DNA of 64,000 nt from Lathyrus oleraceus. Its lineage: Eukaryota; Streptophyta; Magnoliopsida; Fabales; Fabaceae. The notes under the pieces are model-generated. The model saw only the letters and a list, made by a program, of their open reading frames with translations. It did not search any database and was not told the origin of the DNA. The DNA lies in assembly GCF_024323335.1 (NCBI RefSeq), contig NC_066583.1, positions 18,460,665 to 18,524,664 of the forward strand, in the 5' to 3' direction. The translations under genes and the position numbers were made by a program. Every line of letters starts with the position of its first letter. The stretch's first letter is position 1. Below are positions 1 to 64,000 of the stretch, piece by piece.

Positions 1-838
1 GTGCATACAAGCAACGGGTTGGGTTTTACTGATTCTGACTTAACACCAGCTAGACGCAACCATAACAAGGCTTTGCACATCTTGATGGAATGCAGAGACG
101 CCGTGCTATCTCACGTTCTGGTGGACACGGGTTCCTCTCTCAATGTGCTACCCAAGAGAGCCCTGTCAAGGCTATATGTAGAAGGTTTGGTACTAAAGCC
201 CTCAGATCTTATCGTGAGAGCTTTTGATGGTTCTAAGAGGTCGGTGTTCGGAGAGGTAGAATTGCCAATTCAGATTGGATCACAAACCTTCAACACCGTC
301 TTCTTCGTGATGGATATCAGTCCCTCTTATAGTTGCCTATTGGGTCGTCCTTGGATCCACAATGCTGGGGCAGTCTCGTCAACTTTACATCAGAAGGTTA
401 AATTCTCAGCCAATGGAAGGATTGTCACCGTCTGTGGTGAGGAGGATATTCTGGTCAGTAACTTGTCTACATTCAAGTATGTAGAGGTAGAAGGGGAATT
501 TCATGAGACTCTGTGTCAGGCCTTTGAGGCAATTCAGATCAAGGACACAACTCCGGTGGAAGAAGTTAAAGTGGGTGCCTCTTTGACATCCTTCAAGCAG
601 GCACAGGCCTTGGTAGATTTAGGTGTTGCTCCCGGTTGGGCACGTCTGGTGGATTTACCTGTAAAAGAAGACAAGTTTGGGATTGGGTATCAGCCAACTC
701 TGACTTCTACAACTTCAACACTTCAGACTCGCCAGGGCCCGATTACTTTCTCCAGTGCTGGCATCATTCAGTATGGCCAGGTCTCTGCGGTCAACGATGA
801 AGATGGGGATAGTGATTGCGACATCGATAACTGGGTGC
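1..838 (+). pseudogene. Gag-protease C-terminal part of Ogre C, interrupted by A
   Basis: Open from the left edge, so the true start is outside the window. It encodes a retroviral-type aspartic protease with the active-site motif DTGSSLNVLPK near residues 42-52 and the flap/C-terminal motif SCLLGRPWIH near residues 111-120. A spacer region of about 150 residues follows. The protease would process the Gag-Pol polyprotein in the virus-like particle. The natural frame ends at base 838, where element A begins. The apparent continuation to 1029 is LTR sequence read by chance. The frame resumes after A at 15945 and reaches a stop at 16019-16021. Confidence 0.88.
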
Positions 839-3800
839 TGTCGCATTACGCGAAAAACCGGCGGGAAAAGAAGAAACAACAGAGCCGCCACCGTGCGTTA
901 TTTATCCCAAAAGAGGGAAAGGAAACGCTCGAAGTAAACCTGGAAAGAACATGGTCTCGCGACCAAAGAGGATGGGTTCGGGAGTCGGTTATGCGAAGGG
1001 AAGGTATTAGCACCCCTACGCATCCGTAGTACTCTACGGGATCCACACACAAAAGGAAGGAAAAATGGTTGCTAAACACTGCTCAAACTCACACACACTG
1101 GCTGAAAGAGACAAAAGAAACTGACTGAAACTGACTCGGCAGGATATCGTATCCTGGGCCTACTTAGTCTATCAGGCATAGACATCAGAGTCGAAGTAGT
1201 TCGGACTGGGGAAACGACACATGCTCGCTAGGATATCGCATCCTATGCATACGTATCTTCTCGGACGAGAGAAGAATCAGAGCATTCGTAGCTCGGCTGA
1301 CACGCACACAAACAAACAAGACACAGGCAAACGTGGAGCCTGAATGCCAATCACTGGACTTACATCAGCATCCGAACCAGAAAACACACACAGGAAACCA
1401 ACTGCCAATCGCTGGACTTATGTCGGACTCCAACCAGAACACACACAAGGGTGGTTAAGACACAAAGGGTTGAAAAAGAAAAAAAAAGGGCGCCCGGAGA
1501 GATCAGCTCAATCTCCTGCCTACATACTTCATCTGGTATGAAGATCAGGGCGATGTAGTTCCCCTACGCAGGGATAAAGGATCTAGCCTAACCAGATAAC
1601 AGAGGGAGACACAACTCTAGGGAGACTACGACTCGAGCCTAGATGTTGTCATGCAAAGTCAACCCTAAGTTAAGGTTTCTAGCTAAATGGCACAAGGGCC
1701 AACCTATCCTAGACAAGGCTTGCACAGGAAGCAAGGGGGGTCTCGATTGCAACTAGGGCAAGAGAAAGGGGAGGTCTCAATTGCAACTAGGGCAAGAGAA
1801 AGGGGAGGTCTCAATCGCAACGAGGGCGAGAGAAAAGAATATCTCAGTCACAACAGGGGTGAGAGAAAAGAAGTTAGATGTTAGTGGTTAGTCAAACTCG
1901 ACAAGACATCGCATCTCGTGCCTACGTATCTCATCTGAACATGAGAATCAGAGTTGCCGTAGTTCGGCCAAACAACTCTAAGCATGGCTCACACAGGGAG
2001 TAAGCCACACAGACTTGACTTGCACAGGAAGCAAGTCAAGTCCAACCTACCTTGCACAAGGGCAAGTCTAAGCTACACCTAAAGAGGCAAAGCAAACAGG
2101 CAATCACAATCACAAGAAGCACACTCTATATGCATACAAGAGGCTCACACAAGGGTTAGGCACTAGGGCCAACTGGAATAGGGTAAGTGTGCTCTTAACC
2201 TTGCCATTGAGAGGCTAAGGTGAAGCAGATGAAAGGATGAAGTGAGGATGAGACCTCACAGCTCTTATCCCTGGCCAGGGAGAGCTAATAGACAAATGAG
2301 CATGGGTCCAGAAAGTGGGAACCCTTCTATACTCGAAGACTCTGACACTGTACACTTTGTACAAGATCTTGGGTTTGTATCCCAATGCATCAACACACAG
2401 CAGTGTGAGCATAGGGATGACACAACAAGAGTAGTGGGGGATAGATTGCATATCCCTACCTTCCACCAATTGCCTTTTTTGAAAGACTTTCAATATGTAC
2501 AGGGACAAGATTTAAACATACACAAACATTGCCTCTTAAGGAGGACTTCAGACAGTTTGCCCGGCCAAATAACGGGCCGGGTCTCCAGACTACATGAAGA
2601 AGAAGTAATTATACCTCAAGCAAGTTGCTAAAAAGCAAAGCAAAGCAAGTTCAAAGAACTTAAGCAACTAAGAGTACTTGTTTTTGAAGAAAAATGTGAA
2701 ACAGGGCTGCTTGGATGTTTCCAGCTCGAAACAGATGACCACAAGGCTATAGAATGATGGATACTTGAGGGAGATGAGCTCAATGATGCCTGGAAGCTTC
2801 CACAACTTGAATTGCCATTGTTGGTTCTTGAAGAAAACAGAACAAAAAGAAGCTGCACAGGTGGGGTTTGATGGTTCAAAGGAGCTCCAAATATTGTCCA
2901 GATGAAGGAACAAAGAAGAAAGGCTCGGGGTTTTTGAAGTTTTTGCTCAGAATTCACTTTTGGCCAAAAATGCAAATTGAGAGAAATGAGAGAATTCTGG
3001 ATCGTGGAGGCTGTGTCTAGGGTTGGAAATTGTCAGAAAATCACTTTATATATGCTGTTTAAACCATGCTAATCAAATGCTAATCCAAGTTAACTTAAAT
3101 GGAACCATTTGCAATTTGCTAATTTGGAAAATATGGAGGTGGAGGTGTGTGTTTCTGGTCGAAAATGGGCCTTGGATCAATTGCAAATAACATTTATACT
3201 TGCTGTTTTAGGTCTGCTTCATGAAGTGTTAAGTTGGTTTTATTTATATGAAGCCATTTGCAAAAAATGCTAAGTTTGCACCTTTGGCCAAAATGGTGAT
3301 ATGATGGTATCATGAGCATGAATTAGGGCTTGGAACATGTTGCAAATAACATTTAAAATGAATCCCAATTGGCCAATTATGTCAAAAAGGTTTAAATCAA
3401 AAAGTCAAACTTGAGTCAAACTTGATTTTAAATGGAATAAGTCAAAAAATGCCATTTTGATTGGCAAGGTTTTGGTACATGATGTTTACATTTTTGGAAA
3501 GAGGAGGAAAAATGTGGTTTGTAGGAAAAAAACCCCACCAAATTTGGCCAAATGGTTTGAGAGATATGGCCTTTTGAAGTTCAAGATTTTGTGAAAATGA
3601 TTTGATCATATCTTGACAACCATGCATGGGAATTGAGAGTTCTTGGACTTTTTGAAAATGGGAGAACAAGATCTTCAACTTTCATGTTGGGCAAAAATTC
3701 ATTTGAAGCTTGTATCATAATGCAAGTTGAGGATCAAGAAGTTTCCATTTTTGGCAGTTGAAATTACAGGTCCACTTTCTATTTTTGGAAATTTTCTGAT

Positions 3801-4411
3801 TGGCTTCAAATTCTTCAATGATGTTGATTGCCATGACACATGAGGCCTATTAGGACATGAATAAGCTCTCTCAAACCATTTCCATCCATCAAAACCATAG
3901 AATCAACCACAGTTGACCAACTTTGACTTTTCTAGGGTTTTGGACTGACTGTGCACTTCTGATGAATTCCAAACCCTAGTTCCTTGAGACCTTGACTTCA
4001 AATGATATCCCAAGTTGCATGAACTCTTGATTAATGATCATGGTGCCCAAATTCCACAAGAATGGCCACCATCCACTGCTTTGACTGACTGTTGACTGTC
4101 TTTGACTTTCTAGGGTTTCTGACTGACTGTGCATGAACTGATGACTTCTGAACATCCAACCCTTGACTTAAACACTTCAAATGGACCTCCAAGATATGTG
4201 AACTTGTTGGACAAACCCTAGGGCCTTGGCTCCTTGAGAAACACCCTTGCTTGCTTGGTTGACTGATCTCCTGATCAGTTTGACCTAATTTCTTGACTGG
4301 CTTGCTCTTGAGGCAACTGGGACAATGCAATGCTATGCAATGGACCATGATATGCTATGACCTAATATGAGAATGTATGTACAATGATAGGTGCAAATTT
4401 GAGGTGCTACA
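839..4411 (-). repeat. Left (3') LTR of element A, 3.57 kb
   Basis: Begins TGTCGCATTACG and ends GGTGCTACA on the plus strand. It matches 12368-15939 almost base for base. On the minus (sense) strand it starts TGTAGCACC and ends with ATGCGACA. It contains the conserved hairpin CCGTAG-TACT-CTACGG at 1024-1039, four pseudoknot-type units (1133-1967), purine-rich direct repeats around 1720-1870, and the inverted repeat CTTGACTTGC/GCAAGTCAAG near 2022-2048. The rest is AT-rich with degenerate GTCAA words. No real gene: ORFs here only follow the LTR's nucleotide conservation. Confidence 0.93.
1133..1967 (-). other. Cluster of four candidate pseudoknot RNA units in A's left LTR
   Basis: Units on the sense (minus) strand lie at 1133-1204, 1221-1296, 1491-1562 and 1895-1967. 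Each reads CCGAACTAC-like strand (a), P1 5' strand, CTGAT-type joint, hairpin P2, strand complementary to (a), hairpin P3 (loop often CGA), P1 3' strand. P1 pairs are GACTC/GAGTC, ATGCTC/GAGCAT, CGCCC/GGGCG and AACTC/GAGTT. The (a) pairings are CTACTT/AAGTAG, TACG/CGTA, CTACAT/ATGTAG and CTACG/CGTAG. P2 arms are GTCTAT/ATAGAC, CTTCTC/GAGAAG, CTTCAT/ATGAAG and TCTCAT/ATGAGA. The compensatory differences are seen directly; the RNA fold is inferred. Confidence 0.7.
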
Positions 4412-4428
4412 GCTGCCCCTATTCAATC
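4412..4428 (-). promoter_or_regulatory. Polypurine tract of element A
   Basis: Sense reading GATTGAATAGGGGCAGC directly abuts the LTR start. The same word precedes the LTRs of B (33064-33080) and C (46380-46396). It primes plus-strand DNA synthesis. Confidence 0.85.
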
Positions 4429-4734
4429 AGCTGGGAACCCGAACGGATGATAGCAGCGGCTGTCAGACTTTCAGGGTAAACAGGGATTGAATACTAAGAA
4501 CCGTAGAAATTTGCACCGACTGGGATCCACCAATGGAAACGTCCATTGGGATTTGATTCTTATTACTGGGTATTTTTGTTTTTTTTTTTTCAAAAGGTAC
4601 GGCCACATCCAGACATTGCAATGACGATGAATGGGAAAAGAAATCACAACTAGATGCCAACGGACAACTAGGAAAAACTCAACGTTTACCAAGGCCAACG
4701 GAGAGGTAAATCCACAAGGGGACAGGTACAACTA

Positions 4735-5464
4735 GACGTCATAGGACGAATAGGAAGACTCACGTTTATCGACACCAACGGAGAGGAGGAAAACTCAGCC
4801 AGACGTCATAGGACGAAAGGTAGACTCACGTTTATCGACACCAACGGAGAGGAGGAAAACTCAGCCAGACGTCATAGGACGAAAGGGAGACTCACGTTTA
4901 TCGACACCAACGGAGAGGAGGAAAACTTCAACCAGACGTCATAGGACGAAAGGGAGACTCACGTTTATCGACACCAACGGAGAGGAGGAAAACATCAACC
5001 AGACGTCATAGGACGAAAGGGAGACTCACGTTTATCGACACCAACGGAGAGGAGGAAAACTCAGCCAGACGTCATAGGACGAAAGGGAGACTCACGTTTA
5101 TCGACACCAACGGAGAGGAGGAAAACTCAGCCAGACGTCATAGGACGAAAGGGAGACTCACGTTTATCGACACCAACGGAGAGGAGGAAAAACTCAACCA
5201 GACGTCATAGGACGAAAGGTAGACTCACGTTTATCGACACCAACGGAGAGGAGGAAAACTCAGCCAGACGTCATAGGACGAAAGGGAGACTCACGTTTAT
5301 CGACACCAACGGAGAGGAGGAAAACTTCAACCAGACGTCATAGGACGAAAGGGAGACTCACGTTTATCGACACCAACGGAGAGGAGGAAAACTTCAACCA
5401 GACGTCATAGGACGAAAGGGAGACTCACGTTTATCGACACCAACGGAGAGGAGGAAAACTTCAC
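4735..5464 (-). repeat. 66-67 bp minisatellite, about 11 copies, in A's 3' UTR
   Basis: AGACGTCATAGGACG recurs at 4801, 4867, 4934 and onward to about 5400, at 66-67 bp steps, with GTTTATCGACACC in every unit. Copies differ by only a few bases. The array lies in the hypervariable 3' UTR of the element, a region known in Ogre elements to generate satellite repeats. It is absent from B. Confidence 0.92.
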
Positions 5465-5494
5465 TAGGGAAGGGAGGGCGACGTTATGAACATC

Positions 5495-5832
5495 GAAAGA
5501 GGATGTTTACCGACATCAAAAGAAAACCAGACACTTACGCATGACTGGAAATCACCGAAGGATGGTGTTTACCGACACCAAAGGAGACCAGACACTTACG
5601 CATGACTGGAAATCACCGAAAGATGGTGTTTACCGACACCAAAGAAGACCAGACACTTACGCATGACTGGAAATCACCGAAGGATGGTGTTTACCGACAC
5701 CAAAGAAGACCAGACACTTACGCATGACTGGAAATCACCGAAGGATGGTGTTTACCGACACCAAAGAATACCAGACACTTACGCATGACTGGAAATCACC
5801 GAAGGATGGTGTTTACCGACACCAAAGAAACA
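5495..5832 (-). repeat. 61-bp minisatellite, about 5 copies, in A's 3' UTR
   Basis: CCAGACACTTACGC recurs at 5527, 5588, 5649, 5710 and 5771, a constant 61 bp. Each unit carries the perfect hairpin GGTGT-TTACCG-ACACC. The first, divergent unit has GATGT-TTACCG-ACATC instead, a compensatory change. Confidence 0.92.
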
Positions 5833-6464
5833 ACACACGCGGGTGCTGACGGGATACTGACATCCACAAGATGACAGGGCAAGGCTGAACACTTGCAGGG
5901 GGTCTCACTGGGGATCAAGGTCACGACAGCGAGCAAACAGGAAGGAACACCAAGGATACCGGGTTGTGGGTATGAAACGGGTGACCGACCAAAGCGTGAA
6001 TTGGTTTGTGTTCCAAAACACTCAACATCCTGAAGAGGGCTAGAAAAGCAGTCTTGTTAGAGGATGAACATTCGATTCCACAATGAATACGAATCTTACT
6101 CTGCTGGAGATAACAATCGAAAGATTGACCAAAGAGTGCATGAGATATATTATCTATAGCCGCCAAGACGTAGATAATACACTCGCATGGAAGATTATCC
6201 ATAACCGGGTTGTAGGTTGTTAAATGAATAATCGACCGAAAAGAAAGGCATCTGGGTACCAGACTAGGTATGCAAAAGATGACCAATCAAAAGAGGATAA
6301 AGTTGCTAACTCGGAGCAAGTATCCAAAAAGAAAGGGCAGACCCAATGGGGACAATACTGCTTGATCAAGGCAAGTATCCAAAGGGGAAAGAATATCAAT
6401 ACCGCAAAGCGGATACTGATAACTGCAAAGAGGGGATTACATCTACCGGTTTGTAGGCAGAAAA
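5833..6464 (-). repeat. A's 3' UTR: single copy of the unit that is tandem in B
   Basis: The stretch 5990-6234 matches the 214-bp unit repeated at 34398-35256 in B, including hairpins CAATC-GAAA-GATTG and AACC-GGGTTGTA-GGTT. The stretch 6235-6464 matches B around 35250-35490. No coding capacity. Confidence 0.8.
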
Positions 6465-7595
6465 CCACGGAAAGGTAACCGGTCATCATCGGGATGAGCA
6501 CAAAGGGTTAATTCCAACAAGGGGATGAAAGTGGGATTTTACAACTACCAGCTAGTGGGTAGAAAACCACAAAGATAGGACTTACAGCTACCGGTTTGTA
6601 GGTAGAAGCCAACAAACGGTCTGCTGAGAGACAAAGTGAGAAAAAGGATTTACAACTACCGGGTAGTGGGTAGAAGACCGTAAAGAAAGGACTTACAGCT
6701 ACCGGGTCGTAGGTAGAGGCCAATGGAAAAGTAACCAGTCATCATCGGGATGAGCACAAAGGGTTAACTCCCCCAAGGGGAGGAATGTGGGATTTTACAA
6801 GTACCAGCTTGTGGGTAGAAAACCACAAAGATAGGACTTACAGCTACCGGTTTGTAGGTAGAGGCCCAAATTGAAAAGTAACTAGTCATCATCGGGATGA
6901 GCAAAAAGGGTTAACTCCAACAAGGGGAGGAATGTGGGATTTTACAACTACCAGCTTGTGGGTAGAAAACCACAAAGATAGGACTTACCACTACCAGCTT
7001 GTGGGTAGAAAACCACAAAGATAGGACTTACCACTACCGGCTTATAGGTAGAAAACCACGACAATAGGACTTACAACTACCGGTTCGTAGGTAGAAAACC
7101 ACAAAGATAGGACTTACAACTACCGGTTCGTAGGTAGAGGCCACAAAGATAGGACTTACAACTACCGGTTTGTAGGTAGAGGCCAATGGAAAAGTAACCA
7201 GTCATCATCGGGATGAGCACAAAGGGTTAACTCCCCCAAGGGGAGGAATGTGGGATTTTACAACTACCAGCTTGTGGGTAGAAAACCACAAAGATAGGAC
7301 TTACAACTACCGGTTTGTAGGTAGAGGCCCATGGAAAAGTAACCAGTCATCATCGGGATGAGCGCAAAGGGTTAACTCTACCAAGGGGATGAAAATGGGA
7401 TTTTACAACTACCAGCTAGTGGGTAGAAAACCACAAAGATAGGACTTACAACTACCGGTTTGTAGGTAGAGGCCCATGAAACGGTCTGCTGAGAGACAAA
7501 GTGAGAAAAAGGATTTACAACTACCGGGTAGCGGGTAGAAGACCGTAAAGAAAGGACTTACAGCTACCGGTTCGTAGGTAGAGGCCCATAATTCT
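6465..7595 (-). repeat. Irregular tandem array built on CTACC hairpins, A's 3' UTR
   Basis: Repeats of GGGATTTTACAACTACCAG, ACAACTACCGGTTTGTAGG and AACCAGTCATCATCGGGATG, corresponding to B's regular 145-bp array (35490-36497). Internal sub-blocks here have been duplicated or lost, giving uneven spacing. Each CTACC...GGTAG block can form a 5-bp stem with an 8-nt loop. Confidence 0.88.
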
Positions 7596-9244
7596 GCTGA
7601 GGATAAGATGAATGAGTGCCGGTTAGTGAGCAACTATTCATTTATGCCCCAGGGAAGCACAGGAGACAACAGAAAGCCAATTTTAGGATTGATCCAAAAA
7701 GGCAGACTGAAACAAGACTCGTCCTAATGAGGAAAGAACTCAATAGGGAAAACCCATCCCGTATAGGGAGGGAACGGAAGCAACCGTCATCCACGAGGAT
7801 GTATCTCAGTGGGGAAATGGCAGGAAAGGGTAGACACTTTCTGCTTAAGGGGTAGACTCTATATGGAGAGATCGGACACACCCATTTTTGCTTGAGGAAA
7901 ATCTACTGGAGATATTTGTATCAACAAATAGCAGGAGGTAACAATCAACAGATACACGGCAACAGCTGCAACATGAGTATCCGAATGCTATGATTATGCA
8001 TGTATGCATTCTATCTAGAATGTATGATGAATGCTGACAAACAGACATGCTCGACACACAGGTCCGGGAATCAACCGTCCGGAGAGAAAACCAAAGCCAT
8101 CAGAGAGCAAAGAAAATCCACTGGGGACTGGGATATCAGGGAACACTCATCATCCTGCAGGGGAGAAAGACCACCAGAGGTTTCCGGAGGGATCGTCGGT
8201 CACAACCGGAGAAAAGAGTTCAACATACAGGCGGATGCGCCACAACAACTTGTGATGAAAATCCGAGATACCGAGAAGCAACCAAATCTCTGATGAGGAT
8301 ACATAGGCATTGATAAGGCTCATCATGCCAACAACTCCGCTCGGGGATCCATCTGAGGGCATGACATAGTACTGGGATGTCAATCCACCGAATACTGAAT
8401 CTTCAAAGAAAAACACCCACGTTGGGGGAGAGAGGAAGACTACTCTGTTGGAGAGAGGAAAGTTGAAGTCTTCAGTAAACACTCTGCTTGGGGAACTGCC
8501 CCACAAAAGTATTTCAAAAGCAACCTTGGTGTGAATGCCCCACGGTAGGGCTCAACCAAACCTATACTGGAAATGCCCCACGATAATGTCCGAAACAGCA
8601 AACTTGCTGGGGATGCCCCACGATAGGGCTCAAGCAGCACTCTACTGGGGATGCCCCACAATAGAGCTAACAGGGATTTGGAGGAAGAATCTGTACCGCC
8701 GGGAACATGAAGATGAACAACTTCAAACAACACTGCATCGGGCAACTTCACTGAGGAGAGACCATACGAGGTTCTGTAGGACAAAGATACAGTCATGCTC
8801 GAGATACGAACAATTGTCTTACCTGTTGGTAATCATACCACCCTCGGGAGAGCACTGTGGGTCTCCTAAGCATCCTTCCATCATTGTGAACGTTCACTTT
8901 GTTTAAGAACAATTTTTTGTGAAAAATTTGTTTATTTTGAAAACAATGATACTTTATCAATTAAACATGCAAAACGTTCGTTGAGTTGAAACAAATAAGA
9001 GTGCAAATAATTGGGTAAAAGCTCAAATAGATGTAATGGAATGGTAGTCTGCAAAGGGCGAGACTCCATAGATCTGTACAAGTTTGAAATCGGTGATATA
9101 TATTGGAGAGGGCTACATTGAACATAATGACCTTTCCTCTACCATTCTGAATTTTCGATGTATTCAAAGCTTCAGTCGACGACGAATCGAGAATCCCTGA
9201 CGGATGACAGATGTACAGCACAGTCTTGTCAAGATGCAGTTACT
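7596..9244 (-). other. Remaining 3' UTR of element A, no gene seen
   Basis: About 1.65 kb shared with B (36498-38085) with moderate divergence. It holds a short repeat around 8535-8660 with TGGGG-ATG-CCCCA inverted repeats. On the sense strand there are several words resembling TCCCCAGCAGAGT (for example near 8481, 8603, 8639), which echo the tRNA 3' end complementary to the PBS. ORFs in it have no coherent protein. Confidence 0.6.
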
Positions 9245-9440
9245 TGCCAAATCCCTAATTTTTGCCTAGATTGCCCCAGTGTGAGGTGATCAATCTAGCG
9301 GGATGCGAATTCTCTTTTTTTTTCCATGTCTCTAACTTTTGCCTGGATCGCCCTTTCGGGTTTTCAATCCACCGAGACGCTCCTTTTTGCCTAATTCTCC
9401 CTTTGGGGTGTTCGACTTATCGAGCTTTTTGCTTTTTTGT
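9245..9440 (-). other. Hairpin array downstream of A's integrase stop
   Basis: Hairpin arms include TAGATTG (9267-9273)/CAATCTA (9291-9297) and GGATCG/CAATCC around CCC..GGG. This is the antisense counterpart of the array after C's integrase (19764-19950). The third hairpin, intact in B (38227-38254), is partly degraded here. Confidence 0.65.
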
Positions 9441-9441
9441 T

Positions 9442-9750
9442 TTAGGCGAAGTATTTCTTGACTGCATCGGGAATTCACAGGACGAGTGAACTTCCATCCA
9501 TTGTTTGTAAGTGTCAGAACACTGCCTGAAAAGGCTCTCTTGAAAATATATGGACGTTCCTAGCTTGGAATCCACTTGCCCCTGGAATCGGGCACGAAAG
9601 ACAAGACTTTCTTGAGCATAGGGTCATTTTCTCAGAACTCGAGACTTGACCTTCTTGTCGAATGCTTTTTTCACTCTCTGCTGATATGACTGTCCATGAC
9701 ACATGGCAGTTGATCTCTTCTTTTCGATCGAATTCAGCATCAGTCAACTT
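9442..9750 (-). pseudogene. Integrase C-terminal remnant of element A
   Basis: The minus strand ends in VKKYFA plus a stop (9442-9444), matching the last residues of C's integrase (AVKKYFA). Upstream pieces in shifting frames correspond to the GPY/F-like tail, which in intact relatives helps target-site interaction. Several frameshifts are present. The fragment is fused through an A/T-rich tract to the start of pol, so RT, RNase H, archaeal-type RNase H and the integrase catalytic core are deleted. B carries the same remnant at 38283-38537. Confidence 0.75.
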
Positions 9751-9769
9751 GGGACTTTGAGGGTGCCAT

Positions 9770-9886
9770 TTCCTTTTGTTTTTTTTTTGATTTCTTTTGA
9801 TTTTGCTTTCTTTTGATTTCTTTTGATTTTGCACCCTCCTCTTTCTTTTTTCTTTTTTTTCTTTTTTTTCTTCTTTTTTTTTTTAA
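9770..9886 (-). repeat. Poly(A/G)-rich tract at the pol deletion junction of A
   Basis: The plus strand is (CTTTT)n- and TTTTGATTTC-like; the sense strand is A-rich. It replaces the missing pol. An apparent lysine-rich reading frame through it is not a protein domain. B has the same tract at 38615-38745. Confidence 0.8.
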
Positions 9887-10080
9887 TGCCCCAGTTGGCT
9901 GTTCTGCTGATTCTCGAGATGCAGCTGAGTGTGATCCTCTTTCTTGCTCAAGAAGTCGGGAAATCTCGTCAGGCATCCCTTCAACATCATCTTCGTCCGC
10001 TTCGAATACAGGGAATTCAAAATTGGGAGATGACGTCCGATCATTATGTTCAATGGGTTTGAGAAACAACCTGCATAATG
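9887..10080 (-). pseudogene. Pol N-terminal remnant of element A
   Basis: The minus strand encodes a stretch including NFEFPVFEADEDDVEGMP and DEISRLLEQE. It corresponds to the linker just before RT in C (FDFENPIFQAEEEGD, ELARLLKQEE at about 16340-16410). It stops at the A-rich tract. An AG acceptor-like site (TTATGCAG) sits just upstream on the sense strand, matching the intron end in C. Confidence 0.72.
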
Positions 10081-10500
10081 ATTTCGATATGAAAAGCTTT
10101 TCGAAAGACAAACAAGACAATCGTTATGCAGATGAAAAGATTGCTTTTATTCTTGTTTTTAAAGGTTTTTTGTGATCACCAATTCCATGCAAAAAAGCAA
10201 AAAGGGAAAACAAATGAAAAACAAATGTTTTAACATGAATTATTTGAATGAAAATATCATTGCACAAAATGTTGCCAACAATGTCATCACTTCTCCTTTT
10301 GGCATGGGAGAAGGGTTTTTAAACAAAGTGATTGTTACAAAGACTTATGAACAACTGTAGGAAAGCCCACAGTGACCCAATTGTGATAGATTCCATCGGG
10401 GACGACAACTGTCAGTATTTCTTGCATCAGCAGCTTCTGCTTTTGAACAACCCTCTTTATTGAAGACCTCAGAAGAAAAGTCAATGCCGGCCCGGGACTT
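10081..10500 (-). other. Intron-like spacer between gag and pol remnants, element A
   Basis: AT-rich, without a credible ORF. Its position matches the intron that Ogre elements carry between gag-pro and pol (family knowledge). The protease-coding part that should precede it is missing. Confidence 0.5.
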
Positions 10501-11338
10501 GCCGTATTCAAACTTGATTAGCATTGGGACCTAAGTCCTCCAAGATCAGAATACCTGACCTCACAAGGTCTTGAACCTTCATCTTCAGCTGGAAACAACT
10601 GTCCAAATCATGACCAGGAGCAACCGAGTTATACACACAATTCTGTTCAGGCCTATACCACCACCGAGGGTTGACGGGTATGGGCGGCGGGTCTCTGGGA
10701 GTGATCAAGTTCCGCTCTAAAAGAGAGGGATACAGTTCGGCGTAGGACGTGGGGATTGGATCAAAAATGATCTTCTTCCTCTCATTACTTGTACCAGCTT
10801 GATTGTCAATGGGAGGCTGGTAAGCCTGCTGCTGAGGATGACGTTATGGACGCTGATGCTGCTGAGTTGGTCTTCTCTGCTGTTGGGGTTGAGTAGCTGG
10901 AATAGTCACAGCAGCCTGACGATACTGTCCTCTGTTTGCACTCCTCCGACGGTGCACAGCATTTGTTTCACTTTCTCCCCTTTTGGGTGCCCCAGAGGAT
11001 GGCTTCTTAGAACCGGAAGAACTTGAAGAGCCAGGATGGCGAATCGGAGCGAGAGTTGTTCTGACATTAACAGTCTCTGCAGCAAGAGGCTGTTCACTGA
11101 TTCTGATCCCCTTCAATTCATCACCCACGGCATAATCATCGACGAGAATAGTGACAGCAGCATTCTCATGAACGGGTACATCCACTGGTGGAGCACGGTG
11201 GACTGGTGGAATCATGGCTTCCAGTCTCTGGGCTAAGGCACGCAGCTCCTCTTGCCCCTGAACAACTCCTTGCATCGTTGTCATGAACTGGGCCATGTTT
11301 GCCCTCATCTCAGCTAACTCTGTCTGAACCTGGTTCAT
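10501..11338 (-). pseudogene. Gag remnant of element A, capsid core deleted
   Basis: The N-terminal part (starting MNQVQTELAEM at 11338) is a predicted amphipathic/coiled segment. It runs directly into the Ser- and Arg-rich region downstream of capsid (about 11030-10846). After a stop near 10843 comes a C-terminal part with RWWYRPEQNCVYN and GHDLDSCFQLK, the Cys/His-type motif seen in element D as WWYKPELRYAFH and NHDIENCYPLK. The capsid core present in D (FKVPDFEKYKG) is absent. B has lost even more of the N-terminal part. Confidence 0.78.
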
Positions 11339-12347
11339 AATTCTCTGATGATTGAGTCTGGTTGAGGTGCGGACGGTGATCAACAATCCTGTCTCAGTCA
11401 AAACCCAAAGTGAGAAGTCACGCCCCCAAACATGTCTGTAATGTAAGGATGCTATGTGCATGATATGCATGATATGGGTATTATTTTGTTATGAATGATC
11501 CTGATAAAGGATATGCGTATGCGAGTTAACTTTTTCTGTTTTTTCATGCATTATTATTTTTTGAAAATAAACATGCTATGATGCAAATGATGTGAACATG
11601 ACTGGTCAGGTTGTGCGTCTCAAGGCACAGGGTCAAAGCTTCGGCTTGAATTCTGATCACAAACATCTGAAACCCAAAGTCAATCTGAGGAGCTGGCATT
11701 TGAACCCAAGTCTGGAGCACTGAGTCACCATCTGAGCGAGTACCCTCAAATTCAGCCCAGGGATCCGAAATAAACGGAACCCTCTGATCAATACCAGGGT
11801 CAAACCTCCGGCGTCCAGATATATAACTCGTAGTTACCATCAGTACTGAGAGTCACCAACTGTACCTGTAAAAATGATCAATCCCGCCCCGCTCACGGGT
11901 GTCATCTAGGCCAGGGTAAGGTCGAGAGAAACGCAACATAAATAACCTTTCGCAGAATATCATCCTGTGCACACCCGATGTATGCACCGATAATATCCCA
12001 CCAGGGTCTGAACTGCTCGTGATATCAATGTTCCGCTAAGTGGCGCCATACCACCCGCTTCCCATGAATCACTCTATTCCTAATCATCCTAGATTTTCAC
12101 TCATGGTCTGGGTGTTGGACCTTTTACCTCAAGTGACTCCCACCCCTCAAACAGAGAAACACAGCCAGATGAACAGATGAATATGAATGAATGCAAACAT
12201 TAATGCAAACAATAAATGCAAACAGTAAATGCAAATATATACAAAGAATGCAATAAAACAGTGCAAAGCAACCAAAGCCCTAACCTAGAGAGCGCTAGGA
12301 GAGACTCGCTCAGGGAAGATGGACCAGCATAGGTCAACTTCTCTATT
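11339..12347 (-). other. Leader region of element A with a small unrecognised ORF
   Basis: Lies between PBS and gag on the sense strand. A 98-codon frame (11544-11840) containing RRFDPGIDQRVPFISDPWAE is shared with B (39911-40105), including GTRSDGDSVLQTWVQM. I do not recognise it. It may be a remnant of the ORF1 that precedes gag in Ogre elements, or just conserved leader. Confidence 0.45.
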
Positions 12348-12365
12348 TCCCCAGCAGAGTCGCCA
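12348..12365 (-). promoter_or_regulatory. Primer binding site of element A
   Basis: The minus strand reads TGGCGACTCTGCTGGGGA, two bases inside the LTR end. It is complementary to a tRNA 3' end and is the PBS type usual for Ogre (tRNA-Arg from memory). It proves minus orientation. Confidence 0.85.
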
Positions 12366-12367
12366 GC

Positions 12368-15300
12368 TGTCGCATTACGCGAAAAACCGGCGGGAAAAGA
12401 AGAAACAACAGAGCCGCCACCGTGCGTTATTTATCCCAAAAGAGGGAAAGGAAACGCTCGAAGTAAACCTGGAAAGAACATGGTCTCGCGACCAAAGAGG
12501 ATGGGTTCGGGAGTCGGTTATGCGAAGGGAAGGTATTAGCACCCCTACGCATCCGTAGTACTCTACGGGATCCACGCACAAAAGGAAGGAAAAATGGTTG
12601 CTAAACACTGCTCAAACTCACACACACTGGCTGAAAGAGACAAAAGAAACTGACTGAAACTGACTCGGCAGGATATCGTATCCTGGGCCTACTTAGTCTA
12701 TCAGGCATAGACATCAGAGTCGAAGTAGTTCGGACTGGGGAAACGACACATGCTCGCTAGGATATCGCATCCTATGCATACGTATCTTCTCGGACGAGAG
12801 AAGAATCAGAGCATTCGTAGCTCGGCTGACACGCACACAAACAAACAAGACACAGGCAAACGTGGAGCCTGAATGCCAATCACTGGACTTACATCAGCAT
12901 CCGAACCAGAAAACACACACAGGAAACCAACTGCCAATCGCTGGACTTATGTCGGACTCCAACCAGAACACACACAAGGGTGGTTAAGACACAAAGGGTT
13001 GAAAAAGAAAAAAAAAGGGCGCCCGGAGAGATCAGCTCAATCTCCTGCCTACATACTTCATCTGGTATGAAGATCAGGGCGATGTAGTTCCCCTACGCAG
13101 GGATAAAGGATCTAGCCTAACCAGATAACAGAGGGAGACACAACTCTAGGGAGACTACGACTCGAGCCTAGATGTTGTCATGCAAAGTCAACCCTAAGTT
13201 AAGGTTTCTAGCTAAATGGCACAAGGGCCAACCTATCCTAGACAAGGCTTGCACAGGAAGCAAGGGGGGTCTCGATTGCAACTAGGGCAAGAGAAAGGGG
13301 AGGTCTCAATTGCAACTAGGGCAAGAGAAAGGGGAGGTCTCAATCGCAACGAGGGCGAGAGAAAAGAATATCTCAGTCACAACAGGGGTGAGAGAAAAGA
13401 AGTTAGATGTTAGTGGTTAGTCAAACTCGACAAGACATCGCATCTCGTGCCTACGTATCTCATCTGAACATGAGAATTAGTGTTGCCGTAGTTCGGCCAA
13501 ACAACTCTAAGCATGGCTCACACAGGGAGTAAGCCACACAGACTTGACTTGCACAGGAAGCAAGTCAAGTCCAACCTACCTTGCACAAGGGCAAGTCTAA
13601 GCTACACCTAAAGAGGCAAAGCAAACAGGCAATCACAATCACAAGAAGCACACTCTATATGCATACAAGAGGCTCACACAAGGGTTAGGCACTAGGGCCA
13701 ACTGGAATAGGGTAAGTGTGCTCTTAACCTTGCCATTGAGAGGCTAAGGTGAAGCAGATGAAAGGATGAAGTGAGGATGAGACCTCACAGCTCTTATCCC
13801 TGGCCAGGGAGAGCTAATAGACAAATGAGCATGGGTCCAGAAAGTGGGAACCCTTCTATACTCGAAGACTCTGACACTGTACACTTTGTACAAGATCTTG
13901 GGTTTGTATCCCAATGCATCAACACACAGCAGTGTGAGCATAGGGATGACACAACAAGAGTAGTGGGGGATAGATTGCATATCCCTACCTTCCACCAATT
14001 GCCTTTTTTGAAAGACTTTCAATATGTACAGGGACAAGATTTAAACATACACAAACATTGCCTCTTAAGGAGGACTTCAGACAGTTTGCCCGGCCAAATA
14101 ACGGGCCGGGTCTCCAGACTACATGAAGAAGAAGTAATTATACCTCAAGCAAGTTGCTAAAAAGCAAAGCAAAGCAAGTTCAAAGAACTTAAGCAACTAA
14201 GAGTACTTGTTTTTGAAGAAAAATGTGAAACAGGGCTGCTTGGATGTTTCCAGCTCGAAACAGATGACCACAAAGCTATAGAATGATGGATACTTGAGGG
14301 AGATGAGCTCAATGATGCCTGGAAGCTTCCACAACTTGAATTGCCATTGTTGGTTCTTGAAGAAAACAGAACAAAAAGAAGCTGCACAGGTGGGGTTTGA
14401 TGGTTCAAAGGAGCTCCAAATATTGTCCAGATGAAGGAACAAAGAAGAAAGGCTCGGGGTTTTTGAAGTTTTTGCTCAGAATTCACTTTTGGCCAAAAAT
14501 GCAAATTGAGAGAAATGAGAGAATTCTGGATCGTGGAGGCTGTGTCTAGGGTTGGAAATTGTCAGAAAATCACTTTATATATGCTGTTTAAACCATGCTA
14601 ATCAAATGCTAATCCAAGTTAACTTAAATGGAACCATTTGCAATTTGCTAATTTGGAAAATATGGAGGTGGAGGTGTGTGTTTCTGGTCGAAAATGGGCC
14701 TTGGATCAATTGCAAATAACATTTATACTTGCTGTTTTAGGTCTGCTTCATGAAGTGTTAAGTTGGTTTTATTTATATGAAGCCATTTGCAAAAAATGCT
14801 AAGTTTGCACCTTTGGCCAAAATGGTGATATGATGGTATCATGAGCATGAATTAGGGCTTGGAACATGTTGCAAATAACATTTAAAATGAATCCCAATTG
14901 GCCAATTATGTCAAAAAGGTTTAAATCAAAAAGTCAAACTTGAGTCAAACTTGATTTTAAATGGAATAAGTCAAAAAATGCCATTTTGATTGGCAAGGTT
15001 TTGGTACATGATGTTTACATTTTTGGAAAGAGGAGGAAAAATGTGGTTTGTAGGAAAAAACCCCACCAAATTTGGCCAAATGGTTTGAGAGATATGGCCT
15101 TTTGAAGTTCAAGATTTTGTGAAAATGATTTGATCATATCTTGACAACCATGCATGGGAATTGAGAGTTCTTGGACTTTTTGAAAATGGGAGAACAAGAT
15201 CTTCAACTTTCATGTTGGGCAAAAATTCATTTGAAGCTTGTATCATAATGCAAGTTGAGGATCAAGAAGTTTCCATTTTTGGCAGTTGAAATTACAGGTC

Positions 15301-15939
15301 CACTTTCAATTTTTGGAAATTTTCTGATTGGCTTCAAATTCTTCAATGATGTTGATTGCCATGACACATGAGGCCTATTAGGACATGAATAAGCTCTCTC
15401 AAACCATTTCCATCCATCAAAACCATAGAATCAACCACAGTTGACCAACTTTGACTTTTCTAGGGTTTTGGACTGACTGTGCACTTCTGATGAATTCCAA
15501 ACCCTAGTTCCTTGAGACCTTGACTTCAAATGATATCCCAAGTTGCATGAACTCTTGATTAATGATCATGGTTCCCAAATTCCACAAGAATGGCCACCAT
15601 CCACTGCTTTGACTGACTGTTGACTGTCTTTGACTTTCTAGGGTTTCTGACTGACTGTGCATGAACTGATGACTTCTGAACATCCAACCCTTGACTTAAA
15701 CACTTCAAATGGACCTCCAAGATATGTGAACTTGTTGGACAAACCCTAGGGCCTTGGCTCCTTGAGAAACACCCTTGCTTGCTTGGTTGACTGATCTCCT
15801 GATCAGTTTGACCTAATTTCTTGACTGGCTTGCTCTTGAGGCAACTGGGACAATGCAATGCTATGCAATGGACCATGATATGCTATGACCTAATATGAGA
15901 ATGTATGTACAATGATAGGTGCAAATTTGAGGTGCTACA
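12368..15939 (-). repeat. Right (5') LTR of element A
   Basis: Near-identical partner of 839-4411 (offset 11529 over most of its length). Pseudoknot units lie at 12662-12733, 12750-12825, 13020-13091 and 13424-13496. The last has picked up two changes, one breaking a P1 pair. The CCGTAG/CTACGG hairpin is at 12553-12568. As the sense 5' LTR it would hold the promoter, but I could not define a TATA box with confidence. Confidence 0.93.
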
Positions 15940-15944
15940 GGTGC

Positions 15945-16021
15945 GTCCGAGGATCCCGGGTGAAGTCATCAACAACTGGTCTTCTGAGGAGATTGTCCAA
16001 GTCACTTTTCTAGAGGAGTAA
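15945..16021 (+). pseudogene. End of the gag-protease ORF of Ogre C
   Basis: Directly after A's right target duplication the protease frame left at 838 resumes in phase for 25 codons, including the word NNWSSEEIVQ. It ends at TAA (16019-16021). This exact resumption confirms that A inserted into coding sequence. Confidence 0.85.
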
Positions 16022-16279
16022 TTTTCTTTGTTTATTCATGCATATCCAAGTCTTACGTTCCGCCCAGGACATAATGACTCATTATAGGGCTCATCTATGT
16101 GGATACTTGCATTTTTTATCATAAATAAAGGACGTCTTTTTGCATTCAAATATTTTGTTCACTGTCTTTCTATTTTTGCAGTTTTCAAAAACCAAAATAA
16201 AAAAATATACATTTGGCAATGTTTTGTTTAGTTTCCACTTCTTGTTCACACTCATAAGCACATACCATCACTAATGCAG
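16022..16279 (+). other. Putative Ogre intron between gag-pro and pol in C
   Basis: T-rich, with multiple stops, ending at an AG acceptor (CTAATGCAG, 16278-16279) after which the pol frame is open. Ogre elements are known to splice out an intron here to join gag-pro with pol. I could not fix the donor. Confidence 0.6.
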
Positions 16280-17034
16280 ATGCACATCACCGGATCCTAT
16301 TGATAACAGTTCTGCTACGGCTCGCTTCGACTTTGAAAATCCAATCTTTCAAGCTGAAGAAGAGGGTGATGAAGACTGTGAACTCCCTGAAGAACTTGCC
16401 AGGTTATTAAAACAGGAGGAAATGGTCATTCAACCGCATCAAGAGTCTATTGAAGTGATTAATCTCGGCACCGAGGACGCCAGGAGAGAAATCAAGATAG
16501 GGGCTGCTTTGGAAGACAATGTGAAGAAGGGGTTGATTGAATTACTGCAAGAGTATGTTGACATCTTCGCCTGGTCTTATTAGGACATGCCAGGGCTTGA
16601 CACAGACATCGTGGTACACCATTTTCCTCTCAAAGAAGGTTGTCCTCCGGTCAAGCAGAAGCTCAGAAGAACAAGACCGGAGATAGTTGTCAAGATAAAG
16701 GAAGAAGTGCAAAAACAGTTAGATGTTGGGTTTCTGGCAGTTACAAATTATCCGCCATGGGTTGCAAACATCGTTCCGGTACCTAAGAAGGATGGAAAGG
16801 TACGGATGTGTGTCGACTACCGGGATCTGAATAGATCTAGCCCTAAAGATGATTTCCCATTACCTCACATTGACGTTTTGGTGGATAACACAACTCAGTT
16901 CTCGGTATTCTCCTTCATGGATGGCTTTTCTGGCTATAATCAAATTAAGATGGCACCAGAAGACATGGAGAAGACAACTTTCATAACCCCATGGGGCACC
17001 TTCTCCTACAAGGTGATGCCGTTTGGTCTGAAAA
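16280..17034 (+). pseudogene. Pol of Ogre C, part 1: linker and N-terminal reverse transcriptase, with nonsense codon
   Basis: After the acceptor the frame runs through an acidic linker (FDFENPIFQAEEEGD) to FAWSY, then hits TAG at 16581-16583. The likely original codon was CAG, one C-to-T change. Downstream the same frame gives the RT fingers and palm: WVANIVPVPKKDGKVRMCVDY, then the first catalytic Asp in SFMDGFSGYNQI, and ITPWGTFSYKVMPFGLK. At 17031-17034 a run of A is one base short, throwing RT out of frame before the YVDD motif. Both lesions preclude a functional polyprotein. Confidence 0.88.
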
Positions 17035-19753
17035 TGTTGGGGCAACATATCAACGAGCGATGGTGACTCTTTTCCATGATATGATTCATCATGAAATCGA
17101 GGTTTATGTAGATGATATGATTGCCAAATCTCAGACGGAAGAAGAACATTTGGTGAATTTGCAGAAACTGTTTGAGCGTTTGAGGAAATTCAAGCTGAGG
17201 TTTAATCCGAACAAGTGTACTTTCGGGGTGAGATCTGGAAAACTACTGGGTTTTATTGTTAGTGAGAAAGGTATTGAGGTGGATCCAGCCAAAGTGAAAG
17301 CGCTACAAGAAATGCCTGAGCCAAGAACAGAGAAACAAGTCTGTGGTTTCTTAGGGAGGTTGAATCACATTGCAAGGTTCATCTCTCACCTAACAGCCAC
17401 GTGTGAGCCAATATTCAAATTGTTGAGAAAAGATCAGGCTATCAGGTGGAATGATGATTGCCAAAGGGCGTTCGAGAAGATAAAGGAGTATTTGCAGAAT
17501 CCTTCAATCCTTATGCCTCCGGTCCCAGGGAGACCACAGATTATGTACTTGACAGTACTCGATAATTCCATGGGTTGTGTTCTCGGTCAACACGACGAGA
17601 TAGGTAGGAAAGAGCATACCATCTACTACCTGAGTAAGAAATTCACAGATTGCGAGTCGAGATACTCGATGCTTGAAAAGACATGTTGTGTACTTGCATG
17701 GGCTGCTAAGCGATTGAGACAATACATGCTAACTCACGCAACCTTACTGATCTCCAAGATGGATCCAATCAAGTACATATTCGAGAAACCAGCTCTCACA
17801 GGAAGGGTTGCTCGTTGGCAGATGATACTGACAGAGTACGACATCCAGTATACATCCCAGAAAGCCATCAAGGGGAGTATTCTGTCAGACTATCTTGCTA
17901 AGCAGCCGATTGAGGATTATGAGCCGATGAAGTTTGATTTTCCAGATGAAGACATCATGTTCCTCAAGATGAAAGACTGCGAAGAGCCAGTTGTTGAAGA
18001 GGGACCTGATCCAGACGAAAGGTGGACTTTAATGTTTGATGGGGCTGTCAACGCCAGAGGAAGTGGAATTGGCGATGTCATTACTACTCCGAAAGGTACC
18101 CACATGCCTTTCACCGCTCGTCTGACTTTTGAGTGCACCAATAATGAAGCTGAGTATGAAGCTTGTATCTTGGGTATTGAGCAAGCCATTGATTTGAGAA
18201 TCAAGACTCTGGACATTTTCGGAGATTCAGCTCTAGTGATCAATCAAGTGAATGGTGATTGGAACACCCTCCAGCCTAACCTGGTCCCTTACAAAGATTA
18301 CACGAGAAGACTGTTGACTTTCTTCACAACGGTAAAGCTATATCATATACCTCGTGACGAGAACCAGATGGCAGATGCTCTTGCTACTCTATCCTCCATG
18401 ATCAAGGTGACTCGGTGGAATCATGTTCCCAGGATCGATGTTATGCGCCTCGATAGGGCCGCGTATGTGTTTGCTGCTGAAGTGGTAGTTGATGACAAGC
18501 CCTGGTATCACGACATCAAGTGCTTTCTGAAGAATCAAGAGTACCCTGCAGGGGCATCCAACAATGATAGAAAGACTTTGAGAAGATTGACAGGCAATTT
18601 CTTCTTGAACAAAGACGATGTGTTGTATAAGAGGAACTTCGACATGGTTTTGCTCAGATGCGTGGATAGACACGAAGCGGACATGTTAATGCAGGAAGTT
18701 CATGAAGGCTCCTTCAGTACTCATGCCGGCGGACATGCGATGGCTAAGAAATTGTTGAGAGCGGGTTATTACTGGATGACCATGGAATCTGATTGTTTCA
18801 AATATGCTCAAAAGTGTCATAAATGCCAGATTTATGCTGATAAGGTACATGTGCCGCCAAATCCTTTGAATGTGATGTCTTCGCCGTGGCCTTTTGCTAT
18901 GTGGGGCATCGATATGATTGGAAAGATTGAGCCGACCGCCTCCAATGGGCATCGCTTCATCCTTGTTGCCATCGACTATTTCACCAAGTGGGTCGAAGCA
19001 GCGTCGTTTGCGAATGTCACCAGACATGTGGTTGCCCCATTCATTAAGAAAGAAATCATTTGTAGTTATGGGATTCCCGAAAGAATCATTACTAATAATG
19101 GTTCTAATCTCAATAACAAAATGATGGAGGAGTTGTGCCAGAACTTCAACATTCAACATCACAATTCTTCCCCTTACCGCCCTAAGATGAACGGTGCTGT
19201 TGAGGCGGCAAATAAGAACATAAAGAAGATTGTGCAGAAGATGGTCGTTACGTACAAAAATTGGCATGAGATGCTACCCTTCGCCTTGCATGGGTACCGT
19301 ACTTCAGTACGTACATCGACCGGGGCAACCCCTTACTCCCTTGTGTATGGTATGGAAGCAGTCCTACCTGTTGAAGTGGAGATTCCTTCTCTAAGAGTCC
19401 TATTGGATGTCAAGTTAGACGAAGCTGAATGGATTCAGACAAGGTTCAATGAGTTAAGTCTTATCGAAGAGAAGCGAATGGCAGCCATTTGTCATGGGCA
19501 GTTGTATCAAAGTCGGATGAAGAGAGCCTTTGATCAGAAAGTGCGTCCTCGATGCTTCCAGGTCGGAGATTTGGTGTTGAAAAGGATCCTTCCTCCTCAG
19601 ACAGATCACAGGGGCAAGTGGACTCCTAACTATGATGGACCGTATATTGTCACCAAGGTTTTTGATGGTGGGGCCTTAATGCTTGCAACTATGGACGGTG
19701 AAAACTTCACTTCCCCTGTGAACTCAAACGCAGTTAAAAAATACTTCGCATAA
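17035..19753 (+). pseudogene. Pol of Ogre C, part 2: RT palm, two RNase H domains, integrase with mutated DDE
   Basis: Open in the shifted frame to the stop at 19751-19753. Order: RT motif EVYVDDMIAKS (about 17100-17130); RT connection; first RNase H with YLTVLDNSMGCVLGQ (about 17545); second, archaeal-type RNase H with MFDGAVNARGSG (about 18034), NNEAEYEA, FGDSALVINQ and DENQMADALA, diagnostic of Tat/Ogre elements. Integrase follows: HHCC finger (H..H about 18700, KCHKC about 18812), catalytic Asp at 18911-18913, expected second Asp changed to Asn (codon AAT, 19094-19096, within IITNNGSN), and Glu at 19202-19204. The second and third positions are 35 residues apart, as in the D,D35E family, so the Asn sits exactly at a catalytic position. 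Confidence 0.9.
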
Positions 19754-19970
19754 AATAGACCCGCTGGACAGTAAAAAGAATAGTCCAGGAAAAAATGGGC
19801 ATCCCGACGAACCAAGAAAATGAAAAGGTTCGGGCAAAAATTAGGGATTAAAAATGAAAAGATCGTACACTCGGTAAGTTGAAAACCTGAAAAGGCAACT
19901 TAGGCAAAAATGGGTATCCCGGTGGATTGAAAACCCGAAAAGGGCGATCCAGGCAAACATTAGGGATTAA
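19754..19970 (+). other. Hairpin array just downstream of C's integrase
   Basis: Four consecutive hairpins with different but self-complementary arms: CTGGAC/GTCCAG (19764-19769, 19783-19788), CGAACC/GGTTCG (19808-19813, 19827-19832), AAGTTG/CAACTT (19876-19881, 19896-19901) and GGATTG/CGATCC (19924-19929, 19945-19950). Loops are A-rich (AAAACCTGAAAAGG-like) and spacers repeat GGCAAAAATTAGGGAT. Equivalent arrays follow integrase in A and B. Confidence 0.7.
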
Positions 19971-21714
19971 GCGAATGACTGCATTCTGAGTAGTTCTGAA
20001 TCTCATCTTGTGTCAATGACTGGAAACTTTTGAAGGATAGGAAACAGTCCAATCACTCTTTTCAGAAAGCTGACCATCTAGAGGATCTTGAAGACGAGCA
20101 AGTCATAGCAGAATTGGAACCCAATAGAAATCCTTTTCACATTGTCATTAGATTAATTTCTGTTTTTATCTTTTGTGCGATTACCTCTTTCCAGGGATTG
20201 CTTCCTGACGTAAATGCCTATTCAGAGGCCATTCAATCAATAAAATCATGTTATTCAGTATATCTCTGTTTTCATTTTCATTTTACTGTTTTGTTTGCAA
20301 AAATGACGTCCGAATTTTTGATAAACATTGCATCATGAAACATAAGAGCTTTACAGGTACATGCTTAATAAACATTTAAAATTGCTGTAAATGTTAAGTG
20401 CTTTAGATCGTCTATTCAGAACAGGTACCCTCGGGGCATTTCCTTAAGGTTCCCAGCCGATGATCGCGAATGTTTTCTCCCAACAGTCGAAGTTGGTATC
20501 TTATCCCTGCAGAGCCGATCAGAACATTGGATTCTTCGATCCCCAGCTGGCTCTCACTACTGTACCTCCGCCAAGCGTTTGTTTCAGAATATACACTCCC
20601 CAAACTATATATCCCCAGCGGAGTTGACAGTGCCAGACTGTATCTTCCCAGCAGAAGCGGCTGCTCCTTAAGGTTCGATGCCAGATCGATGATCTCGACG
20701 CCAGACCCATGGTCTCTTTCCTTGAAGCAGAATCTCGGTACCGTATCGGTGTTTGCTTCCCCTTCTAAGTCGTCTCTCGTAGATTATGGTTGCCATAACC
20801 ACTATCCCTTTCCCCAACAACAGGTTTTCAGTACCGTTCTCTCCCCAGTCAGAGTCTCGGTATTTCGTCATTGCTAGAACACCGTGTGGCGGGTCATTTC
20901 CCCACAGAGTTCTTTGCGCTGTGTATCTCCAACAGCCTTGCCAGGGTCCAGAAGATGGTGATCATTTCCCCAGCAGATTCCCTTGCCTCGGCTTGGCATT
21001 CTACCCAGCATTTCGCATCCCTGCATGTAGAATCATATTGCATTGCATCCTCCCAAATCGCGTAGCATTTCCATTTTCATGGAGCATTACGCCATTGAAA
21101 AATTCAAACATACACATGTAAGCATAAGACATTCTCGGTATCCCAAGTGATAAGCCTGAAGATTGTTCATGACTTACCTTTATTATCCCCAGCAAGTCTC
21201 ATTGGCCCATGCGCCGCCTCTATTATCTTTCCCTATTTCTGCCGATGCTGACAGGCATGAAGTTTTTTTGGTATTCAGACCGAAGTGGCATTCAGGCCAA
21301 TTTTCTGATGCTCAGATCGAAGAAGTTTTCGACATTCAGGTCGATGCAACTTGTGGCATCCAGGCCAGTTTCCGGTATTCAGACCGAAGTGGCATTCAGG
21401 CCAATTTTCCGATGTTCAGATCGAAGAAGTTTCCGACGTTTAGGTTGATGCAACTTGTGGCATTCAGGCCAATTTTCCGATATTCAGATCGAAGTGGCAT
21501 TCAGGCCAATTTTCCGATATTCAGATCGAAGTGGCATTCAAGTCAGTTTTCCGATGTTCAGATCGAAGAAGTTTCCGGCATTCAGGTCGACGCAACTTGT
21601 GGCATTCAGGCCAGCCTCTCGGTGTTCAGACCGATATTAATAATCTCATATCTTCCGATGTTCAGATCAAAGTCATTTCCAGTATTCAGACTGATGAGCG
21701 GCATTCAGGTCATG
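19971..21714 (+). repeat. 3' UTR of Ogre C, left part, with degenerate repeats
   Basis: Two repeat zones. From about 20450 to 21200 a word like TCCCCAGCAGAGT recurs about a dozen times (near 20539, 20608, 20644, 20842, 20966, 21186). From about 21255 to 21710 there is a short-period repeat of TTCAGATCGAAG and GGCATTCAGGCCAATTTTCC, also seen in reverse at 34213-34375 in B. The stretch 20030-20340 has an unrecognised frame with DLEDEQVIAELEPNRNPFH. It looks like decayed sequence rather than a gene. Confidence 0.65.
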
Positions 21715-21719
21715 GTTAT

Positions 21720-24700
21720 TGTCGCATTACGCGAAAAACCGGCGGGAAAAGAAAGAAACAACAGAGCCGCCACCGTGCGTTATTTATCCCAAAAGAGGGA
21801 AACGAAACGCTCAGAGTAAACCTGGAAAGAACATGGTCTCGCGACCAAAGAGAATGGGTTCGGGAGTCGGTTATGCGAAGGGAAGGTATTAGCACCCCTA
21901 CGCATCCGTAGTACTCTACGGGATCCACGCACAAAAGGAAGGAAAAATGGTTGCTAAACACTGCTCAAACACACACACACTGGCTGAAAGAGACAAAAGA
22001 GACTGACTGAAACTGACTCGGCAGGATATCGCATCCTGGGCCTACTTAGTCTATCAGGCATAGACATCAGAGTCGAAGTAGTTCGGACTGGGGAGACGCC
22101 ACATGCTCGCTAGGATGTCGCATCCTATGCATACGTATCTTCTCGGACGAGAGAAGAATCAGAGCATTCGTAGCTCGGCTGACACGCACACAAACAAACA
22201 AAACACGCACAGGCAAACGTGGAGCCCGAATGCCAATCACTGGACTTACATCAGCATCCGAACCAAAACGCACACAGGAAACCAACTGCCAATCGCTGGA
22301 CTTATGTCGGACTCCAACCAGAACACACACAAGGGTGGTTAAGACACAAAGGGTTGAAAAAGAAAAAGAGCGCCCGGAGAGATCAGCTCAATCTCCTGCC
22401 TACATACTCCATCTGGTATGAAGATCAGGGCGATGTAGTTACCCTACGCAGGGAAAAAAGACTAGCCTAACCAGATAACAGAGGGAGACACAACACTAGG
22501 GAGACTACGACTCGAGCCTAGATGTTGTCATGCAAAGTCAACCCTAAGTTAAGGTTTCTAGCTAAATGGCACAAGGGCTAACCTATCCTAAGCACGGCTT
22601 GCACAGGAAGCAAGCCACACCTAAACCAACTTGCACAGGAAGCAAGGGGGGTCTCGATTGCAACTAGGGCAAGAGAAAGGGGAGGTCTCAATCGCAACAA
22701 GGGCGAGAGAAAAGAATTAGTGTTAGTTGTTAGTCAAACTCGACAAGACATCGCATCTCGTGCCTACGTATCTCATCTGAACATGAGAATCAGAGTTGCC
22801 GTAGTTCGGCTAAACTATTACTGTTGGTTTGTGTTTTTTAAGTGGACAACGTCACTACACAATCTACCTGATGCTCGACCTTTGGAGACTTACTCATCTG
22901 TAGTAGAAGGAGTTAACGTATCCTTAAGAGGGGATGATGTTTGTTTGTGTTTTTAAAAAGGCTCAAGCAAGAAAGGAAGTCCTATACGAAGGAACCGTGC
23001 TACCTTAATTGACATGCAAACGAGACTACGCGGAGTCTAACAACCTAGGGGATACAAACACACCACACAAGCATACACAAGCACATCCAGCATAAAATAA
23101 ACACACCAACAAGGGGGCTCAAGCATGGGTTAGGTTTTAGTCGAGGGTTCATATCAACCTCAACAAACAAACCTCTGGAACGGGGTGAGTGGTGCTCTTA
23201 ACCTTGCCATTGAGGGGCTAAGGTGAAGCAGATGAAAGGTGAGTGAAGATGAGACCTCACAGCTTCTATCCCTGGCCTGGGAGAGCTTAAGACAAGAATG
23301 TGTGGGTTCAGAAGGTGGGAACCCTTCTACACATTTGATACTGACTCAACTGTGCAATTGCACAAGATCTTGGGTTTTTATCTGAAATGCATCAACACAG
23401 TAGTGTGAGCAAAACAGAAGACACACTGAATAGCAGGGGATAGGTTGCTTATCCCTTGGTTCTGCCAATTGCCTCTTCACTTAGGAGGTCTTTGACTCTG
23501 TACAAGGACAAATTAAACATACACAAACATTGCCTCTTAAGGAGGACTTCAGACAGTTGCCTGGCCGAGTAACAGGCCAGGTCTTCCAGACTACATGAAG
23601 AAAAAGGAAATATACCTCAAGCAAGTTGCTAAATAGCAAAGCAAAGCAAGTTCAAAGAACTTAAGCAACTAAGGGTACCTGAAATAGTCAAACCAATCAG
23701 TATACAGTTCAACAGTCAAATCAAAAGGAATGGAAACCACAGACAAATCAGGTAATCAGATGTGCAAGGCACAAAACTCAAACACATGAGCCAAGCCACC
23801 TACAAAACAAAGGTTAGCTCAATGACATTCAAGCAAGCTCAAACAAAAGAAATTAATCTCATTGGTCACTGGGTGTTCAACCTGAAAACACAAGCTCAAA
23901 AGTGAGTAACTGGACCACTAGGGCAAGCCTAGGGTCAAAAGAGAATGAAAAAGGCAAAACAGCAAAGGGCAAGCAACCCAAATCATGTTCAAACATTTAA
24001 GAAGCAATCACAATTGGGTTCATGTTCATATCATGCATCATCATCAATTCACAAGCAAAAGAAGTCAAAGCATGGCAAGGGAGGGCTCAAAGAAGTCAAC
24101 AGAATGACTTGCATCAAAAGTCAACTCAAACATTTTCAAAAAATCACCAGATAAATCATGATCAATCCTAACACCTAGCATGGTAAGCATGTCAAATTTC
24201 ATTGCATTTGGACAAGTGGAAGGCAGTCTATGAAAATCATAAAGTCAAAGCACATTTGAACATGCTCAATGAAGTCAACAGCAAGACTTAGCTCAAAACC
24301 AAACATAAGCATTTCCAAAAATCATCAAATAATTCATGCTCAATCACAATCCATAACATGACATGCATATAAAATTTCAGCTCAATTGGATCATGGGAAG
24401 GTGGTCAATAAAAATCAGAAAGTCAAAACAATTTCAAGCATGCTCAAAGAAGTCAAACAAACATGTATCAACTTCAAAAAATCATAACTCAATGAAAACA
24501 GATGAGAAATGAATGGGATCAACACCATGGCAAAGCTTAAGATGTCTAGTATGCACATGCAAAATTTCATGATCATCCAACAAAGTATGAGAATTTCCCA
24601 AATGAAATGGCAAGATGTATCACACAAAGTCAACAATTGACTAGGCAGGGAAGAAAAATCTCAAACAATTAAGAAATGGCATAATTAATTCCAGGAAAAT

Positions 24701-25434
24701 TCACAAGTCAACTAGACATATAAGAGAAGGATCATGCAAAATTTCACATCAATTGAAGGTCAGGAAGCATGTCAACAAAAATCATGAAATTACATATCAT
24801 TGGTGTGACACAAATTGTCACACCCTACTTCAAAAATTCATATCTTAATAACCAGATAAGATAAAATCCAGAACTCTACATCAAAACAAACATGAATGAG
24901 TGTAGATTAACCACAAAAAATTTCAGATCAAATGAATGCATCATCACAATTTCACAATGGTTTTGGCAAAAGGTATGAAATATGCATACATGTCAAGAAC
25001 CCTAATGCCATTAAAAATCCAGCCATCCAAAAAATCATTAAAAATCATGATAAAAAAGTAGACATTCTCATGAACATGATGCAAAAAATTTCATGATTTT
25101 TGGATCTGAAATGCACGAGTTATGAATTTTGTAAGTTGAGTAATCAATTGAAACAAAATGAGCAAAAGAACATGGTTTACTAAGTCAACAAGGTTGACCG
25201 AGTGGCATTCTGGTAATAACACCCTCATTAATCAAAACGGTGCGTACAGGGCATGGGAAATGAAATGTTCTCATTGGTTGTCACCAATGGAACAGTAATT
25301 CAAGCAGAAAAGTCAAACAACAACAGCCAATCCATTCACGAGTTCATGTTCTGGGCAGGTGATTAGGGTTTTGGAACAGCAACAGCGTATGTTCATCTTG
25401 TTCATCATATCATCATAAAATGAATTCAACCAGG
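21720..25434 (-). repeat. Left (3') LTR of B, first piece
   Basis: Matches 40634-44348 of the right LTR. Pseudoknot units lie at 22015-22086, 22103-22178, 22371-22442 and 22737-22809; the CCGTAG/CTACGG hairpin is at 21906-21921. From about 23900 to 25100 there is a degenerate repeat with AAAATTTCA, AAGTCAA and CATGCTCAA words. No gene. Confidence 0.92.
22015..22809 (-). other. Cluster of four candidate pseudoknot RNA units in B's left LTR
   Basis: Same four units as in A. One P2 arm has changed to a wobble pair (CTTCAT with ATGGAG in the 22371-22442 unit). One P3 is AGGATG-CGA-CATCCT where A has AGGATG-CGA-TATCCT, so pairing is kept. Confidence 0.68.
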
Positions 25435-26639
25435 TGTAGCACCTCAAATTTGCACCTATCATTGTACATACATTTTCATATTAGGTCATAGCATATCATG
25501 GTCCATTGCATAGCATTTGCATTGTCCCCAGTTGCCTCAAGAGCAAGCAAGCAAAAAATTAGGTCAAACTGATCAGGAGATCAGTCAACCAATCAAGCAA
25601 GTGTGTTTTTCATTGAGCCAAGACCTTAGGGTTTGTCCAACAAGTTCACATAACTTGGAGGTCCATTTGAAGTGTTCAAGTCAAGGGTTGAAGGCTTGGA
25701 GATCATCAGTTCATACACAGACAGTCAAAAGTCAAAGAAAGTCAACAGTCAGTCAAGGCAGTGGATGGTGACCATTCTTGTGGAATTTGGGCACCATGAT
25801 CAATAATCAAGAGTTCATACAATTTGGGACATCATTTGAAGTCAAATTCTCAAGGAATTAGGGTTTGGAAGTCATCAGTCAATGCACAATCAGACAGAAA
25901 CCCTAAAAGTCAACTGTTGGTCAACTGTCCATTTAATCAGTGATTTGATGATTGGAATTGGTTTGTGAGAGCTCATTCATGGCCAAATAGGCCTAGTATA
26001 TCATGTCAAACACCATCATGGAAGAATTTGAAGCCAGAATCAAAAATTTCCAAAAATGGAAATTGGACCTGTAACTGAAACTTACCAAAAATGGAAAGTC
26101 TTGATCCTCAAACTTACATCATGATACAAGCTTCAAATGAATTTTTTCCCAACATGAAAGTTGAAGATCTTGTTCTCCCATTTCCAAAAAGTCCAAGAAC
26201 TCTCAATTCCCATGTGTGGTTGGCAAGTTATGATCGAATCGATTTCAGAAAATCTTGAACTTCAAAAGGCCATATCTCTCAAACCGTTTGGCCAATTTTG
26301 GTGAGGTTTTTTCCTACAAGTCACATTTGATCCCCTCTTTCCAAAAATATAAATTTCATGAGCCAAAACTTCACCAATCAAAATGGCATTTTTTGACCTA
26401 TCTCATTTAAATGCAAGTTTGACCAATGTTTGACTTTTTGATATAAACATTTTTCTAACATTTGGCCAATTGGAACAGCTCAGAAATATCATTTAAAATG
26501 TGTTTGCAAGCTCAAATTATGCAGTACATGTGAATCCATACTTGGTTGCTTGAATTGGAAGGAAAGTACAAATTTCACTCATTCTATCCATACTCTCTAC
26601 CATGCCATGCTTTGTACTTCATCAAGACAGAATTTTTGA

Positions 26640-27910
26640 AGGCCATTTGCTGTCATTTTGAAGCCTCATTGTGCAGCCAAGACAACAGAAGAAGGCCATT
26701 ACTAAGTTGCTTGAATTGTGGAAAGAAGGTACATTGTCACCATGCTACCCCATACATCCCACAACCATGCTTTGTACTGTCCAACAGCAGACCTAGCAGC
26801 ATTGTGCAGCATTTTTTCTGTCATCTTTGGGATACACTACTGGCTGCACAATACCACAGTTCCAAGACATTGCCTTGCCACCAAAAGCAACACTCAACAG
26901 CAGTTTTTGAGGATGGATTTTCTGTCATTAAAGGACAGCCACAACAGCCAACAGCAGGTTTGGTAAAGGATTTTTCTGTCATTGTGAGGACTGGTAGCAG
27001 CAGCAATAGATTGCACACAATTCTCTCTCAAAATTGCCCATGCTGTTGAAAACAAGAGCAACTTCTAACAGCATCCAACTTGCCATGCTTGGTACTGCAC
27101 ATAGCAGTCTTTCTCATCATTTTCCTGTCAAAAACCAATCCTACTGGCAGCCATCAAAGATAACATAGCAGTTCCTTTGTGCACCATTTTCTGTCAATTA
27201 CACAGCATTACTAGCTGCAACCAACACACCATACATCTTGCATATTCCAAATTTTCTGTCAAAAACTCCAAAGTCACCAAGCCTGGCCATGATTATGTGC
27301 ACTGTCCAAACACCATTTTGAAACCATTAGCTGGCAGCAACACAACCAAACTTCTCATTCTTGGCCATTCAAAATTTTCTGTCCAAACACCCAATGAACT
27401 AAGCTTGGCATGACCACACTAGGCAACATCCAAAAGCAGAGTTCACTCCTCTTTCTTTTCTGTCATGGCAGCCACAAACCATTTGGCCTGAGCAGTAGCA
27501 CAACACATAGAACAAACCAACTTCACATTTTTTTCAAGCTTCATTTGGTGTGCATTTCAAAAGCTGTCCAAAGTTCAAAAGGCCAAGGTTTTGCCTTACC
27601 ACAAAAGCAACCTAACCAACTGAAAAACCTTTGCTTTTCATTCTCTCAAAAGATCACTTTTGGCCATTTTGCACTTTTTGTCCAAAAACACCAAGTAACC
27701 TAACCTGGCCTTGCTGGTGTCAAGAATCAAACACATTTTCTGTCATTGAAAATACTGATAGCAGCAGACCAACATCATTCTTTCTCCAAGAACATTCACC
27801 TTGCTCTTGGCATTTTCCCATTTTTCTGTCCAATTTCCAAAGCAACCTAACCTGGCCTGGCTTGTAACAAGGATCAAACCTCATTTTCCTGTCATTGTGA
27901 ACCTTACTAG
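26640..27910 (+). repeat. Degenerate interspersed repeat zone in solo LTR S
   Basis: TTTTCTGTCA or TTCCTGTCA appears about a dozen times (e.g. 26928, 26971, 27188, 27252, 27373, 27455, 27736, 27825, 27889) among words such as CTTGGCA and AACCAAACT. Spacing is irregular. I found no counterpart in B's LTRs. No credible protein. Confidence 0.55.
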
Positions 27911-28552
27911 CTGCAAGACACAGACCAAAATTCACTTATGCTCAAAAGACCACATCTTGGCATTTTCACCAAATCAAGCAAAACCAGTTCAGTGGCCAAC
28001 TTCATTTCCAACTTGATTCAAGTTCAAGTAGGGTGTCAAACAGCTTGCCTTGGACTCTTTGAAGCTATTTGGATACCTGTCAAGCATTGAAAGCATCTCC
28101 AGCATCACATTCAACATTGCCCTGTCCAGGTTAGCAATTTGCCTTCGAAATGCTTGATAGAATGATTTTCATGTCTTAATGTGTGAATGAGAAATGCTAT
28201 ATTCAACCCCCTGAACATGATTGAATGCCTATTTTCATCCAATTTTGCTTGTGTGTGATTTTGAATTTTGCTGCTAGGGGGTTAGGGTTTCTGTGTTCAT
28301 CATGATGTATCTCTATGCACAGTGCACCATTTTGAATTTCATGGCCATGGTTGTGTTAAGCACATGAAATAGATGAATTTTGGTTTTTGTTTCATTTGAT
28401 TTCGTGCACTGTAGAGGAAGATACATGTTGTTGATGTTTGAAAAAATATGTTTGAGTTTGGGAAGAAGACGGAGCCAGGGCGCGCGAATTTTAAGTTTAA
28501 AAGTGTTGCATGCCTTATTTTGATTGGAAGCGAAATTGAGTCACCAATTGAC

Positions 28553-28620
28553 ACATAGCCCAGTGGTGGGCGCGCTGGTTTGAATTATCAGGGGGAGGGG
28601 TTCGAATCCTACCTCCCCCA
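28553..28620 (+). other. tRNA-like / SINE-like block in solo LTR S
   Basis: Contains an A-box-like TAGCCCAGTGGTGGG (28556-28570) and a near-consensus B box GGTTCGAATCC (28599-28609), about 30 bp apart. A full cloverleaf does not fold convincingly, so it is more likely a tRNA-derived SINE fragment than a tRNA gene. Confidence 0.4.
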
Positions 28621-30136
28621 TTTGTGTTTCTTGCCTTTTTAAAAAATGCATTTTTTTTATAAACTTCCATTTTGATTTTCATTTTTGATTTTTATTTTAC
28701 TTAACATGAAATAAATATGTGAACATGAAAAAATGACAAAAAATATGAATGTTTGACTTTGTGGACTTTTTAGGCCATTTTGTGAATTTATCCCGATTTT
28801 ATGAGTTCTACCGATTAAATGTCATCTTGTGCGTTTCATGTGGTTATTTTGATCTTTCAGACCTAGGATTTTTGTGTGAAATCAATTTAGGGTAGGAACA
28901 TGTCCCCTTAGACACTTAGGGTAATTTTTCACACAATGCTCGATTTAATTTTGACAAAGTCCCGATTAAATGTTTTTGACCTCTTAAACTTGTCCAAATG
29001 GGATGAAGTTTGACATGCTTACCATGCTATGTGTTAGGTTTGGCCTGGATTTATTTGGTGATTTTTGGAAAATGTTTAGATTGCTTTTGAGCAAGTCTTG
29101 CTGTTGACTTCTATGAGTTTCTGTTTGCCATACTTTGACCTAATTTGTTCATGAAATGATGATAGTGATTGATATGGATGTGAGCCCAATTGGTTTTGTT
29201 TCCTAATTGTTTGAACATGATTTTGGATACTTACCCCTTGCTGTTTGGACTTTCTCATTCACTTTTGACCCTAGGCTTGCCCTAGTGGTCCTGTTACTCA
29301 CCTTTGAGCTTGTGTTTTCAGGTTGACCATCAAATGGCCATTGAGACCAATTCTTTTGACTGAGCTTGCTTAAAAATCATTGTCTAACTTGTTTGTTTTG
29401 TAGGTGGCTTGGCTCACATGCCTTAAGCTTTGTACCTTGCACATTCACTAGCTTGTGTTGACTGGTTGATGTCTGTTTCATTTTGATTTAACTCTGACTT
29501 GTATACTAACTGTGCTTGACTGATTTCAGGTACTTTAGTTGCTTAGTTCCTTGTGAACTTTTTGCTTTGCTTTGCTTGTATAAGCAATTTGCATTGAGGT
29601 ATGTCTCTTTTACTTCATGTAGTCTGGAAGACCTGGCCTGTTACTTGGCCAGGCAACTGTTTGAAGTCCTCCTTAAGAGGCAATGTTTGTGGATGTTTAA
29701 TTTTGTCCTTGCATAGAGTCAAAGTCCTCCTAAGTGAAGAGGCAATTGGTGGAAGGTAGGGATATGCAATCTATCCCCCACTATTCAGTGTGTCATCTGC
29801 TTTGCTCACACCACTGTGTTGATGCATTACAGATAAAAACCCAAGATCTTGTACGATTGTACAGTTGAGTCAGTTTCAAATGTGTAGAAGGGTTCCCACT
29901 TTCTGAACCCACACATTCTTGTCTTGAGCTCTCCCAGGCCAGGGATAAGAGCTGTGAAGTCTTATCTTCACTCACCTTTCATCTGCTTCACCTTAGCCCC
30001 TCAATGGCAAGGTTAAGAGCACATTCACCCCAATCCAGAGGTTTGTTTGTTGAGGTTGATATGACCCCTTGACTAAAACCTAACCCTTGTTTGAGCCACT
30101 TGTTTATGTATAGCGTGTGCTATCTGTGCTTGTAGG

Positions 30137-30345
30137 ATTGTTTGACTTGCTTCCTGTGCAAGTTAGGATTGTTTGACTTGCTTCCTGTGCAAGTTAGGAT
30201 TGTTTGACTTGCTTCCTGTGCAAGTTAGGATTGTTTGACTTGCTTCCTGTGCAAGTTAGGATTAGTTTAGACTTGCTTCCTGTGCAAGTTAGGTTTTACT
30301 TGGCTTGCTTCCTGTGCAAGTTAAGTGTGTGTGGCTTGCTTCCTG
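30137..30345 (+). repeat. 31-bp tandem repeat with hairpin units in solo LTR S
   Basis: GATTGTTTGACTTGCTTCC repeats at 31-bp steps four times, then degenerates. Each unit holds ACTTGC-TTCCTGT-GCAAGT, a 6-bp stem. The same hairpin occurs once, with a longer stem, in A's LTRs. Confidence 0.85.
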
Positions 30346-30503
30346 TGTGAGCCATGCTTAGGATAGGTTGGCCCTTGTGCCATTTAGCTAGAAACCTTAA
30401 CTTAGGGATGATTTGCATGATAACATCTAGGCTCGAGTCGTAGTCTCCCTAGTTGTGTCTCCCTCTGTTATCTGGTTAGGCTAATCCTTTATCCCTCCGT
30501 AGG

Positions 30504-30960
30504 GGAACTACATCGCCTTGATCTTCATACCAGATGAAGTATGTAGGCAGGAGATTGAGCTGATCTCTCCGGGCGCCTTTTCTTTTCTTTTGTGTGTGTG
30601 CTTGACAGTTATAGGCTCGAGTCCCCGACTCCCTATTAACTTGTTGTGTTGTTGTGTGTTTGGAAGCTGATGTAAGACCATCGAGTGGCATTCGGGTTCC
30701 AGTGTGTGTTTGTTGGTTCGGATGCTGATGTAAGTCCAGTGATTGGCATTCGGGCTCCATGTTTGCCTGTGTTCGCTTTGCTTGTGTGTGTGTCAGCCGA
30801 GCTACGAATGCTCTGATTCTTCTCTCGTCCGAGGAGATACGTATGCATAGGATGCGATATCCTAGCGAGCATGTGTCGTTTCCCCAGTCCGAACTACTTC
30901 GACTCTGATGTCTATGCCTGATAGACTAAGTAGGCCCAGGATGCGATATCCTGCCGAGTT
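30504..30960 (+). other. Three candidate pseudoknot RNA units in solo LTR S
   Basis: Units at 30504-30575, 30797-30872 and 30889-30960, now on the plus strand. They match three of A's four units. Differences keep pairing through wobbles: P1 GACTC/GAGTT, CGCCT/GGGCG, and P2 CTTCTC/GAGGAG. The conserved CCGTAG-AGTA-CTACGG hairpin is at 31060-31075. Confidence 0.68.
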
Positions 30961-31265
30961 AGTGTCAGTTTCAGTCAGTTTCTTTTGTCTCTTTCAGCCA
31001 GTGTGTGTGAGTTTGAGCAGTGTTTAGCAACCAATATTCCTTCCTTTTGTGCGTGGATCCCGTAGAGTACTACGGATGCGTAGGGGTGCTAATACCTTCC
31101 CTTCGCATAACCGACTCCCGAACCCATTCTCTTTGGTCGCGAGACCATGTTCTTTCCCAGGTTTACTCTGAGCGTTTCCTTTCCCTCTTTTGGGATAAAT
31201 AACGCACGGTGGCGGCTCTGTTGTTCTTGTTTTCCCGCCGGTTTTTCGCGTGATGCGACACCAGG

Positions 31266-33063
31266 GCTTCATGAACAACATGGCAATGGAACAAAGACAT
31301 TCATGTAACATTAAACAGCCACAAACAAACATGTTTCATGTGAATTTTCTGGGCAAATCCTAGGGTTTCACTACTGTAAGCTTCATCTTCAACACTTAAC
31401 ATGCAGAATCAAATCACCCAGAAATCATGGATATGCATACCAATCGAACCAATGAAGCAAGCACAGTCATAATCTAGCCATGGTTTTCATTAAATCATCA
31501 TCATCAAAGCAAATCGACTAAAAACAAGTTTGAGCATACAAATGAAAATCCAGATTTCTCATGCATGACACAACCATTTCAAGCAATCCATAGTTCATTA
31601 GAATCAGCAAAGAGTAAACTATCATAAGCATAGCATGGATTAGAGAAAGAAGGTGGTCGAAACCTTACTTGATTTTGAAGAAAGGAGTGGAGCAGTGGTT
31701 ATCTTGGTGATGCAGCTCGAAACAGATGAAGCTCTTGGTTTGAAATGATGGCTGGAGGGTGGCTTGAAGCTCAGCAACTCTTGGAAACACCAAAATCGAA
31801 AATCACCATTGTTGGATTCATGGAGAAACAGAACTTGAAATGCTATTCCAATTGGTATTTTATGCTTAGAAACAACTCTCAATGGTGGTTAGATGATGGA
31901 ACAATGAAGGATTGTTCGAGTTGTTTGGAGGTTTTGAGCAGAAATTGCAAAATGTCAAAATCGAAATTGAGAGAGAATGAGAGTTTTCTGTGTTTAGATG
32001 GCTGCTAGGGTTTACCATTTGACAGAAAATGAGTCTTATATGGTCTGTTTAACATTGGATAAGGATGTGCTAATCAAGTTTTGCTTAATTGAAACAAATT
32101 GCTAATTTGCCAATTTTGAACAAAAATGCATATGGGAGTATGTTCTGCCCGAGTTTGGGCTTTGCACAAGTCAGAAATGAGGTCCTAAAACAATTCCAAA
32201 TGGCCAATGTGATAGAAAATGCTTAATTCAAAAAGTCAAAAATGCACCTCACTTGAAATTCAAACATGCTAGGTTCAAAAATGCCATTTTGATTGGCAAT
32301 GTTTTGGCTCATGAAATTTATATTTTTGGAAAGAGGAGATGAAATGTGGTTTGTAGGAAAAAACCCCACCAAAATTGGCCAAATGGTTTGAGAGATATGG
32401 CCTTTTGAAGTTCAAGATTTTGTGAAAATGATTTGATCATATCTTGACAACCATGCATGGGAATTGAGAGTTCTTGGACTTTTTGGAAATGGGAGAATAA
32501 GATCTTCAACTTTCATGTTGGGCAAAAATTCATTTGAAGCTTGTATCATGATGCAAGTTGAGGATCAAGAAGTTTCCATTTTTGGCAGTTAAAATTACAG
32601 GTCCAGTTTCTATTTTTGGAAATTTTCTGTTTGGCTTCAAATTCTTCAATGATGTTGATTGCCATGATATATGAGGCCTATTGGGACATGAATAAGCCCT
32701 CTCAAACCAAATCCATCCATCAAAACCACAAAATCAACCACAATTGACCAACTTTGACTTTCTAGGGTTTCTGACTGACTGTGCATGAACTGATGACTTC
32801 TGAACATCCAACCCTTGACTTAAACATTTCAAATGAACCTCCAAGTCATGTGAACATATTGGACCAACCCTAGGGCCTTGGCTCCTTGAGAAACACCCTT
32901 GCTTGCTTGGTTGACTGATCTCCTGATCAGTTTGACCTAATTCCTTGACTTGCTTGCTCTTGAGGCAAATGGGACAATGCAATGCTATGCAGTGGACCAT
33001 GTTATGCTATGACCTAATATGAAAATGTATGTACAATGATAGGTGCAAATTTGAGGTGCTACA
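31266..33063 (-). repeat. Left (3') LTR of B, second piece
   Basis: Continues the LTR after solo LTR S and matches 44349-46145. Ends GAGGTGCTACA. AT-rich, no gene: short ORFs are in LTR sequence shared by all copies. Confidence 0.9.
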
Positions 33064-33080
33064 GCTGCCCCTATTCAATC
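33064..33080 (-). promoter_or_regulatory. Polypurine tract of element B
   Basis: Same sense word as in A (GATTGAATAGGGGCAGC), adjacent to the LTR start. Confidence 0.85.
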
Positions 33081-33194
33081 AGCTGGGAACCCGAACGGAT
33101 GATAGCAATGGCTGTCAGACTTTCAGGGTAAACAGGGATTGAATACCAAAGAACCGTAGAAATTTGCACCGACTGGATATGATACCAGGAAAAC

Positions 33195-33830
33195 CACGTC
33201 ATTTACCGATGACAAACTGCATGACAACTTCAGGAAAGCAAAACCATTTACCGATGGTTAGAGAACTGGAACCTTGATATTTACCGATATCAACTTCAGC
33301 GAGACCATTTACCGATGGCTGCTGGGAAAACAAACTTCTGAAAAAGTGAAACCATTTACCGATGGTTAAAGCTTTATATTTACCGATATCAACTTCAGCA
33401 AGACCATTTACCGATGGCTGCTGGGAAAACAGACTTCTGAAAAAGTGAAACCATTTACCGATGGTTAAAGCTTTATATTTACCGATATCAACTTCAGCAA
33501 GACCATTTACCGATGGCTGCTGGGAAAACAAACTTCTGAAAAGAGAAACCATTTACCGATGGTTAAAACTTGATATTTACCGATATCAACTTCAGCAAGA
33601 CCATTTACCGATGGCTGCTGGGAAAACAAACTTCTGAAAAGAGAAACCATTTACCGATGGTTAAAACTTGATATTTACCGATATCAACTTCAGCAAGACC
33701 ATTTACCGATGGCTGCTGGGAAACAGATTGATGAAAAACAAAACCATTTACCGATGGTTAAAACTTGATATTTACCGATATCAAGGCCATTTACCGATGG
33801 CTGCTGCAACTGGGAATTCGATATTTACCG
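33195..33830 (-). repeat. 98-bp tandem array of TTACCG hairpins, B's 3' UTR
   Basis: GATGGTT recurs at about 33460, 33558, 33656 and 33753, a 97-99 bp period, about six units. Each unit holds three hairpins with loop TTACCG: ACCAT/ATGGT, GATAT/ATATC and ACCAT/ATGGC. Absent from A at this place. Confidence 0.9.
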
Positions 33831-34215
33831 ATATCGAAGAAAACTGGGCCATTTACCGATGGCGTCTCCGCTTGGGGAGGAACAAAATCTTTGTGGTGAT
33901 ACCAGACAAACCGTTTACCGACGACTTCTGGGGATTTTTGTTGGGGGATTATCAGACATTTACCGATGACTGAAGGAAAGACTCGATGTTTACCGACACC
34001 GAAGCAATGGCGTTTACCGACACCAAAAAAATGACCAGACATTTACCGATGACTGGGTGAGACTCGATGTTTACCGACACCGAAGCAATGGCGTTTACCG
34101 ACACCAAAAAATGACCAGACATTTACCGATGACTGGGTGAGACTCGATGTTTACCGACACCGAAGCAATGGCGTTTACCGACACCAAAAAATGACCAGAC
34201 ATTTACCGATGACTG
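33831..34215 (-). repeat. About 80-bp tandem array of TTACCG hairpins, B's 3' UTR
   Basis: Three near-identical units containing GATGTTTACCGACACC, GGCGTTTACCGACACC and GACATTTACCGATGAC. Preceded by single hairpins GATAT/ATATC and GCCAT/ATGGC near 33824-33862. Confidence 0.88.
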
Positions 34216-34397
34216 GGAAAGAGGAATACTTCTTCTATTTGAAAATCGGAAATTGGCCTGAACGCCACTTCGGTCTGAATACCGGAAAATTGGCCTGAGT
34301 GCCATGAGTACATCGACCTGATCGTCGGAAACTTCTTCGGTCTGAATACCGGAAAAATTGGCCTGAGTGCCAAAGCGTGAATTGGTTTGTGTTCCAA
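34216..34397 (-). other. Short stretch related to C's TTCAGAYCGAAG repeats
   Basis: The minus strand repeats GGCACTCAGGCCAATTTTCC and ATTCAGACCGAAG, as in C's 3' UTR at 21255-21710. This shows A/B and C share an ancestral 3' UTR. Confidence 0.7.
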
Positions 34398-35256
34398 AAC
34401 ACTCAAGATCCTGAAGAGGGCTAGAAAAGCAGTCTTGTTAAAGGATGGACATTCGATTCCACAAGGAATACGAATCTTACTCGACTGGGGAGGACGACTT
34501 CGACCCAAGAGCGCATGAGACATATTATCTATAGCCGTCAGAACGCAGATAATAATCTCGCATGGAAGATTATCCATAACCGGGTTGTAGGTTGTTAAAT
34601 GAATAATCGACCGAAAACATCCTGAAGAGAGCGAAGGCAAACTTGTTAAAGGATGGACATTCGATTCCACAAGGAATACGAATCTTACTCTGCTGGTGAT
34701 AACAATCGAAAGATTGACCAAAGAGTGCATGAGATATATTATCTATAGCCGTCAAAACGTAGATAATAACCTCGCATGGAAGATTATCCATAACCGGGTT
34801 GTAGGTTGTTAAATGAATAATCGACCGACATCATCCTGAAGAGAGCGAAGGCAAACTTGTTAAAGGATGAACATTCGATTCCACAAGGAATACGAATCTT
34901 ACTCTGCTGGAGATAACAATCGAAAGATTGACCAAAGAGTGCATGAGATATATTATCTATAGCCGTCCAAACGTAGATAATACACTCGCATGGAAGATTA
35001 TCCATAACCGGGTTGTAGGTTGTTAAATGAATAATCGACCGACATCATCCTGAAGAGAGCGAAGGCAAACTTGTTAAAGGATGAACATCCGATTCCACAA
35101 GGAATACGAATCTTACTCTGCTGGAGATAACAATCGAAAGATTGACCAAAGAGTGCATGAGATATATTATCTATAGCCGTCCAAACGTAGATAATACACT
35201 CGCATGGAAGATTATCCATAACCGGGTTGCAGGTTGTTAAATGAATAATCGACCGA
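34398..35256 (-). repeat. 214-bp tandem repeat, 4 copies, B's 3' UTR
   Basis: The frame start for MDNLPCE recurs every 214 bp. The unit includes ATTCGATTCC/GGAATACGAAT, CAATC-GAAA-GATTG and AACC-GGGTTGTA-GGTT hairpins. A has one copy (5990-6234). The apparent 73-residue ORF in each unit is a by-product of the repeat. Confidence 0.92.
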
Positions 35257-35489
35257 AAGAAAGGCATCAGGGTACCAGGACTAGGTATGCAAAAGATGAC
35301 CAATCAAGAGAGGATAAAGTTGCTAACTCAGAGCAAGTATCCAAAAGGAAGGGGGAGACCCACTGGGGACAATACTGCTTGATCAAGGCAAGTATCCAGA
35401 GGGGAAAGAATGTCAATATCACGAACCGGATACTGATAACTGCAAAGAGGGGATTACATCTACTGGTTAGTAGGCAGAAAACCACGGAA

Positions 35490-36497
35490 AAGTAACCGGT
35501 CATCATCGGGATGAGCACAAAGGGTTAACTCCAACAAAGGGACGAAAGTGGGATTTTACAACTACCAGCTAGTGGGTAGAAAACCACGGAGATAGGACTT
35601 ACAACTACCGGTTCGTAGGCAGAGGCCAATGGAAAAGTAACCAGTCATCATCGGGATGAGCACAAACGGTCAACTCCAACAAGGGGATGAAAGTGGGATT
35701 TTACAACTACCAGCTAGTGGGTAGAAAACCACAAAGATAGGACTTACAACTACCGGTTTGTAGGTAGAGGCCAATGGAAAAGTAACCAGTCATCATCGGG
35801 ATGAGCACAAAGGGTTAACTCCAACAAGGGGATGAAAGTGGGATTTTACAACTACCAGCCAGTGGGTAGAAAACCACAAAGATAGGACTTACAACTACCG
35901 GTTTGTAGGTAGAGGCCAATGGAAAAGTAACCAGTCATCATCGGGATGAGCACAAACGGTCAACTCCAACAAGGGGATGAAAGTAGGATTTTACAACTAC
36001 CAGCTAGTGGGTAGAAAACCACAAAGATAGGACTTACAACTACCGGTTTGTAGGTAGAGGCCAATGGAAAAGTAACCAGTCATCATCGGGATGAGCACAA
36101 AGGGTTAACTCCAACAAGGGGATGAAAGTGGGATTTTACAACTACCAGCCAGTGGGTAGAAAACCACAAAGATAGGACTTACAACTACCGGTTTGTAGGT
36201 AGAGGCCAATGGAAAAGTAACCAGTCATCATCGGGATGAGCACAAACGGTCAACTCCAACAAGGGGATGAAAGTGGGATTTTACAACTACCAGCTAGTGG
36301 GTAGAAAACCACAAAGATAGGACTTACAACTACCGGTTTGTAGGTAGAGGCCAATGGAAAAGTAACCAGTCATCATCGGGATGAGCACAAAGGGTTAACT
36401 CCAACAAGGGGATGAAAGTGGGATTTTACAACTACCAGCCAGTGGGTAGAAAACCACAAAGATAGGACTTACAACTACCGGTTTGTAGGTAGAGGCC
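35490..36497 (-). repeat. 145-bp tandem array with 290-bp higher-order period, B's 3' UTR
   Basis: AGTAACCAGTCATCATCGGG starts at 35636, 35781, 35926, 36071, 36216 and 36361, exactly 145 bp apart. Alternate copies carry AACGGTCAACTCC with CCAGCTAGTGG, or AAGGGTTAACTCC with CCAGCCAGTGG, giving three 290-bp dimers. Each monomer has two CTACC...GGTAG hairpins. Confidence 0.92.
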
Positions 36498-38085
36498 ACA
36501 AATTCCGCTGAGGATAAGATGAATGAGTGCCGGTTAGTGAGCGACTATTCATTTATGCCCCAGGGAAGCACAAGAAGCAGTCGACAGGAAGCCAATTTAG
36601 GATCGATCCAAAAAGGCAGACTGAAACAAGACTCATCCTAATGAGGAAAGAACTCAATAGGGAGAACCCATCCCGTGTAGGGAGGGAACGGAAGCAACCG
36701 TCATCCACGAGGATGTATCTCAGTGGGGAAATGGCAGGAAAGGATAGACACTTTCTGCTTAAGGGGTAGACTCTACATGGAGAGATCAGACACGCCCACT
36801 TCTGCTAAGGGAAAATCTACTGGAGAGATCTGTATCAACAAATAGCAGGAAACAACCAACAGATACCCGGCGACAGCTGCAACATAAGTATCCAAATGCT
36901 ATGATTATGCATGTATGCATTATGCATGATGAATGTATGATGAATGCTGACAAACAGACATGCTCAACACGCAGGTCCGGGAATCAACCGTCCGGAGAGA
37001 AAACCAAAGCCACCAGAGAGCAAAGAAAATCCACTGGGGACTGGGATATCAGGGAACATTTATCCTGCAGGGGAGGAAGGCCACCGGAGGCTTCCGGAGG
37101 GATCGTCGGTCACAACCGGAGAAAAGAGTTCAACATACAGGCGGATGCGCCACAACAACTTGTGATGAAAATCTGAGATACCGAGAAGCAACCAGATCTC
37201 TGATGAGAAATACAAAAGCATTGATACAGCTCCTTACGCGACCAACTCCACTGGGGGATCTATCTGAGGGAATGCCGGATTACGGGGATGTCGATCCTCC
37301 AAATACTGAATCTTCCAAGAAAAGCACCCATGCTGGGGGGAGATGAAGACTGCTCTGCTGGAGAGGCGAAAGTTGAAGTCTTCAGTAAACACTCTGCTAG
37401 GGGAGCTGCCCCACAATAATGTCCGAAACAACAAACTTGCTGGGGATGCCCCACGATAGGGCTCAAACAGCACTCTACTGGGGATGCCCCATAATAGAGC
37501 TAACAAGGATTTGGAGGAAGAAAGTTGTACTGCCGGGAACGTGAAAATGAACAACTTCAAACAACACTGCATCGGGCAACTTTGCTGAGGAGAAACCAAA
37601 AGAGGTTCGACAGGAGAAAGATAAAGTTATGCTCGAGATACGAACAAATGTCTTACCTGTTGGTAATCATACCACCCTCGGGAGAGCACTTGCGGGTCTC
37701 CTAAGTATCCTTCCATCATTGTGAATGTTCACTTTGTTTAAGAACAATTTTTTTTGAAAAATTTGTTTATTTTGAAAACAATGATACTCTATCACTTAAA
37801 ACATGCAAAACATCTGTTGAGTTAAAACAAATAAGAGTGCAAATAATTGGATAAAAGCTCAAATTGATGTGATGGAATGGTAGTCTGCAAAGGGCGAGAC
37901 TCCATAGATCTGTACAAGTTTGAAATCGGTGATATATATTGGAGAGGGCTACATTGAACATAATGACCTTTCCTCTACCATTCTGAATTTTCGATGTATT
38001 CGGAGCTTCAGTCGACGACGAATCGAGAATCTCTGACGGATGACAGATATAGAGCACAGTCTTGTCAAGATGCAGTTACTTGCCA
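36498..38085 (-). other. Remaining 3' UTR of element B, no gene seen
   Basis: Counterpart of 7596-9244 in A. Includes TGGGGATGCCCCA repeats near 37438-37500 and an AT-rich stretch at 37690-38080. ORFs are incoherent. Confidence 0.6.
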
Positions 38086-38280
38086 AATCCCTAATTTTTG
38101 CCTAGATTGCCCCAGTGTGAGGTGATCAATCTAGCGGGATGCGAATTCTCTTTTTTTTCAATGTCTCTAACTTTTGCCTGGATCGCCCTTTCGGGTTTTC
38201 AATCCACCGAGACTCTCCTTTTTGCCTAAGTCGCCCTTTGGGGTGTTCGACTTAGCGAGCTGTTTTGCTTTTTTTTTTTT
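38086..38280 (-). other. Hairpin array downstream of B's integrase stop
   Basis: Three well-preserved hairpins (plus-strand arms): TAGATTG (38103-38109)/CAATCTA (38127-38133), GGATCG (38180-38185)/CAATCC (38200-38205) and TAAGTCG (38227-38233)/CGACTTA (38248-38254), with CCC..GGG inner pairs. Same design as in C but with other arm sequences. Confidence 0.7.
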
Positions 38281-38282
38281 GT

Positions 38283-38537
38283 TTAGGCTAAGTATTTCTT
38301 GACTGCATCAGGATTCACAAGACGAGTGAACTTCTCCATCCATTGTTGTAAGTGTCGAAACATTGCCTGAAAAGGCTCTCTTGACCACATATGGACATTC
38401 ATAACTTGGAGTCCACTTGCCCCTGGAATCGGGCACGAAAGACAAGACTTTCTTGAGCACAAGGTCCCTCGGAACACACGAGGCTTGACCTTCTTATCGA
38501 ATGCTTTCTTCACTCTCTGCTGATATAACTTGACCAT
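38283..38537 (-). pseudogene. Integrase C-terminal remnant of element B
   Basis: Starts with VKLYQQRVKKAFDKKVKPR, the basic segment before the integrase tail (C has RMKRAFDQKVRPR), and ends VNPDAVKKYLA plus a stop. The middle is frameshifted. Same deletion derivative as in A. Confidence 0.78.
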
Positions 38538-38614
38538 GACACATGGCAGTTGATCTTTTCGTTCTTTCCGTCGAATTCAGCATTAGTCAACTTGGGACTT
38601 TGAGGGTGCTATCT

Positions 38615-38745
38615 TTCTTTTGTTTTTTTTTTCTTTTGATTTTGCTTTTGATTTTGCTTTCTTTTGATTTCTTTTGATTTCTTTTGATTTTGCACCCTCC
38701 TCTTTCTTTTTTTCTTTTTTTTTCTTTTTTTTTCTTTTGATAATG
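38615..38745 (-). repeat. Poly(A/G)-rich tract at the pol deletion junction of B
   Basis: Homologous to 9770-9886 in A, with a slightly different number of TTTTGATTT and CTTTTTTT units. Confidence 0.8.
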
Positions 38746-38935
38746 CCCCAGTTGGCTGTTCTGCTGATTCTCGAGATGCAGCTGAGTGTGATCTTCTTTT
38801 CTCGCTCAAGAAGTCGGGAAATCTCGTCAGGAATCCCTTCGACATCATCTTCTTCCGCTTCGAATACAGGGAATTCAAAATTGGGAGATGACGTCCGATC
38901 ATTATGTTCAATGGGTTTGAGAAACAACCTGCATA
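38746..38935 (-). pseudogene. Pol N-terminal remnant of element B
   Basis: Minus strand with NFEFPVFEAEEDDVEGIP and DEISRLLERE, as in A. It ends at the A-rich tract. Confidence 0.72.
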
Positions 38936-39356
38936 ATGATTTTGAGTATAAAAAGCACTTTGAAAATCAAACAAGACAATCGTTATGCAGATGAAAAGAT
39001 TGCTTTTATTCTTGTTTTTTTTTTTAGGGTTTTTTGGTGATCACCAATTTCATGCAAAAAGCGAAAAGGGAAAACAAATGGAAAAACAAATGTTTAACAT
39101 GAATTTATTTGAATGAAAACATCATTGCACAAAATGTTGCCAACAATGTCATCACTTCTCCTTTTGGCATGGGAGAAGGGTTTTTAAACAAAGTGATTAT
39201 TACAAAGACTTATGAACAACTGTAGGAACGCCCACAGTGACCCAATTGTGATAGATCCCGCCGGGGATGACAATTGTCAATATCTTTTGCATCAGCAGCT
39301 TCTGTTTTCTAAACAACCCTCTGAAGAAAAGTCGGCGCCAGCCCGGGACTTGTTAT
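38936..39356 (-). other. Intron-like spacer of element B
   Basis: Counterpart of 10081-10500 in A. AT-rich with no credible ORF. Confidence 0.5.
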
Positions 39357-39670
39357 CTTCAGGCTTGATTAACACGGGGACCTAAATCCTCCAAGATCAG
39401 AATACCTGACCTCACAAGGTCTTGAACCTTTATCTTCAGCTGGAAACAACTATCCACATCACGACCAGGAGCACCCGAATGATACACACAATGCTGTTCA
39501 GGCCTATACCACCACCGAGGGTTGACAGGTATGGGCGGCGGGTCTCTGGGAGTGATCAAGTTCCGCTCTAACAGAGAGGGATACAGTTCGGCGTAGGACG
39601 TGGGGATTGGATCAAAAATGATCTCCTTCCTCCCATTACTTGTACCGGCTTGATTGTCAATGGGAGGCTG
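39357..39670 (-). pseudogene. Gag C-terminal remnant of element B
   Basis: Keeps PVNPRWWYRPEQHCVYH and GRDVDSCFQLKIKVQDLV. The upstream gag still present in A (N-terminal helix and Ser/Arg-rich region) is deleted: sequence jumps from the AGTSNGRKE-like segment to the leader near 39670. Confidence 0.75.
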
Positions 39671-40613
39671 GTGTTGTCTCTGATCAACTATCCTGTCTCA
39701 GTCAAAACCCAAAGTGAGAGGTCACGTCCCCAAACATGTCTGTAATGCGAGGATGATATGTACATGATATGCGTATGATGCGGATGCTATTTTATCATGA
39801 ATGATCCTGAAAAGGATATGCGTATGCGAGTTAACTTTTTTTCTTTTTTCATGCATTATTATTTTTTGGAAAATAAACATGCTATGATGCAAATGACGGA
39901 ACATGACTGGTCAAGCTGGCATCTGAGGAACCACCTGAAACCCCAAAGTCATCTGAGGAGCTAGCATCTGAACCCAAGTCTGGAGAACTGAGTCACCATC
40001 TGAGCGAGTACCCTCCAATTCAGCCCAGGGATCCGAAATAAACGGAACCCTCTGATCAATACCAGGGTCAAACCCTCGGCGTCCAGAAATATAACTCGTA
40101 GTCACTATCAGTTCCAGGAGTCACCAACTGTACCTGTAAAAATGATCAAACCCTTCCCCACTCACGGGTGTCGTCTAGGCCAGGGTAAGGTCGAGAGAAA
40201 CGCAGCATAAATAACCTTTCGCAGAATATCATCCTGTGCACACCCGATGTATGCACCGATAATATCCCACCAGGGTCTGAACTGCTCGTGATATCAATGT
40301 TCCGCTAAGTGGCGCAATACCACCCGCTTCCCACGAATCACTCTATTCCTAGGTTTCCTAGATTTCACTCATAGCCTGGGTATTGGGCCTTTTACCTCGA
40401 GTAACTCCCACCCCAAACAGAGAAACACAGCCAGATGAACAGATGAATATGAATGAATGCAAACATTAATGCAAATAATAAATGCAAACAGTAAATGCAA
40501 ATATATACAAAGAATGCAATAAAACAGTGCAAAGCAACCAAAGCCCTAACCTAGAGAGCGCTAGGAGAGACTCGCTCAGGGAAGATGGACCAGCACAGGT
40601 CAACTTCTTCCTC
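39671..40613 (-). other. Leader region of element B
   Basis: Matches A's leader. Contains the shared unrecognised small frame (39911-40105). No other feature seen. Confidence 0.45.
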
Positions 40614-40631
40614 TCCCCAGTAGAGTCGCCA
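40614..40631 (-). promoter_or_regulatory. Primer binding site of element B
   Basis: The minus strand reads TGGCGACTCTACTGGGGA, one base different from A's PBS, two bases from the LTR end. Confidence 0.83.
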
Positions 40632-40633
40632 GC

Positions 40634-43600
40634 TGTCGCATTACGCGAAAAACCGGCGGGAAAAGAAAGAAACAACAGAGCCGCCACCGTGCGTTATTTA
40701 TCCTAAAAGAGGGAAAGGAAACGCTCAGAGTAAACCTGGAAAGAACATGGTCTCGCGACCAAAGAGAATGGGTTCGGGAGTCGGTTATGCGAAGGGAAGG
40801 TATTAGCACCCCTACGCATCCGTAGTACTCTACGGGATCCACGCACAAAAGGAAGGAAAAATGGTTGCTAAACACTGCTCAAACACACACACACTGGCTG
40901 AAAGAGACAAAAGAGACTGACTGAAACTGACTCGGCAGGATATCGCATCCTGGGCCTACTTAGTCTATCAGGCATAGACATCAGAGTCGAAGTAGTTCGG
41001 ACTGGGGAGACGCCACATGCTCGCTAGGATGTCGCATCCTATGCATACGTATCTTCTCGGACGAGAGAAGAATCAGAGCATTCGTAGCTCGGCTGACACG
41101 CACACAAACAAACAAAACACGCACAGGAAAACGTGGAGCCCGAATGCCAATCACTGGACTTACATCAGCATCCGAACCAAAACGCACACAGGAAACCAAC
41201 TGCCAATCGCTGGACTTATGTCGGACTCCAACCAGAACACACACAAGGGTGGTTAAGACGCAAAGGGTTGAACAAGAAAAAGAGCACCCGGAGAGATCAG
41301 CTCAATCTCCTGCCTACATACTCCATCTGGTATGAAGATCAGGGCGATGTAGTTCCCCTACGCAGGGAAAAAAGACTAGCCTAACCAGATAACAGAGGGA
41401 GACACAACACTAGGGAGACTACGACTCGAGCCTAGATGTTGTCATGCAAAGTCAACCCTAAGTTAAGGTTTCTAGCTAAATGGCACAAGGGCCAACCTAT
41501 CCTAAGCACGGCTTGCACAGGAAGCAAGCCACACCTAAACCAACTTGCACAGGAAGCAAGGGGGGTCTCGATTGCAACTAGGGCAAGAGAAAGGGGAGGT
41601 CTCAATCGCAACAAGGGCGAGAGAAAAGAATTAGTGTTAGTTGTTAGTCAAACTCGACAAGACATCGCATCTCGTGCCTACGTATCTCATCTGAACATGA
41701 GAATCAGAGTTGCCGTAGTTCGGCTAAACTATTACTGTTGGTTTGTGTTTTTTAAGTGGACAACGTCACTACACAATCTACCTGATGCTCGACCTTTGGA
41801 GACTTACTCATCTGTAGTAGAAGGAGTTAACGTATCCTTAAGAGGGGATGATGTTTGTTTGTGTTTTTAAAAAGGCTCAAGCAAGAAAGGAAGTCCTATA
41901 CGAAGGAACCGTGCTACCTTAATTGACATGCAAACGAGACTACGCGGAGTCTAACAACCTAGGGGATACAAACACACCACACAAGCATACACAAGCACAT
42001 CCAGCATAAAATAAACACACCAACAAGGGGGCTCAAGCATGGGTTAGGTTTTAGTCGAGGGGTCATATCAACCTCAACAAACAAACCTCTGGAACGGGGT
42101 GAGTGGTGCTCTTAACCTTGCCATTGAGGGGCTAAGGTGAAGCAGATGAAAGGTGAGTGAAGATGAGACCTCACAGCTTCTATCCCTGGCCTGGGAGAGC
42201 TTAAGACAAGAATGTGTGGGTTCAGAAGGTGGGAACCCTTCTACACATTTGATACTGACTCAACTGTGCAATTGCACAAGATCTTGGGTTTTTATCTGAA
42301 ATGCATCAACACAGTAGTGTGAGCAAAACAGAAGACACACTGAATAGCAGGGGATAGGTTGCTTATCCCTTGGTTCTGCCAATTGCCTCTTCACTTAGGA
42401 GGTCTTTGACTCTGTACAAGGACAAATTAAACATACACAAACATTGCCTCTTAAGGAGGACTTCAGACAGTTGCCTGGCCGAGTAACAGGCCAGGTCTTC
42501 CAGACTACATGAAGAAAAAGGAAATATACCTCAAGCAAGTTGCTAAATAGCAAAGCAAAGCAAGTTCAAAGAACTTAAGCAACTAAGGGTACCTGAAATA
42601 GTCAAACCAATCAGTATACAGTTCAACAGTCAAATCAAAAGGAATGGAAACCACAGACAAATCAGGTAATCAGATGTGCAAGGCACAAAACTCAAACACA
42701 TGAGCCAAGCCACCTACAAAACAAAGGTTAGCTCAATGACATTCAAGCAAGCTCAAACAAAAGAAATTAATCTCATTGGTCACTGGGTGTTCAACCTGAA
42801 AACACAAGCTCAAAAGTGAGTAACTGGACCACTAGGGCAAGCCTAGGGTCAAAAGAGAATGAAAAAGGCAAAACAGCAAAGGGCAAGCAACCCAAATCAT
42901 GTTCAAACATTTAAGAAGCAAGCACAATTGGGTTCATGTTCATATCATGCATCATCATCAATTCACAAGCAAAAGAAGTCAAAGCATGGCAAGGGAGGGC
43001 TCAAAGAAGTCAACAGAATGACTTGCATCAAAAGTCAACTCAAACATTTTCAAAAATCACCAGATAAATCATGATCAATCCTAACACCTAGCATGGTAAG
43101 CATGTCAAATTTCATTGCATTTGGACAAGTGGAAGGCAGTCTATGAAAATCATAAAGTCAAAGCAAATTTGAACATGCTCAATGAAGTCAACAGCAAGAC
43201 TTAGCTCAAAACCAAACATAAGCATTTCCAAAAATCATCAAATAATTCATGCTCAATCACAATCCATAACATGACATGCATATAAAATTTCAGCTCAATT
43301 GGATCATGGGAAGGTGGTCAATAAAAATCAGAAAGTCAAAACAATTTCAAGCATGCTCAAAGAAGTCAAACAAACATGTATCAACTTCAAAAAATCATAA
43401 CTCAATGACAACAGATGAGAAATGAATGGGATCAACACCATGGCAAAGCTTAAGATGTCTAGTATGCACATGCAAAATTTCATGATCATCCAACAAAGTA
43501 TGAGAATTTCCCAAATGAAATGGCAAGATGTATCACACAAAGTCAACAATTGACTAGGCAGGGAAGAAAAATCTCAAACAATTAAGAAATGGCATAATTA

Positions 43601-46145
43601 ATTCCAGGAAAATTCACAAGTCAACTAGACATATAAGAGAAGGATCATGCAAAATTTCACATCAATTGAAGGTTAGGAAGCATGTCAACAAAAATCATGA
43701 AATTACATATCATTGGTGTGACACAAATTGTCACACCCTACTTCAAAAATTCATATCTTAATAACCAGATAAGATAAAATCCAGAACTCTACATCAAAAC
43801 AAACATGAATGAGTGTAGATTAACCACAAAAAATTTCAGATCAAATGGATGCATCATCACAATTTCACAATGGTTTTGGCAAAAGGTATGAAATATGCAT
43901 ACATGTCAAGAACCCTAATGCCATTAAAAATCCAGCCATCCAAAAAATCATTAAAAATCATGATAAAAAGGTAGACATTCTCATGAACATGATGCAAAAA
44001 ATTTCATGATTTTTGGATTTGAAATGCACGAGTTATGAATTTTGTAAGTTGAGTAATCAATTGAAACAAAATGAGCAAAAGAACATGGTTTACTAAGTCA
44101 ACAAGGTTGACCGAGTGGCATTTTGGTAATAACACCCTCATTAATCAAAACGGTGCGTACAGGGCATGGGAAATGAAATGTTCTCATTGGTTGTCACCAA
44201 TGGAACAGTAATTCAAGCAGAAAAGTCAAACAACAACAGCCAATCCATTCACGAGTTCATGTTCTGGGCAGGTGATTAGGGTTTTGGAACAGCAACAGCG
44301 TATGTTCATCTTGTTCATCATATCATCATAAAATGAATTCAACCAGGGCTTCATGAACAACATGGCAATGGAACAAAGACATTCATGTAACATTAAACAG
44401 CCACAAACAAACATGTTTCATGTGAATTTTCTGGGCAAATCCTAGGGTTTCACTACTGTAAGCTTCATCTTCAACACTTAACATGCAGAATCAAATCACC
44501 CAGAAATCATGGATATGCATACCAATCGAACCAATGAAGCAAGCACAGTCATAATCTAGCCATGGTTTTCATTAAATCATCATCATCAAAGCAAATCGAC
44601 TAAAAACAAGTTTGAGCATACAAATGAAAATCCAGATTTCTCATGCATGACACAACCATTTCAAGCAATCCATAGTTCATTAGAATCAGCAAAGAGTAAA
44701 CTATCATAAGCATAGCATGGATTAGAGAAAGAAGGTGGTCGAAACCTTACTTGATTTTGAAGAAAGGAGTGGAGCAGTGGTTATCTTGGTGATGCAGCTC
44801 GAAACAGATGAAGCTCTTGGTTTGAAATGATGGCTGGAGGGTGGCTTGAAGCTCAGCAACTCTTGGAAACACCAAAATCGAAAATCACCATTGTTGGATT
44901 CATGGAGAAACAGAACTTGAAATGCTATTCCAGTTGGTATTTTATGCTTAGAAACAACTCTCAATGGTGGTTAGATGATGGAACAATGAAGGATTGTTCG
45001 AGTTGTTTGGAGGTTTTGAGCAGAAATTGCAAAATGTCAAAATCGAAATTGAGAGAGAATGAGAGTTTTCTGTGTTTAGATGGCTGCTAGGGTTTACCAT
45101 TTGACAGAAAATGAGTCTTATATGGTCTGTTTAACATTGGATAAGGATGTGCTAATCAAGTTTTGCTTAATTGAAACAAATTGCTAATTTGCCAATTTTG
45201 AACAAAAATGCATATGGGAGTATGTTCTGCCCGAGTTTGGGCTTTGCACAAGTCAGAAATGAGGTCCTAAAACAATTCCAAATGGCCAATGTGATAGAAA
45301 ATGCTTAATTCAAAAAGTCAAAAATGCACCTCACTTGAAATTCAAACATGCTAGGTTCAAAAATGCCATTTTGATTGGCAATGTTTTGGCTCATGAAATT
45401 TATATTTTTGGAAAGAGGAGATGAAATGTGGTTTTTAGGAAAAACCCCCACCAAAATTGGCCAAATGGTTTGAGAGATATGGCCTTTTGAAGTTCAAGAT
45501 TTTGTGAAAATGATTTGATCATATCTTGACAACCATGCATGGGAATTGAGAGTTCTTGGACTTTTTGGAAATGGGAGAATAGGATCTTCAACTTTTATGT
45601 TGTGCAAAAATTCATTTGAAGCTTGTATCATGATGCAAGTTGAGGATCAAGAAGTTTCCATTTTTGGCAGTTAAAATTACAGGTCCAGTTTCTATTTTTG
45701 GAAATTTTTTGTTTGGCTTCAAATTCTTCAATGATGTTGATTGCCATGATATATGAGGCCTATTGGGACATGAATAAGCCCTCTCAAACCAAATCCATCC
45801 ATCAAAACCACAAAATCAACCACAATTGACCAACTTTGACTTTCTAGGGTTTCTGACTGACTGTGCATGAACTGATGACTTCTGAACATCCAACCCTTGA
45901 CTTAAACATTTCAAATGAACCTCCAAGTCATGTGAACATATTGGACCAACCCTAGGGCCTTGGCTCCTTGAGAAACACCCTTGCTTGCTTGGTTGACTGA
46001 TCTCCTGATCAGTTTGACCTAATTCCTTGACTTGCTTGCTCTTGAGGCAAATGGGACAATGCAATGCTATGCAGTGGACCATGTTATGCTATGACCTAAT
46101 ATGAAAATGTATGTACAATGATAGGTGCAAATTTGAGGTGCTACA
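40634..46145 (-). repeat. Right (5') LTR of element B, 5.5 kb, uninterrupted
   Basis: Pairs with the two pieces of the left LTR. Pseudoknot units lie at 40929-41000, 41017-41092, 41285-41356 and 41651-41723. In the third, P1 reads CACCC where the left LTR has CGCCC, which on the sense strand still pairs through a wobble. The CCGTAG/CTACGG hairpin is at 40820-40835. Confidence 0.92.
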
Positions 46146-46150
46146 GTTAT

Positions 46151-46379
46151 TTCTGTGTTACCATTTATTTTGGTATCCAGGTTAACATTCTTTTTCGGTA
46201 TTCAGACTGACTCTCACCGTACCATACGGATTCTTCTTTCAAGACCACCTCTTTGCCGATTCTGACAGGCATTGTTACTTCGCTTCACTTTAGTGTAAAT
46301 TTTCAGGTTTATTGTATTAAATCCCTTGATACCTCGAAAGTGCGAAAGCCGCTGCTATCATCTTTCCGGGTCTCCAGTT
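46151..46379 (+). other. 3' UTR of Ogre C, right part
   Basis: Resumes after B's right target duplication. Shares GCCGCTGCTATCATC before the polypurine tract with A and B (there in reverse). No gene. Confidence 0.7.
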
Positions 46380-46396
46380 GATTGAATAGGGGCAGC
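46380..46396 (+). promoter_or_regulatory. Polypurine tract of Ogre C
   Basis: GATTGAATAGGGGCAGC immediately before the LTR start TGTAATACC. Identical to the tracts of A and B. Confidence 0.87.
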
Positions 46397-46683
46397 TGTA
46401 ATACCCCAAAATTTACCCCCCTCATTCATGCATTCATTTTTAGGTCATATAACATTTCATATAGAATTTCATCATGTCAATCGGAATTAGATCCAAGAAG
46501 CTTGAATATCATCCAAGACACTTTGTGGGTCCTATCTGGGTGATCAGTCAACACAAGGGAATGGCTTGAGATACTTCCAACATGTTCAAATGGGGTCTAT
46601 TCATCAGTCAAAACGTTAATCTTGAAGGAGCAAAAATTTGTTCATGAACTGTCATGCTCGCTAGGCGAAGCCCACACATTTCG

Positions 46684-46686
46684 AAA

Positions 46687-46729
<43 letters not shown>

Positions 46730-46731
46730 AT
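46684..46731 (+). repeat. (AAAT)n microsatellite
   Basis: About a dozen AAAT units in C's LTR, ending in a TACATAAAAT variant. Confidence 0.95.
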
Positions 46732-48268
46732 ACATAAAATATAACAGAAAAATCTTGGACTTGGGCCTCTCTCTTTTGAGCCCACAAAGTCCCAAAAATC
46801 AGGTTATAAATTCTAGACTTCCATCTCCCAAAAAACCCTGGGGAAAAAGATAGTGAGAGAAGAGCTAACGGAGTTCAGAGCAACCTCCAGAGACTGAAAG
46901 GAACTCATCTGCAAAGAACCTACTCTACCTCATATAAACCCTCAGATTGCTTTGCAAACCCAACCGGGCAATTCAATTTCATTCGATCTCTCCAATCAGG
47001 TTTGCCCTATTTCCATTACTCTATGCTTTCAATTTGAATGCTCTGAATGTATGAGGCATTATCGTTAGGTTTTGCATGTGGGTACATGTTTTAGTATGTA
47101 TGTCATGTCTTGATGTATGGATCCTTGCCCCCTGACTTTGAATTTTGATACCCTTTTGATGCATGTGTTTGACAAGAGGTTTAGGCCTCCTACACTTGGT
47201 TGCTTTTTGTGAGCTCTTTTTGTGAATTTTAATGGCATGATTCATGTGGTTACATTTTGATTTGGGGCAACTCTTGATTGCACCCCATCTTGTTATTCTA
47301 ACCTGTTTGTTGAGTTTTTGTGAGGGCTCACATGACTCCTGAAAGGATAGCTTGCTTGGCATTCCACTTTATTTGTGGGATACCACCTGGAGGTTTATTC
47401 CGATTACCTGTATGGACTTGCTTTCTTTGATAGTGCCAGCTTGAGAGATCTCTGGGTTTCTTATTTCTTTAGTTGCCGTTACTTCGGATTTTTATCCGTG
47501 TGGTAGATCTCTTGATCCCTTTATCTTTCCCGCGTTTTACCGCTTTCTTAGCTAGAAGGCCTCAATAGGAGGCAATGTTTTCTTTTGTTTGTTTACTTTT
47601 GTGCCCAAAGACCTCCGTAAAGAGGCAATTGACGGATAAAAGGGATTAGTAGTCAATCCCCCGTTATTCAGTGTGTCGTTCTTTATGCTCACACTACATG
47701 TCGATGCTTCAGAACAAAAGCCCAAGATCTTTTGTCCGATCAGTCAGTGGAGAGGGTTCCACCTTTCTGAATCCCCACTTTTTGTCATGAGCTCACCCCG
47801 TCCAGGGTTAAGAGCTATGAGGTCTTATCCTCATTACCCTTTCGATCTGCTCACCCTGACGTTCAATGTTAGTGGTTAAGAGCCCGTTTGATTACCCTTC
47901 CATGGCTTGTTTGTCGAGGTTGATATGACCCCTCTTGACTAAAGCCCTACCCATGTATGTTTGAGCCCCCTTTGTGGCATTTTACTTTATGCATGTTTAT
48001 TTTGTATGGTGTGATCGTCTCCCCATAAGATTGCTAGGCTTCGTATAGTCTCTCGTTTGCATGTCAATTAAGGTAGCACTGTTCCTTCGTTTAGGACCTC
48101 CTTTTTGCATGAGCATTCCTAAACACAAACAAACTCATTGATTTTTCTTCTCCTAAGAACACATTTACTCCTTCTACTGCAGGCGAGTAAGTCTCCAAAG
48201 GTCGAGCATCCGGTAGATTGCGTAGTAACGTCGTTCGTCCAAAACACAACCTTTAACTCGTAGATTAG

Positions 48269-48438
48269 CCGAACTACGGCTTGCTCTGATTCTCATTCCA
48301 GATGAGATACGTATGCATAAGACGCAACGTCTTAGCGAGCACACTCCTCTTTAACCCCTAGGTAGCCGAGATACGAAGACTCTGATTCTCATATTCAGAT
48401 GAGATACGTATGCAGTGGATGCGACATCCGTGCGAGTC
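48269..48438 (+). other. Two candidate pseudoknot RNA units in C's LTR
   Basis: Units 48269-48341 and 48366-48438. P1 TGCTC/GAGCA and GACTC/GAGTC; P2 TCTCAT/ATGAGA in both; P3 AAGACG-CAA-CGTCTT and GGATG-CGA-CATCC; crossing pair TACG/CGTA in both. C's LTR is otherwise diverged from A and B, so this is independent support for the fold. Confidence 0.72.
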
Positions 48439-48730
48439 ATTTTCTTTTGACCACTCTTTTAGTAAATAGTACATTAGATAAACCCACACCCTTTAGACAA
48501 GAACAACAAAAGTGGATCCCGTAGAGTACTACGGATGCGTAGGGGTGCTAATACCTTCCTTCGCATAATCGGCTCCCAAACCCAAGATTTGGTTGCGAGA
48601 CCTTGTCTTTTCCTTTCTTTTTTCCAGGTTTACTTCGAGCGTTTCCTTTCCCTCCTTCAGGATAAATAACGCAAGGTGGCGACTCTTCTGTCATTCCTTT
48701 TTCGTCGGTTGTTTTTCGCAGGTTGCGATA

Positions 48731-49263
48731 CTTCCCAATAAACAGCTATAGGCCAAGTGGATATCCATTACTTGAAAAGTAATTTGAAAATCACTCGGAC
48801 CTATCTTGATTTGAAGGTCCACTTCTCTAATGACTGTTTTACGAGAACCGTTGAACGCTTTGATTATTACGCCACTGTACCTTATAGGGGCGCCTTGATA
48901 GGAAAGTATGGACGAAGTTTATTTTGGGAGCATGTTCAAAGAGGAACCAGTATTGACCAACACATTGGACAATGTATCCTCCTTACAGTTCATCGAAATA
49001 TGTAGTGCCAGGTTGTGATTTCTGCCTTCCTCAGGAAGCTCTTCACCACAAAAGCTCAGATTATTGTAGGAAGTAATGTTAGCAACAATATGGTCAAACT
49101 GATCCACAGTAACATCATGCTCAACGTAGGCTTGCTCGAGTACCTTCTGCAACGCTTCTCTGTGTGCTTCATAATTCATTAACAAAGATAACACTGAAAT
49201 CTTTGACGGAGTTTGGAGCAGCTGCTCCACCACATTAAACTCACTCCGCTTAATCAACCTCAA
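48731..49263 (-). pseudogene. Protease region of outer Ogre D, truncated by C
   Basis: Minus-strand coding for a conserved Ogre segment (NVVEQLLQTPSKISVLSLLM), then the protease active site NTGSSLNMLPK (usual form DTGSSLNVLPK, so Asp is replaced by Asn), and further downstream VMDIHLAYSCLLG, where C is inserted. In-frame stops occur (one directly after LPK). D is a dead, older copy. Confidence 0.85.
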
Positions 49264-51470
49264 AATTTAATCATCATCATTAGTCTTTAGCTTGCTAGAT
49301 TCACCAGACTAACATATTGAAGCATTAGCGAGTTTCACCATAGGTACATCCACCTTCTTACTGATTGAAACATCCTCTGCCTCCCTTGGAAAGACCGGAC
49401 CAAAAACACGACCACTACAGATCACCTTTGCAATAGCAGTTATATTCACCATAGAATATGCCACAGGTAACAGAATCTCTTAACCATTCTCCACCATTGT
49501 GGCATTATACTAATAAGGCACAACTTTATCGGATGCGTACGGGACAGGGCCCGCTAACCATATAACCAACGGGGATATCGATCTATTAATGTTGTTGTTA
49601 TTGTTGCTATTAAATTGGATTAATACCCGCTCAGGGGTCTTGGACACTGGCACAATCACATTGACATCATCTCCCATATCCCTTTATTGTTTAATATGGA
49701 TTACATTCTCATCCATCAACTTCTGGATATCTCTTTTGGCAATTAGGCACCCACGAGGGTTCACACTACAAATTGTACAACCATCATGGTCGTGCTCATA
49801 ATCGCTTATCAAATACAAAGTTCTATGCATCTCCACCAAAGACCTACGGACACGTCGTACATCAAAGACTCAGAAATATCCTGGACAACCATCCACCATG
49901 TTGATAGTAGCATTAACATGACTAGGCAATGGATTGGCTTTCACATTAGGCGCACAGTCCTTAAAGGACGCCATCCCACTCTTCACAAGCTTTTGTACTT
50001 CGTACTTCAACGGGTAGCAATTCTCGATGTCATGGTTGGGGGTCCCCTGGTGAAAGGCATAACGGAGTTCAGGTTTGTACCACCATGGAAGTGGCTCAGG
50101 AATCTGAGGTAGATTTATTGGTTGGATGAGGTTCTTGAGAACCAAAGATGGATACAGTTCTGCATAGGACATAGGAATTGGGTCAAAAGAGACCTTCTTC
50201 CTCTCAAAGTTTTGCTAGTAATTATTTTTGTTGTTGTAGTTGGTTCTTTGTTGCGTTTGTTGTTGACGTTGTTGTTGAATCGGAACAGATTGATAATTGG
50301 AATTATTGGAAAATACAGGAACTACTGAAGAAACTTGATGTTGGTGTTGACAAGGTTGAGAACTCCTTCTGACATGATACCTCCTCTGCCTCCCTACAGA
50401 TACTGAATTGGTTTCCCCCTCCTTTCTTTTGGAGAAACCACCACTGCACTTCTTACTGGATGATACTTCTTCCTTGGACAAACGTCCTTCACGGACTCCC
50501 TCTTCTAATCTCATCCCCATGTTTAGCATTTCGATAAAATCACTGGGGGAACTCAATCATACGTTCGTAGTAAAACAAACTCAAAGTCTTCAGGAAAATC
50601 TTCGTTATTTCTTTCTCTTCTAATGGAGGATTAATCTGAGCAGCAGGTTCCCTCCACCTCTGAGCATACTCTTTAAACGTCTCCTTCTCCTTCTAAGAAA
50701 TAGACCTCAACTGGTCTCTATCAGGCGCCATATCAATATTGTATTTGTACTTCTTAACAAAAGCTTCACCCAAATCGTTGAACGTACGGACACTTGCGCT
50801 ATCCAACCCCATATATCATCTCAAAGAAGCACCGGTCAAACTGTCTTGAAAGTAGTGAATCAATAACTGGTCATGATCAGTTTGAGTAGACATTTTTCTG
50901 GCGTACATCACAAGGTGGCTTAGTGGACAAGTGTTTCCCTTATACTTTTCAAAGTCAGGGACTTTGAACTTCATCGGGACCTTCACATTTGGTACTAAGC
51001 AGAGTTCAGCAGCACTCTTACCAAACAAGTTATTTCCCCTCAATGTTTTCAACTCCTTTCACAGCTCAAGGAATTGATCCTTCATTTTTTCCATCTTCTC
51101 GTATACGTTTGGGACCTCAAATGGCTCATAAAGGTATATAGTTTCATCAACATGAGGCAAAGTATGAACAACTGGAGGCGACACAGACATGACCGGGCTA
51201 GATGTCGGCATATAAGCAAAGGTAGGTGCAAACCCTTCAAGTACAAAGTTTGGTGGCATTCCCCACGGGAATCCAACAGGCATAGATAGACCGGATTGGC
51301 TGACAACAATGGGAACAGTTGAGGTAGCGACCTCAGAAATGACAGTCCTCTAGGGAGGAGTTGCTAGAGTTGGTAAAGACTGATTCTGCGCAGCGAGAAC
51401 AGACTCCATCATGGCAGTCAACCGTGTAATCTTATCCTTCAGTTCTCTATTCTCTTATTCCAAATGTTTC
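49264..51470 (-). pseudogene. Gag of outer Ogre D
   Basis: Several frames separated by stops, in gag order on the minus strand: Pro-rich N-terminal region (MPVGFPWGMPPN, 51283); capsid core with FKVPDFEKYKGNTCP and QDSLTGASLR (about 50816-51052); FIEMLNMGMRLEEGV (50556), then a Gln/Asn-rich stretch; WWYKPELRYAFH with NHDIENCYPLK (about 50100-49990). The stretch 49264-49870 joins gag to protease with multiple stops. Gag would form the virus-like particle. It shows the capsid core that A and B have lost. Confidence 0.82.
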
Positions 51471-51773
51471 ATGATCTTGGGTTGATTTGTGCGAGTGTTG
51501 TATCGGTGAATCAGCTTGGCTGAAGCACAAAAGAATAACCGATAAGACATCTGGCAGAAGAAAACCTGTTATGCAAATGATGCATGAAATGCAATTTTTT
51601 TGTTTATTTTTAATTTCAAGGAACATATGAACTTCTATTTGCAAGTATTAAATAATAACAATAGTAACAATTTGATTGACCATAAAAATCTCTTTTATTC
51701 ATAAAATTTGGAAGTATTACACTGAGTACAATTTCAGAAACCAAAGTACAAATACAAGAGAAAAGGAAACTAA
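51471..51773 (-). other. Spacer between ORF1 and gag of Ogre D
   Basis: AT-rich with no credible coding. Contains ATGCAAATGATGCATG-like repeats similar to A's leader near 11580. Confidence 0.5.
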
Positions 51774-51828
51774 TCATCCTAAGGATCCCATAGCAACATT
51801 GTCAGATGATTTGGCTACTGGCGCGTAC
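51774..51828 (-). pseudogene. Last codons of ORF1 of Ogre D
   Basis: Minus-strand continuation, in phase, of the ORF1 frame from 60481 across element F, ending at TGA (51774-51776). Confidence 0.65.
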
Positions 51829-53884
51829 TGTAACACCCCGATAATAATATAATAATTATTTAAATTAAGTTAATAATATGTTTATTAATTTAATTTGATA
51901 ATTGAATTATTATTATTATTATTTTGGAATAATAATTATTGGGATAATTATTTATTGGAATAAAATAAGTTGGAATAATAAAAAGTCCCATTTTTTTGGT
52001 AAAAAGGGTTTGCACGTGAAAAGGAAAACACAGAGAAGCGGTTGAAAGTGGAAAAAGGGCAAAAAGGCAGAGCAAGAGAAGAGGAAAAGCTTGGAGCTCA
52101 GAGATTGCTGGATTAACTCAGGTAAGGGGGGTTTATCATCAATTAACGAGTATTATGGGATGATATGTACTGGGTAGTAAGAAACTATTGTTTTACCTCT
52201 GATTAGATTGATGCATGATGAATTGTGAACTCTTTGGATGAACGAAATTGGGGTATAATTGAGGAAGAAATTCGTAGAAATTAGATGTAAAAGTGTCAAA
52301 TTTTGTGTGATCGAATAAGATACGAATTGTGTTGAAAATATGAATGATTTCTGTGTAGAAATTGGACTGTGGAAGGTTGGGTTGAGTAGATCTCGTAGCA
52401 GAGAAAGCCATTGCAGATCTGAGAGTTCTGGTCTCTGGTCATACGCGTATGGCACTAGGCAATACGCGTATGAGATGGCTGGTACGCGTATGGATGAGGC
52501 CTTACGCGTATGAGTGAAAAAGATGATATTTTGAACGTAAATTGGTCTCTGTTGGTACGCGTAATGGGGGATTGTTACGCGTAGCATACGCGTATGAGAC
52601 AGGTGATACGCGTATGGGCTGGGCGAGGAAATGCGCAATACGCGTATGAGAGTGGGCAGTACGCGTATGGACCTGGTCAGGTTTGGGCAATACGCGTATG
52701 GGCATAGGCAATACGCGTATGGGCAGAATTGTGAATTTTCTGTGCTGTTGTTGTGCAGTTTCTGATTGTTTAGGCTGAGTGTGTAATTCAGCTGATGTAT
52801 GACATATTAGGGATCATTTCCCGTGGCTTGGAGTAGTATAGGTATTAGTAGAGTGTACTAATACTGTGGTTGTTGTTTGGCATGATCTGATATGCTTATG
52901 TGATAAAATATTGATGATGTATGATGATATATATATTGTTGTGAGTGTATATATTATGCATGTTGTTGATGCTGCATTTGCTAGATGATTAGCATGCATG
53001 GCATAGCCTGTGGGGCTGTAGCTAATTCCCATGGTGAGGAATTAGTGAGTGAATTGTTATGGAATTGTTGTTGATGTTTGCATACTAGATGCTTAGTGTG
53101 CATAGTCTAGCCTTCGGGGCTGTAGCTAATTCCCATGGTGAGGAATTAGTGAGTGAGTCATTAGATCTCAAATGAGTGGGACTAGTGAGCTTAGTAGCCG
53201 TATCTGGATTTGATCGGTGAGCTTGAACTGTATGTTCAAGAATAGTCGGTACCGCATGTGTGGAGTCTCATTGCATAATGAATGTATGGCATATAATATG
53301 AATGGATGTATTCCAGTATTATATGTGTGTTGTGTGTTGTGTTGTTGATGTTGAGTATGGTTGAGATTATACATATGCTATATGTTACTGTTGAATATGA
53401 TGTTTGAATGGATATTGCCGTTGCTGAGTGCGTAGTCTGATTGGGGTGAATTGATGTGTTATTTACTTAGCATTACATGTTGTTCTATAATGCTTATTAT
53501 ATTGATTGAGGAACTCACCCTTACATCTATTTTTCAGGTAACGAGCAGTGAGTTGAGTAGAAGCTAGTGCTATGGAGTCTAGTGTCGTCCTTAGTGGGTC
53601 ATGCTCTGGTAGATGTAACATCGGGAGGGAATGTTTGACTATGTTTTAATTTAGTTGTCGATTCAACTTTACATGTAATGTAGTACATGATTTGAATGTC
53701 GATGTTTTATAACCGCTGCGAATTATGCAAAAGAGTCTTATTTTGATTAAATAAATGAGCATGACAGGATAATTTGATGATTGTTGTGAAATGATTGTGT
53801 GACACCCTTCGGGGCATAATTACTCTGATTTGATATGTTATATATTTTAATTAAATATTTTGGGGTATTTAGAAGGGTGTTACA
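51829..53884 (+). repeat. 5' LTR of F
   Basis: 2056 bp, starting TGTAACACCCC. Contains a phased array of 12 TACGCGTA palindromes (52442-52719) and a 104-bp tandem duplication with the inverted repeat TAATTCC/GGAATTA (53023-53044 and 53127-53148). ORFs on the other strand (PYAY-type peptides) are by-products of the palindrome array. Confidence 0.95.
52442..52719. repeat. Phased array of 12 TACGCGTA palindromes in F's 5' LTR
   Basis: Copies start at 52442, 52463, 52483, 52503, 52556, 52576, 52587, 52607, 52639, 52660, 52691 and 52712. Gaps are 21, 20, 20, 53, 20, 11, 20, 32, 21, 31 and 21 bp, all close to multiples of 10.5. The sequence between copies is not conserved. The right LTR has the same array at 59035-59312. 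Confidence 0.9.
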
Positions 53885-53888
53885 TTAG

Positions 53889-53900
53889 TGGTATCAGAGC
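53889..53900 (+). promoter_or_regulatory. Primer binding site of F
   Basis: TGGTATCAGAGC, complementary to the 3' end of initiator tRNA-Met, four bases after the LTR, as usual for chromoviruses. Confidence 0.95.
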
Positions 53901-54008
53901 ATAGTCGGTCGAGTCGAGTCGTAATTATTCTGTTTCCCCTGTACGGTATAGGTGTTGTGTAACCTATCAGTACTCATTGTTTTAGTTGTTTGGGTTTTCA
54001 GAATAGAG

Positions 54009-57000
54009 ATGGCTGGAAGAGGTAGAGATGATGCTGCAATTGCTGAGGCTCTGGGTATGCTAGCTGGAGTACTTGGAGGAAATCCGAATGTTGTGGGAAT
54101 GGGAGCTGCTCGTCAACTGAGTGAGTTCCAGAAGAACAATCCTCCAATGTTCAAGGGAGCATACGATCCAGATGGCGCTCAAAAGTGGTTGAAGGAAATA
54201 GAGAGAATCTTCCGAGTGACTGAGTGTGCTGATAACCAGAAGGTCAGGTTCGGTACGCATATGCTGTCAGAGGAAGCTGATGATTGGTGGGTTGCTACCC
54301 GCACTGAGTTGGAATCTGCTGGAAATGCTGAGATCACTTGGGCTATGTTCAGAGAGAGATTCCTGAGGAAGTATTTTCCAGAGGATGTTAGAGGGAAGAA
54401 AGAGATAGAATTTTTGGAATTGAAGCAGGGTAACAAGTCTGTTACTGAGTATGCTGCTAAGTTCACAGAGCTGTCAAAGTATTATACTCCCTATAGTGAG
54501 GCTGCTGGAGAATTTTCGAAGTGTGTGAAGTTTGAGAACGGGTTGCGTCCCGAGATCAAGCAGGCGATTGGATATCAGCGGATCAGGGTGTTTTCTGATT
54601 TGGTCGACTGTTGCAGGATTTTCGAACAGGATTCCAAGGCTAGAGCAGAGAGCTATCAGCAAAGGGTTGATAGGAAAGGTAAGAATCAGATTGATCGTGG
54701 AAGACCGTACGCAGCTGGCAAAGGTTTCCAGAGGCAGAGTGGGATGAAGAGGCCTAGTGGGGGAGACTCTAGTGCTCCTGTTAAGTGTTACAGATGTGGT
54801 CGGGCTGGACATCGTGTTCATGAGTGTACCAGCGCTGAGATGAAGTGTTTCAAGTGTGGAAAAGGTGGTCATTTGGCTGCAGAGTGTCGGTTGAAGACTG
54901 TGACTTGTTTCAACTGTGGAGAGTTGGGTCATATCAGTCCACAGTGTCCTAAGCCGAAGAAAGAGAATCAGTCAGGAGGCAAGGTCTTTGCTTTATCGGG
55001 TTCTGAGACTTCTGCAGATGATCGTTTGATCCGAGGTACGTGTTATATTAATGGCTTTCCTCTTGTAGCTATTATTGACACAGGTGCTACTCATTCTTTT
55101 ATATCCTTGGATTGTGCTGTGAAACTTAAGTTAGAGATATCTGAAATGCTTGGAAGTATGGTGATTGATACTCCTGCGAAGGGTTCAGTAACTACTACTT
55201 CAGTTTGTCTAAGTTGTCCCTTGAGTATTTTTGGTAGAGACTTTGGGATAGACCTTGTGTGTCTTCCACTAGTACAGGTTGATGTTATCCTGGGTATGAA
55301 CTGGTTAGTGTTTAACCGAGTCTATATCAACTGTTTTGATAAGACTGTGATTTTTCCTGAGATTGAGGAAGGGAAGAATTTGTTCCTATCTGCAAGACAG
55401 GTGAATGAGGCAGTAGTAGATGGGGCAGAGTTGTTTATGCTGTTGGCGACTATGGAAGCTAAAGATAAACTGGTGATTGGTGATCTAGCTGTGGTGTGTG
55501 ATTTTCCTGATGTGTTTCCGGAAGAGGTGAATGAATTGCCGCCAGAGCGTGAAGTTGAGTTCTCGATTGATTTGGTACCTGGTACTAGACCGATATCGAT
55601 GGCTCCGTACCGTATGTCTGCTGTTGAGTTAGCTGAATTGAAGAGTCAGCTGGAAGATCTGTTGGATAAGAAATTTATTCGTCCGAGCGTGTCACCGTGG
55701 GGTGCGCCAGTGTTATTGGTCAAGAAGAAAGAAGGTACTATGAGGTTGTGTGTGGACTACAGGCAACTGAATAAAGTGACGATCAAGAATCGGTATCCTT
55801 TGCCGAGGATCGATGATTTGATGGATCAATTGGTTGGTGCGAGTGTGTTCAGCAAAATAGATTTGAGATCTGGGTATCATCAGATACGTGTGAAAACTGA
55901 AGATATTCAGAAGACTGCTTTCAGAACAAGGTATGGACATTATGAGTATTCTGTAATGCCTTTTGGTGTGACTAATGCGCCTGGAGTATTTATGGAGTAT
56001 ATGAATAGGATTTTCCATCCGTACCTAGATAAGTTTGTTGTGGTGTTTATTGATGATATTTTGGTGTATTCGAAATCTGAAGAAGAGCATGCTGAGCATT
56101 TGAGAGTGGTTTTAGAAGTTCTACGAGAAAAGAAGTTATTTGCTAAACTCTCTAAATGTGAATTTTGGTTAGGAGAGGTTAGTTTTCTTGGTCATGTGAT
56201 TTCAAGAGGTGGTGTTGCTGTTGATCCTTCTAAGATAGAAGCGGTATCTAAGTGGGAAGCTCCGAAGTCTGTTGCTGAGATTCGAAGTTTTCTTGGTTTG
56301 GCTGGTTATTATAGGAAATTCATTGAGGGATTTTCTAAGTTGGCGTTACCGTTGACGATGTTGACTAGAAAGGGGCAAGCGTTTGTTTGGGATTCGAAAT
56401 GTGAAGAAGGTTTCCGAGAGTTAAAGAAAAGGTTGACTACTGCTCCTATCCTGATATTACCGAGTTCGTCGGAATCATTTGAGGTTTATTGTGATGCTTC
56501 ATTGTTGGGTTTAGGTGGTGTGTTGATGCAGAATAAGCAGGTTATAGCTTATGCTTCGAGACAGCTAAGGGTTCATGAGAGGAACTATCCGACGCACGAT
56601 TTAGAGTTGGCAGCTGTGGTATTTGTTCTGAAGTTATGGAGGCATTATTTGTACGGATCAAGATTTGAGGTCTTCAGTGATCATAAAAGTTTGAAGTATT
56701 TGTTTGATCAGAAAGAGCTAAATATGAGACAGAGGAGATGGTTAGAATTTCTGAAGGATTATGATTTTGGTTTGAATTACCATCCGGGTAAAGCAAACGT
56801 AGTAGCTGATGCATTGAGTCGGAAATCATTACATATGTCTATGTTAATGGTTAAAGAATTGGATTTAATTGAGCAGTTTAGAGATTTGAGTTTGGTGTGT
56901 GAGAGTACTCACAATAGTGTTAAATTGGGAATGTTGAAGTTGACGAGTAATATTTTGGAGGAGATCAGAGAGGGTCAGAAATCCGATATGCTTTTGGTTG

Positions 57001-58445
57001 ATAAGTTGACTTCAGTGAATCAAGGTCAAGGTGGTGAATTCAGAGTTGATGAGAATGGTGTTTTGAGATTTGGTAATCGGGTGTGTATTCCGGATGTTAC
57101 TGAGCTTAAGAAGAGCATTCTTGAAGAAGGACATCGTAGTGGTTTGAGTATTCATCCTGGAGCTACGAAGATGTATCATGATTTGAAAAAGCTATTTTGG
57201 TGGCCGGGAATGAAAAGAGAAATTGCGAGTTTTGTTTATTCCTGTTTGACTTGTCAGAAGTCAAAGATTGAGCATCAGAAGCCGTCTGGGCTAATGCAAC
57301 CGTTGGCTATTCCAGAGTGGAAGTGGGATAGTATCAGTATGGATTTTGTTTCTGGTTTGCCGAGGACAAATAAGAATTTTGAAGCTATTTGGGTGATTGT
57401 GGATAGATTAACGAAGTCGGCTCATTTCATTCCGATCAGAATGGATTATCCGTTAGAGAGATTAGCCGAGTTGTATATTGAGAAGATTGTAAGTTTGCAT
57501 GGTATTCCGTCGAGCATCGTTTCGGACAGAGATCCTAGATTTACATCGAAATTTTGGGAAGGTTTGCAGAGAGCTTTGGGAACTAAGCTGAGATTGAGTT
57601 CTGCATATCATCCGCAGACTGATGGTCAGACTGAGAGGACGATTCAGTCATTAGAGGATCTTTTGAGAGCTTGTGTTTTGGAAAAGGGAGGTGCTTGGGA
57701 TTGTTATTTGTCTTTGATTGAGTTTACCTACAACAATAGTTTTCATTCGAGCATTGGTATGGCGCCGTTTGAAGCTTTGTATGGTAGGAGATGTCGGACA
57801 CCGTTATGTTGGTATGAGTCCGGTGAGAGTGCTGTGGTTGGACCGGAGATTGTTCAACAGACTACAGAAAAGATTAAGATGATTCAGGAGAAGATGAGAA
57901 TTACTCAGAGTCGTCAGAAGAGTTATCATGATAAGAGGAGGAAGTCACTTGAGTTCCAAGAGGGAGATCATGTGTTTCTTCGTGTTACTCCGATAACTGG
58001 TGTTGGTCGAGCTTTGAAGTCGAAGAAGTTGACACCTCGTTTTATTGGTCCTTATCAGATTTTGGAGAGGATAGGAGAGGTAGCCTATCGTATCGCTTTA
58101 CCGCCGTCGCTTGCGAATTTGCATGAGGTTTTTCACGTGTCTCAGTTGAGGAGGTACATTCATGATCCGTCGCATGTAGTCCAAATAGATGATGTACAGG
58201 TGAGAGATAACCTGACTGTTGAGACATCACCTATGAGGATCGAGGATCGAGAGTTGAAGCAGTTGCGGGGTAAAGAGATTGCCTTGGTGAAGGTAGCTTG
58301 GGGAGGACCAGCAGGTGGCAATGTGACTTGGGAACTGGAGAGTAAGATGAAGGAGTCTTATCCGGAGTTGTTCGCTCGAGGTATGTTTTCGAGGACGAAA
58401 ACTCTTTTAGTGGGGGAGAGTTGTAACACCCCGATAATAATATAA
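54009..58445 (+). CDS. Gag-Pol polyprotein of chromovirus F, intact
   Basis: One frame of 1478 codons from ATG 54009 (MAGRGRDD). An upstream in-frame ATG at 53952 gives a hydrophobic extension I consider untranslated leader. Domains by approximate residue: retrotransposon Gag capsid 30-200; three CCHC knuckles 258-314 ([27 protein letters not shown]); protease DTGATHSF about 356; RT with LCVDYRQLN about 579 and [11 protein letters not shown] about 677; RNase H VYCDAS about 825 and VVADALSR; integrase HHCC from about 1040, catalytic Asp in MDFVSGL, Asp in SDRDPRF, Glu in DGQTERT; GPY/F motif FIGPYQIL about 1345; chromodomain-like tail about 1410-1455, which in this clade can guide insertion to heterochromatin. 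The stop lies 24 bp inside the right LTR. All catalytic residues checked are present. Confidence 0.95.
58408..58420 (+). promoter_or_regulatory. Polypurine tract of F
   Basis: TAGTGGGGGAGAG just before the right LTR. It overlaps the end of the Gag-Pol frame. Confidence 0.88.
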
Positions 58446-60475
58446 TAATTATTTAAATTAAGTTAATAATATGTTTATTAATTTAATTTGATAATTGAAT
58501 TATTATTATTATTATTTTGGAATAATAATTATTGGGATAATTATTTATTGGAATAAAATAAGTTGGAATAATAAAAAGTCCCATTTTTTTGGTAAAAAGG
58601 GTTTGCACGTGAAAAGGAAAACACAGAGAAGCGGTTGAAAGTGGAAAAAGGGCAAAAAGGCAGAGCAAGAGAAGAGGAAAAGCTTGGAGCTCAGAGATTG
58701 CTGGATTAACTCAGGTAAGGGGGGTTTATCATCAATTAACGGGTATTATGGGATGATATGTACTGGGTAGTAAGAAACTATTGTTTTACCTCTGATTAGA
58801 TTGATGCATGATGAATTGTGAACTCTTTGGATGAACGAAATTGGGGTATAATTGAGGAAGAAATTCGTAGAAATTAGATGTAAAAGTGTCAAATTTTGTG
58901 TGATCGAATAAGATACGAATTGTGTTGAAAATATGAATGATTTCTGTGTAGAAATTGGACTGTGGAAGGTTGGGTTGAGTAGATCTCGTAGCAGAGAAAG
59001 CCATTGCAGATCTGAGAGTTCTGGTCTCTGGTCATACGCGTATGGCACTAGGCAATACGCGTATGAGATGGCTGGTACGCGTATGGATGAGGCCTTACGC
59101 GTATGAGTGAAAAAGATGATATTTTGAACGTAAATTGGTCTCTGTTGGTACGCGTAATGGGGGATTGTTACGCGTAGCATACGCGTATGAGACAGGTGAT
59201 ACGCGTATGGGCTGGGCGAGGAAATGCGCAATACGCGTATGAGAGTGGGCAGTACGCGTATGGACCTGGTCAGGTTTGGGCAATACGCGTATGGGCATAG
59301 GCAATACGCGTATGGGCAGAATTGTGAATTTTCTGTGCTGTTGTTGTGCAGTTTCTGATTGTTTAGGCTGAGTGTGTAATTCAGCTGATGTATGACATAT
59401 TAGGGATCATTTCCCGTGGCTTGGAGTAGTATAGGTATTAGTAGAGTGTACTAATACTGTGGTTGTTGTTTGGCATGATCTGATATGCTTATGTGATAAA
59501 ATATTGATGATGTATGATGATATATATTGTTGTGAGTGTATATATTATGCATGTTGTTGATGCTGCATTTGCTAGATGATTAGCATGCATGGCATAGCCT
59601 GTGGGGCTGTAGCTAATTCCCATGGTGAGGAATTAGTGAGTGAATTGTTATGGAATTGTTGTTGATGTTTGCATACTAGATGCTTAGTGTGCATAGTCTA
59701 GCCTTCGGGGCTGTAGCTAATTCCCATGGTGAGGAATTAGTGAGTGAGTCATTAGATCTCAAATGAGTGGGACTAGTGAGCTTAGTAGCCGTATCTGGAT
59801 TTGATCGGTGAGCTTGAACTGTATGTTCAAGAATAGTCGGTACCGCATGTGTGGAGTCTCATTGCATAATGAATGTATGGCATATAATATGAATGGATGT
59901 ATTCCAGTATTATATGTGTGTTGTGTGTTGTGTTGTTGATGTTGAGTATGGTTGAGATTATACATATGCTATATGTTACTGTTGAATATGATGTTTGAAT
60001 GGATATTGCCGTTGCTGAGTGCGTAGTCTGATTGGGGTGAATTGATGTGTTATTTACTTAGCATTACATGTTGTTCTATAATGCTTATTATATTGATTGA
60101 GGAACTCACCCTTACATCTATTTTTCAGGTAACGAGCAGTGAGTTGAGTAGAAGCTAGTGCTATGGAGTCTAGTGTCGTCCTTAGTGGGTCATGCTCTGG
60201 TAGATGTAACATCGGGAGGGAATGTTTGACTATGTTTTAATTTAGTTGTCGATTCAACTTTACATGTAATGTAGTACATGATTTGAATGTCGATGTTTTA
60301 TAACCGCTGCGAATTATGCAAAAGAGTCTTATTTTGATTAAATAAATGAGCATGACAGGATAATTTGATGATTGTTGTGAAATGATTGTGTGACACCCTT
60401 CGGGGCATAATTACTCTGATTTGATATGTTATATATTTTAATTAAATATTTTGGGGTATTTAGAAGGGTGTTACA
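58422..60475 (+). repeat. 3' LTR of F
   Basis: 2054 bp, almost identical to 51829-53884. Palindrome array at 59035-59312. Confidence 0.95.
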
Positions 60476-60480
60476 CGTAC

Positions 60481-60852
60481 TTCCTACGGATGCGTCGAAT
60501 CTCAGACTCGAAAGAGGTCTTCATCTGAGCCTTCTCAAGGACAAGCTAATCAACAATCTTCTTCCAAGCACCGGAAGGTTGAGGCATACTAGAGGAGGGT
60601 GGACCCTCTGGCTCTATATGTCTCTTCACTGCTCGGTCTTCAAGAAGTTCAATAAGCACATCTTTGTCCTTTGACTCAAGCTGCAACTCTTCATGCTTTT
60701 GGCTCAAAGCATATAACCGCTCTTCCCACATGTCCTTCTCTTGCTTCATCTTAGTGAGTGCGTCTTCCAACTCCTCTACGTCTTGGTTAGGGAGAGTTGA
60801 TGGCTCAACCATAACCATAGACATAGGTCTTTCATAAGCGTATGACATCTTC
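60481..60852 (-). pseudogene. ORF1 C-terminal part of outer Ogre D
   Basis: Minus-strand frame from about 60848 with a charged, coiled-coil-like segment (DVEELEDALTKMKQEKDMW, EERLYALSQKHEELQLESKD), then a Pro/Ser-rich stretch. It continues across F to a stop at 51774. Ogre elements carry an ORF of unknown function upstream of gag; position and order match. It is cut on the right by G at 60853 and on the left by F. Confidence 0.7.
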
Positions 60853-62541
60853 TGTTAGACGGTGTGGCTAGTGATCGAGAGGGGGGGGGGGTGAATAGAT
60901 CACCTCTTTGAAATTTAACGGATTTAAAGTTTTATCAGAGTTTTCAAAGTTGGCGGAAAAATCAGTCCCGAATCGACTTCCGTCTATTCTGAACCGCTAC
61001 TAGAAAACCGGACACACAAGTTTAATGCTGGATTTTAATGAGAATGACAGAAACAATTCACACCAGAATTTTAACTAATTGAATCCACTTATCATTAAAG
61101 TCTATTTCCAATGAATAAAATCAAGCTAACCGTTTTGTCAAACAGTTGGTGTGTATGTGATCGATGATAAACAGCAATGGAGTTTGATTAAAAGTTTTAT
61201 TGCCACTGCTGTCTTGCAAAAGGAACAATCACCACACACTAACTGAAATTGCGAAAACAGTTTTAAAACGTAAAGAGGAGTAAGGTAAGAATACGATACG
61301 CAGAGATTTGGTAAGGAAGTTCCCCACGTCGTCCTCGCGTGTGGGTACGTCTCCCTCTCAATTTCAAATGAAATTGAGAACTTTGATTATCAATTATTGC
61401 CGAATCCGTTGATACAAGGTTATGATACAAAGACTGAATTCTAAACTCTAAGAACCTCTTCTTGTATGAACCTTCACTTGATCTGAGCACGATCAATATT
61501 TTCCTGCACGAAATTGCAAACAATTCACCGGTTCCACGACCTGCTTGCGAAATCCCCCGATCTCCAAACGCAACGCTGCGGCTGAATATGTTCTGCAAAC
61601 GTGACTCCCAAACCCTCAAGAACACTCCAGTTCTTGAAGGACAAACCAGTAGGTTTTTCCTAGAAACCCCCTTCAATCTTCAACTCAGCTAGATCCTCGA
61701 TCGTTCCACTGCAAACCACAGCTAGATCCTTGATCGTACCACTGAACGTTATCTCGATGCTTCTTTAATCCAAAGAACAAGAATGGTTATGTGTAAATGT
61801 TCTTGAAGAAAAGTGATTGAGAAGATGAAGAAGACGAAGTCTCTTTCAGGTTTCTAATTGCTCTCAAACAATTTCTCCAACACTGCTTTTGATCTTGTGT
61901 TCAATTGTTTTCCCTCAATGAATTCGTTTTTTTTCACTGCTGTCATAACCTGTCTTATATATGCTGCAAAACAGTTACTGTTATAACATAAAACAGCTTT
62001 ATGTATTGATGCATAAGAGTGTGTATCGATGCATACTGTAAGATATGTGAATTTTTGGTGAAATTTATTAATCATGTATCGATGCATAATTCGTATGTAT
62101 CGATGCATGTGATTATTTCACTAGTATGTATCGATGCCTAATGCGCATGTATGGATACACATGCTGTTTCAATTGGTCATGTATCGATGCAGGGATCGTG
62201 TGGATCGATGCATAGAGTCTTTAGCCTTCCATGTATTGATGCATGACTCGTATGCATCGATGCATACTGAACAAAAAGGTTTTGTGATTTATCACATGCT
62301 GTATGTATCGATGCAGAGGCTTATGTATTGATGCATACTGACATAAAATGCATTTTAATTGTTATTTTAAGGGAAGTATCAATGTAGGTTTATATGTACA
62401 GTTATGCAACAATAGAGTGGGATGAAAAACATAATAAAAACACAAATGTATCATGTAATGCAATGCACAACCAACATTTGGATGATGATCACACAATTTG
62501 CTATCATTAAAAATTAATTCAAGGTAAAGAATTCTCCTACA
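60853..62541 (-). repeat. 3' LTR of element G
   Basis: 1689 bp; sense start TGTAGGAGAATTC, sense end CCGTCTAACA. It includes a G10-type run near 60882-60891 and an array of 12 ATCGATGCAT-like words at 62004-62336. No gene; ORFs here have no coherent domain. Confidence 0.75.
62004..62336. repeat. Phased array of 12 TATCGATGCAT-like words in G's LTR
   Basis: Starts at 62004, 62024, 62077, 62098, 62129, 62150, 62182, 62203, 62234, 62255, 62306 and 62326. Gaps alternate 20-21 with 31-32 or 51-53 bp, close to multiples of 10.5. Core ATCGAT is palindromic; a few copies have ATTGAT or ATGGAT. Confidence 0.88.
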
Positions 62542-62919
62542 AACTCCCCCTTTTTGATGATGGCAAATTCTTGGCAAGATGTGTGATACTCCCCCTGAGT
62601 TTGTGCATATCTGCATTTTCTCCCCCTTTGTCAATATCAAAAAGAGGAAGAAACTGATTTATCAAGGTAGCAAAGTGTAGCAGGACATGGCAAAAAATGG
62701 ATAACAGGCTATCAATCACAAAGAATGAAGCTTCAAGGTAAAGAATCATTCACAAAGAATGACGAATAAGGGCAATAACAATAGAGATAAACAGAAATTG
62801 AAAAGCATTTTAAAGGTACGAACGAGTTTAAGAGTTACATAAGCTAAATCATATATTGTGCAACAAAATAAAACTTGAGCAATATGAAATGAAATGCAGT
62901 GAGATGAAAGGATGGTGGG
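62542..62919 (-). promoter_or_regulatory. Polypurine tracts and 3' UTR of element G
   Basis: The sense strand has AAAAAGGGGGAG abutting the LTR (62544-62555) and two further GGGGGAG tracts near 62590 and 62622. Multiple tracts are common in Sireviruses. The rest is AT-rich and non-coding. Confidence 0.7.
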
Positions 62920-64000
62920 TTAATTTGGATTGTGGCCACCACAGGACTCCTCATCATGTCTGTCAGGATCTCGGTAGCTTGGCGGAGGCGGAGGAGGAGG
63001 CATTGTGTCTGGATTTTGGCCCATGAAGGAGTATTGCCTAAATCGGTTCTGAACTTCAATGCTTCTAAAGCTGTCCATAATCCCAGGATTTTCACGACAG
63101 TCATCCATAAAGCCGGACATTTTGTTGTAGAAAACTTGATGCCATTTAACCAAGTCTTGGTGCCAAGCGTGTTGATTCTGATACATCCGTGTGTGCTCAT
63201 CATGCCAGTCATGATGCTCGTTGTGCCATTCAGATTGTTGAACATGCCAGTACCGTGCTTCTTCATGGCGTTCTTTGTTGACAAGTTCCATCTGTTGAAG
63301 CATATGAGTGATGTCCGCAGTTGGTGTTGAGGCTGAAGTACCACCGGAGAATGGAGGGGCTGTAGGTTCAGGTACATAGTTGGTAGGAGACCACCTTCGT
63401 GGCACCCAATCACCCCAACCAGCATTGGCCTCAGCTTGTGGTGCATCTGTTTCAGCCGCATCCTGCATCTCTTCATCAGGCTGATCTTCAGCAACATGGA
63501 TGCGTTCCGAAGGTACGTCAAAATTGTAAATTCTGGTTTTGGATTTTCTTTCGTAGAAATAGAAGCATTTGCGGTCCTTGTCCCACCGATATCCCATATG
63601 CGATAGAGTGGCAGAGTCAAACTCTTGAGCAGCAGATGGAGATAGGAGAGGAACAATAGGTATTGCAACTTTCCAAAACTTAAGAATTTCATTATTTGAG
63701 AAGCATAACCTAGAGCCACATTCTTGGAGCTGTCTCGCACGTAAAATAGACGTTTTACAAAGTAGTTAGCCCAATTTAAGAAAACCTTATTTTGCAGAAT
63801 GTAGAGAAGATGTATGCTGGGCCTGTCCAACCGGGAATGTCCACTGTTTGTTGGACGCAGAATGTGTGTAATAATCCAGTGAAGAATACGCGGAGTTTGC
63901 TTGATCATACCAGACGTGACGTGTTCATCATCACTCAACGGTCTGTCTATCTTTAGGATAGATGGAGTAAAGTCCTTCATGTCAAATTCAGGATCAAAAT
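62920..64000 (-). pseudogene. Accessory (env-like / 'plant transposon protein'-like) ORF of G, frameshifted
   Basis: Coding runs in two frames. From the right edge to about 63690 there is a conserved-looking globular part (HVTSGMIKQTPRILHWIITH; NWANYFVKRLFYVRDSSKN). From about 63690 to the stop at 62920 another frame continues with MGYRWDKDRKCFYFYERK, an acidic linker, then a Trp/His-rich stretch (YWHVQQSEWHNEHHDWHDEH), a short run of Pro and an Asp/His tail. The frame change lies near 63684-63710 (one base missing or two extra). From memory the first part resembles the 'putative plant transposon protein' domain found in envelope-like ORFs of legume elements. I see no clear signal peptide or membrane segment in the window. 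Confidence 0.55.

Follow-up and report, generated by a model that had tools for sequence, protein, structure and literature searches.

A conserved, probably pseudoknotted RNA unit repeated in the Ogre-type LTRs of a Lathyrus oleraceus locus

The window analysed here, a 64-kb stretch of Lathyrus oleraceus DNA (64,000 nucleotides, positions 18,460,665 to 18,524,664 of contig NC_066583.1), consists of plant DNA rich in LTR retrotransposons in which a unit of ~72 nt recurs many times. The question raised by this locus is whether the unit is kept as an RNA structure and, if so, what such a structure might do for the elements carrying it. A preliminary description, made from the letters alone, had presented the unit as a covarying, pseudoknotted three-way junction repeated in every Ogre-type LTR, with seventeen other copies besides the two at 48269-48438, and had named a covariance model, an Rfam search and R-scape as ways of checking this.

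The search with nhmmer from six seeds at an inclusion E of 0.01 produced 21 copies of the unit in the window, followed by three further matches below inclusion that were 19-21 nt long (E 1.6-7.3). A covariance model built from the units recovered the same 21 copies and nothing else in the window up to E = 10. The repetition described earlier was thus confirmed by both searches, with the count corrected to nineteen other copies. All six Ogre-type LTRs found in the window hold units, as had been claimed (four per LTR in elements E1 and E2, three in a solo LTR and two in the diverged V LTR), none is located elsewhere in the window, and the orientation of the units follows the sense strand of the element in all six. 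The copies fall into six classes, U1-U4, V1 and V2 (Table 1). Because order, spacing and the letters of P1 are alike in V1 and U2, and likewise in V2 and U1, these were treated as putative orthologous pairs of two LTR lineages.

Table 1. Coordinates of the repeat units, their arms and the host elements in the window
Feature	Position	Strand	Basis
Element E1	839..15939; LTRs 839-4411 and 12368-15939, 99.8% identical; TSD GGTGC	-	self-alignment
Element E2	21720..46145; 5' LTR 40634-46145, 3' LTR 21720-33064 (interrupted by the solo LTR), pair 99.5% identical; TSD GTTAT	-	self-alignment
Solo LTR, same family, inside E2 3' LTR	25435..31260; TSD CCAGG	+	self-alignment, TSD
V LTR, diverged, with V1 and V2	46397..48730 (end approximate)	+	after polypurine tract ~46388-46395
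Tat/Ogre-type pol ORF (RT, RNase H, second RNase H, integrase)	16991..19753	+	Pfam domains
E1 putative primer binding site TGGCGACTCTGCTGGGGA, two bases past LTR end	12348..12365	-	sequence
E1 decayed partial pol similarity	9368-10660	-	tblastn, best E 8.6e-24
E2 decayed partial pol similarity	38286-39595	-	tblastn, best E 1.6e-21
Unit V1, V LTR	48267..48341	+	covariance model E=4.5e-21
V1 arms	a 48274-48278; P1 48282-48286/48337-48341; P2 48291-48296/48302-48307; a' 48310-48314; P3 48318-48324/48328-48334	+	unit alignment
Unit V2, V LTR	48364..48438	+	covariance model E=1.6e-20
V2 arms	a 48371-48375; P1 48378-48382/48434-48438; P2 48387-48392/48399-48404; a' 48407-48411; P3 48415-48421/48425-48431	+	unit alignment
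Unit U1, E1 3' LTR	1133..1206	-	covariance model
Unit U2, E1 3' LTR	1222..1298	-	covariance model
Unit U3, E1 3' LTR	1491..1563	-	covariance model
Unit U4, E1 3' LTR	1895..1969	-	covariance model
Unit U1, E1 5' LTR	12662..12735	-	covariance model
Unit U2, E1 5' LTR	12751..12827	-	covariance model
Unit U3, E1 5' LTR	13020..13092	-	covariance model
Unit U4, E1 5' LTR	13424..13498	-	covariance model
Unit U1, E2 3' LTR	22015..22088	-	covariance model
Unit U2, E2 3' LTR	22104..22180	-	covariance model
Unit U3, E2 3' LTR	22371..22443	-	covariance model
Unit U4, E2 3' LTR	22737..22811	-	covariance model
Unit U3, solo LTR	30503..30575	+	covariance model
Unit U2, solo LTR	30795..30871	+	covariance model
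Unit U1, solo LTR	30887..30960	+	covariance model
Unit U1, E2 5' LTR	40929..41002	-	covariance model
Unit U2, E2 5' LTR	41018..41094	-	covariance model
Unit U3, E2 5' LTR	41285..41357	-	covariance model
Unit U4, E2 5' LTR	41651..41725	-	covariance model

The elements seem to form one nested stack, in which E1 and E2 would have inserted into a plus-strand Tat/Ogre element; this reading combines the TSDs and the self-alignment with pol similarity that tblastn found on the plus strand on both sides of E1 (1-813 and 16266-19750). The V LTR was read as the 3' LTR of this same plus-strand Tat/Ogre element. In the pol ORF, RVT_3 is present at residues 349-466 between RT_RNaseH and integrase, and a second RNase H at this place is a mark of Ogre and Retand elements (PMC6317226, excerpt), which assigns the ORF to the Ogre/Tat lineage without splitting Ogre from Retand. 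Among the best 120 of its 2025 relatives the first named comes from Theobroma cacao, the next named among those listed include many legumes (Vicia, Medicago, Trifolium, Cicer, Lathyrus), and no relative was found in IMG/VR. A primer binding site complementary to tRNA-Arg is a further feature of the Ogre/Tat lineage, and the site of E1 may be of this tRNA-Arg type. The sequence TGGCGACTCT(G/A)CTGGGGA adjoins the 5' LTR end and a polypurine tract precedes the 3' LTR in both E1 and E2, whose sense strand is minus according to both the primer binding site and the strand of the pol remnants. These remnants, sought by tblastn with 120 pol proteins, amount to ~1.3 kb per element. E1 has eight internal ORFs of at least 100 aa on the minus strand; the seven that were scanned contain no Pfam domain above cutoff, and two of them gave sub-cutoff matches with E ~0.08. 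As judged from these letters, E1 and E2 are defective elements with decayed pol, yet their LTR pairs are near-identical, which points to recent movement helped from elsewhere.

Several further features were observed in the same window. The interiors of E1 and E2 contain tandem arrays with periods of ~67, 145 and 214 bp (4723-5527, 6292-7600, 34502-35229 and 35309-36623). A separate Ty3/gypsy element at 51829-60475, with LTRs 99.85% identical and an open gag-pol ORF of 1,497 codons (53952-58445), is probably a recent insertion, while a minus-strand stretch with Tat/Ogre pol similarity (48646-49227), whose start coincides with, or slightly precedes, the V LTR end, is perhaps a further broken element. 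An ORF of 378 aa at 62844-63980 (-) had no Pfam match at E 0.001.

Read in the 5' to 3' direction, the unit starts with strand a, which is followed by 0-3 nt, P1 (5 bp), UGAU, the P2 hairpin (6-7 bp), 1-2 nt, strand a', 3-4 nt, the P3 hairpin (6-7 bp), 2 nt and the closing strand P1'. Three of the linkers are of constant length in all six classes: 4 nt between P1 and P2, 10 nt (including a') between P2 and P3, and 2 nt between P3 and P1'. The P3 loop is CGA in four of the six classes, and the invariant letters include a C before P1', with which the P3-P1' joint ends, a C in the P2 loop and a G after a'. P1, P2 and P3 would make a three-way junction, and pairing of the P2-P3 joint with the strand just 5' of P1 would turn it into an H-type pseudoknot extended by two hairpins; the link of 0-3 nt from a to P1 would fit the classical H-type pseudoknot.

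Every arm listed in the preliminary description was found in the unit alignment. The pairing of a with a' claimed there was present in full in four classes, with the letters CTACG/CGTAG, CTACTT/AAGTAG or CTACAT/ATGTAG in three of them and compensated as ATACG/CGTAT in V2; V1, one of the two units at 48269-48438, and U2 retain a short form of four pairs only, with a C-U mismatch at the fifth. With four pairs in two of the six classes, a/a' is the weakest of the helices, and it is probable that this predicted pseudoknot is formed together with P1 rather than in exchange for it, as in a switch. Columns 51 (G/U) and 74 (pyrimidine/G) of the unit alignment A1 also co-change between the six classes, which is not significant for the pair taken alone and could represent a tertiary contact in the junction.

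The covariation analysis was made with 15 distinct rows and 23 pairs, giving 345 pair cells, 97.4% of which hold standard pairs. Two-sided changes occurred at 14 of the 23 pairs, a number reached in 6 of 500 shuffles; neither the 77 cells changed on both sides nor the covariation score of 0.625 was reached in any of the 500, and displacing the partners by 1-3 columns lowered the score to 0.037-0.115. Further pair types occurred in an unexceptional number (reached in 261 of 500 shuffles). The preliminary description had listed P1, P2 and a/a' as covarying, all of which do so, and had missed P3, where four of the seven pairs show two-sided changes. RNAalifold, unaided, returned P1 and P2 together with six pairs of P3. 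A further scan, blind to the model, covered 2346 five-pair column helices and left out those gapped in two or more classes at any one position; with 93% pairing and at least three two-sided changes across the six classes required, six registers passed, all within a/a', P1, P2 and P3. When the 3' arms were permuted among the six classes, 432 of the 268,738,560,000 joint arrangements (1.6e-9, a figure that ignores relatedness) did as well as the observed one, and of the 720 arrangements of each helix taken singly this held for 18 in a/a', 4 in P1, 6 in P2 and 1 in P3. The comparison of V1 with U2 gave 19 unchanged pairs, four two-sided changes and none broken; that of V2 with U1 gave 14 unchanged, eight two-sided, one one-sided and none broken.

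Relatedness was taken into account by a tree-preserving null of 2000 alignments, which kept both the tree made with FastTree and the substitutions on each branch. With the 15 rows the observed totals of the whole structure were reached in none of the 2000, and helix by helix both criteria together were likewise never reached, single ones being reached up to 61 times (two-sided cells in a/a'). With the six class representatives both criteria were reached in none of the 2000 for P1, P2 and P3 and in three for a/a' (81 and 47 singly). The R-scape-like tree-aware test, underpowered with six classes, found no pair with E below 0.05 (best 0.225), so that this check did not yield significance for single pairs; pairs of the structure took ranks 1, 2, 4, 7 and 8 of the 2485 compared.

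The pair cells include 25 G-U and no A-C among the 345 (seven and none among 138 in the six classes), and since G-U would be A-C on the antisense strand, it is the sense RNA that is kept. The folding energy of single sequences was unremarkable in four of the six classes (z from -0.27 to -1.27), lower values being obtained for U2 (-2.78) and V1 (-3.73); the nested P1-P2-P3 model exceeded the MFE by 2-10 kcal/mol in every class, and pair probability was low in places (0.04 for P1 in U2, 0.24 for P2 in U3). Taken with the shuffles, the permutation, the tree-preserving null, the blind scan and the G-U strand bias, the compensation in P1, P2, P3 and a/a' supports the earlier claim of selection on RNA structure, and the units almost certainly contain a conserved sense-strand RNA structure kept by compensatory change.

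Every part of an LTR occurs at least once in the full-length genomic RNA, the U3 region at the 3' end, R at both ends and U5 at the 5' end; the units are therefore expected in genomic RNA irrespective of where it starts and stops. A TATA box ahead of the units, which would place them in the leader, was also sought: TATA-like matches numbered 3, 1, 1 and 1 in four LTRs, with no clear excess over shuffled letters (means of 2.03, 3.58, 3.87 and 1.51 in the same LTRs). Between the LTRs of E2 and V, alignment is good in the units and in a block of ~200 nt at the end, and poor in the stretch separating them. This block before the LTR end (48513-48700 on the plus and 870-1046 on the minus strand), starting from GTGGATCCCGTAGAGTACTACGGATGCGTAGGGGTGCTAATACC, opens with a hairpin CCGTAG/CTACGG, the arms of which repeat the letters of a/a'. 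A sequence resembling a primer binding site, GGTGGCGACTC, is located inside the V LTR ~50 nt before its end (48675-48685, +), which gives the impression of a former primer site taken up by the LTR.

All four classes U1-U4 are present in both LTRs of E1 and of E2 despite the decayed pol, and the retention of units by recently moved elements with pol remnants suggests a cis-acting role of the RNA. We lean towards such a role in the handling of genomic RNA. Its narrower form, packaging or export, is put forward tentatively, at somewhat less than even confidence, which was lowered slightly because the TATA-like matches did not exceed chance and because E1 and E2 have pol remnants. Each fold would then serve as the place where an RNA-binding protein docks, either Gag, in packaging, or a host export factor, as for the pseudoknotted MusD transport element; two to four copies would permit multivalent binding, marking the full-length RNA as genome, and E1 and E2 would have kept the sites despite decayed pol since they require recognition in trans. 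The usual extension of retroviral packaging signals past the LTR counts against packaging units confined to it, and the computed evidence fits packaging, export, stability, translation and 3'-end roles alike.

Two known systems resemble this arrangement in their described features. Like the units, the MusD MTE and the IAP RTE are cis-acting in the transcript of an LTR retrotransposon, and the MTE, which contains a pseudoknot, acts in export (PMC12786077, excerpt); both, however, belong to mouse elements. BARE1 and BARE2 are members of another retrotransposon superfamily than Ogre. In barley, BARE1 packages BARE2, which is unable to make Gag and has kept its signals for dimerisation and packaging, so that a Gag-less element retains cis signals for packaging in trans (PMC3735527, excerpt).

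The same barley system makes protection from exonuclease a fair rival to docking, because the packaging-bound RNA of BARE is uncapped (PMC3735527, excerpt). A fold stopping a 5'-3' exoribonuclease (XRN4 or XRN2/3) could shield uncapped genomic RNA or leave stable LTR fragments; the 5' strand pairing into the junction core and the tandem copies are features shared with class 1 xrRNAs, and the xrRNAs of plant viruses may be positioned upstream of coding regions (PMC7527734, excerpt). The preliminary description had speculated on such a likeness, and this part of it stands insofar as two nucleotides of the xrRNA 5' end pair with two in a three-way junction (PMC5760640, excerpt). The detail fails: P2 and P3 are separated by one conserved C in class 1a and by zero nt in class 1b, compared to 10 nt in all six unit classes, the crossing helix has 2-3 pairs compared to 4-6, and the L3 pseudoknot Pk2 (PMC7527734, excerpt) has no conserved counterpart, since a 3-4 nt Watson-Crick match between the P3 loop and the following 40 nt was found in three of six classes at differing places. 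Moreover, residue numbering in the same source implies that Pk1' would be situated between P3 and P1', and not, as the earlier comparison had it, between P2 and P3. Class 1 membership was ruled out by the 10-nt joint and the missing L3 pseudoknot, Rfam gave no match, and a roadblock function was considered distinctly unlikely. The strand order is nearer to that of HDV-like ribozymes, with a/a' as P1, P1 as P2, P2 as P3 and P3 as P4, the nested-pseudoknot order being common to both (PMC4908430, excerpt), along with the position of a' 1-2 nt past the inner hairpin and the short joint before P1. The invariant C before P1', the C in the P2 loop and the G after a' would suit such a ribozyme, and pairing of an invariant C with an invariant G could stand for P1.1, which by 1-2 pairs connects L3 with the joint that follows P1'. 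HDV-like ribozymes have a J4/2 long enough for the catalytic C and the purines following it, and a P3 of 3 bp. In contrast, the corresponding joint of the units is 2 nt and their inner hairpin 6-7 bp, a has no G at its start, P1.1 is not found at fixed columns (a strict two-pair match occurs in four of six classes, in differing registers), and no Rfam ribozyme matched up to E 5 (48150-48720 and 837-2600). Catalytic features of the family are missing; several self-cleaving copies would, in addition, cut the genomic RNA apart, and self-cleavage of this kind was judged very improbable. The hammerhead, with its core consensus CUGANGA, GAAA and NUH, was rejected as well, since the units have CUGAU only, no GAAA joint, and NC in the P3-P1 joint in place of an NUH site. 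Hammerhead retrozymes nevertheless demonstrate that plant LTRs can carry ribozymes, and resemble the case described here in having a structured RNA in the LTRs of non-autonomous Ty3/gypsy-related plant elements, with a three-way junction and CUGA before a stem (PMC4918200, excerpt).

A function in RNA processing or translation, that is in splicing, 3'-end formation, or ribosome shunting or internal entry in a long leader, would be compatible with ATAAATAA, which in all four LTRs examined starts at a distance of 65-68 nt from the LTR end but is found elsewhere as well in two of them. Pyrimidine-rich stretches follow several units (30-nt share 0.60-0.87, compared to a mean of 0.59 in the E1 LTR downstream of 3015); the excess is modest, a share of 0.70 being reached by 21% of such 30-nt segments and after two of the six units, and a conserved pyrimidine tract was discarded as weak. 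Splice-like sequences near 48171-48193 also favor this possibility, which we regard as unlikely, if less so than the roadblock. They consist of CTTCTACTRCAG, two bases and GAGTAAGTC, resemble back-to-back 3' and 5' splice sites just upstream of the first unit, and are common to V (48171-48193, +) and E2 (~41801-41823, -). At the DNA level, the units might be tandem TACGTA (ACGT-core) sites bound by a plant factor, as enhancers of LTRs acting as promoters, and TACGTA is indeed present in four of the six classes. However, U1 and U3 have no ACGT core and their pairing is kept by compensation, which together with the strand-specific wobble argues against a DNA-binding site; the four helices, furthermore, covary jointly. 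The enhancer reading was rejected on the strand-specific wobble, its probability being as low as that of the HDV-like ribozyme. A tRNA-derived unit was dismissed with ARAGORN, which found no tRNA in the window.

The searches for relatives were mostly negative. Rfam 15 had no match in the whole window at gathering thresholds, and up to E 5 the regions 48150-48720 and 837-2600 gave four sub-threshold unrelated models, none of them over a unit, so that the Rfam check, too, returned nothing for any unit. Pattern scans of IMG/VR and GTDB contigs produced at least 201 loci, and their matches were judged to be chance: nhmmer over 179 of them gave a best E of 0.012, and the covariance model over 28 (all 22 from one pattern scan and six of the 179) a best E of 0.026, the latter on 30 nt that did not coincide with the pattern match. 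The LTR-end pattern had no match in IMG/VR, nor had 48150-48740 in PLSDB. A protein search with the antisense ORF across U4 found nine proteins with 68-100% identity over 55-100% of 49 residues, eight being ENA records and one a Lathyrus oleraceus protein; they added no usable covariation and suggest that at least one unit class, U4-like, exists in pea. Literature searches with the motif letters found no retrotransposon paper among the matches listed, and none of the titles and abstracts retrieved for xrRNA, Ogre RNA structure, LTR covariation and gypsy pseudoknot or ribozyme reports this element.

Few covarying RNA structures are known from plants: a survey published in 2025 and covering 130 plant genomes obtained 16 candidates, whose covariation was generally modest, and neither retrotransposon nor pseudoknot occurs as a word in its main text (PMC12218528). 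The unit described here has compensation in four helices, and Ogre elements account for about 57% of the genome-size differences among the Fabeae species studied (PMC4659654, excerpt). It is conceivable, and in our estimate quite improbable, that the units represent a new RNA structural family across eudicot Tat/Ogre elements, whose tandem pseudoknots would halt 5'-3' exoribonucleases, by a ring unlike that of the known xrRNAs, or catalyse cleavage; if this were true, one RNA fold would be shaping a large share of some legume genomes. Present in all six such LTRs of the window, the fold would offer a direct handle on how Ogre RNA is marked, exported, protected or packaged.
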